Assembly (NCBI GenBank): GCA_021904315.1
Contig: CM038922.1
Coordinates: 3,633,347-3,697,346 of the forward strand
Length of the DNA stretch: 64,000 nucleotides
Reading direction: 5' to 3'
From: Sphagnum magellanicum
Taxonomy: Eukaryota > Streptophyta > Sphagnopsida > Sphagnales > Sphagnaceae
Shown one piece after another: positions 1 through 64,000 of this stretch. The notes below the pieces were generated by a model. That model was not told the origin of the DNA. It ran no database searches and saw nothing but the letters and a program-made list of their open reading frames with translations. The position numbers and the translations under genes were made by a program. Each line of letters begins with the position of its first letter. Position 1 is the first letter of the stretch.

Positions 1-230
1 CTTTAGACACTTGGGAAGTCTGTGTAGCAAATTGAATCTCACTTGTGTAAAGGTCGAGGTTAACCCTAGGTTATAAAATGAGTCTAAATATCAAAGCTCA
101 TCAATATGTGGTTTGCCATGTGTAGATAGTTTAAGTGTTTAGTGAGGAGCGTGAACTTAAACAAAAACACAGGGACACCGAGATGGATTTGGGTACGACA
201 AAAATAACCCAACATAAAGAGTACATGCAA

Positions 231-257
231 TTATTATTATTATTATTATTATTATTT
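231..257. repeat. ATT trinucleotide microsatellite
   Basis: About nine uninterrupted TTA/ATT units lie in AT-rich intergenic DNA. It is a simple repeat with no sign of coding use. Confidence 0.9.
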
Positions 258-497
258 CTTCCATGATATGAGGCAAGTACCCGTTAATTATCATGGAGAA
301 AAATGAAAAAACTACATTGGGCTTTACATTTTACAATAGAGCCTCTAGATACACTAGGAAATTTGGCTTGGTGCTTTACAATGTTAGAAGATTTGCTCTC
401 ATGCCTTTCAGGTTCTTTCACATGTAAAATAGAATTGTTCATCATCGATCACTACCTTATCATCAAACATATATTTAGATCTTTGTCATTTGTGTTT

Positions 498-775
498 CAT
501 TTTGAGTGATTTAAAATGTTATGGGAGCACTACTTCAAGCTTTAGAAACCATCTTTGAAGTGCAAAGGAAAATGAGTAATGAAAAAATAGCAAGAAGAAA
601 AATAAGTTTTTCAACTTACAAAATGAGTTTTTTTTTCCTTTTTTTTTTTCTCTTTGCACTCGTCCTACTTTTAGAGCTCATAAATTTCTTGTTTTTTTGT
701 TCATTTTAAATGATTTAAAATGCTATAGGAGTGCCACCTTCAATTCTACAAATCATCTTTGAATGCTAATTGCAA
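498..775. repeat. Diverged ~204-bp direct duplication
   Basis: A stretch beginning TCATTTTGAGTGATTTAAAA at 498 recurs, diverged, near 702 as TCATTTTAAATGATTTAAAA. Both are followed by similar text on a GGAG(C/T)..CAC..CTTCAA pattern and a CATCTTTGAA motif. The two copies lie head to tail. Short reading frames across them share no protein similarity that I recognise, so I treat this as noncoding tandem duplication. Confidence 0.6.
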
Positions 776-2170
776 TAGAGAATGTTTGGGTGTTTGGGAA
801 TCGGTGTTGTAATGTTCTGTGGTTTGTTTTTTAAAGTTCTTGACCCCCTCTACTTTTGAGGGGCCTTAACTTTCTCATTTCTAATCGTTTTTTGATGATT
901 TTTAGTGTGTTGGATGTGCTAGGAGGAGTCCTAGTTTTGTCAGGACGCCAAAAACAAAGGACCCTCCCCTTGGATCTGGCATGCCCTGGGTGTTTAAGTG
1001 TCTGCCCACTGACCGTTCTACCTTACTATGGAATAGTCAAGCCCATTGTGTTGGGTGAGGTGCCAGGTGAGGCTGTTAATGCAAGCTTGGTGACGCACCC
1101 AATATAATGGGCAATGTTGAGACCATTCCATGATGTTAAGGTCTGGGGTGACAGATTCAAAAACTTTCTTGAAAAATTCATGCTCAACCAAGATTTTGGT
1201 CACTACTTCAAATGTATGATCGTTAGTTACATTTTGGTCAACAGACACATTTTGGTCACTTTTACAAGTGCATGAGCATACACTTTGCAAGAATATGATC
1301 ATAAAAAAATGATCATACCATTGCAAGATTATATCATATAAAGTGTGGTCAAGAAAATGTCATAAAACACGCTGCATTTTGTGGCAGTGCAAATGGAGGG
1401 TGTTGTATATCTGGTAAAGGAGTTGTGAGAAATGAGCGAGCATTTTGAAAAGTGAAATGCCTGCAGAGGTAGGCATTCTGCTTTTTGAAATGCCCGCAGT
1501 ACTTTTTTTAATACCGTGATACCCATCTGGTACCTGTTAGGTGTCATGATAAAAAAGGTAAGAAATGTGTCACATTTACACCATGCAACACCCTTGTATG
1601 GGGGACATTCCCCAAATAATGGGCCCTCAGCCAATTACCCTGCACATAATCTGCCACCCCAGACCTTAATGTATATTTTTCTAATCTACACACAGAGATG
1701 TTTTGTGTCACAAAGTTGACACTGTTGTGGGTTTTCTGGTTCTACAGAGCAACAAAGCAGTTCCAGTAAGCCCAACCCTTTTGACCACAAACAGTACAAA
1801 TAGTCTTGACTTTGTTGGATCAGAAGTTGTTTGCTCAAAGCGCCACAAACGGGAGTTGTAACTGCTGTGGTCTTGGAGTCCGATACATGCATTTAGCTGG
1901 CCTTCTCTAATCAAACGGTTCAGATGAAGGTGTTGCTGAGGGTGGAATTGAAGCAAATCAGCTGAAACCTCCCTCCCTTTCATGACTTTCATTAGAATCT
2001 GTGAGACACAATCTTTCTACACAAAACAATCCAGCGAATTACTTCACACCTCATGCATGATGCAAACAAGAGACTGCACCCTAAAGCTTAAAAAATCTTC
2101 CCCACAAAGTATCACCCACAACCCACAAATGGCTTTTGTAGCAAGTTGTTGTCTAGGCCTGGAAATGGGT
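776..2170. other. Intergenic, no gene recognised
   Basis: No conserved reading frame, RNA gene or clear element was recognised. A short perfect hairpin (TATGATCAT, six A, ATGATCATA) sits near 1,294-1,317. Frames up to ~100 codons exist on both strands but look like chance frames of low-complexity composition. Confidence 0.5.
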
Positions 2171-2174
2171 GATT

Positions 2175-2690
2175 CATTTTGTAGGTAAAAGTAGTTTCAG
2201 TTTCTTGAGTTCAACCCAAGATTGCCATTTTGTCTGAATTCCCTCCAAAAGGTTTCTTGATGGAAATACTTGTTATGGGTTAAAGAGTTTCAATTGCTAA
2301 TTGAAGGACCCACTTGGATCTTCTTTTGAGAGAATCCCTGTGGTGATGTTGTTTGCTGTAGCAAGTGGAGTAGAATTAGTTCTAAACTCTTGGAGACTCA
2401 ATTGTGTTGAGGTTGAGAATTGGTTCATTTTGTAGGTAAAAGTAGTTTCAGTTTCTTTAAGTTCAACCCAAGATCACCATTTTTTTTTCCCCCTAAAAGG
2501 TTTCTTGATGAATAAATCTTTTCTGGGCGAGAGAGTTTCAATTGTTCCCATTGCTAATTGAAAGGACCCACTTGGATCTTCTTTTGAGAGAATCCCGGTG
2601 TGATGTTGCCTGCTGTAGCATGTGGAGTAGAAGTAGTTCTAAACTCTTGGAGACTCAATTGTGTTGGGGTTGAGAATTGGAAAATTGGGT
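2175..2690. repeat. ~250-bp tandem duplication upstream of SPAG6
   Basis: Two head-to-tail copies, about 2,175-2,425 and 2,427-2,690, both open with CATTTTGTAGGTAAAAGTAG and both end with a TTGAGAATTGG block. They share long identical blocks such as GACCCACTTGGATCTTCTTT. The second copy ends about 190 bp before the SPAG6 start codon, so it probably lies in the promoter or 5' leader of that gene. Small indels and point differences show that the duplication is not brand new. Confidence 0.8.
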
Positions 2691-2880
2691 GTCAAAACCA
2701 AATCTTCATTGGCATCATGACATTAACCTAGAAGGCTTGAACATGGAAATTCAAGGTTGCATTTTCATGGAAAGGTCAGTGCTTTGTGCACTGGATTTCA
2801 GAAGGTGATAATTGACCTGTTGTCAGGACAAGGGGAGGAGGATATACCACCAGGGGTGAGGAAGAGCAGAAGTAGATGCC

Positions 2881-5800
2881 ATGGCAACCACTAGGGCCAT
2901 TCTTCAGGTGCTTGAAAATTTCCAAAAAGCTCGGATCATATTCGTGCAAACATGTGCTGAACTTGCAACAAAGCCCCAGGTTAATTTTCCGATATTCCAC
3001 AAAATTATGTATTATTGTCAATTAGTCTTTTGTTCCTCATCATCATCTTGGGACATTCAAGAAGTCCCGAGAATTGGGGAAGCTGATAGCTTTCTTACAT
3101 GTTGACAAGTTCAGAGGAGTTGCAAGCAGGCCCAGATTGCCACAGTAATGAATTTTGGATGATGCATTTGCATTGATTTCAACATTTCATGGTGCTGCAC
3201 ATTGTGGTTTGCCCATCATGACTTTCTCAAATAGCAATGTGGATGACTATGCCAAAGAGTCGGACTTTCACTTCAACAGTCATTGTCATGCCTCAATTTC
3301 CACAGCATTCATTAAGCTTGCAGTTTTGAGTTCTGGCTGGCCCCTGTGCAGAATGTGGAGGTATTGCATAATGCGGGGGTGATGCAAATTTTGAGGCCAT
3401 TATTGCTGGATGGTGTACCCAATATCCAACAAACTGCATCACTGGCACTGAGCCGGTTGGCAAGCTACAGTGAGGAAATTGCTGAAGCCATTGTGCATGA
3501 GAACATCCTCATTCAGCTTGTGTATTCTCTCAAGTAAAGCAATATCCTCTTTCTTGCCCCTGTCTGTTGCATGTTGGCAGGCTTGTATCAGCTAGTTAGT
3601 ATGCAGATACCATACTGGTGGTTTCACTCCACAGGCACTGGGAAAGTGGTCATGGACACTGACTGGGCTATTAGCTTGAGGCACCACCAAACCTTCACAC
3701 GCACTTTGGGTTGAGTGTGGTATCATTCAATCTTAGGCAAGTTCAGATGTTGAGGAAAGAAAGAAAGGTTGAAGTTGGTTTGATGAAATTAGGTTTGGTC
3801 AAACAATTGCTCCTTTTATCATCTTTTGAGTTATATGTGAAGGGATCAAGGCTTACCAGGGAGGAATCATCATTTCTTCATTGTACCTTTGTTTCCAGTC
3901 TCAATTGAACATCATGTGTAGAAGAATTCTTTTTGAGTTTTTCTTTCCCTCGCTGTACTTAGACTTCTTTTCACTCAAAAGTTGAGCATGGGTCTGTATG
4001 ATCCTTGAAGGGGGCAATGATATGTTATTGGCTTGTGCACACAGGGAGCAGAACAGGTATAATAAGAAAGCTGCGGCTGGTGTATTGAGAGCCATAGCCA
4101 AACACTCAGCTCCCCTGGCCCAGGCGGTGGTGGACTCTGGTGCCATTCCTCCCTTAATTATGTGTCTGGAGGAGTTTGACCCCTCTGTCAAGGAGGTTGC
4201 AGCTGGTGCTCTGGATAATATTGCTCGTCACACTCCTCAACTTGCCCAAGTTGTTGTTGATGCTGGTGCAGTCAGCCTCCTTGTGCTTGCTGTCCAGGTA
4301 CATCTGACCCTCTCTCCTTCTCATTCTACTTGGTGGATAGATTTTTGTAGATGTTGCTGGCATGTCTTCACATTGTCAAGAAGCATGTTCAGTTGAAAAT
4401 TATTGAAATGTGCAGCTGGTTATTCTTTCTCTACGTGAGGGCTTCCAGTTTGGAGTCTAAGCTTTCCTTCGGTACTCTGAAACCTCATCTACACCAGCAA
4501 TAAATGTCCTTGAATCAAATTCCAAATGTCGAAAAGTAGACATATATCTAGGTTTATAAATCAGAGGATGCCAAAGTCTTGATAGCAAAATTACTTTAGC
4601 AGTTCTGGCAGACTAAGAGTTGTTGGAAAACTCATTCAGGACACCCAAGACTTTTGTGGTTTTGAAGAAATGTTTTTCCAGTGTTGCAGGAGCCAGAGCT
4701 TTCACTAAGGAGGATAGCAGCGGCTTTGTTAGCAGATATAGCAAAGCATACACCAGAGCTAGCACAGGGTGTGGTGGATGCAGGCACAGTGCCCTTCACT
4801 GCCCCGCTCATTAACCATGCTGATGCCAAGCTCAAAAAAGATGTATGGAGTCATCCCATCACCCTCTCCACATCCGCTGGATGCCTAAACAATCAATCAT
4901 CTTCAGCTGCTAATAAGGGGTCTCATGAATTCTGATTGTGGGCTTGTTTGAAATTCCCAAAATTTCTCTTAGAGGTTTCCCCCCCATCATTTGCAAAATA
5001 TTGCAATCGGAACTCTTCATTTCCGCTCCCCAGTTTTATAGTCTTTGAGTATGTCTATTCTACTTATCACAGCATTTTCACTCATTCATAGCATAGTTTT
5101 AAAGCAAGTGCCTGCATAAATCTTGCTAGACAGATACTAAAAAAGCTAACCTGGTTTGATTTGTTGTATGTTTTCAGATCTGTTGTTTACTTAGTCAAAT
5201 TGCAAAGCATACCATGGACTTGGCAGAGGTATGAATGTGTTTCATTCTTGTGTTAAGAGTTTTTTTGCTATGTATTTATGTAAGCTGATATATTCTGGTC
5301 AGAACTTTGTCTATGATAATTGTTTTCAAGTGAACATGGGAGCTTGGAAAGGTTACAATGGAGGACGCAGTAGAATTGAGTTGAGTATGCAACATTGATG
5401 TTGTATAAACCATAAGTGTGAGAAGCATCAAAATTGCATATGTATATCATATTGTGTGATTGAGGAATCATGTAGTAGTTAAGACTGTCTCAGTGAGAAC
5501 AAATTTTTTGTCAAGTGAATTTTGCAGGTGATTGTTGCAGCAGATGTGTTTCCAAAGGTCTATCTTCTATTGAAAGACACAGACCCCATGGTTAGAAGAA
5601 ACTCGGCCACAGTGGTGAGGGAGGTGTGCAAGCACACACCAGAGTTGGCCCAACTAATTGTGGCAACAGGTGGTGTTGCTGCCCTTGTTGAAAACATTCG
5701 TGAAGTCAATGGCAATGAGCGCCTGCCTGGTATCTCCACCTCCTAAAATTACCAACGTCACAGTTTTTACCAATGTTGTCCAATTCTTGATTTCAAAAGG

Positions 5801-7420
5801 AACCTTTGGTCTCAGTTCTAACTTGGGTTTTTAATGGGTTTCTAATGGAACCTTCCATATGGTCTTGAGATCAATCAGTTCTTGGGTTTCAAAAACCTTT
5901 GGTTCAGGTCATTTTCATGAAGAATTAAAACCTTGTTTGGTTTAAGACCAGGTCCAGTTTCATCTCCATTACACACAACTAAATTTTTTTGGGTGTAATA
6001 TTGGTTTGTTCAACTAATGCACATACTTCAAGACAAGAATTATGTAATATCAATTATGTAGAACCAATCAAATGCAGTAACTTAAAATGAAGGGTCAAGT
6101 TTATATGTTTTGTTAATAAATTTGCCCATATGCATGTAGAGAATCTGAACCTTTTAGAAATGGGGGCATCACCCCCTGGTTCAGATTCTAATTCAATTTT
6201 GAAAATAGACTAGTTTCCTGGTTAGGTTTTGATGACAGTTCCAAGAGAACTTATAACCTCTAGTCTGAAAACTCTAGAACCTGACCTGTAACTTGGACCT
6301 GAACCTCTTGATACCCAAGAACTTGGCAACACTGGTTTTTACATGCAATGGAAACCAGCTGAAGCTAGCATAACTGGGAGCTTGTTTGCTAACATTGAAG
6401 ACCAATGGTCCTAACAGCTGGTATCACCTTCTCTTGTGGGTGGGCTCTATTTTCACTCAAAGATGGATATGTACAGTGGTTGCACATTCTCACACTCAGT
6501 GGTGATGTGACTAATGGGTACTCACAGAAGGGGCAATTTGGGCAGAAGAAAATGTGTGCCGTTTCGCTGGGTTAACTAACATTATGTCTGCCTCTGTTTG
6601 CTGCAGGTGTGATGGCATTGGGATACATAGCTGCCTTTTCAGAGACACTTGCTCTTGCTGTCATTGCATCAGATGGGCTTCCCCCTCTTCTTGATGCCCT
6701 CACTACTGAAATAGAGGACCACATCAAAAGTGCAAGTGCTTGGTCACTCGGTCAAATCGGCAGGCATACTCCGAATCATGCAAAGGCAGTGGCTGAGGTC
6801 AATACCTTGCAAGCTTTAGTGCATTGCTTCATTGCAAAGACAAGCAGTGAGGACTTGCAAACAAAATGCAAGAAGGCTTTGAAAGGCATTTGTGACCGTC
6901 TTACATATTTCCCTGCTTTGGATGCTGTTATTCAAGTAAGTTAACACAGAGGCTTTTTGTGTTGTGTTTTTCCTTTTACAATCAAAAAGTCTGCCATAAC
7001 TTGGGAAAATACATCATGTTGTTGCAACATTTCGGATTTGAAGATATTGCATGGTGCACTAGAGTGTCTCACAATTGACAGGGCTCTTGATGTAAAAGAC
7101 TTGTATATACAAATTAGAGTCAAGAGTTGAACATTCAGGCATTGGGTTGGTTATGACAGGGCCCACCACTACCCGAAGGAATACTTAAGTATGTACTGGC
7201 ACAAATAGCAAAGGTGATTCCTCATGACCAGGAGGCCAAGACACAATTGGTGACCTCTGGCAGCTTCGCCAAAATACAGGAGATTTGTGTGGAAGCTGGA
7301 AGTGAAATCAAAGAGCTCATAGACAGTGTGAACAGCAGTTACCCAATTGAGATTGTGCACTATTACTCCCCTGGCTATTCAGAAGTTCTCCTCCAAAAAC
7401 TAACTAGTGGAAAATTCTAG
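2881..7420 (+). CDS. SPAG6: PF16/SPAG6 axonemal armadillo-repeat protein
   Basis: Exons read as 2881-2979, 3352-3533, 4045-4297, 4690-4842, 5178-5228, 5528-5729, 6607-6935 and 7160-7420. All junctions are GT-AG and phase-compatible, giving 509 residues and a TAG stop, the same length as the animal protein. The protein is a chain of armadillo repeats. Recognisable segments are the N-terminal ILQVLENFQKAR, the repeated AKHTPELAQ motifs, GRHTPNHAKAVAEVNTL, and the C-terminal YYSPGYSEVLLQK signature. In flagellates PF16 sits in the C1 microtubule side of the central apparatus and is needed for motility. A plant copy implies swimming sperm. The start ATG is supported by alignment with the family N-terminus. 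No frameshift or internal stop is seen. A MITE sits in intron 6, and a ~250-bp tandem duplication lies upstream. Expression in antheridia or sperm is inferred, not visible. Confidence 0.96.
5771..6334. mobile_element. Non-autonomous hAT-type MITE in SPAG6 intron 6
   Basis: The 564-bp element is bounded by a perfect 8-bp target duplication, GTTTTTAC, at 5,763-5,770 and 6,335-6,342. Its left end reads CAATGTTGTCCAATTCTTGA, and its right end on the other strand reads CAGTGTTGCCAAGTTCTTGG, a good terminal inverted repeat. The 8-bp duplication and CAGTG-type tips fit hAT transposons. There is no transposase frame inside, so it would need help in trans. It lies wholly inside an intron, clear of both splice sites. 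Confidence 0.88.
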
Positions 7421-8456
7421 GTAGGATTTAGAACTTGTGTGCAATTATCACCAAACCAGGTTCTGGTCTGGTCTGTTTGTACCAACTACTATGTGTAAAT
7501 CACACTTTATATCACTCATCCTTTAAAGACTTCCATAAGATGTATACACATAGTTCTGCAAGCTCCAACGGTCCCGTTGCCCACTGACTCTGGGCTTATG
7601 GGTAGCCTATATGTTTGGAAGGCTTTGGGATGCCTTACCCATCTTGATTCTTGATCCCAAGTTTCAGTTAACCCACAGCATACAATAACCCACCCAAGTC
7701 TAGGTGAAGCTGTCCTGACACAAATTCCATGGTGGGTTAAAATGTGTGTGTGTTGGAGACAAAATAATTCTTTCATGCATTTATCTTTTCCTGCAATTGG
7801 AATTTGTATCACCAGGTCTTTAGCAAAACATTGTCTAATTTGATTTATCCAGAGTCTATCGTTCCAAGTGGACTAGGTATCCATGTAATGGTGTAATAAT
7901 AATAATAATTCAAAGAAATTGACAAAATAAGAATTAATTTAATTCATGCTGAAGCCATCCATGTACCTCTTCCAAGCCTAGCCATCTCACTTGTTACGCT
8001 TACCCACCCACATCACATAATTTTATGTACCTAGGCACCTCTTTTAGAGCATCTCCACCCACAACCCCTTATTTGGCCAATATGAATGGTTGCCATGTCC
8101 AACATCTCTAAATATGAAAAAAGGTTGTTTATTTGTCAGATTGAGATCTTGTAAACCATGGTCCTCTCCATCATGCTCTTGTTACTATTGGAATGCCCTC
8201 CATGAGAGTTGAGGTGCGTCAAGGTGGTTTGCCTATGTTGGGACCTCTCGTGCAAGAGTTAGCAAATATGTTGAACAAGTCTGCCATTGAAAGTTCAAGA
8301 AAATCAAAACTAAAAAATTGGGCCACAATTTCGGTATTGTTAGAAAGTGATTAATGGAGTAGGATTTTATTTATAATTGTTTGGGCTAAAGTTTAGGGTT
8401 AGGGTTTTTTTTGCCCAGAGAAATGTGGAGGAGCTGAAAGACCAACCTTGCTCCTA
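7421..8456. other. SPAG6 3' flank and intergenic DNA
   Basis: The first few hundred bases are probably the SPAG6 3' UTR. No gene, RNA or bounded element is recognised. A short telomere-like string (TTTAGGGTTAGGG) at about 8,390-8,404 is too short to mean much. Confidence 0.5.
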
Positions 8457-8464
8457 TACAAAAC

Positions 8465-8861
8465 CAGTGTTTCAGCAGTTCTTAGAATGAGGGACGGATA
8501 CCTGCTGGTTATGAACCCCGTGACTCACAGGTTCTCAAAATGTTCAAATGATGAGTTTATAACCATGGTTCTCAAAATGTTCAAATGATCAGCTTATAAC
8601 CATGGTTCTCAAAATGTTCAAATGATCAGCTTATAACCATGGTTCTCAATTTTTTAAGAAAGGCCAAAGAATCAGCCAAAGAGCCAACCAAAGAACCAAC
8701 CAAAGAACCGCTGGTTCTGAATCGGTTATATCATGAAAGCTTCCGGGGTTCTTTGAGGTTTTTGAATAACTGGAACCCTGGCCATTCTTTTGATTCTGAA
8801 TTGTTTTTCAAAGAACTGGAACATGCGGTTCTTTAAAAATTCAAAGAACCGCCCAACAGTG
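8465..8861. mobile_element. hAT-type MITE between SPAG6 and AP-1 sigma
   Basis: The left tip is CAGTGTTTCAGCAGTTCTTA; the right tip read on the other strand is CACTGTTGGGCGGTTCTTTG. The flanks are (A)TACAAAAC on the left and ATACAAAC on the right, an 8-bp target duplication with one extra A. The interior is made of GGTTCT/GAACC-rich repeats, including a 37-bp tandem array and AACCAAAGA units. There is no transposase frame. The tips match the right end of the dead hAT transposase locus near 47,098. Confidence 0.75.
8530..8650. repeat. 37-bp tandem array inside a MITE
   Basis: GGTTCTCAAAATGTTCAAAT begins at 8,530, 8,567 and 8,604, and a partial fourth unit starts at 8,641, so the spacing is exactly 37 bp. 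Units two and three are almost identical and unit one differs by a few bases. This suggests recent slippage or unequal exchange inside the element. Confidence 0.9.
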
Positions 8862-8921
8862 ATACAAACCTACTCTGACCCTGCCAATATCCTTGGCAAA
8901 AAAATGGAATGCATGATGGCC

Positions 8922-9111
8922 TCTGGAATACGCCCCTGGATTTTGACGACCTGGAATAATTGACGATCGGAAGTGACTGGATATCCATCCGACCGTCGAA
9001 GGCTGCCAGCTAGTTCCGGATCCAACGACTACGAATTGCTCGGAGACCGGCAAACAGCAGTCATTAACAGCGGTCGTGGGGTTTGTGTTGTCGTCTGGAA
9101 TACGCCCCTGG
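8922..9111 (+). promoter_or_regulatory. Repeated 18-bp motif upstream of the AP-1 sigma gene
   Basis: TCTGGAATACGCCCCTGG occurs exactly at 8,922-8,939 and again at 9,094-9,111, in unusually GC-rich DNA 150-340 bp before the AP-1 sigma start codon. The position suggests promoter or 5' leader. Shared function is inference; a small local duplication would look the same. Confidence 0.45.
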
Positions 9112-9263
9112 TTTCAGCACCTGGATCAACTGCAGTCGCGGACCTCAGATTGGGATGTCAAAATTGGCTTCAGTGCGCTGTGGGGGGAGGAGGAGAGGAG
9201 ACGCGACTTCCGCCGAAGAAGAGACTTGTTGCTTCGCTGATTTGATCCTCCTGCTCTTCCAAC

Positions 9264-12200
9264 ATGGTTCGTGTTTTTCTCCCGCAAGTTTCAATAGACT
9301 TGGATCTCGTGCACAGCTTCTTCCCCTTTTTTGTTTCGCTTTTTTTCCTCTTTTATTTATTTATTTATTTTTAAGGGGCCCGGCAGCAAGGATCTGTGCA
9401 TTTCGGTGTTGTTTTTTCGTGGATCATTTTTTATGGCATTGTAGAAGGCGGGAAGGATATTGTAAACGCAGTTCCCGTTCTTTGATTGACGTGTTTGAAA
9501 TGCCTTTTCTCCTGCTGCTGCTGTTGCGTGCTTCACTCATGTATTTTTTGCGTGATTTGTCTTCCGCTTGAATGGGAAGAAAGGGTTAGGGCATTGTATG
9601 GTGGTGTGTGTGTGAATTTAGGAGTGTCAGTTAGTGCGGCAAGTCTGGCAGATGTGTATCTCTCTCCTCTACCCATGTGTGGAAGCGCTAAGCGATATTT
9701 TATGTTACAGTATTATGTCACGGATACTTGTAGGGTTAGGGTATTGTATGGTGGTGTGTGGATATTTAGGAGTTTCAGTTAGTGTAGCAAGTCTGGCAGA
9801 TGTGTATCTCTTCCCTCTACCCATGTGTGGAAGGGATAGGCGAAATTATATGTTACAGTATTATGTTATGGATACTTGTAGTTTGTCCACCATTTTGAAT
9901 CCCTTCTCATTTGCATGTTTCCGCATGCTGATAAACCCTGTTTTGTGATTCAATTTTCCTGTTTCTGGTTACTCCATTGTGTTCTAATCAGATTTGCAAT
10001 TCATTTTCACTAGGATTTTCATATGTATGGAGACCAAAAGATGTGCAGAGGTTAGGGTAACGGGCTGCAGTGTATGTCAATATGTGATGCTTTTATTTGT
10101 GGGAAGCCTGCTGAAATAACTGTGGGATAACTTTTAACTTGATATTTGTGCTGGGGACATGCTTGAGTCCTGGTCTGTGATAATGTTGAGCTGACAGCCT
10201 TACAATTCTTAAGAGAGAAAAAGAGAGGGTATGGGGCAGGGGCAGGGGCAAAGACTATCTACCAAAGAGAAAGGCTGGATGATATGGGGTTCTGTTTCTT
10301 ATGTGTAGAGATGATGTTGCTGGGTGCAGATTCACTTTGTATTGTTGATTAGCCGGCAGGGCAAAGTAAGGTTGACCAAATGGTATTCACCTTACAGTCA
10401 GAAGGAGCGCACCAAGGTACTCATTTTCCTGGTCCATTCTTTGGAGTTTTTTTTAGTGTGGAAGATCAGGCAACTTTGCATGTTCCAAAACCATTTGCCT
10501 TCTTTGGTCATTGGTGGTTTTAGGAATTCTTATTACTTTATTGTGGCTGCCGGAATTTAGTTTGTTGAGGTTATCAGCCTAGATAAATTGAAGGTGATGC
10601 CTGATTATTCTTGGGCTGTTAGACTTTTTTTGTTTATGTTATTTTGGACTTTGCACAGGTTATACGGGAATTGAGTGGCATGATACTCTCCCGTGGTCCA
10701 AAGCTTTGCAATTTTATTGAGTGGAGAGGCCTTAAGGTGGTCTACAAACGGTACCACACTTGCTGGTTTTCAGATCTTCATTGTCTGTGGTTCTGTTTCC
10801 TGGTTTGCTCTTCAGTCATGCAGTATGTGAAGAACTCTTTCTTGTTTGTCTTTTTCTTCAATATTTGTTCGATGAATTTTGCATCTACCAGTGAAAACTA
10901 GAAGGATTGTGCTGGGATGGCAGGTATGCAAGTCTGTATTTCTGCATGTGTGTGGACACAGAAGACAATGAATTGGAGACTCTTGAAATAATCCACCACT
11001 ATGTAGAGATACTTGATCGCTACTTTGGCAATGTAAGTCCACTTTCTTTGCATAATAAGAGCAGATGAGATTCGAAGGTGCGAAGAATGAATTTTTCTGG
11101 CAACGTTGGGCCAGCTTTGAATGTAGACTGATCATTCCAGAGAACAGGATATCCTTTGTTCAAGGAGAAGTCAAGCCTTTGCTTTCAATGCTGTGCATTC
11201 ATGGAGTCATTAGATAGCACTTTGTGTAATCTACATGTCAAGAAAGTAGATGAAATGAGCATCATTTCACTTGAGCTTATGACTTCCAGTCTCCTCAGGG
11301 TCATGAACTGCCTGGCCTTCCACAGGCCAGAAAAATGTGAAAATGCTGTTGATAAGTAGTTTTTTCATGGAGTAGAAGTCCTGAGTTTTAGCAAGAGCTT
11401 GACTTTGTTGCATCATATTTGAATTTGTGTGGTGTGGACATGCTAGGTCTGTGAGCTGGATCTCATCTTCAACTTTCACAAGGTTTGTTGTCTTTCATGT
11501 ATGGTTACTTAGTGCCTAGAATTTTTGTTCTTTTAATCAGTGTAAGCTTGTGAAAATAGGTCTGGGAAGCAGCAAATTTGGAATGCAATCCTCTATCATG
11601 AACTTAGGGCTGGTTCCCAGTTTCTGGAGCCCAGTTCCTAATTGTGGATTTGAAGCAATGGCATTTTTAATGAGATTCTTGCATGTATTTGCTACATGCC
11701 TAGTATCTGATGCATATTCTGCTTGCAGGCATACTATATCCTAGATGAGGTGCTCATTGCTGGAGAATTGCAGGAATCCAGCAAAAAGTCGGTTGCCCGT
11801 GTTATCACTGCACAGGTGTTGGCTTTTATTCCTACCCTTTTTTGCTTCAATTCTGCTAGTGATACAGTTCTGAAAATCTAGTCTTATTCTCAATTTCAAT
11901 GCCCTTCCTTGGGCAACAGGTTGGAGTCTGACCTGTGTAGAACTTCTACTGGTTTCAAGTACCAACATGAAAAATTATAGTTGACACTACCATACTACTA
12001 TTCATGGTCTCCTGAAATGTGGTGATTCATTACTGAGAGGCACTACACAGTCCTTTTTGTACAGACTATAAGCTGTGTCCCCATTGCAATTCTGTTCCTT
12101 CTCTAGAGTTGAAATGGGAACATTCACTGATAATTGAGGCCTTTGTGGTCTATCTGGTAAGTCAGATACAATGGTACTAAACTGAGCTCTCTGCAAAACT

Positions 12201-12327
12201 GGTGAGCCCCTCTCTGCTGCTCTCTTTTACCTGTTACTGGGTGTGATTGTGGCAGGACACATTGATTGACAATGCCAAAGAGCAGGCCAGCTCATTGTCC
12301 AACATGATTGCACAAGCCACAAAGTAA
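9264..12327 (+). CDS. AP1S: AP-1 complex sigma subunit (sigma1 adaptin)
   Basis: Exons read as 9264-9266 (only the ATG), 10330-10416, 10659-10750, 10924-11032, 11447-11482, 11729-11815 and 12256-12327. Phases agree and the product is 161 residues, the normal plant length. The reading frame opens [20 protein letters not shown] and continues through [31 protein letters not shown] and [18 protein letters not shown] to a SNMIAQATK tail. These features place it in the small longin-fold adaptin family, AP-1/AP-2 sigma, closest to plant AP-1 sigma. The protein stabilises the AP-1 core and helps bind dileucine cargo signals at the trans-Golgi network and early endosome. The first exon stops directly after the start codon with a GTTCGT donor, so the weakest call is the 5' junction. 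Intron 1 contains a 150-bp tandem duplication. Confidence 0.95.
9583..9882. repeat. 150-bp tandem duplication in AP-1 sigma intron 1
   Basis: GGGTTAGGG(C/T)ATTGTATGG starts at 9,583 and again at 9,733. The two copies match through CAAGTCTGGCAGATGTGTAT to TTACAGTATTATGT and GGATACTTGTAG. The spacing is 150 bp, with about a dozen differences and small indels. Frames of about 100 codons across it are a by-product of the repeat and not genes. Confidence 0.85.
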
Positions 12328-14285
12328 ATTACTCCTTGAGTGGAGTCTCCATCATCACATCTCCAACTTCACAGAATAGTATGCTGAGATGGTAGTCAAT
12401 ATTTTTTTTGTGGAGGTTTCTGTATGTATATAATGACTTTCAATCTTCAAGCTGTTGTCATTGGTATACATAATGGGAACTAGATATTGAATCAAGTATG
12501 ATCTTGAAATGATTTTCCTGATTGAAGGAATGGATCCCTTCAAATTAGACTAGTTGAGCTAATGTTTGTGTTGTGACTTACAGGGGCTGAGGACTGGCCT
12601 CCACTCATTCAATCCACTCAACTTGGTCCCCTCAATTCTGTGCGAGTTTGAAGGGTGGAGTGACTCCTGTATGAGGTTCAAAATAGTTATGTGCAGTTTC
12701 GAGTTATCCAGAGTGTGGTGATGCTTGACAGTCTTCTGCAGCAGGACACAGATAAACACCTCTGGTCAATTTCTGAGATTGGTAGGCATGCGCAGAGTTA
12801 CTTTCTGCTGATATGCCAGAGGTGTGCAGATTATCTTGCCTGGGTATGTCTGTAGAGCTTTTCCATACTTCATTTATCCTGCACATCCTGCAGTTAGGTG
12901 CTATTTAGCATATAAAGCAAGGGGATAGTTATGTCTAGTCCATTCAGTAAGAGTCACATCCACTCTATTCAAGACCAAGTCTAGTGCATGCACAGCCTTC
13001 ACTTGTACACATTGACTGGATTGCTCAATTTTTTCATTTTCTTGGTCCACCAGGAAAAAAACCAGGGTTTGCTGTATCCTATAACACTGTTTTAATTGCC
13101 AAAATTATTCAATGAATGTTTGAACATGGAATCTGCTCCTGATCTTGAGTTTAGTAAATATTGGATGTCATTGTTGTGATTTGAATGTTGGGATCATTAA
13201 CCTTCACTTGTCTTCCAGACAGTGATTTGACTTTCCCTCACAAATGAATTGTGGTGATCATCCATCAAAATTCAGTGAATGACTTGTGGTCAGTGTCCAA
13301 TCACTGCCCATTAACTCCTACATGTTTGGGGCTGGATGACTATCAGGTTTTCATTGGTGTGAGAGATCAAGAGAGAACATATGGCCAAGTTTGGCACCAT
13401 TTGTGGCCTTGGTTGAAGCATATGTAAGTAGGCTTCTTGTCTGAAGTTCCTCATTGGGATGTGGACCCAGCCCTCTCCCACAATAGTTTTGGTTTAGGGG
13501 TGTTATTGTCAAGGTCTGATGCACAAGACTGGACAAACAAAATCATATACGCATGTTGGTGTTGCAACTAAACCATTTTATGGACTAGGTACCTGATGGG
13601 AGCCCATTGGTTATCAAGACTAATTCATAGCAGGAAACACCTCAACTGAAGGTCTTCTCAAACACTGATGTTTCTTGTTGGTTGCCAGGTATAATGATAT
13701 CTATCTAACCAAAAATTTTAAACAATGGACATGTAATCCATCGATCATAGAGATCATGTCCACAAAGAATATTGGTCTCATTCCCACTAGATAACAAACT
13801 CTTTTTAGCTACCTTCCTAAAGGCATACATAATCTTCATATTTGTATAGATCTAGAAAGGATAAGTGGATAAGCATCCTTAAAGATGTAATATATTCAAT
13901 GTTCAAGGTCAAGATTCAAACTCCAATGGACAAAAGTGGAGGTGAATTCAAATTATGTGACTTTTGACCAAGGGCCCAACAAACCATCATAGAGGGTGTG
14001 CTGGCTTATACATGTAGTCTTTATCAGACTCCTCGGAAGCATTATTTGGCTAATGTGCATGTTTGCAAGCCTTTCTGGACATGGATAGACTTTGAATCCA
14101 AAAGGATGTGAAACCATTCTTCAAAAACATATGTGAATTTTGCATATATGATTGAATCTATTCACCACCAAATGGTCAAGGCTCATTCTTTTTCGGTTCA
14201 TTGCTGGAACTATTTGGAATTCATTAGTTGCAACTCATGCAAGAACTTGGTTGTCCTCAGATTCTCTTTTTGTTTGAAGTTGTGA
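12328..14285. other. 3' flank of AP-1 sigma and intergenic DNA
   Basis: This is probably 3' UTR followed by ordinary intergenic sequence. No conserved protein segment, RNA or bounded element is recognised on either strand. Confidence 0.5.
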
Positions 14286-14640
14286 AGGTGTGGGGATCAG
14301 GGGGTTTTTTTTCTTCCAATTTTGTGAGGTAGGTGGACTGGTTAATTATTATCCACAAGAGGACTTCGCCACATTTGGCTACAGGTCAAAGAGAAAAGTA
14401 GATTCTTTTTTGTGAAACCCTGCTATATATACTGACAAATATACAAGAACCTACGGTTGAAATATGGGAATTTCAACTTTTTTTCCCCTCAAAACATGGT
14501 GACTTTGGGCCATTTTTCCCCCAAAAAATCCTTTACACAAGTAGTAGGCCCTTTTTTTTGGGTGATTGAGTGGGTGAAATTTTGGCACAAAAAAAAACTC
14601 TGGTGAGCAAAATTATGTAATATGGGGAAAATGTCAAACT
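14285..14640 (+). mobile_element. Copy of the TAGCCAAATTTGGCTA MITE family (degraded)
   Basis: TTTTGTGAGGTAGGTGGACT, then ATCCACAAGAGG, then CCACATTTGGCTACAGGTCA parallels the copies in the introns of the downstream coiled-coil gene. Only the forward arm is clear, so both boundaries are approximate. Confidence 0.55.
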
Positions 14641-16833
14641 TATGATTGATTGCTTAAGAATAATCAAAGGAGAACACAGTTCTACCCATACCAATGCCAA
14701 CCAATGCATCTAAGTTGCTAACAAGTTGGTTCCATGGCATGCAACACAAGTATCCCACAGTAGTTCCAATGTGTTCTAATGCATGGTCATCCTATCTTCA
14801 GGCAAACCCAATAATTTGAAATAAGATATCCAAAATCAAGGAATGCTATTGAACCTTAAGAACATAGGGAAATTGCATCAAATGAAGCAATGCCTGATAC
14901 AAATTCAAATTGCAGGAACGGATGGATGAAAGAAATATGTTGTCTTTAACTACTATTTTTTTCATACCACAGATTTGTGCTGAGGCTTTACCTATTGGGT
15001 GTCTTATATAGGGCATTCCATTCAATCCATTTCTCTACTCTGTTGTTTTATGTATTGTTTCGGATTGTGGATTTAATTTGTACAGAATGGTAAATTGTCC
15101 ATTGTTACATGGTAATGTTCCACATTTGGGAAATCTCCTGTTGGCAGATGTAATTCTCTCTGGCAGGCGTTCACAGTGACCTTTGAATTAGAAGAGCACT
15201 CTTGACAAGAGGCAAAATTTACAAAGGCAAGGCAGGGATGGGTATCTGTGTCTATCCAACCTCTCCATTTTTATCAAGGAGATTTGATCACCAGAGTAGG
15301 TCTGTAAGAGGAGGAAAGTGTAAACATAGATCGGTACCTTGGTGAAGTCCCTCTTTCTATATTTTCTGCAACATATGAGGTAAAGGGACATTTTTAGGTA
15401 TGCTATGAAATAAATAATAGTATATTAAATGAATACTCTTTTACAGTTGAGAAGATCCTAAGAATATTTTAGATATGTATTTTCATATCAATTCTAATTA
15501 TCACCTTATTTACATTTAAATAAATGATAAACTATACTTTTTCAAATTAGTTGCACCCCCCATGATTTTTATTTTTTTGCATCTTATTTAGAAAAAAAAT
15601 GGAAGTGACTTCCCTGGGTAGGTACATAGAGGGGAAGGGTAAGTTTATAGGTAGGCAAGTATGAAAGCTTCAGATAGACGAACAGAAACCATTCTTTCTA
15701 CATTATATATATTATAGATAAATAAATTATGTGTCAGGTGACGAAAAAAAAAATCGGATTTTCTGTAAAATTTTGTGTTTTGCCTCCAGAGATCACGCCC
15801 ACACTACATCTGATCTGCCACCCAGATATTTGGAGTTTCTACCTCAACAGGAAGACAGACACCCCAAGAGATGCTCGCAATCAAGGATTTCCCTTGTATA
15901 CAAGCAAAAAGCATCAATATGCTTCCGACAAAAAAAAACCTAATCAGATGATTGATTTCCTCAGGAGACCACCCAAAAAAGAAAAAGAAAAGAATGGTAA
16001 TCGGAAGGGTCCTTTTTCCTTTCTTCTAAATTCTGATAGCAGCGCATGCATGCACACAGTTGCTTCCTAGAATCGTCGTAGGTTCTTTTCACGTCTGAAA
16101 AATTGGTAATTTGTACAGCACTGATCTCTGTAACAAACTTCCGAGTTTTTTGTTTTATGGTCATGACACGAGGATTCAGAGACTTTTGATCATCATGGGT
16201 GGACGTATAACAAGAGCATTCTTAAGGCAGAGCAGGATCATCTGATAGAAAGAAAGCTTCTTTTCAAGAATTCTCTTAAATGTTATTCTTTTGTAAACGT
16301 TGGGTCCTTCTCATTTTTTATTATTTATTTTTTACAATGCAGATCTTCCAACTTCAAGCACAAGGAGTTCTCTTGCAACTCCCTGTGTGACATGTGGGAA
16401 ATTTATCAGAACCATCCTTTTAAGAACTCCCTCTTAGAACCAATGTCAAAGGGAAAATTGGTATTTCCCCAATCTGTGCTTTCCAACAAGGAGAAATTAC
16501 CGACTTCCCCTTGTAGTCATTAGTCATATGGTCGAGTTATACATAAACCCTTCTAGATGAACTAATTTCCCTGTGCACACGAAGTTCCTTCGGAATGTTG
16601 CAAAACCCGCTCCATGTGTTGCACAATTCCCTGTTACTTACGTTTGTAGTCTCTTCTTGGAGGTAAAGTTAGACAATTTCCAACAAGGGAAGGAATCATC
16701 CAAGAGCTCCCTTGTGATATATACTTCAGCCTCGCTCGATCGAGATTTCAGCTGCTGCTGGTGCTGCAAGGGAATCATCAAGTGCTGAGCGAGCCTCCGA
16801 GTCTGACAGAAGCTGTCACTGGTACTTGAAGAC
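14640..16833. other. Intergenic DNA and probable leader of the coiled-coil gene
   Basis: Nothing is recognised up to about 16,500. The last ~200 bp before the 16,834 ATG is probably 5' UTR and promoter. A 113-codon frame at 15,729-16,070 is lysine-rich low-complexity text without family resemblance and is not called. Confidence 0.45.
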
Positions 16834-19800
16834 ATGGCTGCATCACCAGCTAAGAAAGAGAACAACATGATGCAGCAGCAGCACACGCATCCAGCGAAGA
16901 TGTGCATCACTGACACTTGCAAGAGACCATTCTCTGCGGGTCGGAAACGCAACAAGTTGCCCAAAGTTTTGAGCGCACCCAGAACAGCGCCAAGCGGAAT
17001 AAGTACGGTGAGATGTGGTGGTGGTGGAGAGCAGAGCATGGTAACGTCTTCTTCTCCGGCGATCATCATCGTGGACGGTCCAGGTGGCGGCGGGGGGCGG
17101 GGTTTGTCAGCTGGAACTGGAGACTGGAGCAGCTGCTGTATGGAGGAGATCATGAAGGAGGCCATGATGGGACCGCCCCAAAAGAAGGCCAGGGACATCT
17201 TCCGCGACAAGGAGTCGCTGGTGGAGGAAATCTATAACCTGAAGACGGCCCTGGCCGACCAGGGCACCCACTTCAAGCTCCACCAAGTCCACCACAGAAG
17301 CATGAGCGTGGAAAACAGGCAAGTGTAATTTACTACTACATACTAATTAGCTATATCAGTTTTCCTTTTTTTTGTCACGTAGCGGGACTGGTGATCATTC
17401 ACAAGAGGAATGAGCCAAATTTGGCTACAGGTCAGAGAGGACACTAAAAATATTTTGGAATTCTGCCTAGTTTTGGCGACCTATCTGTCTGAACTCATTG
17501 TCTAGATCTCGTTACTTCTAACTTTTTTTCCCTCAAAAAACCTTTGAGTAATTTGCGATGGATTTTTTTTTGGTCAGCAAAAGGAAAACACCGCTTAGTT
17601 TTTTTGTTTTTTGGGATAAAATTTCGACCTGAAAAATATGATTTCTACCTATACAAAGGATTCTCCATGGAAAAAGAAAACAGACTGAATTTTTTCAGAT
17701 TTTTAAGACTTTTTCTTTTTTCAAATTACCAGATTTTTATGATAAGTTCCAGTATGTAGTCAAATTTGGCTAAATGATTTTCTGGATGATCGCCGCTTTG
17801 GCTACATCACAAAATCCTTAAAAAAAAAAACCCCGCAGCAGTACTTACTCATTCATTGGCCACCATCACTGGAATTTCTTTCTCTCAAGCTTTCTTCCTT
17901 TCTACAAAGGTTGGTGATTTGAGCTGGACTGTCACAAGAGGGGCTTTTTTTTCTTTCAAACTTAATTTTGTGATGTAGCTAGCCACACTGGCGATCATCC
18001 ACTGTTGAGGAATTAGCCAAATTTGGCTACAGTTCAGATAGGAAAGTAGGTTTGACTATATTTCAAGATCAAAACCCATTTACTTGTGCAAAGTGTGCTG
18101 ATAAGTTTTGCATAAATCTGTAGAAATGTGACAAATTGGACATTTCCAATTGATGTCATGACAAAATTTTGTCCTGAAAGATGATCAGAAAAACACATAC
18201 AGGAAACTGGAGCTGGAAATAACCAACTTGGAGACACAAAATGGCTATGAAGCTCCTAGAACAGGGGGAAAATGTCGTCTACGTAGCAAGCTACTTGGTG
18301 CTCCCCTTGTCCCAATAGTTCATTTAAAAGAAAATATCAAAAATAATCTATGTTTACTGCATTAAGCTTTAACTTGTAAGTGGATCAATAATATTTGTCT
18401 AAGTGTGCACTCATGGATATTTAAACATTAAAATATATTGTTTAAATCCAATCCAACCTTGAAGAACTGGATTTGTTCATGACCTATACTGACACATCTG
18501 ATTTTAACAATGAAGACAAGTTGAAATCTTCTTATATATTATGGGTGTTTGAAGCTATTTTATGAAGCTTAAGCAACGAAGCTTGCCAAATATGCCAATG
18601 TAACTAGATTGCATTTGGCAAATGCAATGGTGGCTCTTCTTTACCATAATTTCTTGACCTTTGTTATAGCCCAAAATAATATTCAGTCTTTCAAATTTTT
18701 TTCGAAAATCCATTTGATAATGGTCACCATTACTCTCCTTTGGTTTCCAAAAGGCACCCACAAGTTTACTTAACACACTCAATCTACCTCCATAGGGAAC
18801 TTTACACACAGTTTGTGGGCTTGCTTAATGTGCCATGTCTTGTCAAACCATCAAGTTTGTTCCATTGGAGATGATCTTTATCAAGGAAATTGTTGCTACC
18901 CACTTACACAAATAAAGTGAGTAGGGTGATTGGCGTATGTAATTGTAGGGTGTAAAGCAAAGCTCCTTGAGCTCCAATCTTTATTCGAAATTCAACGAGA
19001 GGAGTTGATTGAGCTCAATAAAGATGGCAAAATCTCATTGACTTACGTAAACTCTAACTCCTTATGGAGACCTTCAGGCATATGCAATACAAACTTGCTT
19101 GCTACTATAGCTAGAGAAGGAAATCATTGCACGATTAGGTTTATGAATTGGACCCAACCTTAATTTGAGCATGTGCCTATCTTCAACTGCCTACTTAATG
19201 AAACTGATTGGCATGCATCTGTATATATCTTCAGGAAGCTCGAGTGGAAAGGGATATATTTGCTTCTGAAGTTCGAAGACTTCAAAAAGAATTAAGAAAG
19301 TTACACCACCTGCACCACAAGATTATAACTGGAAATGCTGAAGTTGCACGCTTACGAGCACTTATACATGGCTTCAACTTGCATGGACAACAACTCAGTC
19401 AGACTATTTCTGTAAGTGTGTTCTTTTTTAATCATAGTCATAAACATTTTGCTTCTAAGTGCTAGTGTTGTGTCAAATAGTGAAAAGTTTTACCACTTGG
19501 ATATTGTTTGTATACAACCTATATGAATTGCGTAAATCAACATTACTCTAGTTGCATGGGATTGGAATACCATAGACACTTCCTTTGCTTTTTAAAGCAA
19601 TTTGGGGGCAAAATTTCACCCAGTTTTGGGTATTGTGCGCTGTGGGGCATTACATTCTTAAGGCCCTTGTGTGGGGGTTATTGCTATTGTTGTGTGGGTG
19701 TGTTGCTTTTGATATATCCTTGGCTAAGGATATATATATTTTCCAATTTATTTACCCATGGAGTAAGAGTATATCAGCATTCAAAAGATTTCATCAGGTT

Positions 19801-22800
19801 AGGGTTTGAGTATTAAAAGATTAATTTTTTTTTATAAATGGGTGGGGTTTGGGTACAAAACGGGTATTTATTATTTATTTATTTATTCAAAATGAGAATT
19901 TTTTTCACACTTCGAAAAAAAATTAAGACAATTTTTTCAGGTCAAATTCAGGGTCAAAATGCAAGAATCATCATGTTTGATTCACCCACGACTACAAATA
20001 TGCACTTTGAGTCCATGTCAGATTGCACTAATCAAATATGTATATTTGTCGATGCACCTTGATTTTATCCCATATAGTTTGCCCAAAGTTCTTCCCTTCT
20101 CACCTGTAGGGTCAAAGAGAAGACACTACATCTAAACATATAAATTTTTGTTGTGGGGCAACTTTCAAAGTTTCAACTAATTAGTAAATTAATTGATTGA
20201 TCTTTGTGATGGGGCAATCAAAAAAAAATTTAAAAAAAAAAACTTGAAAAATACCCCAACCTAATTAATAGAACTAACAATGTTTAGGGTTCAAGTCATA
20301 TTTGTCTTAAACTTTTTTACCAAAATGCAAAAACATATCCATCTTCAATATGGGTATTTAACATGTATTCAAAGTCATGAATTTCTAGCTGTATAGCTAA
20401 ATTACCTATTGATGGCACTCAATGACTAGGTAATAAAATTTCCTCACATGATGGGTGCCAAGTGCAACCAAAATGTAGGAGAAAAATCACATTCAAGAAC
20501 TTTGAGTTCAAAATGTTCAAAAATCAGGTTGTAATATATGATCATGATATTTTTTTTGGCCATATTTGCATGGTTCCTCACATGCCCAGTCAAGCCAAAC
20601 CATGAACATGTATATCCCCATTCCCCCACCTATGCACTTATGTCATGTTCACTAGAGCTTACATATAGATGCCATTTTTCCTGTCCAACCCAGCTAGTGA
20701 CGTATCACCAAGTTAGTGAAATCAAATGTATATTCATGGGAGATAACCCTATCAACATACATCAAAGCCAAACATCCAAAGAATCCTAAGCAGCCTTTTC
20801 TTTCTACTGGCGAAATTTAGTCAAAAATAGAAAATAAATTATTTTCGAGGGTTTCCATCATCAGTAATGAAAAAAAGAAAGGTGAAAATCATCAAATTTT
20901 TAATTTTTTTTTCAGTGTGTAAACATGAATATAGAAGGTTGATTCTATAAATTCTGCTCCCCATCTGGTTTGTAGCCAGATTTGGCTAAATCTTCCTAAG
21001 GACAATTGCTATTTTTTATAAATCTTCCTATGGATGATCACCACTTAAGCTACATAAAGAAATTCCATTAAAAAAGCCCTGACCCTAAGAAGCCTACTCA
21101 TGTATGTACAACCAATATGGGAAGAGAGTCAGATTATTAACAATCATTACAGTTAACCTATGGACATGACCCTGTTTCTCACTCTTTTTTTCTCCCCTTT
21201 TTCTGATGTACCTGAAATGGCAATGATCCATAAGGTGACCTAGCCAAACCTTTGGGTGTTAAAAAAAAATCAAAGTGAAAGAACTTAAGCATGCTCACAT
21301 ATTTCTGGTTACCTAACGGAACTTAATATAGAATCTGGAAATTTTCTTTTTAAAGTTTTTTTCTAAATTTGGCTATTAATCAACCCAAAATACCCACTTT
21401 TTTTTTGGCATTGTGAATTGTTTTGGGCCATTAGGTTAAAATTTTCTGGGAAAAAAATTGTTGATACGTAAGATTCACACAGCCCAATAGCTACTAGAAT
21501 GACATAGGAATCTAAATTCACTTGTTTAATTCATTCCATTTCAAGAATTTTGACAATACCTGATGCAAAGATGATGTTCGGAGATACCATCAGAAAAAAG
21601 ATTAAATGCAAAGCAATATTTACATTTCTAATAATGAGTGACATTGGTTGGTAGGATGGCATTTGATAAAAATATGAAGTTGAAGGGTTTACAACCATCC
21701 AAATGTGGAAAATACTATGAATAATGAATATTTGGTCCTATTGTGGCCTCATGTATACTTATTATGAGCATTGTCATTTAGGTTGGTGAAGCAAGAAGTT
21801 TATTATATGAATTATACAGAGTCAATAGATTGATTCAGTCACCTTATTGTTTCATTTTAAAATGATGTTATCTTGTGGTAATGGATTTAAGATAGGAGCA
21901 AGCCCATTTATACTAAGCATTAGAAATAAGCATTTTGGGGTGAAAGAAGAGCGAGGATCATGAATGAATTTTCATAATTTTGATTGCAGCCAATAATCAA
22001 ATTACTTAATAATGAATCATGTGGTGTCTCAGACTAAAATTTTGTATCATTAATGTCATGAATATGGACCAATCAAAAATTATATTGTAAATAAGCTAAC
22101 AACCTATAAAAAATCTTAACATTTCACACCAAATTGGCAATTCCTTGCACCTCAACCAAATGCTATGCATATTAGAGGATTGGAAGAATATAGACAAGCC
22201 ACCAATTACCACTACAGCAACAGAAAAGGACTTGGATTGAAAAAATCAAGCTCCACAATAAAAACCATAAAACAATATAGGAAGAGATCTAGAATTTCTT
22301 TGAGCAATAACCTAGGAAATGCAATATCTAACATTTTGTTTAATGTTGGAAATAAACTAAGGAAGGATTAAATCAAGAAACCCACATATCACCCACAAAT
22401 TAATCTTGTCGCCAAGTTTTTTCTTTTTCTTTTCTTTTCTATTGTGATGTAGCCATAGTGGCAATCATCCACAAGGGGAATTAGCCAAATATGGCTACAA
22501 GTCAAAGAGGAAAGTAGAAAATTTTCAGAATCCTGCTATATTTTGATGACCTGCCGCTGGAATCTATTGTCTAAACATGACAATTTTGAAAATGTTTTCC
22601 TCAAAATGTGGCAACTTTGGCACATGTTTTTCATAAAAATCCTTTGAATGAGTTGCACTTGATTTTTTTGGGTTGCCAAGTAGTGAAAATTTGCTCCCCA
22701 AAAAAACAAACACTGGTTGTCACTATTGGGTGGCTTGTTCATAGAAAGATTATAAACCACATTACAAAGAGATCCAAACCAACAACTTAGAAATGCAATA

Positions 22801-24852
22801 GGGTGATGTTGGTAATACCCTATTGCATTACCCTATTGAATAGGGTATTGTTTTATTTCCAATCACTGCCCACAAGGTCATAATGAATGTTGTGGCTAAA
22901 TTATTGTTATTATTATGGCTAAATGGTATGAGAAATTGGGGGGCTTGGGATTGGTTGCCTACCTACTATTTTTGTAGAGTTACAAGGAGAGTTTGGAACA
23001 GAAGAGAAAGGAAATTCAAATGTGGAAGGCAACTGGAGAGGCAGCCATGGAAGAGGCAAAGCGACAAGGGCAACGACTCGGGGAGCTTGACGAACATAGC
23101 AGTGTCCTTCAAGGCTTACTTGATCGGGAGCGTGTTGAGAAACGGCGGATGGAGAAGCGGACTCGGTTGCTGGAAGAAGATATTCGACGCTTGGATAGAG
23201 AAGCAGAAGCCAAGAAGCTGAAGGATGCCCTGGCCAAAGCCAAGCGCGATGCTAAAGCTCGCAGGAACAAAATGAAGAAGAAGGGCAAAGGCAAGAAGGG
23301 CAAAGGCTCTAAACTTGATGACAAAAAGGACAAAGATTCTTCATCAGCTGCTGCATCAAGCTCTGCCACTACTCCCAAAAACCCTGCCGATGATATTGCT
23401 CAAATGTTCTTGAAAGAGGTGAAGGTGGCAACTCACAGGTTTATTGAAGATGCTCCAGCTTCCAAACCAGGTTCTCCCAAGACTCCACCAGCTTCAAGAT
23501 CCAAAGCTGCTGCTGCAGAAGGTGGTTCCTCTCCTTCTTCTTCTTCTGCTGCTGTCGAGGCTACTGGTGCCGATCCTGGAGCCTGGAAGTTATTACCGGC
23601 TGCTGGTGGTTCAGACCAGACTGGTCAGGCTGGAGCTTCGAAATTAGCCGCAGCTGGTGGTGGTTCAGACCAGACTGGTCAGGCTGGAGCTTCGAAATTA
23701 GCCGCAGCTGATGGTGGTTCTTCATCAGTGCCTACTACTACTACAGTTATTCCTGGTGAAGAAGAACAGCACAGAACCTTTGAAAGAATTCGCACGCAAT
23801 TCACCAAAAGAGTTGATGAAGCGGAAAACGATTTTTTGAAGAGGATGGAGGGAATGGAATATGGAGAGGGAGGGAGGCCCAATATGGAAGCAGCGGGAAG
23901 GCTGACGAGTGGTGAAGAAGCACGACGAATTGCAGAAGAGAAATTGCATCTGGCTCAACTGGAAGTGCAGCGGTTGGCAGAAGAAGCAAGACTGGCGCAA
24001 GAGGAAGCAAACCGACTGCTTGCAGAGCTTGAAGCATTGAGAAAAGCACATATGGTACCTCCAGGAGGCAAGAGATGGCAAAAGGAAAATCTCACCATAC
24101 TTGTGGATGACAAAGACTTGCCTCCTAGTGAGTACACTTCCGACATACAAGACCAAGGTACAGAGATCTCCATCGAAATTGCGATCAAAAGCCCAACTTC
24201 TGAAGCAGATAAAGCAAGGATGAGAGCTGAAGCAGACATTGCAGCAATGAAAAAGAAAGCGGAAGAAGATGAAGCACGTAGGAGACTTGAAGAAGCTGAA
24301 GCCAAGAGAAAAGCTGAAGAAGAGGAAGAGGCGATGCGAAAAAAGCGTGAAGAGGAAGAAGCCATGCGTAGAAAGCAAGACGCGGAGGCCAAGAAGACTG
24401 GTGATGTTGAAGAGGCACAAAAACGCATGGAAGAAGAATCACGAAGACGTAAAGCTGAGGAAGATGAAGCGGCCAAAAGGAGAGCTTCCTTTGAGGCACA
24501 CAACAAGAAATTGCAAGACGAGTTGGCTGAAGCGAATCGTAAAGCTGCTGAAGAAGAGGAGGAAAGAGCAAGACGGAAAGCTTCCATGGATGCTCGCAAC
24601 AAGAAATTACAAGAGGAGTTGGAGGCTGCTAACCGACGAGCTGCTGAAGAGGAAGCCAAACGCAAGGCGGCTGAAGCTTCCTCTTCCGCTGCTGGTGAAC
24701 AATCTTTCTTCGATTCTGAAATGCATGGCGTGATCAAGGATAACATCAAAGAGGTGTTGGGTCACTTGGAGACTATCTCTGATGCCGTGCAAAAGAAAGC
24801 TGGGGACGAGCAAGGAGAACAACAAGGACCCACTCAATCACCACCCAAATAA
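16834..24852 (+). CDS. Large coiled-coil protein, possibly IQCE-related (ciliary)
   Basis: The exons are my reconstruction: 16834-17322, 18189-18282 (or a donor at 18298, adding 5 codons), 18949-19046, 19235-19411 and 22978-24852. All are GT-AG and all phases agree, giving about 910 residues. Residues ~1-145 are low complexity. Residues ~140-286 are a coiled coil, including KESLVEEIYNLKTAL, KLELEITNLETQN, AKLLELQSLFEIQREEL and VRRLQKELRKLHHLH. In order and spacing these resemble the N-terminal coiled coil of IQCE, a protein of the cilium base, but I see no IQ motif. Exon 5 adds a further coil, a KKGKGKKGKG basic patch near residue 390, an Ala/Ser/Pro linker with two identical 18-residue repeats, then a long K/E/A/R coil with an internal 32-residue duplication. 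Proximity to SPAG6 suits a flagellar role. The gene structure is well supported; the identity is tentative. Confidence 0.72.
17365..17815 (+). mobile_element. MITE with inverted arms in intron 1 of the coiled-coil gene
   Basis: The left arm reads TTGTCACGTAGCGGGACTGG, then GATCATTCACAAGAGGAATG and the palindrome AGCCAAATTTGGCT. The right arm near 17,757-17,812 repeats this inverted: CAAATTTGGCTAAATGATTT, GGATGATCGCCGC, TTTGGCTACATCACAAAAT. That gives a ~440-bp foldback element. No target duplication was established. Other copies lie at 14.3, 17.9, 20.9 and 22.4 kb. Confidence 0.65.
17940..18060 (+). mobile_element. Partial copy of the same MITE family
   Basis: TTTTGTGATGTAGCTAGCCA, ATCCACTGTTGAGGAATTAG and CCAAATTTGGCTACAGTTCA match the forward arm of the family. 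This copy ends about 130 bp before exon 2 of the coiled-coil gene. The right arm is missing or unrecognisable. Confidence 0.6.
20955..21070 (-). mobile_element. Inverted partial copy of the MITE family
   Basis: GTAGCCAGATTTGGCTAAAT and GGATGATCACCACTTAAGCT run in reverse orientation to the other copies. It lies within the 3.5-kb intron 4 of the coiled-coil gene. Confidence 0.55.
22425..22700 (+). mobile_element. Forward copy of the MITE family in intron 4
   Basis: ATTGTGATGTAGCCATAGTG, AATCATCCACAAGGGGAATT, AGCCAAATATGGCTACAAGT, then a stretch with the TCAGAATCCTGCTATATTTT and GAATCTATTGTCTA text also seen near 17,460. It is the longest forward half of the family in the window. Confidence 0.6.
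22792..22849 (+). repeat. Overlapping alternative hairpins in intron 4
   Basis: AATGCAATAGGG (22,792-22,803) pairs perfectly with CCCTATTGCATT (22,818-22,829). AATACCCTATT (22,814-22,824) also pairs perfectly with AATAGGGTATT (22,839-22,849). The two stems share a central arm and exclude each other. They sit about 130 bp before the exon 5 acceptor. Confidence 0.7.
23603..23712 (+). repeat. Exact 54-bp tandem duplication inside exon 5
   Basis: Two units of 54 bp encode the same 18 residues, GGSDQTGQAGASKLAAA plus G or D. Over the shared unit the DNA is identical as read, so the duplication is young or kept identical by conversion. It is in frame and in a disordered linker. Confidence 0.92.
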
Positions 24853-27356
24853 CAACATCCATCCTCATTCATCTCAACCCAAATAACATTCATCCATCCG
24901 CATTCACCTCAACTTCTTTTTATAAACCATACCATATCATATCCCTCAGACTATGCACATCATTGTTGCCTCTAATTTGCAGATATTGAAATATTTTCTT
25001 TGCCATAAGATGGTTTGAACTTTCTCAATTTCAAATGATGCTTCCACTAATTGTGGATTATCATATTTTGATCAAAAATTTTGCTTCTACAAGAATGGCA
25101 ACGTCCACAATTTTCATGGTCTGGTGATTCTGATGTTTCATTGTCATATGATGAACAACATGTTTTCATTTGTTGTTAAGTTTCTAAACATGATGTGACC
25201 ATAATGGCAATCCAAACCTAGCATCCAATGGTGTGAATGTGATGATGGGCTGTCATAATGGTGTTGTCACTCAATTGAAAAAGAAGTCGAAATTTATGTC
25301 TGTTGGACATGGTGTGGTCTCCACAAGGGGATCTTGTGATGAAAGTTTGTATTCAAACTTTTGATGCATGATAAGTCTGTGACCCAATCAATAGTTTGAC
25401 TGTTAATTTTTGACAACAACAAACTTTCATTACCCAGTTGCAGTCCACATACCTAGAAAACACAACAACTAAGTGGCAATGAGTTCATTGACATCTCAGT
25501 TTCTGCAAAAATGCATTTGTTTGAACAAGTTTTTTTGGCTAGAAGGAGCAAAAGTCAAATGAAGCCCATTGATTGGTTCAAAGTCATCACCTTAAAAATC
25601 AATGGTATCATTGTTGAAGTTAACACATCATTTATCACATTATAGGCCAAGGATCTTATCATCACTTTGCCAGATGATGATAAGAATTTGATCAATCATT
25701 TGTTTATCAAAGTCCAAAGGACCACTTGATGCTAATTTGATTCTCATGAAAGATGTTGCCACAAATTGCATATGTAGGCCTTGGTTTTTGAATCATGCCA
25801 ATGTCATTGACTTCTTGAATGACTAGAGATCATTCATCACAAAATCTTTTGCTATTTTTCCAAACCTAATTGTGTTGTAATTGTGCAAAATGTTTGTGCC
25901 TTCATTATTCATGTCTAGATGGGATGTTGAATATTTAAGTGGAATGAAACAATGCCAATCTCGCCATTGAATTTCTTCTTCTTGTTTTGCCACACCACTT
26001 GGTGCATTTGCATGGTCATGAATTCATGGTCATTGTCAACAAATTGCCTCATGTTGTCGATGTTCTAGGATGCTTAGTCATTAGCTAACATTGAAACCTC
26101 CCATATGAATCCACATGATGCATATAACACAAAGGCTAGTCTCAAGAAAACACTTGATGAATGTGATCACCAAACTTTTTTCAAAGAAAGTTGGGCATTA
26201 CTATTAGGCAATTCAATAATTTGATCCAATTTTGTGGTGATTTTTCTTCCATTTTTGGAAACATAACAATAATGGAGTTCAACTTCTCAATCTTGGGTTG
26301 GGAGAAGGAGGAGTATTGACTACCACTAATAGATTTATCCCTTGAACAAACAATGTAAGCTACGAGCAAGATACATTGTTGTAATTATGAGATGTATTAA
26401 TATCACTATCTTATTCATCAATTTAGTTAGTGGCATAGTATCATTTGTAATGCAATTTGTGCCTTAGACATTAAGAAAAAGTGAAAACCAATTATATGCC
26501 ATAAATATAAATTTGGACTTGCCATGAATAAGTTAAATAATTATATGTGGCAAATGCCATGTTTAAATAAGCCTACCTTAAGATACACTACATAGGAAAG
26601 TCATATGTAATATGTCTATCACTTGACTTGGGCAAATGGTGCACTTTGACCAGTGAATTTGCCTTTCATCAATGCAACAATTGAGTGGAAGCAAATTGTA
26701 GGTTTGCTTTGTTTCATTCTTTCACTTCACAAAGGTAAATCAGTGAATTATAGCCATGCATGCACAAGAAAAATACCTTTCCCCATAGTAAAGAACCATT
26801 TTTACAACATAAAAAGGAAATGTTCCAAAAAATTTTGGTTTTCTAGCTTTGTGTCCTTTGGATTTGTACTCTACCATTTTGCTCACACTAAGGTTCTCAA
26901 CACTATAAACATAAAAAATTTGCTCTATAGAGGTCAACTTCCATGGACTCTCTAACCTTCTCACCAAACTTGTGTATCGGTTTGTTGATGGATAATTAAG
27001 GAGGTTCTTCTTCTTTTATACTAATTAATATTGTTCCAAGACATCCAAGACTTCTTGAAAAAATGAAGGCAAGTTGTGAACAAATACACAATTTTAGTTT
27101 CTTCTAAATATTTGTAAAAAACATTTTGGGAATATGTTAACCTAATTTTTCCAATTTGTATATAGTAACTTGTTTAACCAACTAGTAACTAGTAAGGCAT
27201 TATGATTTAAGGGTATTTTAGTTTTTTAGTTAACAAGTTTAAAAGATAATCAGTTTGTTACAAGAACTGGTCATTAGACTGTTGCAAAAACTAGTTGATT
27301 AATAAAATAAGTGGATTTGAATTTGTGACCAGTAATTTGTTATTTTGATTTTTAAG
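24853..27356. other. Intergenic, AT-rich, no gene recognised
   Basis: Probable 3' UTR of the coiled-coil gene for the first few hundred bases. Beyond that, frames are short and broken on both strands. Parts around 25,600-26,170 look like decayed coding text, but I could not match them to a family. Confidence 0.45.
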
Positions 27357-27670
27357 TGTTAACAAATAGGATATCTACTCAAGTGCAAACATAAACCTTT
27401 ATTGAAAGGAAACTACAACATAATGTTCACAACACAAAACACAACATCAAGAACTCTCCAAGGTTCTTGTCACATGAAATACACAAACTTGTGTAATGAA
27501 GAAAAGAGAGCCAAAACCATCAACACCAAGGTATTTAACTAAAAGACCAAACCACAAATAACCAAACTAAAATAAGTAACGAAAGTAATTCAACCTTGTG
27601 AAAGTAACCTAGTTACTTTCCTACTCTAGTAACTAATGAAACCTAACTAGTTGAGCTTGAATTCTCAACA
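27357..27670 (-). repeat. 3' LTR of the copia element
   Basis: On the minus strand it starts TGTTGAGAATTCAAGCTCAA and ends CCTATTTGTTAACA, so it has TG...CA ends. It lies directly beside a minus-strand polypurine tract (TTGAGGGGGAA, plus-strand 27,671-27,681), the standard position for the LTR downstream of copia pol. No second copy is found beyond gag. Confidence 0.85.
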
Positions 27671-27711
27671 TTCCCCCTCAAGCTCAAATCCACTTCTAGT
27701 ACACTAAACCT

Positions 27712-28227
27712 CTATAGCTTATTTGTACCTAAAGCCTTTATGAAAATGTCAACAACTTGATCTTCAGTACTGACATGAATGAGGTCAATTTCTTTTGCTA
27801 AAATTTTTTCTCTTATAAAGTGGTAGTGCACCTCAATGTGTTTTGTCCTAACATGATAGACTGGGTTGTTAGCAAGTAGTATGTTACTACTGTTATCACA
27901 ATAGATGACAACAGGAGCATCCACTGACTGTCCCAAATCTGAGAGTAGTTTTTGTAACCAAACTACTTCACATACAGCAATTGTTGCACCTCTGTATTCT
28001 ACCTCCGTACTTGATAGTGCAACTGTTGGTTGTCTCTTACTACTCCAACTAATAACACCACTTCTATAAAAAAACATGAAACAACTGGTCCATCTTCTAT
28101 CTGAAACATTGTCAGCCCAATCAACATCCGTGTATCCATGTACTTGTAATTGGCTCTTGGCTTCATAAAAAATTCCACACTGCAAGGTATGTTTTATGTA
28201 CTTCAATATGCGCCTCACTGCATCCAA
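27712..28227 (-). pseudogene. Copia RNase H domain (broken pol)
   Basis: The frame contains the copia RNase H pieces HGYTDVDWAD, LSSTEVEYRG and IYCDNSS, followed by the RTKHIEVHYHFIRE segment and a short KALGTNKL tail. It is in the same frame as the RT to its right, separated by a single TGA at the TP*KPHLDA position. That stop is one C-to-T change from an arginine codon. Confidence 0.9.
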
Positions 28228-28236
28228 ATGTGGCTT

Positions 28237-29346
28237 TCATGGTGTTTGCATGAATTGACTTACCACTCCAACTACATAACTCAAATTTGGCCTTGTGATG
28301 GTCATGTAAATCAAATTCCCCACTATGCATCTGTACATAGTGGTATCCTCCATGAGGTCTCTTTCATCTGCACTTAACTTCACATTTTGTTCCAATGGAA
28401 TTGAAATGGGTTTACAACTCGTCATCCTGTATTCAGCCAATTTGTTCAAGGCATATTGCCTTTGTAGTAACCATATCCCTTTAGGGGAATGGATTACCTC
28501 AATGCCGAGGAAGTAACGCAATTCTCCCAAATCTTTCATCTCAAACTTTTGCTTCAAAAGCTTTTTTAAATCAAAGATGTCTGCATCACTATCTCCTGTG
28601 ATAATCAAGTCATCAACATAGATGACTATGACTACAATCCCATGATTTGTCTTTTTCACATACAGTGAAAAATCTGCATCGGATGTTTAAAATCCACTTG
28701 TGACAAGATACTCACCTATCTTATCTGACTAAGCTCTAGGTGCTTGCTTCAAGCCGTACAAAGCTTTCTTCAACCTACAAACCAAATTATGATGTGTTTG
28801 GTCCACATAACCTAGTGGTTGTTCCATGTACACTTCTTCTTGTAAATCTCCATGAAGAAAAGCATTCTTTACATCCATTTGATGTAAAGACCATCCTTTT
28901 GCTACTGCCATAGCAATGATTGCTCTTACAATTGTCATTTTGGCAATTGGACTATAGGTCTCGTCATAGTCTATGCCATAAGTTTGGGCATAACCTTTGG
29001 CAACCAATCTTGCTTTGTATCTACTCATAGATCCACCTGCATTGTGTTTGACTTTGTACACCCATTTGCACCCAATTGCTTTCTTATCCTTTGGTAAAGC
29101 TACCAATTCCCAAGTAGAATTCGCATCCAAAGCCGCCATCTCTTCATCCATGGCATTGTCCCACTTAGGGTTTCCAACTGCTTGTTCAAAACAAGTGGGT
29201 TCAACCTCTTGTATAACTCTCACCATGTATGCGTAATGATGAGCTACAAAGCCATCATATGTGAGTATTTGTACAGGGTACTTGACTTGTGTGGATCTTT
29301 GTACTCCACTGTTTTTGTCAAGTGTTTTCAAAACTTTCTTAGCCAT
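28237..29346 (-). pseudogene. Copia reverse transcriptase (broken pol)
   Basis: The right part holds the RT start ([53 protein letters not shown]). The left part holds the YVDD catalytic box and the KDLGELRYFLGIEV segment. Two in-frame stops lie between them around 28,690-28,735, just after LKQAPRA and after LVTSGF. The catalytic motif itself is intact but the polyprotein is not. Confidence 0.92.
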
Positions 29347-29559
29347 CCGAGCTCCAGGAGTAATAATTGAAGTGATTCTTGATTCTTCACCCTCACTCTT
29401 TTCTAATTCACTTGATTCACCATCTACATGAGAATTTCTAAATGATGTTTGAGAACTACCATGTATAATGTTTGAAGATCTTAATCTTCCTTTCCATGGA
29501 GTGTTACTGGACCCACTAATTGAAGACTCTTATGGTCCACTAATTAATTGTGATTTTTG

Positions 29560-30360
29560 TTCCACATTTGATGAAACATCACCATTTCTAGCTTCTCCAT
29601 CTTCTACTACCTTCAGTGATGAGTACCAACTAGCCATCTCATCAAACACAACATCTCTATTCACTTGTAACTTCCGAGTGGAAGGATTGAAACATCTATA
29701 TCCCTTTTATTCTAAGGAATATCCAATGAAAATACATTTCTCATCTTTTGGGTCTAGTTTTGATCTCTTCTCGTCAAGAACATGCACGTATGCAATGCAA
29801 CCAAACATTCTGAGGTGTGAAACATTGGGTTTCTTGCCTGTGAATTTTTCTTCAGGGGTCATGCCATGAACTGCCACTGTGGGTGTTCGATTTGTGATGT
29901 AGACTGCAGTTGCTACCGTTTCAACCCAAAAGTAATTTGGCAAATTCTTCTCATTCAACATGGCACGTGTTATTTTTGCAATGTGCTTGTTTTTCCTTTC
30001 AGCAACTCCATTCTGCTGTGGGGAATAACTACATGAGTACTTCCTTTGAATTCCATGCTCCTTCAAGTACTCACTGAATTCATTTGAAAAATACTCTCCC
30101 CCTCCATCGGACCTTAGGCACTTGATGCTCACACCCTTCTCCTTCTCCACCATTGCTTTGAAATTCAAAAAATGTTGAAACACTTCACCTTTGTGTTTCA
30201 TGAAGTAGACCCACACCTTCCTTATGTGGTCATCAATGAAACTCGCGTAATATTTGCATCCTCCAATGGATTCTGTCTTCGTGGTCCACACATATGAGTG
30301 GATCATTTCCAAAGGTTTGGAACTTACATGAGTTGTTTAAGCTGGGAATGGATGCCTAGC
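29560..30360 (-). pseudogene. Copia integrase (broken pol)
   Basis: The open part runs 29,707-30,312. It contains KYYASFIDDHIRKVWVYF, CLRSDGGGEYFS, QQNGVAERKNKHI and RMFGCIAYVHV. The second Asp (RSDGGGEY) and the Glu (GVAERKN) of the DDE triad are present. The first position reads HSYVW, where the family has Asp, so the catalytic centre is probably dead. The zinc-binding CETCQLGKQARH lies just upstream, before a stop. Confidence 0.9.
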
Positions 30361-30439
30361 TTGCTTCCCCAATTGGCATGTTTCACAAACCTCTGACATC
30401 ACCTCTTCTGCTCCAAATTTGGGAAGACCTCCAACAAGT

Positions 30440-30910
30440 TTTTATTTTTCCATGAGCTTAAGACATTGGAGATTAACATGCCCAACTCGCTTGTGCCAAA
30501 TTCCAATGTCTCCAACTCCTTTTCCATGTGTGAATAACATGGAATTCACCTCAGGCATGTTCACATCCAAGGTGAACATTCGTCCATTCTTTCCCCTTTT
30601 GCAATCAATTTGCCTTGGTTCTTCATGTCTCCCACAAAACATCCATTTAAGTTGAATGTCACCTATAAACCTTGTTCCACCATCTGGCCTACGGAAACCA
30701 AATTTTTTGTTATGGTTGGAACATGAAGTACATCTTTCAGATACTTTGTTTGCCCATCTTACATAGACAATGGCACCTTGCCAATTTGTGTGATGGGATG
30801 TGTAGTGTCATCACCAGTTTCCACAAACCCTGGTGTCTTCAAATCCTTTGCATCTCTAAACCATTCTCCATGACTAGTCATGTGATTTGAAGCTCCAAAA
30901 TCCACATACT
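30440..30910 (-). pseudogene. Copia protease and GAG-pre-integrase region
   Basis: Near 30,880-30,905 the frame reads YVDFGASNHMTSH. The family active site is D-S/T-G-A, and here the second residue is Phe, which should kill the protease. Further on, DVLHVP and the GAG-pre-integrase piece IGIWHKRVGHVNLQCLKLME follow. Several stops break the frame. Confidence 0.82.
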
Positions 30911-30984
30911 AGACATTGTTGTCTGATATACCTCCTATCATTGAATTTGCCATGTGCTACATCACAAATAGTTGCTCATCACCT

Positions 30985-31925
30985 TGATTGCTAATTTATG
31001 CTTAATTCCCTTGTTGCAGCTTTCCATTTCGTGCATCATGTTCCCTTTGATAACAGTTTTTTGCCATGTGCCCAGGTTTCCCACAGTAGTAGCAATTTGA
31101 ATCACTATTTGGTTATTGACCTTGATGATTTCCACCACGACCTCCACGACTTCCTCGACTTCCTCTTCCTCCAAAGTTTCCTCGTCCACCTCCATGAGCT
31201 TGACCTTCATGTTGATGATGTCCACCATGCGAACTTTCGTGTCGACCTTGAAATGAGGTTTTACCACCTCTACCTCTACCTCTATTAGTATTTGAATAGA
31301 AAGCACTTTCTTGTGTTCCTCCATTGGATGAAGTACCAACAATTCTCATCTCTTCACTTATAAGTAGTGTTATTTAGTTTTGGAAGTTGGGAAATGTTTC
31401 TCGAACTATAATTGAAGTACGAAACTAGTTATAATCTTTTCCAAGTCCATTTAAGGTCACGGCCACTAAATTTTCATCATCTACAGGGGCTCCTATAGAT
31501 GTAAGAGCATTTGCAAGGTTTTTCACCTTTGTAGAATAGTCACTGATGTTCATCTTGTTTTTTTGTAGATTATGCAACTCTTGTTTGAGCTGCATTTTGT
31601 GAGCTTGTGTATTGGTGTTATACATCTTCACCAATGTATCCCAAGCTTGCTTGGGTGATTTTGCATCTTGAATATGCACAATCATGGAATCAGACACACT
31701 CAAAGAAAGCCAATACAAGACTTTCCTTGCTTTTTCATGCTAAGTTTTATTGGCTTTAATTTTTTGTTGTGTGGGGTTTTATGGGAGAGGATGTTCTTTC
31801 TCATCACAAGTTATGAATTCCCAGTAGCCTTTCCCCATCAAAAAATTCATAATCCTAAATTTCCACACTTGGAAATTGTTATTGTCTAGTTTCTCAATTG
31901 TAATTTGAGAAAGACCGTCCGCCAT
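30985..31925 (-). pseudogene. Copia gag (broken)
   Basis: Gag starts MADGLSQITIEKLDNNNF at 31,925. It carries the UBN2-type core (YWLSLSVSDSMIVHIQD, KSPKQAWDTLVKMYN, KNKMNISDYSTKVKNLA), an RGG-rich basic stretch at 31,113-31,300, and a CCHC zinc knuckle (CYYCGKPGHMAKNC). Stops occur in at least three places, one a TAA directly before the knuckle. Its frame differs from that of pol. Confidence 0.88.
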
Positions 31926-33150
31926 CTCTCAAGGCACCACTCAATGTCTTCTTGGGGTTTCACAATGATTTTAATTCCTTCCTTGGGTTTCTATGATTAG
32001 GTTTAGGGTTTTCCTTCCTTAGGTTTCTAGGATTAGGGTTAGGGTTGAACAAGATGGACCTTGCATATGTATGTATGTTTTAAGTATTATATGAAATTCT
32101 ATACTATACATAGGTTTTATGTATAGGTACGTATTTCGTATAATATTTTGTATGGTATTAAATACATGATTACAGACCACACTTTTGTACAAAGGTCTTG
32201 ATAATGTATTTGCACTTCCCAATCTTCAAACTCCTTCCTTCAAGTTCTCCCAAGTTATATTTGCTCCACTTCAAAACTTTGCTTTGATGTCTTCTCAAAA
32301 TAAACTTATGTCATAGCAACTTTGCAAAACTACTCCACACACATATGACCTTGGATCGATCTGAAATTCTAGTTAAACATAAAAAACTATGTCTACTACC
32401 TTCTCTCAAAATTTCAGCTCATTTAACTTCATAAAATGAGAGATCTTGCTACTTCCTTGAAGTCACTTCAAACTGGGACCTAAACACAAAATGGCTTACA
32501 ACTCGCTCTCAACAACTCCAAAATCCTTGAGATTTCAGGAGACACATTAAATATATGTCTTCTATATCTTCTCAAAGTTTCAGCTCTATTGATGATGACC
32601 AAAAAGAGATATCACTTTCAAAAGAAACTGACTTCAAAACTGAAACTAAAACTTTAGATGCTTGGATCTCTTTCAATACAGATCCAAATGACATGAAATT
32701 TCTCTCACACATATATTCCTATATGATCTATAAGATCCCAAAGCTGCAAATCCAAAAATGCTCAAACAAAGGAGATATGACCAAAAAACCAGATTTGGCA
32801 CAAAGTTTTCAAAAGTTCATAACTCTCATAAAACATATCCTTTTATTTTGAAATTTTGAAAATAGAAGCGTCTTATAATCTTCTATAATCTGTCAAAGTT
32901 TCACTCCAAGATCTTTTCACAATTGATCTAGATCTAGATTTAAAGATCTGACTTCCACAACCCTTAATATGTTAATCTCCTCTCACTTCTTTACTTTTCT
33001 TTTCTTTCTCTTCACATTCTTTCCTTTCCTCGTTTCTCTTTTGCACTTGAGAAATTCCTATGATATTACTAGAGACTCTCAAGTTCTAGGTCTAAAGACT
33101 TTCTAGTTCTAGATCTCTTTCTACTTTCTCATTCAATAACCTAAGCTTTA
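31926..33150. other. AT-rich intergenic DNA; retrotransposon 5' end missing
   Basis: There is no LTR copy and no primer-binding site here. A few telomere-like TTTAGGGTT and TTAGGGTTAGGG strings at 32,005-32,045 look accidental. The 98-codon plus frame at 32,555-32,851 has no recognised similarity. Confidence 0.5.
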
Positions 33151-33657
33151 ATACATACCGTTGGAAAGATCTCAACAAAGGCTACAACTTTGTTTTAAAC
33201 CTCGTCTCAATCGGAGGTCTACACACAAAGTTATGGGGCCCCAAAGTTGCGAGAGTCCCAACTTTGGCAATTACAAGACTCCCACTTGGGAGTCCCGAGA
33301 CAAAATGCCATTTGGATGTGGGCCTCGTGGAGAGGCATAAAATATATTATAAGGGGGAAGGTGGTGGCTTCCCCCAAGTTCGGGCCATGGTCAGTCTTGT
33401 GAATCCGAGTTGCTCGTGGCTTGTCCTAGGACCAAAAGTGCTCCAACTATGCATTAACCACCTTGTGTTGGTTTTGTGCAGGTCCGTGTGAGTAATTGAT
33501 GTTTGTCATTCTTCCTAGTCCCATCTTGGAGCTATAGCACACCCCTCTACCCCCTCAAAGTGCTGCGAGCCAAGGAGCATGCCCCAACTCTTTGCTCTTT
33601 CAATGTTTTCAGTTTGGACTCGCATTTGAGTCTCTTAAGGAGCTTAGGGGTGCATCA
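33150..33657 (+). repeat. Truncated LTR of the GGTGGCTTCCCCCAAGTTC family
   Basis: This matches the last ~520 bp of the LTR-like unit at 56,169-57,075, including CGTTGGAAAGATCTCAACAA, GGGAGTCCCGAGACAAAATG, AAGGTGGTGGCTTCCCCCAA, CAAAAGTGCTCCAACTA and the end GGGGTGCATCA. The 5' part is absent or too diverged. A TATA-like TATTATAAGG lies in the same place in each copy. Confidence 0.75.
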
Positions 33658-33692
33658 CATTGACAGTGCTAAAGTATTAGGTTAGAATTATC

Positions 33693-35200
33693 AGAGGGTG
33701 AATATTGATTTTTTTGGAGGTTTGCAACTATTGTGTAAAAGCATTACACCCACACATGCACACAACATGGAATCAAGGTGTTCACAACTTTCCAACAACC
33801 CTTCAACAACGAAAAAAATATGTTTTTCCCCTCTAGATCTATTTTTTTCATTGTTGTTGTAAGAGAAGGAAAAGAAAGAAAATAAGGTTTTTCTTGTTGA
33901 ATACTAATGAAAGATTTTGTAAATACAATTTGAAAATTTGATGGACATTGTTAATGTAGTAGGTCTGATTGATATTACAAATGTATATATTTTAGGTTAC
34001 AACATGTTACCAAAACTATGAGGGGGTGAATATTATTTATTTTCAAAGGTTTGCAACTATTGTGTAGAAACACTACATCCACATTTGCAGACAGCATGAA
34101 GTCAAAAAATATGCATGACTTTCCAACACCTCCTCAACAACAAAAAAAATGTATGTTTTTTCCTTTTAAATTCATTTTTTCCATTGTTGTTGTAAGAGAA
34201 GGAAAAGAAAGAAAATGAGGTTTTTTTTTTGTTAAGTTTCAGTGAACAATTTAATAAATATAATTTATTTGCTTGATTTGAAAGTTTGATTGACATTGCT
34301 AATATAGTAGGTCTAATCGATATTACAAATGTATGGGTTTTAATTTCCAGTAAGTTACAAGAGCTATGAGGGGGTGAATAATATTTATTTTCAAAGGTTT
34401 GCAACTATTGTCTAGAAACACTACACCCACGCCTACACACAACATGAAGTCAAAGAATATGCATGACTTTCCAACACCTCCTCAACAACAACAAAAAAAG
34501 TTTTTTTCCCTTTAAATTAATTTTTTTCATTGTTGTTGTAAAAGAGAAAAAGAAGAAAATGAAGTTGACTTTATTTTTTTTATTGAATATTAATGAGGTG
34601 TTTAGTAAATACAATTTACTTGCCTAATTTGAAAGTTTGATTGACATTGCTAACGTATCAAGTTTGATTGATATTACAAATGTGTTATTTTTTGGTTCTA
34701 GTAAGTAATTAGAGCTATTGGGGGGTGAATATTGACTTTTTTCAAAGGTTTTCAACTATTATGTAAAAATAATATACCTAAACCTACACACAACATGAAT
34801 TCAAGAATGTGCACAGTCCTTTCCAATAACTCTTCAACAACACAATATATGTTGTTTTCCCTTTAAATTCATTTTTTTCATTGTTATTGTGATAGAATGA
34901 AAAGAAAAAGAATGATGTTGAATTTTATTTTGTTTGTTTATGTTCAATATTAGTGAGCTAGGCTATTTAGTAAATACAATTTACTTTCATAATTTGAATG
35001 TTTGATTGATATTAAGAGTGTACGGTTTTTTTATTCTAGCAAGTAATTAATTATCAATGCATGAATATTGATTTTTTTAAAGGTTTGCAACTATTATGTA
35101 AAAATAATACACCCACATTTGCATACAACATGAATTCAAGGAATGTGCACAACTTTCCAACAATAACAAAATGTATGTTTTTCCCCTTTGGGCTCATGTT
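33693..35200. repeat. Tandem array of ~340-bp units
   Basis: Units begin with GGGTGAATATTGATTT-type text followed by GGTTTGCAACTATTGTGTA. Starts are near 33,693, 34,019, 34,368, 34,718 and 35,054 (spacing ~326-353 bp). Each unit then carries an AACATG(A/G)A(A/T)TCAA block, CAACAAC-rich text, a TTTTTCATTGTTGTTGTAA block, and GATATTACAAATGT. Units have drifted by several to many percent, so this is an old array. Confidence 0.85.
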
Positions 35201-37480
35201 TTTCATTAATGTTGTTTTAATAAGTTTCAAACATTATTATTTTATAATATATGTTGCAAAAAAAAAAAAATCTTTGGTTATTAATATATATTATGAGGGA
35301 GGTGAAATGAGTAAAGAAAGAAAGTTCAAGAGAAGCTACAAAATTTTTAAAAGAAAGAAAAATCTAGTGAGAATTTTTTCTTTTTAATGAGCATGAATGA
35401 GCTTTGCATATATATAATCTGCCTAATTCTTAAGTCTTATTGATGTCATATTCAATTAGGTAGTGTAATAGTGGTGATGACCTATAACTCAACTTGGCAT
35501 GTTGGTAGAATGTAAAGGGATCAAATAGTCCATATAGTGGAATTTGGATCTATAAACTAATGATGTGGAAGTGGTTGTGCAAGCTTCCAAAATGATAATG
35601 TGGTAGAACCTTATGGTGTCTAATGACAGGCTATGTGGACTAGGAATGACAATGAGGTGGAACATGCCAATTTACAAGTATCCTATATCAATGAACAAAA
35701 CAAAGTCTGGTTAGGCAAGTTGAATGTGAAAGTGGGCTTGGTGGGTTGTAGAGATTGCATTATACAAGTGGACCAAGTTTAAGGGGAAAGTGGGGAATTA
35801 AATTTGATTAACATGGGTGTCCATTGGTAGGGGCCAAAATGAAAGTTAGTTGTGCCCATGGTGGTTGGAGTAGAATGCAAGCGACATGGGGGAGTGATCA
35901 TAGGTTTCGAGCAATATCATGGTAGAAGCTTACATGGTGGATTGACCTCAAAGAGTTAGTGGTCCATGCATGGTTTAATGCATCAATGTGTTGGGTATTG
36001 TAAGAGTGGAGTGTATCTTTTCAATCTACATATTCCATTATCAAGTGGGCAAGGTAGGTTATATGAATTTGATAAGTTTGGAGTGATATTGTGGTGGAAC
36101 TAGTGGTGGAATGGCCTTCAAATGTAAGTGGTTGAAACCTAGTCAAAGGCATCCTAGTGGTGGTTGTTGATCAACCACAAGAATGTAGGTTTTTCCTTCC
36201 ACTTATGTTTTTCACTAATGTTGTTCTAGCAAATTTTGAATGTTTTTTAATTATTTACATTTCAAATTATAGTAAATACAATTACTAGCTTGATTTGAAA
36301 GTTTGATTGACATTGTTAACATATCAAGTTTGATTGATTTTACAAATGCATGGTTTTTTGGTTCCAGCAAGCTTAATTAACTATCAAGGGATGATTGTTA
36401 ATTTTTTTTCAAAGGTTTACAACTATTATCTAGAAACATTATGACTCTCCAACAATTCTTCAACAACAATGTATGGTTTTTCCTTTTTGACTCATGTTTT
36501 TCACAATTTTGTTTTAATAAACTTCAAACATTGTTTGTTTATAACATACATTACCAAATATAATATAACTATTTGATTACCTGCATATATTGTGAGGGAA
36601 ATAAAACGAGTAAAAAAAGTCCATGAAATGCTAAAAGATTAAAAAACTCAAGATCTAGCTTGAAATTATTTCTTCTAGTGAACATGAATGAACTTTGCAT
36701 ACATAATTTGCTTGATTCAAGTAAGCATAATTGACATTATGTGCTTTTAAAGTCTGATTGATATATTTGATAATTAAGTAGTTCAATAATGGTGATGATT
36801 TGTAACTCAACATGGCAATTTTGGTAGAACACAAAGGGATCAAATGGTCCATATAATGGAATTTGGATGTGTGAACTAATGATGTGGAAGTGGTCATAGG
36901 CTTGGAGTGATATTGTGGTGGAACCTAATGGTGTCTAGTGATGGGCTACTTATACTAAGAATGAAATTGAAGTGGAATGTGCCAATTTACAAGTATCCTA
37001 TATTTATGCACAAAGTAATGTTTAGTTAGGCAAGTGGAATGTGAAAGTGGGCTTGGTAGGTTGTAGGGGTTGTATTATACAAGTGAACCAAGTTTTAAAG
37101 TGGGAAATAAAATTTGATTAACATGAGTGTCCATTAGTTGGGCCATAATGAAAATCAAGTGTGCCCATGGAGTTTGGAGTGGAATGCAAATGGCATGTGA
37201 GAATGATGACATGTTTGGCATGATATTGTTGTGGAAGCTTATGTCAAATTAACCTTGAAGTGTCAATGGTCCATGCATAGTCAAATGCATCAAGGTGGCG
37301 GGTCGTGCAAAAGTGGAATGTATTTTTGATCTGCATTCCATTATGAAGTGGGAAGTAGGTTATAACATGCTTGATATAGTGGTGGAACCAATAGTGCAAT
37401 CATTGTCAAATTGTGTGTTTGAAGTTTGGTCAAGGGGATTGGTGGTGGGTGGTGATAAAGTGGAATGTAAACAAACATTC
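35054..37480. repeat. ~1.3-kb higher-order tandem duplication
   Basis: The segment 35,054-~36,180 recurs at ~36,380-37,480. Matching landmarks include ATGAATGA(G/A)CTTTGCATA (35,391 / 36,685), GGGATCAAAT(A/G)GTCCATATA, CCAATTTACAAGTATCCTAT, GTGAAAGTGGGCTTGGT, and GGTCCATGCAT. The offset is ~1,310-1,330 bp. Each copy begins with one unit of the ~340-bp array, so array and duplication are one nested structure. Confidence 0.85.
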
Positions 37481-38282
37481 CATTGGTCATGGTAGGCTAT
37501 AATGATGAGAAGTTGGAACCAATTCACTGGAACGTAGGTGAACCCATGGAGTGAAGCCAAAGTGCAATGCATGTGGTGTTAGTTGTGAATTTAAGTGTGG
37601 GATGCATTTGTGAAACCCTATTGAAGTACACTTGTGGGGTATGAATGGCTCCAATGCTTATTTTCTTGTAGCCTAGATTAAAATATGTTTTATGAGGTAT
37701 ATATGGAACTTGTTTAGGAACAACGTGAAACCATAGTGGGATGAAGGTGGTGCCAAAGTGGATTGTAAGTGCCACCAACCTTGGTCACACTTGGGGTAGT
37801 TGTCATTAAGGCATGGCACATTTAAGTGTTATAACTTATTATAATAGTTGGTGGTGTCATGCATGTCCATTGATCAATTATAAATATTGATTTACCTTTC
37901 TAGCATGTGGCAATAGGGTAGGATTTCAACATGGGTTTTTGTTTAACTTGGATAGTACTTGAATTTTCATGCACCGAGTTTGGAAGTTTAGTGAGCCCTA
38001 TATATAGAATGTAGGCCTACCACTTAGCTAGAGTGGATTCAAAGTCTAATATTTTGTTGGAACTAAAGTGGAATGTATTTCAAACCAAAGTTGAATTAAA
38101 ATGTCATGGAAAATGTTGGGAACTCGGATGGGGTACGGGTGGAATGTATGTGAATTCATAATGGATCTATACTAGTGTAATGCAAATAGTGCCAAGTCAA
38201 ACTAGGTGGGATACACTTGTAAAATGCCATTGGAATAATGTAATTCCACATGGTGTAAGTCATGGTGCCAATGTTTGACATC
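37480..38282. other. Repeat-rich intergenic DNA
   Basis: The text is dominated by AAGTGGAATG and TAGGTGGA-type phrases shared with neighbouring repeats. No gene or bounded element was found. Confidence 0.5.
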
Positions 38283-38287
38283 TTGTG

Positions 38288-39107
38288 TGACGCACTCCCA
38301 AGTTCCTAGTTAGACCCAAGATGGTCTAAGTTACTCAAACAGCGGAATTGTGAGGAACTCGAGGCACGTTCCTAGCTCTTAGCACTAGAAGGGGTAGAGG
38401 GGGGTGCTGAAGCTCCAAGATGGGACTAGGAAGAATGACAAGCTTTAGTTACTTACTCGAACCTACATCAAACCAACCAACAAGTTGGTCAGTTCACTTT
38501 CTGGAACACCTTTAGTGTTAGGAGAAGCCACGGGCAACTTTGGACTCACAATACTCACCACGACCCGGGCTCACGGGAAGCCACCACCTTCCCCCATATA
38601 GTATTCTCTACATCTCTTTGCGGCACCTACATCTGAATGGCCTTTTGTCTCGGGACTCCCAAGCAAGAGTCCCGAAATTGTCCTCCTTTGGACTCCCGGG
38701 ACTTTGCGAAGTCATAACGTTTTGCTCAAACCTCCGATTGGGATGAGGTCTGAAACAAACTTGTATCTCTCTTTGATATCTTTCCAACGGTGTATCACAC
38801 TCCACCTACACACACTAGGGTCGGGTCGATTCCCGACTTTTAGTGGTCGAGAGTCAAATTGCCAATTTGACTCCCGGCCCTTCTTTTTGCCACAACGTGT
38901 GCTGCAGAGGTCCAAATGGCCCATGCGAGCCCATTTTCGACATTTTTACTTCGATAGCTTTCCAATGATGTAAAGAACACCCCAATGCAAGGTGTTCTGA
39001 CCCTTGCAATTGAACTTTGAAGTTTCAAGAGTCCCGGAGGACTCCCAAGTCCCCATTTCGAGAATGTGAATTTCATCTTCACACTCTCTCAAAGTAGGGT
39101 TACGACA
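38288..39107 (-). mobile_element. Solo LTR with perfect 5-bp target duplication
   Basis: The unit runs TG...CA on either strand (plus strand TGACGCACTCCCAAG ... GGGTTACGACA). It is flanked on both sides by TTGTG (38,283-38,287 and 39,108-39,112). Read on the minus strand it resembles the units at 33,150-33,657 and 56,169-57,075: GACTCCCGGGA-type text, GGTGGTGGCTTCCC, and the GTGCGTCA end. There are no internal genes, so it is a solo LTR left by recombination. Confidence 0.88.
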
Positions 39108-39169
39108 TTGTGGGGCAGTTGTCATTAAGAAGGTAAGCCATCTAGTTGGTATCATGATGTAATATTTGG

Positions 39170-42100
39170 TGTATTTTGATATTGTATGGCTATTTTTCAA
39201 TTAGTATGTTTTTTAATTAGTTTGGACTAACTTAGGATTATCAACAAGTGTTTTTTTAGCATGGAGATTTTTGAAATGTCATGATCCAAGTTTGGAAGTA
39301 TAGTGAACTTAAGATGGAATGAGAGTGGACATAGGGTGGTTGGAAATTGTAATGCACATGGAGTGAATGTGGGTTGTACACTATAAATGATGTGTAAGTG
39401 GAACCAAAGTTGAAGGCCCTTGGTCAATGTTGGTATCTATATGGATTTTGGATGGAATGAAAGTGGATTTAGAATGGATCCAAGGTGTGATGTAGGTGGA
39501 GCCAAAGTGAAACAAAGGCAGAATGTCAATGGAACCCTAGATTAGGTGGGGCTATAAATGTAAGCAAGATTTTTTTAATAGGAATTGTTAGTGACTAAGC
39601 AAGGCAATACTTAGGTAGTTGCCATCTTCATGCATTAATTGGTGTATGTGTGTTTGTTGATTGATCACTTCATAATTGATATGTTGATAGGTTTAGTTGG
39701 GACCAAGCTAAAATTATCTTCATTGGCTTTAATTTATTTTGAAATTGTTGAAATGCTTAAAATTTGTGTCATTTCAATGAGGTTTGGATGGGTATATATG
39801 TGAACCTTGAGTGGATCCAAAATGGGATGTAAACTGATCCAAAATAAAGTATAGGTGGGTTGTAAGGTTCACCAAAGTAGAAAGTAGGGGGTGAATGCAC
39901 AATTGAGTGTTTCAATGTCAACAAAAATTACACTCCCTATAAGTCCATACAAGATTCTTTAAAATGATTCAAATGGACATGGTTTTTACTTTTTAAAATG
40001 TTATTATTATAATCTTTGAATAATACATGTTCAATCATTTACAAACCTTCCCAAATCTATGTGAAAACTTGTAATTAACGTAGTTGATGTCATTTTAAAA
40101 TTTGAAAATCTTAAAGGGAAAACCCACAAAGTTCTTAAGAATAATGCCCCATCTAAAACTTTCCAAAAAATTCTTTTGGAACAAAAAAATTGAAAAAAAA
40201 AAACAAAAATTGCAACTCATATGGACTTATGAAAATATGGTCAAATTTTAACCATTCAAAAGTCCCTAACTATTAAACAGTTAAGGTTTTCAAATAAAAG
40301 ATTCTTCATATGAATTTATCATCTTGTATTACATCATATATTGAATCCCAATAACAAATTTGGAATGCAAATCAATGTACATTTTTCCATTTTGTGATGG
40401 TCTAATCAAATGACCAATCCATATTTTTCAATTTCAAAAGTCCATTACTATTAACAAATGAATTTTTTTTATCAATAAATAACCACATATTTCTCTTCAT
40501 AATGAAATTGTTAGTATAGGTCCAAGTCCCAATTAGTAAATCCAAGGATATTTTAATCATCATATGCATTTGAATAAAAGGTAACTAGGAAAAAAAACAT
40601 TTTTTCATCACCATAATGAGACACTTGATTAGACATCTACCTTAGGTGGGTTTTCAGCAAAGTCAATTTGTTGCATTTGATGGGCAATTGTCACCAAAGA
40701 GGTAAGGACATTTAGTTGTTATGATAATGTTGATGAATTGGTGGGTCCTTATGTTGGATGCCTTAGGCACATCAATGGCTTGTGTATGCTCTTTTTACAA
40801 GAAAATTGCCACTTACATCCAAAGTTGATGTGGAAGATGGGAAGGGCATAGACACCAACATAAGGAAAGGACAAGACCATTACACAAGGGAATCCCTATC
40901 CATATCAAGGGTTCAATCTAATAGTAGGAATGACTTGGGGACACATGGAGATATGGATGTGTTATTTACATATGTTACACATCCATGTGATAGCCAAGAG
41001 CTAGATACCCAGTTGGTGGGATATACAACTATTGATGTCAAGGTTATACTATTGTGTTTGATAATCAAACTCAACCCAATCTATGACAAAGGAAGATTAA
41101 GTTGGCAATCAAAACCAAATCAACTTTAAGATTTTGTGGTGAATGACATTTTGGCCCCACCACCAAAAAAGAGACTACCATTAATTTGTAGTTTAAATCC
41201 AAATATAAAACAAATCAATTAATTTTTGGTGGGTCCTTAGGTCATTTCATTAGTAATATGGAAATTAAATTGATAGTGGGTATGTCCCACATACAAGAAA
41301 GAAACCACTACCACACAAGGCTAATGTGGAAAAGGAGAAGGAACTAGTTGGAACAAGTTGTACACATACAGATAGTTGGGCATCAAGCCCCCCTATTGAC
41401 ATTTCAACCTATCAAGGAACCAACAAAAGGGTGTTCAAACCAAGTTGGAATATGTTTATGAAGAGTTGCCTAAGGGAAAACCCTTGGCCAATACTAATGT
41501 TCTCACGTCCAACCAATTTGTGCCACAATTAAGACGTTGATGATGTGAGTACTTGGACCATCTATTTGCCAATTTAGTTGGGGCTAGATGTTATGATGTA
41601 TGTAGTGTTAAAGTGTTGAATTCATAACATAACTTGCATGTGTGGCTTTTCTTGGGTGTGTGGTGGTAGGCTTCATTGAAGGTTGGCACAAAATGCAACA
41701 TCTTCCACCTTAATTTTAAGAGGAATTTGGTGTTTCTTGATATTTCATGGTGTGTTTTCAATTGGTATGTCCCTTTAATTTGGATTAACTTAGAATTATC
41801 AACATGTGTTTTTTTAACATGGAGATTTTTGAAATGTCATGATCCAAGTTTGGAAGTCTAATGAGTTTCAAATGGAATGTAGGTGGACTAAAATTGTAAT
41901 GCATGTGGAGTGAAAGTGAGGTGCACACTATAAATGATGTGTAAGTGGAACCAAAGTTGAAGGCCCTTGGTCAATGTTGGATTTTATATGGATTTTGGAT
42001 GGAATGAAAGTGCATCTAGAGTGCATCCAAGGTATGATGTAGGTGGAATATTAGTGAAACCCCAATGGAAATTAGGTGGGGTTATAAGTGTAATCAATAT

Positions 42101-43450
42101 TTCTTTATTAAGATAGTTATTAGTAACCAAACAAGGTAGTACACAAGTAGTTGCCATCTTCATTCATTAGTTGGTGTGTGTGTGTGTTTGTTGATTGATC
42201 ACTTTATACTTGATATGTTGATAGGTCTAATTGGGACCAAGTTAAAATGATCTTCATTGGCTTCAATTTATTTTGACATTGTTGAAGTGTTTAAACTTTG
42301 TGTCATTTCCATGAGGTTTCGGTGGGCTAAAATTGGGATGTAGGTTGATCCAAAGTGAAATATAGGTGGGTTATAAGGTTCACCAAAGTAGAAAATAGGT
42401 GGGTTTTCAACAAAGTCAATGTGTTGCATTTGATGGGCAATTGTCACCAAGAAGGTAGGGATGTTTAGTTGTTATGGTACAATGTTGATGAACTAATGGG
42501 TCCTTATGTTGGATGCCTTAAACACACCAATGGGTTATGTATGTTTTTTTAAAGGAAAATTGACACCTACATCCAAAGGTGATGTGGAGGTTGGAAGCCA
42601 TATAGATGTGCTAACATAGGGAAGGGACATGATCATAACACAAATAAGTCCTATCCATATTTAAGGTTGAATTTGATAATAAGATTGACTCAAAGACACC
42701 TAGAGACATGGAGGTACTCTCCATATATGTTACACATCCATGTGATAGCCAAGAGCTAGATACCCAATTGGTGGGATTATACCACTATTGATGTTGGGGT
42801 TATTGAGCCCGATAGTCAACCTCAACCCAATCTACAACAAAGGAATATTAGGTTGGCAACCAAGACCAAGTCAACATCAAGCTTTTGTGGTGAGTGACAT
42901 TTTGGCCCCACCAATATTATTATTTTTTGCAATTAATTAATAATTTAATCCAAATAGAAAACAAATATTGCTAGTTTTTGGTGGGTCCAAGAAGGTTCAT
43001 CTCATTAGTTGTATGGGAATTAAATTGATAGTGGGTACATCCCACTTACTGGAAAAAGAAACCACTAGCATTCAAGGCTAATGTGGAAAAGGGGAAGGAA
43101 CTAATTGGAACAAGTATACATGCATCATGGCAATAGTTAGGCATCAACCCCCCTTGTTGGCATTTCAACCCGTTGAGGAACCAACAAAGAGGTGTTCAAG
43201 CCAAGTTCGAATGTTTACAAAGAATTGCCCATGGGAAAACCCTTGGGTAGTATTAATGTGCCGTGAGTTGATGATGTGAATACTTGGACCATTTACTTTC
43301 CAACTTAGTTAGGGCTAGGCCGTGATGATGTATGTGGTGTTAGAGTGTTGTGTTTGTGACATACCTTGCATGTGTGCCTTTTCTTAGGTGTGTGGTGGTA
43401 GGTTCCATTAAAGGTTGGCACAAAATGCAACATCTTCCACCCCAAGTTTA
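39170..43450. repeat. Large tandem segmental duplication (two copies)
   Basis: Copy 1 (~39,170-41,700) and copy 2 (~41,735-43,450) share the same ordered landmarks: GGAGATTTTTGAAATGTCAT, GTTGCCATCTTCAT, TGTTGATTGATCACTT, GGTGGGTTTTCA(G/A)CAAAGTC, ACACATCCATGTGATAGCCA, GACATTTTGGCCCCACCA and CAACATCTTCCACC. Copy 1 has about 760 bp (39,886-40,645) that copy 2 lacks. A 115-codon frame in copy 1 is disrupted in copy 2. Confidence 0.85.
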
Positions 43451-44300
43451 AGGGGAAGGTGGTTGGAGAAGGCATTGCAAGTGTCAACCATGCATCCAAA
43501 GGGTCTGCAAGAAACTCTCTTGCCTGATTGTGTGGGCTAGGTAGGCAAATGGTCATGGTGACCAAGGTCTACAAGCCCAATGTCAAGCTCATGGTTGAAG
43601 AGCTTGAGTGAAACCCAAATGTCCAAACTTTGGATGAAGCATGTGTGTCCTCAATGGCCAACAAGACCTACATCTTGTGCGAATGCAAGTGGTTGTTAGA
43701 GAATTATAACAATTAAGCGTATACCAATGGGCATCATTAGTTAGTATGGTATAGTTTGACATGGACAAATTTACATCAAGTTGACTTATACAAATTTTGG
43801 ACATCATGACCATGCCTCCATTTTTAGGTGTAGTATAAATGGACTTATATTTGTGGACATGACCATGTTGGCACTTTTTTTTTTCGCAATGTAAGTGAAC
43901 TTTTGAATTAAATTTTTTTGGAAAGTTTATTTCACATGTTTGGGTACAATATGCATGACTTTAGTTACATAGAATGGACCTTTAACTTTTGACTAGTGGT
44001 GTAGTGGTAAAAAGCATGGTGATACACTGCACTTGAAAAATGCATGGGCAATATTATAAGCATACACCAAAAAATTGACTTGAATTTTTTAATTGCCCAA
44101 AAATCAAGTCCCTTAAAAAATTCCACAAATGCCAATTCCACTAGGGAAAAAATGGTGGCACTAAATCCATTAACGAAATTTGTGGCATTTGGCAAACTCC
44201 ACTTTGGAGTGGTTGCACCTAATTAACTTATGATTTTTATTTGAATTACTTGATATTAATAAATCACTTAAATTTTGTGGCACATTCCACTTGGGGGCAA
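43450..44300. other. Intergenic DNA, possibly decayed element
   Basis: No recognised gene. Short plus-strand stretches look like former coding text with stops, but I could not name a family. Confidence 0.4.
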
Positions 44301-44307
44301 CATGACT

Positions 44308-44434
44308 TATTCCATTTCACATTCCACTCAAAATGCTCCATTCCACTTTGGGTTTTCCACTATAGTGGAATTGGCACATTCCATTAAAAAATGAGTGGAA
44401 TGTGAAGTGGAATAAGGTGTGATTTGTTGTAGTG
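44308..44434. repeat. Short inverted repeat (MITE-like) with CACTA-like end
   Basis: TTATTCCATTTCACATTCCA (44,308-44,327) has its inverse at 44,395-44,415, ending ATGTGAAGTGGAATAA, with one mismatch over ~23 bp and about 63 nt between the arms. Just outside, ATTTGTTGTAGTG (44,422-44,434) looks like the tip of a CACTA element, but no matching left tip was found. Confidence 0.5.
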
Positions 44435-44649
44435 CATAATCAAATGCCATTCAAAGTGAAGAAAACAAAATGAAAGTAAATTTAGAAAAATTACAAGTTC
44501 AAAAAGAAAAATGGAAAGGGCATGATAGGAATGCATTGTGTTGGTCATTTTACATTGTAATGATAATTTTATTGTTGATGGAAACAAACCTTAGATCATG
44601 ATGTGTATAATTTTGTCTTGTTAATTTTGTCCTTTCTAATCCAAGAACA

Positions 44650-46745
44650 AAAGAAAGGAGAGGATTTATAACATATTACAAAAAAAAGGTATAATATTTT
44701 TTTTAAACATGTGGATGTAGATCATGTTATGCTCACAAAAAGATTTAGGGAAAAAATAAACTCCATCAAAAGATGTATTGGAAAAACAACATGTAAAAAA
44801 AAGGCCCAATGTGTCAAACTTTGAAATATCAAAAAATTTGGGTGCAAAAGATCCTTTTAAGAAAGATGGTGTGCAACAAAAGTAATTTTTGCATGACCTT
44901 GCCCTTTTAGTTGTCAAAAATCATCTTGGGCTACTCAATTTGTTGAGAGCACTTGTTTGAAGCATATTATAATGCATTTATGTCCAAGAGCTATTGAGTA
45001 TTGTTTTCACAAGAGGTTTTGGTTGATTTGGTGGAGAAGATGAAACAAGAGTATGTATTGCCTAAATTGAAATAATGTTATTTTGCAACAATTAGTTTTG
45101 ACTTGTGAATGTGAAAGGGAGCACGTAATGTTTTTGCTTTGGTGATTAGCTTTTTGAATGAAGAGCAACCTCAACATATTACAATATAATTGTTTGAGGC
45201 AAGTGAAATTATAGGGCAAGCTATGGCAAGAAACCTAACTAAATTGTTGGATCAATATGATTTAAAGAAGAAATTAATTGCAAATGTGAAGGATGAAGGT
45301 GCAAATTTGAATGCCATGATAACAACTTAAAAATTTGTGGTGAATTGTGAAGTTCTTAGTATGGAAGAGAGTTTCCAAGGCACTTGCTTTGCTCATGCAT
45401 TTTCTAAAACGTGCCAATATGGGACAACATAAATTTTTTTGGTAAGAACTTAAAACATATTTCTATTAAGTCAGCCCAGTCTGATTTACAAAAGTGCATA
45501 ACTTGGCCAAAAAAATCTAGAAAAAGGAGACATGAATGGAATAAAACTTGCATTGATTTTGGATTTCATTCAAGAAAGTTAAACACCCTTGTCAAAACAA
45601 GGTATTTTTTAAGTTATATTTGTTTAAATTATACTTAAGGATTTGGTTTGCAAGTATGTAATCTGTTTTTTTGTTACATAATACTAACATTTTGTTAAAT
45701 ATTTTGTAGGTTTGCAAGTAAAGTAATCTTATTTTAAGAGGCTTTATTATTTTGAAAGGCCGTTGTATCATGTTATAATTCACAAACTACAATTAGTGTT
45801 TTTGGCCAAGTTCCCCCTATTATCACTTGGCAATTTGTTAAGCAATTATTGATCGCTTATTTCCAATTGTTATTGCTTGTGTTCTAAACTAGTCCAAAGA
45901 TGATTGGTTATATAGTGATGCTCTAAACAATGCCATCACAATTAGTTCTAAGTTAAAAGAAGATGTTGGAATTGCACAAACCTTAGACTAGTTCATGGAT
46001 GATGATTCTGCAAGTATTTTTGAATTGTCTTTGTTTGCTTTTAACATTAAAAAAGAAGTTTGTGGTGTGCTTGATTCTTTCCTTTCATTTCTAAGAAAAT
46101 ATGAAGAAAGGAAAACCCATAACATTTTTTGTTGATGTTAGATCCACAATTTAAAAGTCTTTGTTTGGTATCTTCATTTGTTGGTCGTGAACAACGCATT
46201 TCTATTGTTGAAAAATATGACTGGAACTTTTTGCAGCTTATGCTTTTGAAGTGTTATCATCATTTACATCATGTGTCAAATTGTGATGTTGAATCTACAT
46301 TGCACAAGTCTTATGAAAATAACAACGTGGATATCTTTGAGATGACTATTAGCATAAGTGAACAAGTCACAAAATTGGTCAATAGAGAGTTCCTGACTTT
46401 TATGAGATTTCAAGTGGATCCTAAAAAGATCAAATGTCGTCTCCAATGGTGATACAAGCATGAGTCCATGTTCCCCATCGTTGGTTTTCTAGCTCAACAA
46501 ATATTAGGAATTGTTGGATCACAAATAGAGACAAAAATGATTTTTACTTTAGTTGGCATATTCACCAACCTTAGAAGATGTCATTTACAATCGGAAAACA
46601 TGGAGAAATTAATTTTTGTTAGCAAAAATTGACCTAATGATACAAGAGCTAGTTGCAAATCTCCTAGTGTGATTTAGTAGAGTTTATTGAGATGGATGAA
46701 CAATTAAAAGAAGAGTTACAAGAATTTGAGGGTGAATTTGAATGA
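44650..46745 (+). pseudogene. Dead hAT-family transposase
   Basis: A continuous but stop-riddled transposase reading can be followed through several frames. Recognisable pieces are EKMKQEYVLPKLK (45,036), NVFALVISFLNE, FEASEIIGQAMARNLTKLLD (about 45,197-45,256), VKDEGANLNAM, EESFQGTCFAHAFSK, KSAQSDLQKCITWPKKS (45,466), MLDPQFKSLCLVSSF (46,132), and the C-terminal hATC dimerisation piece QQILGIVGSQIETKMIF with SENMEKLIFVSKNWPNDT. It ends near EELQEFEGEFE. At least eight stops or frameshifts break it. It has no working product. Confidence 0.85.
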
Positions 46746-47079
46746 GATGAATTTTATTTTTAAAATTTTTAAAAATTACATTTGTTTCATGTTTGCAAGT
46801 AATTTTGACTTTGATTTTTTTTGAATTTTAATTAAATTTTCACATTAAATTAAAATTTTAAAAATTCTGGAATTTTTAAATTTCGAAAACCGGCTTGTGA
46901 GAACCATCATTGAAAACTGAGGCTTGTAATTTTGATCAGAACTAGCAGGACTGAAAACAGTTGGGAATGTTTTTTCCAAAAACTTAGGTTATCTAAATCT
47001 TTTTTAAAAAATTTAATGAGAACCTTAGAGGTTCTTTAAAATGGTTGTGAGAACTGGAACCAACGGTTTTCACAAAAAG

Positions 47080-47106
47080 TGAGAACCACCCAACACTGGT
47101 TCAAAC
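47080..47106 (+). mobile_element. Right terminal repeat of the hAT element
   Basis: The end GAGAACCACCCAACACTG (47,081-47,098) read on the other strand is CAGTGTTGGGTGGTTCTC. This matches the tips of the MITEs at 8,465-8,861 and 5,771-6,334. The following 8 bases, GTTCAAAC, would be the target duplication, but I did not find the left tip. Confidence 0.65.
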
Positions 47107-49200
47107 TTCAACGAAAATAATGAGAAGATGGAGGCATGTAATGTGGTTAGGTAACTTGAATGGGAGATGAATTAGGCAAAGCAAATTAGAAGTACAGCTC
47201 CGTCTGCAGCTTCACCTGCAAATCATTTCCTAGTTCAAGCCAAATTCTATCCCATAATTTACATGGATGCAAAGTCTTTTCCCTCCTCACAGAGCCACCA
47301 AATTTGAGAACAATTGCCACTTGGTCATGTTATCAAATAGCAAAATCTGATAATTCCACACAATCTGGAATTTCTTGTTTTCAGTGTCTTAACTTTTTGA
47401 CAGCAAATCTAAAACTGGGAGTTGGAGCATAACTACAAATTAGAAAGAAATGAGCTCATGGGATGCATTGCATCCAGGGTTAATTTTTGCAGCTGCCAAT
47501 GCCCGTCACATATCAAATGCATGTCAAATAATACTCACACTTGGCAAGAAAACCAAAAAAGAATAAAAATCTAAGCTTCAAATGAAGCAGCTTAAAAGAA
47601 ACCCTGTCATGCAACATGCTGTAAAATAGTAGACCTGTCAGAAAGTTCTTCAAATCCTAAATGGACTAACTGTGAAAATGGACCAGGATACCCATTGTGG
47701 AGTATGGAGGGGTCTTGTTGTTCTAATGAATGATGGATGAAGAATTCTTTCAATTTCAACTAATATTGACAACTTCCATAAAATGTTTTGTTCACCAGGA
47801 GCTGCAATTGTGGTATTGCATTTGCACATCCAAATGCTGCAGTCTTGCATGTGATTGTGAAGGGACATGTTGATGTTTATTCGTGTGTGTAGCATTACTG
47901 AAGTCTATTGGGCCAGGTATCACACTCTAAACTTTGAAAGACGTAATAGCGACATATACAAATGCAGTTTTGTCTATGCTGTCATGGGTAGGGATTTGTC
48001 CTTGTAAGATAGACATAACAAGCTTATTATATGAGAGTTCCACCCTTGTAGGAAGTTTTGCTTTGAAGCTAATCGTAAACCAAAAAAATGGGTGGATTGG
48101 CTTGAACATTATTCATTTCAAAAATAATAATTGTAGGATTCCATTCTTGATGACATATCTGGAACATGTTGACTCAATACAAGGAAATTTAAACAACTAT
48201 ATCGAAGTAGGTTAACTATCACTAAGCATATGCTTGAAATGTTTGGAGATTGTACACTTTTGCCAATTTTGTTTCTTTTGCAGGTGAAAGATACACTTTT
48301 TCTTTACAAAATAAGAAAATGAAACAAAATTGACAAAACAGCAATTTCCAAACATTTTCGAAAATGAGAAATTAAAAATGTTGAAAATAAGGGTCATTTT
48401 TTCTTCATAAAAAAACTGGATGAATGCGAACAAACTCTTCAAAACGACCATCCAATATGTCACCCATAACATAACCAGTCATATTCATTGCCATATCCCT
48501 TGTGAAAAATTAACAGACTTTCCAACAAAAGTGAGGTAGAGCCAACTGGAATTGCATCAACCTAATCAGCAACAACATATTGCAAAATATCAATATAAAC
48601 CCAATTACAATCCAGGTCTTTTGCAACTGGACAAAACTATTAGGATAGCAAAGAGTAACACAAACCCAGTTCCCAGCAAGATCAGAAAATTGAGGAATGA
48701 AACAAGATGAAGGCTAAGATGACCACAAATTCGTTTTCAGAAAAGGTGCCCAGAAGGTAATCGATAAAGTATTGATCCAAGCTGGCTCGTCAAAATTCTG
48801 CACAATTGCAAGTACTACAAAGGCTACAGTTTACAGAGTAGGTGGCAAAGAGGTCACAGGCATTCTCAAGCAGTATGAAAAATTAGTGTCCACAATGTGA
48901 GAAGTAAAAGCCAGTCAGTGACCCGGCCTCAAATCCCAAACTTTCTGAATCATGAGGGAAGATCAGTGCCAAGACCTGGCTTGGTGTCAAATGATTCATG
49001 GCTTACACTGAAACATCTCACCTACAGCAGCCTGTCAACATGTATATACATAGCCATTTCTACCAGAAGTTTGCAAACTCATTCACCAATACCTCATTCA
49101 CCTACATATACATTGACTCCATCTCTACTCATTGGGGTTTCTGATACTTGGTTATTTGTTTGGTTGTGCAACAACTGAATAGAAAGCTGACACTGCAAGC
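47107..49200. other. Intergenic DNA, no gene recognised
   Basis: Frames are short on both strands and none shows a family signature. The last part may include the end of the KH-gene 3' UTR. Confidence 0.5.
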
Positions 49201-49457
49201 TGTACAAAAACATCCAAAATGTATCTAGCAAACTCAAATTCCTTCAGTCTCTATTACCTTTTCTTTTCCCGTACACAAAATAGATGACTTCATAATTAGT
49301 ATCCATCTCCTTCCTCATCCTTCCTCCCATATCGTATTATAAAATTGTCTGACAAGGCCAAAGATACATATGTAGAACAAACGAATGACTTCCAACATTG
49401 AAAACCCACCTCATCTGGCAGCACAAAATAAGCTACACAGAACAAAGTGCGATACTT

Positions 49458-52400
49458 TCAGTTCTGTGCTGTGGGTGCTGCTGCTGGCTGAGTTGTGGCA
49501 GCTGCACTGGAGCTGGTGGGGACAGCAGCCGTGTTGTAGTCATAAGGAGCAGCAGCTGAGCCAGCACTCTCATTTGGTTGTGTAGTATACCCTGTTTGAG
49601 GCTGATTATATGCATATGCTGATTGGCTCAAACTTGGCTGGTCCCCCTGAGTAGGCTGAGCATACCCGTATCCAGCATTGTATCCCTGTTGGGCATAGCC
49701 TTGCTGACCATATCCTGGCTGGGTATATGCAGCAGACGGGTCACTATAGCCTGCAGCAGGTGGCTGCTGCTGATAACCACTATAATAACCCTGCTGACCA
49801 TAGCCATACCCTGATGTATCTGTGGCAGAGGTCCCTGCCTGTGAAGTTTGCTGTCCACAAACACCCCAACTTTTGTTTGAGTATCAAGCTTAATGAAACA
49901 TAGGACCTTGTGGCTCAATAAATGCCCTCAGCATGGTAGATAATGCCAAAAAATCTGGACAAAGGCCACTTTCTACCAAATCACAGCATATAAGAAGCAG
50001 GAATTACCAGTTGTCCTTGCTGTCCATAGTAGTCGTATGAGCCCTGTGGCTGTGCTTGTGCTGGTGGAGCAGAAGAGCGTTGATCCCAGCCAGATGCATA
50101 GCCTACAGTTGGCTGTTGAGAGTATCCACCATATGGTTGTGGTGGTCCAGCATACTGTGGTGGCAGACCCATATATTGGGGAGCTTGCTGATATCCATAG
50201 GAAGGAGGTGGAGCTGCTGGTGGAACCCATGGCTGTGGGGGGCCCGAGGGCCTATACCCTCCTTGTTGGTGGTAACCACCAGGAGGGCCTCGTGTAACAC
50301 GATTCTATGGAGCAATCCAGCCAGCATACCCAATGAAAATCAGCAACTTAACAAAAGAGAGAACAGGACAAAGGCCAAGTGCATAAACCAAACCTGCAAA
50401 GATGCCAGCCCTTCTTCAGCACAAGAAGACTTGGCAACTGAGCTTCATCACTCCCAATATAACTTCGAGCAAATATGCGGCAGAACAGTTTTGACATCAC
50501 ATCACACAGCAATCAAACATCAATGACAGGCAGCAGTGTCAATGACACAATACAAGCCAAGCATTTTATTACATATGCAAATACATGTTTGTCATGATGG
50601 TTCCTAATAACCATAGATGTGCACCAAGGCATGTGTAGTCAGTCAGTTCACACAGGCTGGACAAATTACTCTCACCTCGTCTCCAAACAGTGTGTGTGAG
50701 CTTTCTGGCTACCGGCGAAAGAGTGGAGCCCGTCCTTCCTCAGTGCATTTTAGGTGCACCTGTTCCAGGGACTACTAGCTGTTTCCCGTCCCACAGCCCA
50801 AGGGGGCTCCAGTGGACAATCCAAAATTCTTCTGACACTACAATTACTGGATGCAATATTTTTCTTCACAAAGAGTGATCTAATTAATCACAACATTAAG
50901 AATACACAATGACAATTGAACAGATGCCCAGTAAACCCACTACAATGTCCAACACTATGCAACACATGCTCAATAATAAGAAAGCTGTTTGTCAGGCATA
51001 TCCTTCATAACATATAGGTGAGGTCGAGTTTTCCCTGGAAACTCGCCTGAGAATTCTAAAGGGGAGAGCTGGTTGCACCCAAAGCCTTTTCATCAACCAC
51101 ACATCATGATAACATCCATGACCAGCTGTGAAAAGTTCTCTTGGAAACCAATTTCTACAAATAAGCATATGTTACAATAACCAAGATAGCACTGGAATAT
51201 GCAAGGGACAAAACACCAACTGTCCAGTTGATGGCAAGTTTTTAATTACATAAAGAGTTACAACATTAACAACTAAAAAAACCAGGAATGCAAGAGTCAC
51301 ACATGCCTAATGGATATTAGCAGAGGAGACATATCCATGATCAATCTCCAAAAGCATCATGAATCTGTCTGGAAAGCATTATCAAACAATGAACTGACAC
51401 TCTTACTTCATCTGCAGAGCAGACACAGGAACAGTCCAAGAAAAGGATACATACAGAATTTTTCAAGAACTGGAATGCATCATGTGGAACTAGAATGAAA
51501 AATAATGCAAAGAAACCTCAAAGTAGTTGAGGCTTCAAGAAATACATAAGAATTGACTGCCAAGTAATTCAATTGCAGAGCTGAGACAAAATACGTTCGG
51601 AACCATACCATGATCCAGATGGTGCGTTATATCCTCGTACTAACGGCTGTCAAGATTAGAACTCATTGCAAATAATATAAGGTCATTACCAACAGCATTT
51701 GGCACAATGGAAGATTTTTGTACACTTTTGAAAGGGTTTGCAAATTCAGAAGTTTCACCAACTCAGCCAAGCACGATTTGAAGCAAGCTTGATTGAATTG
51801 TCTGGAGGACAGAGCTCTAGTTGTGGACAAATTCATATGAGGATCTTTACAGACATCCTGTAAATAGGAGGGCTGTGATTTTTTATCAGTGAATGGAGCA
51901 TGTTAAAGACACCACAAGTGAATCTGCATAAACCCAAAACACAACTTGCATCCAAGCACTCCCACACAGACATGAGCATGCAAACAAGGGTCTGGTTCAC
52001 CACACTGACCATAGGCTGCAAGCAAATTTACCTCATCAATTACTTCTTTGATCAGATCATAAGCCATATCTGTAGCCTTCTTGTTGCCTATCAGTGTCAC
52101 CAGCCTTTCAGTAGCACCTGGCTCAGTCTCACCATCATTTTGAACCTGGCAGATAATTAGTAGCGACCCAGGTTCACAACCATGAGTATGAACTGGAGCA
52201 ATACTAATTTTAGCTCAAAACTGTCTGAAGGAAAAATATTTGCTTCTGACATGATTCCTCAAAAACATGGCAAGGTAAACAAGGCACACAACCTGTATGC
52301 GGACACCACAGCGGCTCTGAAGGTTCTTGATGGTCTCACCTCCCCTCCCAATGATTAAACCAACCTGAAAATACCCCACCTGTAGCTCAATACTTCCTCG

Positions 52401-55051
52401 GGACATCAACTTGCACATTGCTCCAACTACTACAGAGAGCACAAAGTTGTTGTGCACCAAAAAAGATACAGACCTTGTTATTAGGTACTTTAACTTGCAC
52501 TTGCTCCCCTGGAGGACCAAATCCACGAGCAAGACCACCTGGTCCACCAGCTGAGGCCTGTTTTGAACATCCATAGAGATTACAGGGACATTAGGCAAAC
52601 CATCTAATATATCTAAAAAGTCAGAGGAATCCTTACTCTACAAGTACTCAGGATGCCTGAGAAACCATGACCTTGAGCTCAAGGAAAGAGGAAAGATTAC
52701 TCCACACAACAGATAACAACACTGTAAGTGATCACAAAGACAAATCATACATGATACACCTACAGCCAACCAGCATGAATCAAAGGAGGAGGAAAATCTT
52801 CAGCAGAATTGAGAACATTTCCATGCTTACAATTTAAGTTGACCTGAATAGAATTGAGAGAGAACCCAGTATAATGTTATACAGAATTCAAACAGAACTA
52901 CATCACATAAACTATGAAAAAACAAGATCCTGACCCTAAAACTCATGGGAGAAACTGAGGAGCAGGCTACTAACTCAGTCAGTACAGCTCAGCTTGTACA
53001 GTAGCGACAAGCTACTATAATATCCCATGGACTTCATCAGCCCCCAGCAGTCAGCAAAGTACATAAACCAACATACTGAGTTTCTGTCAAAAACCTAGCA
53101 ATAGCAGGAAAACTCAGCCACAATGCTACCTAGCTCAATAAAACATAAAACAGAAGGGAATTACCAAGGACAACAAGAAGAACAGGGACCGCAGATGTTG
53201 AGAAATGGCCAAAAAGAACCAAGAAAGGAGAAAGGTTAAAAACAATAACACAACATGGAGAAATCTAGAACCATGAACAATTGAGGACAGATAGATCTTA
53301 TGAGGAAGAGCAATAGATGGTCAGAATAAGTTGACCATACAGACCTCTGCAATCACATCTTTGACAAGTTGTTCAGCACGGTTAATCTGTTCTGGAGTCC
53401 CTGTGAGCTCCACTTGTCGTGTTGACAGACGAGGGTCAGAATCAGCATCCCGTGCTACCTGAATTCTTGCCCCCGATTGATGCTGCAGATACTTGATGGT
53501 CTCCCCACCTTTCCCAATAACTAGCCCTACCTGCAAACGAACATAATATCAAATTGGATCTCACATGGCCAGGGCTTACACCTGATATCAAACATACACA
53601 TGGCCCTGACAAATGTGTTCTTTCAAATGGCAACTGTGAAACTACTCCAATTCTTGTGCACAACTTTGAAAGTAACTGTCAGAGCATGAACAGCCACATT
53701 AAATAACTCAATGTACTCAGGAAAAACCAGTCAACTAGGAACTTGATAATGCTTTCTGGAACTGCCCATGTAAGAAAAAAAAATATTCTGGGATGGCTTT
53801 CCATCAAAGCCAAAAGTGAATCAAAGACCATTCTCAGATACAATTTCTTCCAGAGGTGCTGGCAGTCTAGGCAAGGGAACTCCCATTGCTGCCATGAGAG
53901 TAAGTGATCCAGTTGCAGCAGTTGACAGATGAATCCTCATCATCATGGAAATGTCCCATACTCCCCATTTTTGTTGCCATCTTGTTTCATCTGAGTTGTG
54001 AGTGCTACTATACAATCCAAAAGGGACACTACTCTGTCCTAAGAGCCACACAGAGAAGAGGACAAAGGGAAACCCTACCTTTGAGTTTGGGACATCAATT
54101 TTCCTTGATAGGGTAGATCCCCCTTGGGGATTATAGTATTGAGGAGCTTGATGATACTCTTGAGAAGGTGGATGTTGATACTGCTGCTGCTGATGATGAT
54201 GATGATGTTGCTGCTGCTGCTGATGCTGGCTTTGATGCTGGCTTTGATGCTGGCTCTGGTGTTGGTCATCTTCTGAAGGCTGATCTTGCCCATTGTTGTG
54301 ATCTGGGGCAGACAGCAACAACATACCGTGAGACAATCACACCCTCCTCTAACAATTATCATGAGGAGGAAGAAAACAGTGAAACAATATAAAGACTTAA
54401 AGGAGCAAGATCTTTGGAAGCATGTCAGTGAACCCATAATTTCTGTTTATGGTCAAGGAGAGGCACATATGTGTCTAGCTTGGGCCAATAATTCATCATG
54501 TTTGCGAGCATTGGTCAATGGGGAGGCTAAAGGATTTTTTTTTTGAACATTACATCAATGTCATACGACACAGAAATGAGTGTTTCCAAAGACTTGCACT
54601 AGCTATATAAGAAATGACAACACTTCGATCAATAGAAAACAAGAGCAAAGACTGAATTTCCAAACCCTATCCTATTGTCATCGTCCTTACCAGCATAACC
54701 CTGGTCCAAGTCGGAGCCGTTAGACCGAGACGGTCCCTTGATGTGATCGTCCAAGACCTCTTCCGTCCTTGGCCTTTTGCCCTCCGCACCGGTCACCAAG
54801 CGTGCCGCAATAAGCTCGGCTCTCTGTTTCGCAAGCTCGAACTCCGATAGCGGAGGCGGCACGCTGTTGTAACTCACCCCTGAGGTAACAGCTGCCCCTC
54901 CTCCTCCTCCGTCCCCAACATCGAAGGCGGCATTAAAGCTGCTGTGATGATGATCCTCCCCCGCAACAACATCTTGGAATTTCCGCTTGTTTTCAATGCG
55001 AGCAGGTTCGAACACCGCGGAACTCCGCACTCCGCCACCATCGTCCGCCAT
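49458..55051 (-). CDS. Two-KH-domain, Gln-rich RNA-binding protein (FUBP-like)
   Basis: Minus-strand exons: 55051-54691, 54302-54079, 53530-53345, 52557-52474, 52364-52293, 52145-52032, 50304-50008 and 49850-49458. All are GT-AG, phases agree, and the product is 576 residues ending in TGA at 49,458. Order: an acidic/Gly-rich N-terminus (start MADDGGGVRSSAVFEPARIE) with a basic KRPRTEE patch; a His/Gln-rich stretch; KH1 (residues ~188-257, GKGG loop in VGLVIGKGGETIKYLQ); a linker with GGPGGLARGFGPP; KH2 (~276-347, GRGG loop in VGLIIGRGGETIKNLQ); and a long Pro/Gln/Tyr-rich tail with YGQQ-type repeats. This matches plant far-upstream-element-binding-like KH proteins, which bind single-stranded nucleic acid and act in pre-mRNA processing; nuclear location is inferred. 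Its CTCCTCCTCC tract lies upstream near 55,154-55,175. A 38-bp candidate exon in intron 6 is left out because it breaks the frame. Confidence 0.93.
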
Positions 55052-56020
55052 TCTTTTCCAACCAAAACTATCGAGGAGGAATCGACGCAACAATCTCCGT
55101 CACAACCTCCAAACCCAATACGAAAACTACACAAACACGCGCAACGCACAAACCCTCCTCCTCCTCCTCCTCTGTGAGTGTGTGTTATGAGAGAATCAAG
55201 TGCGCCCCCTACTGCGCAGGCCTAGAGAATGCGGAACCGCTCGATCTGATATTCTTTACAGCCTGTGCGGCCGCGATATGTAGTAAGGCTGGGCACATCA
55301 GAAAAATGAACAGCCGTTTGATGGCGAATATGGGCTGGCGGGCCCCCTCCGGAAATGCCAACAACAGCCGAACCATATGCCAGCAAACACGCAGATGGCG
55401 GCAAACGGCCCTGGCTTATGGTTCGCCGGTTACTTTACGCACCCGGAAAAAAAAAGAACACAGTTTCCACAGAACACAGTCCTCAGAGTCTTAGAGACGG
55501 CCTGAGTGACCCAGCACCCATCAGTGCGCCATCCCAAAAATCCCGTTCTGGGATTTCATGGATGGGATGAAACTGTCTAAGGGGACAGTTTATATGGTCA
55601 GTAGCTTTTATTTTCTTCTGGGCCTTTTTTTTCCTCATACTTTTTTTATCCCAGCTCCCTGTTTTTTCTCCTGGGCCTCACTTTTGATTTTTTTTTTTTT
55701 GGGCCACCTATGACCCCATATTATTTTTTGGCAACTCCTACCTACCCCGTCAACCTACCTACTGCCCTGCCTCCCTCCAACCCATCTACCTCCCTCCCCC
55801 TCCTTCTTTCTTTCTGCCTCATTGAGTTTCCACAGCTTCAGGAGCTTGTAGAAAGAACTTTCAGGAGCATGGAGAGGGGTGGAAAGGCAAGGAGCTTGTA
55901 GAGGCAAAGACCTTGAATACGTGTAGAGATGAGGACCTTGAAGGTCAACAAAAAACATTTTCAAACTCCTTTTTTTTTAATTATGTTGCTGCACCAAGGG
56001 TTACAATGTGATTTTTTTTT
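55052..56020. other. 5' leader/promoter of the KH gene and intergenic DNA
   Basis: The first ~130 bp hold a CTCCTCCTCC tract and are probably 5' UTR on the minus strand. The stretch to ~55,500 is the most GC-rich in this part of the window, as expected near a promoter. Nothing else is recognised. Confidence 0.5.
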
Positions 56021-57475
56021 CCATCTCAAATGCTACTTCTAGGGAGATGACAACCACAAGCATAGCCCATGGTAATCGTCATTTTCTTTGAACTTAATTG
56101 TTGCTCTAGGAAGACGATGACTAAGTTGTGCTCATCATCGTCATTTTTTTTTTTTAATGTTCATATATTGTCACAACCCTAGCCTTGGGCTCGCCACCAA
56201 AGGAAAGGCATGGAAAGGTGGGGGTTGAGAATGCAACCCAAGAGTCACATTTGCATTCTTGGGAATGTGAGAGAGTGTGAGGCAATGAACTCACACACTT
56301 CCAAATGGACTCCCACTTTGGGAATTAGGGTCCCTATGGAATTTCGAATTTTTAAAAAAGGATTTCAAGGGTCAAAATTCATTAGATTAAAAAAGATCAT
56401 TACGTCATTGAAAAGCTCTTGAAACATAGATGTTTAAATGGGCTCACATGGCCCATTTGAGTACTTATAACACAAGTTATGGCCAAAAGAAGGGTTAGGA
56501 ATCAAAGTGCCAATTTGATTCCTAACCACTAAAAAGCAGGAATCGTCTTAAATTACATGCATGCCACATATCGTAGGAAAGCTCTCAACAAGGGCTATAA
56601 CTTTGCTTTAAACCTCACCTTAATCAAATGTTTACACAAAAAGTTACAGACTTCCAAAATTCCAAAAGTTTTAATTTCAAAAAATTTGGAACTCCCAACT
56701 TGGGGGTCTCGGGACAAAATGACATTTGAATGCAAACCCCATGGCTAATCATAGAAAATATTATAAAAGGAAAGGTGGTGGCTTCCCCCAAGTTCAGGCC
56801 GTGATGAATCTTATGAGTTCGTGTATGCCCATGGTTTGTCCATGCACCAAAAGTGCTCCAACTACGCACTAACCAATTTGTTGTTTGGTTTGTGTAAGTC
56901 CATGTGAATAGTTAACCCACTCGTCACTCGTCTTAATCCCCATCCCGAAACTCCAGCACGCCCCTCTTACCCTCGAAGTGTTATATAAACTAAGGAATGT
57001 ACCCTAACTCCTTTTTTTGTCGTTTTCACCTTTTAACTCACATTTGAGTCTTTCAAAGAGTTTGGGGGTGCATCATTTGTTGCCTCTAGGGAGTCATTTT
57101 TTTAAAGTTACGATGTGTTGCATCAGGAAACGATGACAATGAACGCAACTCATTGTTATCGTTTTTTTTTCATGTCGATTGTTGCTTCCACCAAGGAAAC
57201 AAAGAAGATGAATGCACATTCATTGTCATCATCTTTTTTTATTCTTAAATGTTGCCTCCACTAGGGAGATGAGGACAATGAGCACATACGCTCATCATCT
57301 TTTTTTTAAAAAATTAAAAAGTGTCGTCTAAAGATGACGAACACATGCGACAATGATGAGTGCAACAACGTTCATCATCATCTATTTTATTTTTGAAATA
57401 CTACCTCCAAGGACAACGATGAGCATAACAACGTTCATCATCGTCAAATTTTTCGTTTGTTGCATGTAGAAAATG
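56020..57475. repeat. Degenerate minisatellite (~80-100 bp units), split by an LTR
   Basis: Units read roughly TTGTTGCCTCTAGGGAGATG, then ACGATGA..GCA..CTCATCATCGTCATTTTTTTT. They are seen at ~56,025-56,168 and ~57,075-57,475 (five or more units). The LTR-like unit at 56,169-57,075 interrupts the array. Units vary in length and in their T-run. Confidence 0.78.
56169..57075 (+). mobile_element. Solo LTR of the GGTGGCTTCCCCCAAGTTC family
   Basis: It starts TGTCACAACCCTAGCC and ends GGGGTGCATCA, about 907 bp. It shares GGTCTCGGGACAAAATGACA, GAAAGGTGGTGGCTTCCCCC, CAAAAGTGCTCCAACTACGC and the end with the 33,150 copy, and the same blocks inverted with the 38,288 copy. Flanks TATAT and TTTGT are not a clean 5-bp duplication, so the target site has mutated or an end is misplaced. 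Confidence 0.75.
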
Positions 57476-57479
57476 ATTA

Positions 57480-58035
57480 CATTCATGTTAGTCTTCTACT
57501 TGCATTTGATGCATAATTGGTGGTTGTATTCTTTTTGTTTTCTGTTGTAACTAATGGTAGTGTTTTTCTTTTTTTTATTATTATAGATGAGAGAGTGGAA
57601 AATGAACCAGGAACTAAAATAATATTGTGTTGTTTGTGTTCTCGTTAGATGCAAACTTGAAAGAAAACAAAGAATGTTAGAGTACATCAACAAGTTTCAA
57701 TAGAAGCTATAGATGGCATGGGAGGTGTGATGAATGAAAGACATTTGGAGGCTAGTGTGATGGGATAGCAAGCGGGTGTTGAAGATGTGGTTCCATTAGT
57801 TCCAAATGAGATTGTTGAGGAGTAAGTGGAAAAGGGTGAAAATGTTGGAGAAATATCTAAGAGAGATTATAATCAAATTGAAATGGATTTGGAGATAATT
57901 ATTTTGATGGTAAAGGAGCAAGAAAATATAGTTCTTGCTACTCCATTGCCGAAGCAAGAGAATGCAAATGAGGATGGTGAACCTCATGCACATATTGATG
58001 GAAATGACATAGCCATTGAACTTCATTTATTATAA
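57480..58035 (+). other. Possible decayed coding region
   Basis: A 69-codon frame at 57,826-58,035, rich in Glu and Asn, follows a stop-containing stretch. No family is recognised. It may belong to the same mobile debris as 58,490-59,250. Confidence 0.3.
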
Positions 58036-58039
58036 TTAT

Positions 58040-58180
58040 AACCCCACCCATCCTTTCAAGTGGAGATGATGGGTGGGGTTTTTTTTGTTAGATTTGTGAT
58101 TGCAATACCTTCTTCAATTGTGGTCCCTAAACCTTTACCTGCCCCACCTTCCTTCTCCATGTGAGAAGGTGGGTGGGGCA
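58040..58180 (+). repeat. Twin GC-rich hairpins
   Basis: AACCCCACCCATC (58,040-58,052) pairs perfectly with GATGGGTGGGGTT (58,068-58,080) and is followed by a T-run. A second hairpin, TGCCCCACC (58,140-58,148) with GGTGGGGCA (58,172-58,180), is extended by TTCTC/GAGAA. Both stems carry the same CCCCACC core in a very AT-rich background. Confidence 0.8.
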
Positions 58181-58283
58181 TCATTTTTTGGTTGAAATTT
58201 GTATCCAATACCCTTAGACTTGTAGGTGATATTGGTATTTTTAGGGTTTGTTTCATTTTATGCAAATTTCAATATTGGAGTTA

Positions 58284-58430
58284 ACAATACCCTCATCTTG
58301 TGTTTTGTTTTTTTTTATTTTTATATGCAATACCCTCGTTAGGTGTTTTGTTTTTTCTTCTTTCTATGCATTACCCTCATCTTGTATTATAATCTTCTAT
58401 CTATCTATGCAATACCTTCATTTTTTAAGG
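58284..58430 (+). repeat. ~55-bp tandem repeat with AATACCCTCAT core
   Basis: AATACCCTC(A/G)T, T(C/T)TTGT(G/A)TT and runs of T recur at ~58,284, 58,328, 58,369 and 58,408. They form three to four imperfect units of about 40-55 bp. Confidence 0.7.
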
Positions 58431-58489
58431 GATAACCTTTATCCAGAATATAAAGTCTCACATAAGTTTTTTGTTTTTGTTTATGATTT

Positions 58490-59250
58490 CAAATGTGGTT
58501 ACCCCTCCCCCGATTGCCATAGAGGGTGTCCATTGGGCAAGGGATGGGCCCAAATTTGCTTATAGGGTTGATGGGTGCGATGCATCCTATATAGCCAAGT
58601 ACAACTTGGTGTGGCATTTTCAGGCGCATCACAATGTTACCATGGAGCCAGGCAAGTTCGAACGCCCATCTATTTGAGAGTAAGGCCTAAGGGTTCAAGA
58701 TCATGTGACAATGAATGTGCAAGTTTTTAAGTCGCCATTTGTTAAGTTAGCCTTTGGCCACATCCTTCAACTTCATGGCATGACTGCATGGGGTGTAGGG
58801 GCCATCCCTTTCAACAAGTAGGCCAAACCGGAATGGGATGAGGACCTTGCACTTATTATTTGAGCGACTCGAATCGGGTATGCAAAAGCATTCAAAAATG
58901 CTTGGATGGAGCATGACTGGAAGTCTGTATCAAATAAGATAGTGCGACATAAGGAGATTGGCCTCCTTATGTAATATGATGATTTAGAAATGATTCATGG
59001 TCAATAAATTTCCAATAATGCCATACTAAATTTTATTTGAATGTCAAGTTTTTAAATTCATATGCAATACTTATTGCATTGCGTTGTTTATTTAAGGTTC
59101 AAGGCACCACCGAGGAGGTGTTTGTGGTTGATGTTTAGATGCAATATTAGCCAATTGTGGGGTTTTTACACAACGGCACACCCATGATGTAAAGGTTGCA
59201 TTAGTGCAGTATAGGAGGGCCAGTGGGATCGCATCCTCTTCCGATAGTGA
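58490..59250 (+). pseudogene. Decayed zinc-finger/transposon-derived reading frame
   Basis: The open part (to 58,677) reads GVHWARDGPKFAYRVDGCDA, then YIAKYNLVWHFQAHHNVTM, which looks like one C2H2-type finger (C..H-x-H pattern). After the stop it can be followed as GHILQLHGMTAWGVGAIPFN, AFKNAWMEHDWKSVSNKIV and EIGLLM, then EEVFVVDV at 59,115. Stops interrupt it in several places. The repeated-family look suggests a mobile-element gene, but I cannot name the superfamily. Confidence 0.6.
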
Positions 59251-59432
59251 CACAAATTAATTTATCCCATAGTTTATCCCACTTTTGATTAAAGTATTGT
59301 TTTGGTCTTCATGATTTAAGGTAACAATTTATTTTTAAAGCAACCACATGTTCCCCATTTTAAGCTGGGGTTGTTTAATTGGTCTTAACAACCATTTTTT
59401 GCACATTGATGTGCATTGAGTAATGTTTATGC

Positions 59433-59600
59433 ATTAAAAAAATCCTTTTTGTTTCACAATGTATGATATTATTACATTTGTGCATTGAGTAATGCTTATG
59501 TTTAAAATTATCACATTGAATAATGCATTAAGGATTTTTTTGCACATTTTGCGATAATATCGTAAATTGTGAAACAAAAAGGATTTTTTTTTAATAATTA
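59433..59600. repeat. Inverted repeat with ~40-bp arms
   Basis: AAAAATCCTTTTTGTTTCAC and ATGATATTAT near 59,440-59,475 are mirrored by ATAATATCGTAAATTGTGAA and ACAAAAAGGATTTTTTTTAA near 59,551-59,595. The loop is ~75 bp. It is probably a small foldback element. Confidence 0.75.
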
Positions 59601-62415
59601 TTCCATGCTTACTATATCATACCAGACATATTGATTCAAATAAATGAAGGTATTACAAAGTTATTCACATTGATGGTAGAATGTCCATTTGAATAAAGTT
59701 ATGTAATTTAAATGTAATACCTTCATCATCTTGGGATATTTACATTCACCTTGAAACTCAGAGGGGTATTGCATAACCCTACCAAAACCTAAAAGGAATA
59801 CAATACCTACACCATATTGTAACTATATTTTAAATTATGATACAAATGAGGGTATTGTCAAGTTGGTCACATTGATGGTAAAAGGTAATGAAACTATCAC
59901 TAAAATGAAGGTATTGCAATTACACTTCAAAACTTTGTTAAAACCTTATACCATAAATGTGACAAATATTCCAATACCTTCATTTACATATACCAACAAT
60001 TTTGCGTTGGTCCATTAAACGATTATTAACATTTATGAGTTTGAAGATGTCTTTCAATTATATTTAATGGTTACTTTAAAATTTTAACATAAAATAATGA
60101 TTAAGATATTATATGTATAAGAATGCAAAATAATAATAAACTCACACATTAATTAATTAAGTATATCATTTTTGATATATTGTAAAACAAATTTTACATA
60201 GAGGTAAGAAAATATATTGATTAAATGTACATGATATTAGGTATTTATATTTCAAATTTCAATTAAAACCTCGAATCCTAAACCTTAACCCTAAACCTTG
60301 ATTGAAGGAAGTCAGGGTTTTACTAAAGGATTTTTTTTATGTTCCAAAAAAAAAGTACAACGAAGATGATTTTGCTAATGCTAGGGTTGATGAGAAATGC
60401 CTATGGCTTGCTTGGCAATATTAATCAATGATACAATGCATTACTACATTGCAAGAAATTCCAATTACATTTTGGAGGCAACATAGTTCAACAATGTAAG
60501 AGGTTTTAACTCTGCAAGGAGAAGACAATGGATGTAGTTGGCAAGTGACCTTATGCAATACTGGATTCTATGATCATTAAAAAGCATTTGCAATGGACCA
60601 TTGCTTAAAGAAGGGGGAGCACTTGGTGTTTACTCTTATTAAAATGATTATTTTGATGTTCATATATTTGATGAATTTAGTTTTGAAAAAACAATCCCTA
60701 GAGGTTTATCAAGCCAAAAACTTAAGCAATAGCTTGACTATATTCAATTAGGGTAAAATAATGACATCCCTAAATCATAGGTATTTGAGAAGCAAAAACC
60801 ACTTGGAGCTGGGATGCATGAAAATGGAGCTTGGGCACATTCAGCCAATGTCCAAAATGATCTTAGTACTAGTCTTTGATAATCATAAACAAGTTTAGTC
60901 ACATGAGGTAACATATAGATTATATGCATGAAGGACATGATTTCTACTAGCCATTTGACTAGCTATTTGATGCCCATGTCTTCTCCTGGAAAATCTCTTG
61001 TATTTTTTTTATCAAAATGTTAATTTGATGATATAGGTGGTGAGCATCTTAAGATAGTTCCATTCACAATAGAATCATTGTTATGTTCAACGAGAATTAG
61101 AGGATTCAATATCGTCATGCCTAATGTAGTAATAACTCAATCACAATAATTATAGTGTTGTTTAACTCTTTGGTGGATTTAATATGCAAAGGAATTGCAT
61201 GGTCGAGTCATGTTCAACTTTTCAAGGTGTCAAAAACATTGCATAACAACTTGACCCTCACAAAGTTTTTGAATCCACACAAATTTTTGCATGGCTTCCA
61301 AGAGCTTATGAACAATCTCATACCCAACTATTTTTAGTCCAAATCATACCCGAAACGAGATTTGAAAGTTTCTTGGAGGTTTCCAAAAGCAAACCCCTTT
61401 GTGAACAAACAACAACTCGAACACTAACTCACGAGCTATCATCTTTAAAATACTATGGAAGTTAGTTATATTATTGTTATTTGGTAAAATATAGAATCTA
61501 TAATCCTCTATTTTGTTCTTAATATTGAATAAAATGTCATGAAACAAATGTTAACATTTAGGTCTACTCGTTTAGATCTATTCAAATCTAGTTTCAAAAT
61601 AAAAATATAGCAATGAAATTATGATCACAAAACATCAAAACATAAGTTCTGGTTAAGAAAATTAAACTTTCCTAAATTCAAAGTGTTATCTTTCATACTC
61701 CATTCAAAATTCAATGTTCTACAATAATCCTCATCTCCTCCTTTTCTTTAAAGATATTAAATATATAAATAAATCCTATGTTTTATTCAAATTCAAATGG
61801 TGACAAAAATTATGTGATCTAACTAATAATTCCTAAAACAATAACTAAGTAAATAAAAATATACTAACTAATTGTTACTACAAATAACCACTCCCTTAAC
61901 ATTACCCCACCCGTACTTTGAATTATGTCTCGAAATTTTGGGTCAAAAAGTATGTTAAAAAAGGTAAATTTGACACTATTTCTGATCCTGAGATTTAGAA
62001 ATCTGACGTTGGTATTGCTACACTATATTCTGTATTACAATTTGTTCTATTTGTAGCCGATTTTTTGTTATATTCAAAGTTTGTTATTGCTATTCTAATG
62101 CCTTGTTAACACTTGTGTAGTCATCTGATGATGTGTTGTTGTCTACTCCTATGATTGCAACTTTGATATCCCTTGTGGCTATTGCTTTATCTACAAATTT
62201 GATGTGATTTGAATCTATTCATGTGATTGCAAATCTAATAGAATTTGAGTTTGTTCTTATTGTTGCAGCTCTGATGTTAATTGAGTCTAATCTTGTTGAA
62301 CTTCCTAAATCCTTTGTTCCTTAGTTAATATTTGCTCCCCCATTTTTATAATTACAAATGCATATTCCTAAAAATAAACATCCTACACCATAGATTCTAT
62401 TGGTTCTAAAATATG
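59600..62415. other. AT-rich intergenic DNA, no gene recognised
   Basis: Recurring GAAGGTATT/AATACCTTCA phrases occur at 59,640-59,990. Telomere-like CCTTAACCCTAAACC near 60,283-60,297 is too short to call. There are no convincing coding frames. Confidence 0.5.
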
Positions 62416-63370
62416 TTATGATGCATATGTCTTACTAGTAGCCTCCTTGTAAAGGCTTTCCTTCCCTCCTTTAAAGTCCCCTAGCTCCTCCTCTAATGTT
62501 TTTATACCTAATGGTCTTGCACCACTAGTATCCCCTCTTTCTTCTTCCTCATTTGAGGTTTCAGGTTCTAGAAAGAGAACCAAAGGTTCATATTCAAATG
62601 TTGGCATGACCTTCTCCATCTAAGATATCTTGTGCATGTACATCCTTTCATTCCTTTCATACCTCCTACAAATCTTTCCAATATCCTTTCAAACAATATC
62701 TTGTATTGCATCCCACCAGAGATCAACATCTTTTTCCTCCATTGATAATGCCTTAAATCTTACCTAAAGCAAAATATTCTGCTTCTTATACTCACTATTC
62801 TTTGTGAAGACACTATCATAATTGAAAGGTTTAACTTTCCAAGTCTCTTCCAAAAGCTTGTTTAATTTTTCATTAAAGGCCATGTAATTCTGTAATTTTT
62901 TGTCCATTTGTGCATGCCTTTGATCAACTTGTTTTTGTATTTCATTCTTGGCTTGATACACATTTCCAACTTCCATTTTGAGTTCTTCCAACTCCTTCTA
63001 CTGCTTCAAGAAAGTCTACTCCACATTCTTGTAATTTCTTGAAAGTTTGTTATGCTCCACATTCTGAATATCCTTCTATGCCTTTAAATTGTAATAATTG
63101 AAATCTATCTCCTTCAAAGTTGCTTGCAAATAATCCCTTATCTATTTTGATGTTCTCTAGATCCTTGTTTTGCTTCTCCATGTTATTAATTTTCTATTTG
63201 GCTACTTGGAGTTTTGCTAATACCTGATTATTCTCATTGTTTTTATCTTGTAGCTTTTCTATAAGCTTCTACTCCTCTGAAGCCCCTTGCAGATTCTGAA
63301 CAAATTTATCTTTCTCTTCTATGATATACTTATTCTTGATCTCCAAATTAGAAAGTCTAAAAAAAATAAT
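62416..63370 (-). pseudogene. Broken coiled-coil reading frame
   Basis: On the minus strand one frame runs through several stops. It begins near 63,360 (SNLEIKNKYIIEEKDKFVQN), passes ENNQVLAKLQVAK and MEELKMEVGNVYQAKNEIQK (62,991), then MEEKDVDLWWDAIQDIV, and ends near PTFEYEPLVLFLEPETSNEE with a stop at 62,416. The segments at 62,619 and 62,991 share one frame, so this is one decayed gene. Family unknown; coiled coils of this sort are common in retroelement-associated proteins of plants. Confidence 0.55.
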
Positions 63371-64000
63371 ATTTATGTACATTGTACTCTCCTTCCTGTT
63401 AAAACATACTAGCAATTCTTTTGTGTTCATCCAATTTTGCTTCCATCCCTTGTTAAAACCCTAGTGTATGAAATTTAGGAGTTTTACTCCTATAACTTGT
63501 TCCTAAAAAACCTAAACTCTTATGTGCAGTTTAGATTTTTCCAAACACATTTGTGCCTATTATAAAACTTAGTTTTGAAGGTAGCATACCTTCATTATCT
63601 ATTGTGCTAGAACAAATTGTTATACTTCTAGTGGATCCATGTTTAGATCATGTGTTTACTCCTCTACTAGCTAGTAGGCTTGAGATTTTGGCTCTTGCTT
63701 GGGCCTTGTCTAGTGTTTTTGCCCATCTGATATTTGCTCCTGCTTAAGAGAAATCTATGGTTTTGAATCATATTTAGGATATACAAATTTATCCTTTTGT
63801 CTGTGATGTTGATCGATGCTATTGATTCCTCAACAATTCTGTTACCTATTGAAAATTAATATTGCCCCTCATTATAGTATCCTCTTGTCCCCTTTACTTC
63901 TTCTGCAAAGTCTCTCCTGATCATCAGACTAGGACATCAAAACTGCTCTTCTAATTATTTATCCTTTTTAAGAGAAATGTGTGTAGGGTTTAGAAGTTTT
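63371..64000. other. Window end, no gene recognised
   Basis: A 64-codon plus frame at 63,553-63,747 is hydrophobic but unmatched. Nothing else is recognised. Confidence 0.5.

What the first reader, a model, noticed from the sequence alone, without database searches (positions are those of the whole stretch)
16834..24852. Uncharacterised coiled-coil gene that may be the plant form of IQCE
Four small or medium exons plus one large exon join in phase to ~910 residues. The region around KESLVEEIYNLKTAL, KLELEITNLE, AKLLELQSLFEIQREEL and VRRLQKELRKL follows the order and spacing of the IQCE N-terminal coiled coil. IQCE works at the base of animal cilia. The gene lies 9 kb from SPAG6, and its highly charged C-terminal coil has no obvious angiosperm counterpart. 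It may be an undescribed sperm-flagellum or basal-body protein.
Basis: inference. Interest (0 to 1): 0.72.

Follow-up and report, generated by a model that had tools for sequence, protein, structure and literature searches.

The report
Moss relatives of ciliary protein IQCE
A moss gene and its four sister copies carry the same coiled-coil segment as the start of the animal cilium-base protein IQCE, joined to a different tail, which suggests that this segment is older than the Hedgehog signalling it serves in animals and may work in the moss's swimming sperm.

Summary
The gene is real: five exons at 16834-24852 (+) join in phase into 909 residues. Exon 2's end was uncertain until paralogues placed it at 18297. 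The genome (438,994,042 bases, probably the peat moss Sphagnum divinum) holds four paralogous loci with the same coil exons. A profile of the five coils (window residues 121-256) matches residues 140-267 of human IQCE at 48.9 bits, E 6e-12; without the window gene 45.5 bits. The best of 177,635 PDB sequences gives 18.1 bits. The window gene alone matches only weakly. The IQCE suggestion is upheld for the N-terminal coil. By architecture the protein is not an IQCE orthologue: no IQ motif, and its last 624 residues do not match IQCE, though one paralogue shares them. A sperm-flagellum role is likely but untested: no expression data, no other plant genomes, no EFCAB7 search. SPAG6 lies 9.4 kb upstream, which proves nothing about function. 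I rate it a new variant of a known kind.

The parts
16834..17318 (+). exon 1: basic, glycine/proline-rich N-tail (residues 1-120), then first part of the IQCE-like coil (DIFRDKESLVEEIYNLK...VEN); GC donor CAG|GCAAGT
   Evidence: coil block found in all four paralogues
18203..18297 (+). exon 2: RKLELEITNLETQNGYEAPRTGGKCRLRSKLLG; donor TTG|GTGCTC
   Evidence: donor scores; homology to the same end in C9, C2 and C16b; C4 exon 2 uncertain
18949..19046 (+). exon 3: (G)CKAKLLELQSLFEIQREELIELNKDGKISLTY
   Evidence: C9 and C2 copies clear, C4 copy 20.4 bits, C16b copy only 5.6 bits (E 0.14) and placed by phase and length; no gap against the others in the alignment
19235..19411 (+). exon 4: EARVERDIFASEVRRLQKELRKL..., end of the IQCE-like coil
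   Evidence: block seen in all four paralogues, weakly in C2 and C4 on its own
22978..24852 (+). exon 5 with stop: further coils, low-complexity linker, conserved block KRWQKENLTILVDDKDLPPSEYTSDIQDQGTEISIEIAIKSPT, long charged coil, conserved IKDNIKEVL near the end
   Evidence: 624-codon frame; aligned with the C9 paralogue, BLOSUM62 score 398; all helix or disorder in a single-sequence AlphaFold model, mean pLDDT 65.6, pTM 0.22
17319..18202 (+). intron 1 (GC-AG)
19412..22977 (+). intron 4 (3,566 bases), carrying a repeat copy

Best explanation
The gene encodes one of five moss loci that share an ancient coiled-coil module with the N-terminal part of IQCE (shown, subject to the recalled human sequence). 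[quoted passage not shown] The most likely function here, inferred, is that the ~125-residue coil dimerises and docks a partner at the base of the sperm flagellum or its precursor, while the long plant-specific charged coil stands in place of the IQ-motif tail and acts as a scaffold arm. The Hedgehog role would then be a later, animal use of an older ciliary-base tether.
For: Five-locus family found with the window coil, not with IQCE. Family profile vs recalled IQCE coil 52.0 bits, E 7.1e-13; vs full IQCE 48.9 bits; four paralogues without the window gene 48.6 (coil) and 45.5 (full); C9 paralogue alone 33.6 bits, E 3.9e-7, C16b alone 26.0 (E-values for 177,635 sequences). Leaving out each member in turn gives 41.0-49.8 bits. 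Controls: best PDB sequence for a profile of the same five sequences 18.1 bits; 0 of 10,000 class-preserving shuffles of the IQCE coil reach 52.0 (max 47.4, mean 15.4) and 0 of 9,808 plain shuffles scored (max 15.1). The tail before the coil is alike in length (120 vs 137 residues). Recalled IQCE has 695 residues and Gly132, as printed in PMC6232527 (passages). IQCE-EFCAB7 at the EvC zone: PMC10413113 (passages).
Against: The window gene alone matches weakly: 15.3 bits with the first splice model, 21.0-22.8 with the final one, whose exon-2 donor is also the one of seven that gives the highest IQCE score. Full-length window protein against full-length IQCE gave no reported hit in either direction. 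3 of 10,000 (window shuffled) and 29 of 10,000 (IQCE shuffled) class shuffles reach the single-sequence alignment score, and at least five shuffled decoys of 4,999 scored 24.7-28.5 bits in phmmer. Two paralogues match poorly alone (C2 5.6, C4 14.5 bits). No IQ motif found and no match of the last exon. No evidence on expression, localisation or partners. None of the recalled DUO1-type sites scanned for lies in 15501-16834.
Confidence: 0.6

Rival explanations
1. The coil is homologous to IQCE, but the moss proteins no longer work in cilia; they were recruited to another cytoskeletal or scaffolding job.
For: Five diverged loci in one genome (37-46% identical to the window coil), a C-terminus without similarity to IQCE, no IQ motif found.
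Against: The source is probably a moss, mosses make swimming sperm (recalled), and it keeps SPAG6; no positive evidence for another role.
Confidence: 0.2
2. Convergence: a moss coiled-coil family that resembles IQCE only because both are charged coils with similar heptads.
For: The single-sequence match is borderline; coils inflate scores, e.g. class-shuffled IQCE reaches 47.4 bits at most against the profile and the C4 coil reaches 22.3 bits against Pfam Leu_zip, below that family's cut-off.
Against: Profile score 48.9-52.0 bits over the whole coil against 18.1 for the best PDB sequence; 0 of 10,000 pattern-preserving shuffles; survives removal of any one member.
Confidence: 0.1
3. It belongs to a different ciliary coiled-coil family already solved in axoneme structures, or to another known family.
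For: Charged coil, gene near SPAG6.
Against: No PDB sequence better than E 0.02 with the family profile, none better than E 0.3 with the final window coil; no Pfam family over its cut-off in any of the five coils.
Confidence: 0.07
4. The gene model is wrong: exons 1-4 and the large exon are two genes.
For: The last intron is 3.6 kb; several donors are weak by an approximate score.
Against: The C9 paralogue has the same coil exons followed by a homologous large frame; phases agree throughout.
Confidence: 0.03

Closest known systems
IQCE (human IQ domain-containing protein E), N-terminal coiled coil, residues ~140-267
   Same: One collinear coil of about 125 residues with gaps of one and two residues only: REKE/RDKE...EI..LK..L..Q...EN...I..L, G.K..(I/L).(K/E)L...E.......(F/Y)..EV.RLQ (alignments); long tail before it.
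   Different: No IQ motif found; the 624 residues of the last exon do not match IQCE; EFCAB7 binding untested; five loci in one genome.
IQCE-EFCAB7 / EVC-EVC2 tether at the ciliary base (papers, passages)
   Same: Proposed analogous work: a coil that anchors a partner at the ciliary base (inference).
   Different: Hedgehog signalling and EVC proteins are absent from plants as far as I know (recalled); no partner identified here.
Pfam Leu_zip PF15294 (I recall this as the LZTFL1 family)
   Same: The C4 paralogue's coil matches it at 22.3 bits.
   Different: Below the cut-off of 28.2; no other of the five coils lists it.

Membership tests
IQCE | N-terminal coiled coil alignable over ~125 residues with human IQCE | tested here: met
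   48.9-52.0 bits by family profile, 45.5-48.6 without the window gene; human sequence recalled, with two checkpoints met
IQCE | C-terminal IQ calmodulin-binding motifs | tested here: not met
   No PF00612 in the window protein and no IQ pattern; none in the C9 last exon; positive control: PF00612 at 52.6 bits in recalled IQCE; the 3 IQ matches at E <= 0.001 in the genome (88 candidates scored) lie elsewhere
IQCE | C-terminal half alignable with IQCE | tested here: not met
   a profile of the window and C9 last exons scores below zero on IQCE
IQCE | Binds EFCAB7 | not testable with these tools
   needs an experiment; presence of EFCAB7 in the genome was not tested
IQCE | Location at the ciliary base | not testable with these tools
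   no localisation or expression data
IQCE | Reciprocal best match within the genome | not tested
   the IQCE query against the genome did not complete (21 attempts, listed in Tried and rejected)
Solved axonemal coiled-coil proteins | Significant sequence match to a PDB chain | tested here: not met
Proteins confined to plants with swimming sperm | Present with, absent without, motile sperm | not testable with these tools
   no other plant genomes in the collections

The most novel reading that the evidence does not exclude
IQCE's N-terminal coil is an ancient ciliary-base tether that predates Hedgehog signalling. Mosses kept it, multiplied it to five loci and joined it to a new coiled-coil tail as a scaffold of the sperm basal apparatus, so moss sperm can show what the EvC-zone machinery did before animals used it for signalling.
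Probability: 0.35. Interest if true: 0.72.

Novelty: new variant of a known kind. Interest (0 to 1): 0.55.

Why it matters
In the papers seen here IQCE is a vertebrate Hedgehog and polydactyly gene. A homologous coil in a moss, without Hedgehog, would date the module to an early eukaryote and give a genetic system (moss sperm) in which to find its original job. It also names a new moss protein family with two conserved C-terminal blocks of unknown function. Searches of the open-licence paper library listed no paper on IQCE in plants, judged by titles and abstract starts: 4 of 4 listed; 1 of 1; 25 of 85 listed; 10 of 10. Sequence databases may nevertheless already label such proteins.

Tried and rejected
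Single-sequence comparison: with the first exon-2 donor (18283) the window coil reached only 15.3 bits against IQCE, hardly better than the best PDB hit of 14.8, and 3 of 2,000, 12 of 5,000 and 13 of 5,000 class shuffles reached its alignment score. On that alone I would have called the homology unproven. Listing the in-phase donors showed that 18298 has the best donor score and also the highest IQCE score of the seven; paralogues later confirmed it. The rotation control (max equal to observed) keeps most of the alignment and says nothing.

Exon-1 GT donor at 17323 (CAA|GTGTAA) rejected: it does not fit the exon-2 acceptor in phase and scores lower. Coil and heptad computations (the latter with a COILS matrix from memory) show coils but do not discriminate. 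Recalled DUO1-type MYB sites: none found. IQCE peptides in papers, to check my recall: no paper. Pusapati 2014 (PMC4027042) is not held. AlphaFold of the last exon gives only helices and disorder, so no fold search was run. C4's exon 2 could not be placed with confidence; dropping it gives 49.9 instead of 48.9 bits against full IQCE.

Full report
What is there. The window (C16:3633347-3697346 of a 438,994,042-base genome) probably comes from the peat moss Sphagnum divinum, whose assembly is 439 Mb (PMC9946827, passages); this is an inference from size and content. The gene starts with ATG at 16834 and ends at 24852. Five exons join in phase into 909 residues. The last exon is a 624-codon open frame, far beyond chance (max 247 in 60 simulations). 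GC content is 0.39-0.56 in the exons against 0.33-0.38 in the introns (with the earlier exon-2 end).

Splice uncertainty. Intron 1 has a GC donor with an otherwise strong consensus. Exon 2 had seven in-phase donor candidates; 18298 scored best, -2.6 against -4.9 or lower (approximate table). The paralogues settle it: exon-2 homology runs to the same K(L/I)xG end in C9, C2 and C16b. C4's exon 2 remains uncertain.

A family, not a single gene. Searching the own genome with the window coil gave 13 matches from 18 scored candidates: the five window exons and eight weak matches (E 7e-4 to 0.2) at four other loci on C9, C2, C4 and C16. What makes these convincing is the shared layout: each has the exon-1 and exon-4 blocks and an exon-3 block that aligns without gaps, clear in C9 and C2, 20.4 bits in C4, only 5.6 bits in C16b, where phase and length placed it. 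Coil identities to the window copy are 46, 45, 37 and 43% for C9, C2, C4 and C16b. C9 also has a 476-codon frame that aligns with the window's last exon from residue 23 of that exon nearly to its end, with large gaps in the low-complexity part, and keeps KRWxxE...DQG..I.IEI.IKSPT and IKDNIKEVL. C9 has one in-frame TGA in exon 2 (L014:2985-2987).

Relation to IQCE. Its length (695) and Gly132 agree with PMC6232527 (passages). Alone, the window coil matches IQCE only moderately: 21.0-22.8 bits, E 0.003-0.0008 for 177,635 sequences, BLAST 37.0 bits, E 0.003 for a database of 11 million residues; the best PDB sequence for that coil gives 14.5. Full-length window protein against full-length IQCE gave no reported hit. 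Pattern-preserving shuffles reached the alignment score in 3 of 10,000 (window shuffled) and 29 of 10,000 (IQCE shuffled), and at least five shuffled decoys reached 24.7-28.5 bits. The profile of the five coils gives 52.0 bits on the IQCE coil and 48.9 on the whole protein; the four paralogues without the window gene give 48.6 and 45.5. Leaving out each member in turn gives 41.0-49.8 bits. A profile of the same five sequences against the PDB gives a best of 18.1 bits, E 0.02. No class-preserving shuffle of 10,000 reached the observed score, though the highest came to 47.4. The paralogues could not have influenced my recall, so I take homology of the coil as likely (about 0.85).

What differs. 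The protein has no IQ motif that Pfam or a pattern finds, while the same library finds IQ in recalled IQCE. Its last exon does not match IQCE. By the rule that a tested and failed feature bars membership, I do not file it as IQCE; it is a protein family with an IQCE-type N-terminal coil.

How it may work. Shown: coil homology, shared exon layout, a helical and disordered C-terminus (single-sequence model). From papers: IQCE and EFCAB7 form a complex that holds EVC-EVC2 at the ciliary base (PMC10413113, PMC9858533 and PMC4631099, passages). Inferred: the coil serves as a docking element at the base of the sperm flagellum, and the charged coil is a scaffold arm in place of the IQ tail. SPAG6, a central-apparatus protein (recalled), lies 9.4 kb upstream; this shows that the genome keeps a flagellar gene but does not tie this gene to flagella.

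Novelty. Paper searches combining IQCE with Chlamydomonas, plants, bryophytes or moss listed nothing on plant IQCE as far as titles and abstract starts show (one search listed 25 of 85). Sequence databases were not available, so an existing automatic label cannot be excluded.

Noticed in passing
L014:2985-2987 (C9 paralogue, exon 2): In-frame TGA inside an otherwise conserved exon (RL*SKLQG) while the 476-codon downstream frame stays open: a recent lesion, an assembly error or unusual splicing.
   Followed up: partly
window 24457-24648: Tandem duplication of a 32-residue segment (96 bases, 73% identical) in the charged C-terminal coil; a second duplication of 54 bases at 23576-23683.
   Followed up: partly
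window 17405-17446, 18007-18048, 22475-22516; inverted arms 17755-17830 and 22424-22499: Copies of a short element (GAGGAATTAGCCAAATTTGGCTACA...) in introns 1 and 4, possibly a small mobile element.
   Followed up: no
window 27712-30336, minus strand: Copia-type retrotransposon remains by eye; RVT_2 at 169.9 bits in the 28729-29526 frame, the other frames not tested.
   Followed up: no
window 49458-55099, minus strand: Probably one KH-domain RNA-binding gene with a Q/Y/G-rich part: KH_1 at 34.9 bits in 52215-52634; no Pfam match in 49458-49880 and 54629-55096.
   Followed up: no
window 3986-7417, plus strand: SPAG6/PF16 exons.
   Followed up: partly
window 24070-24198: Block KRWQKENLTILVDDKDLPPSEYTSDIQDQGTEISIEIAIKSPT, conserved in the C9 paralogue, of unknown function.
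   Followed up: partly
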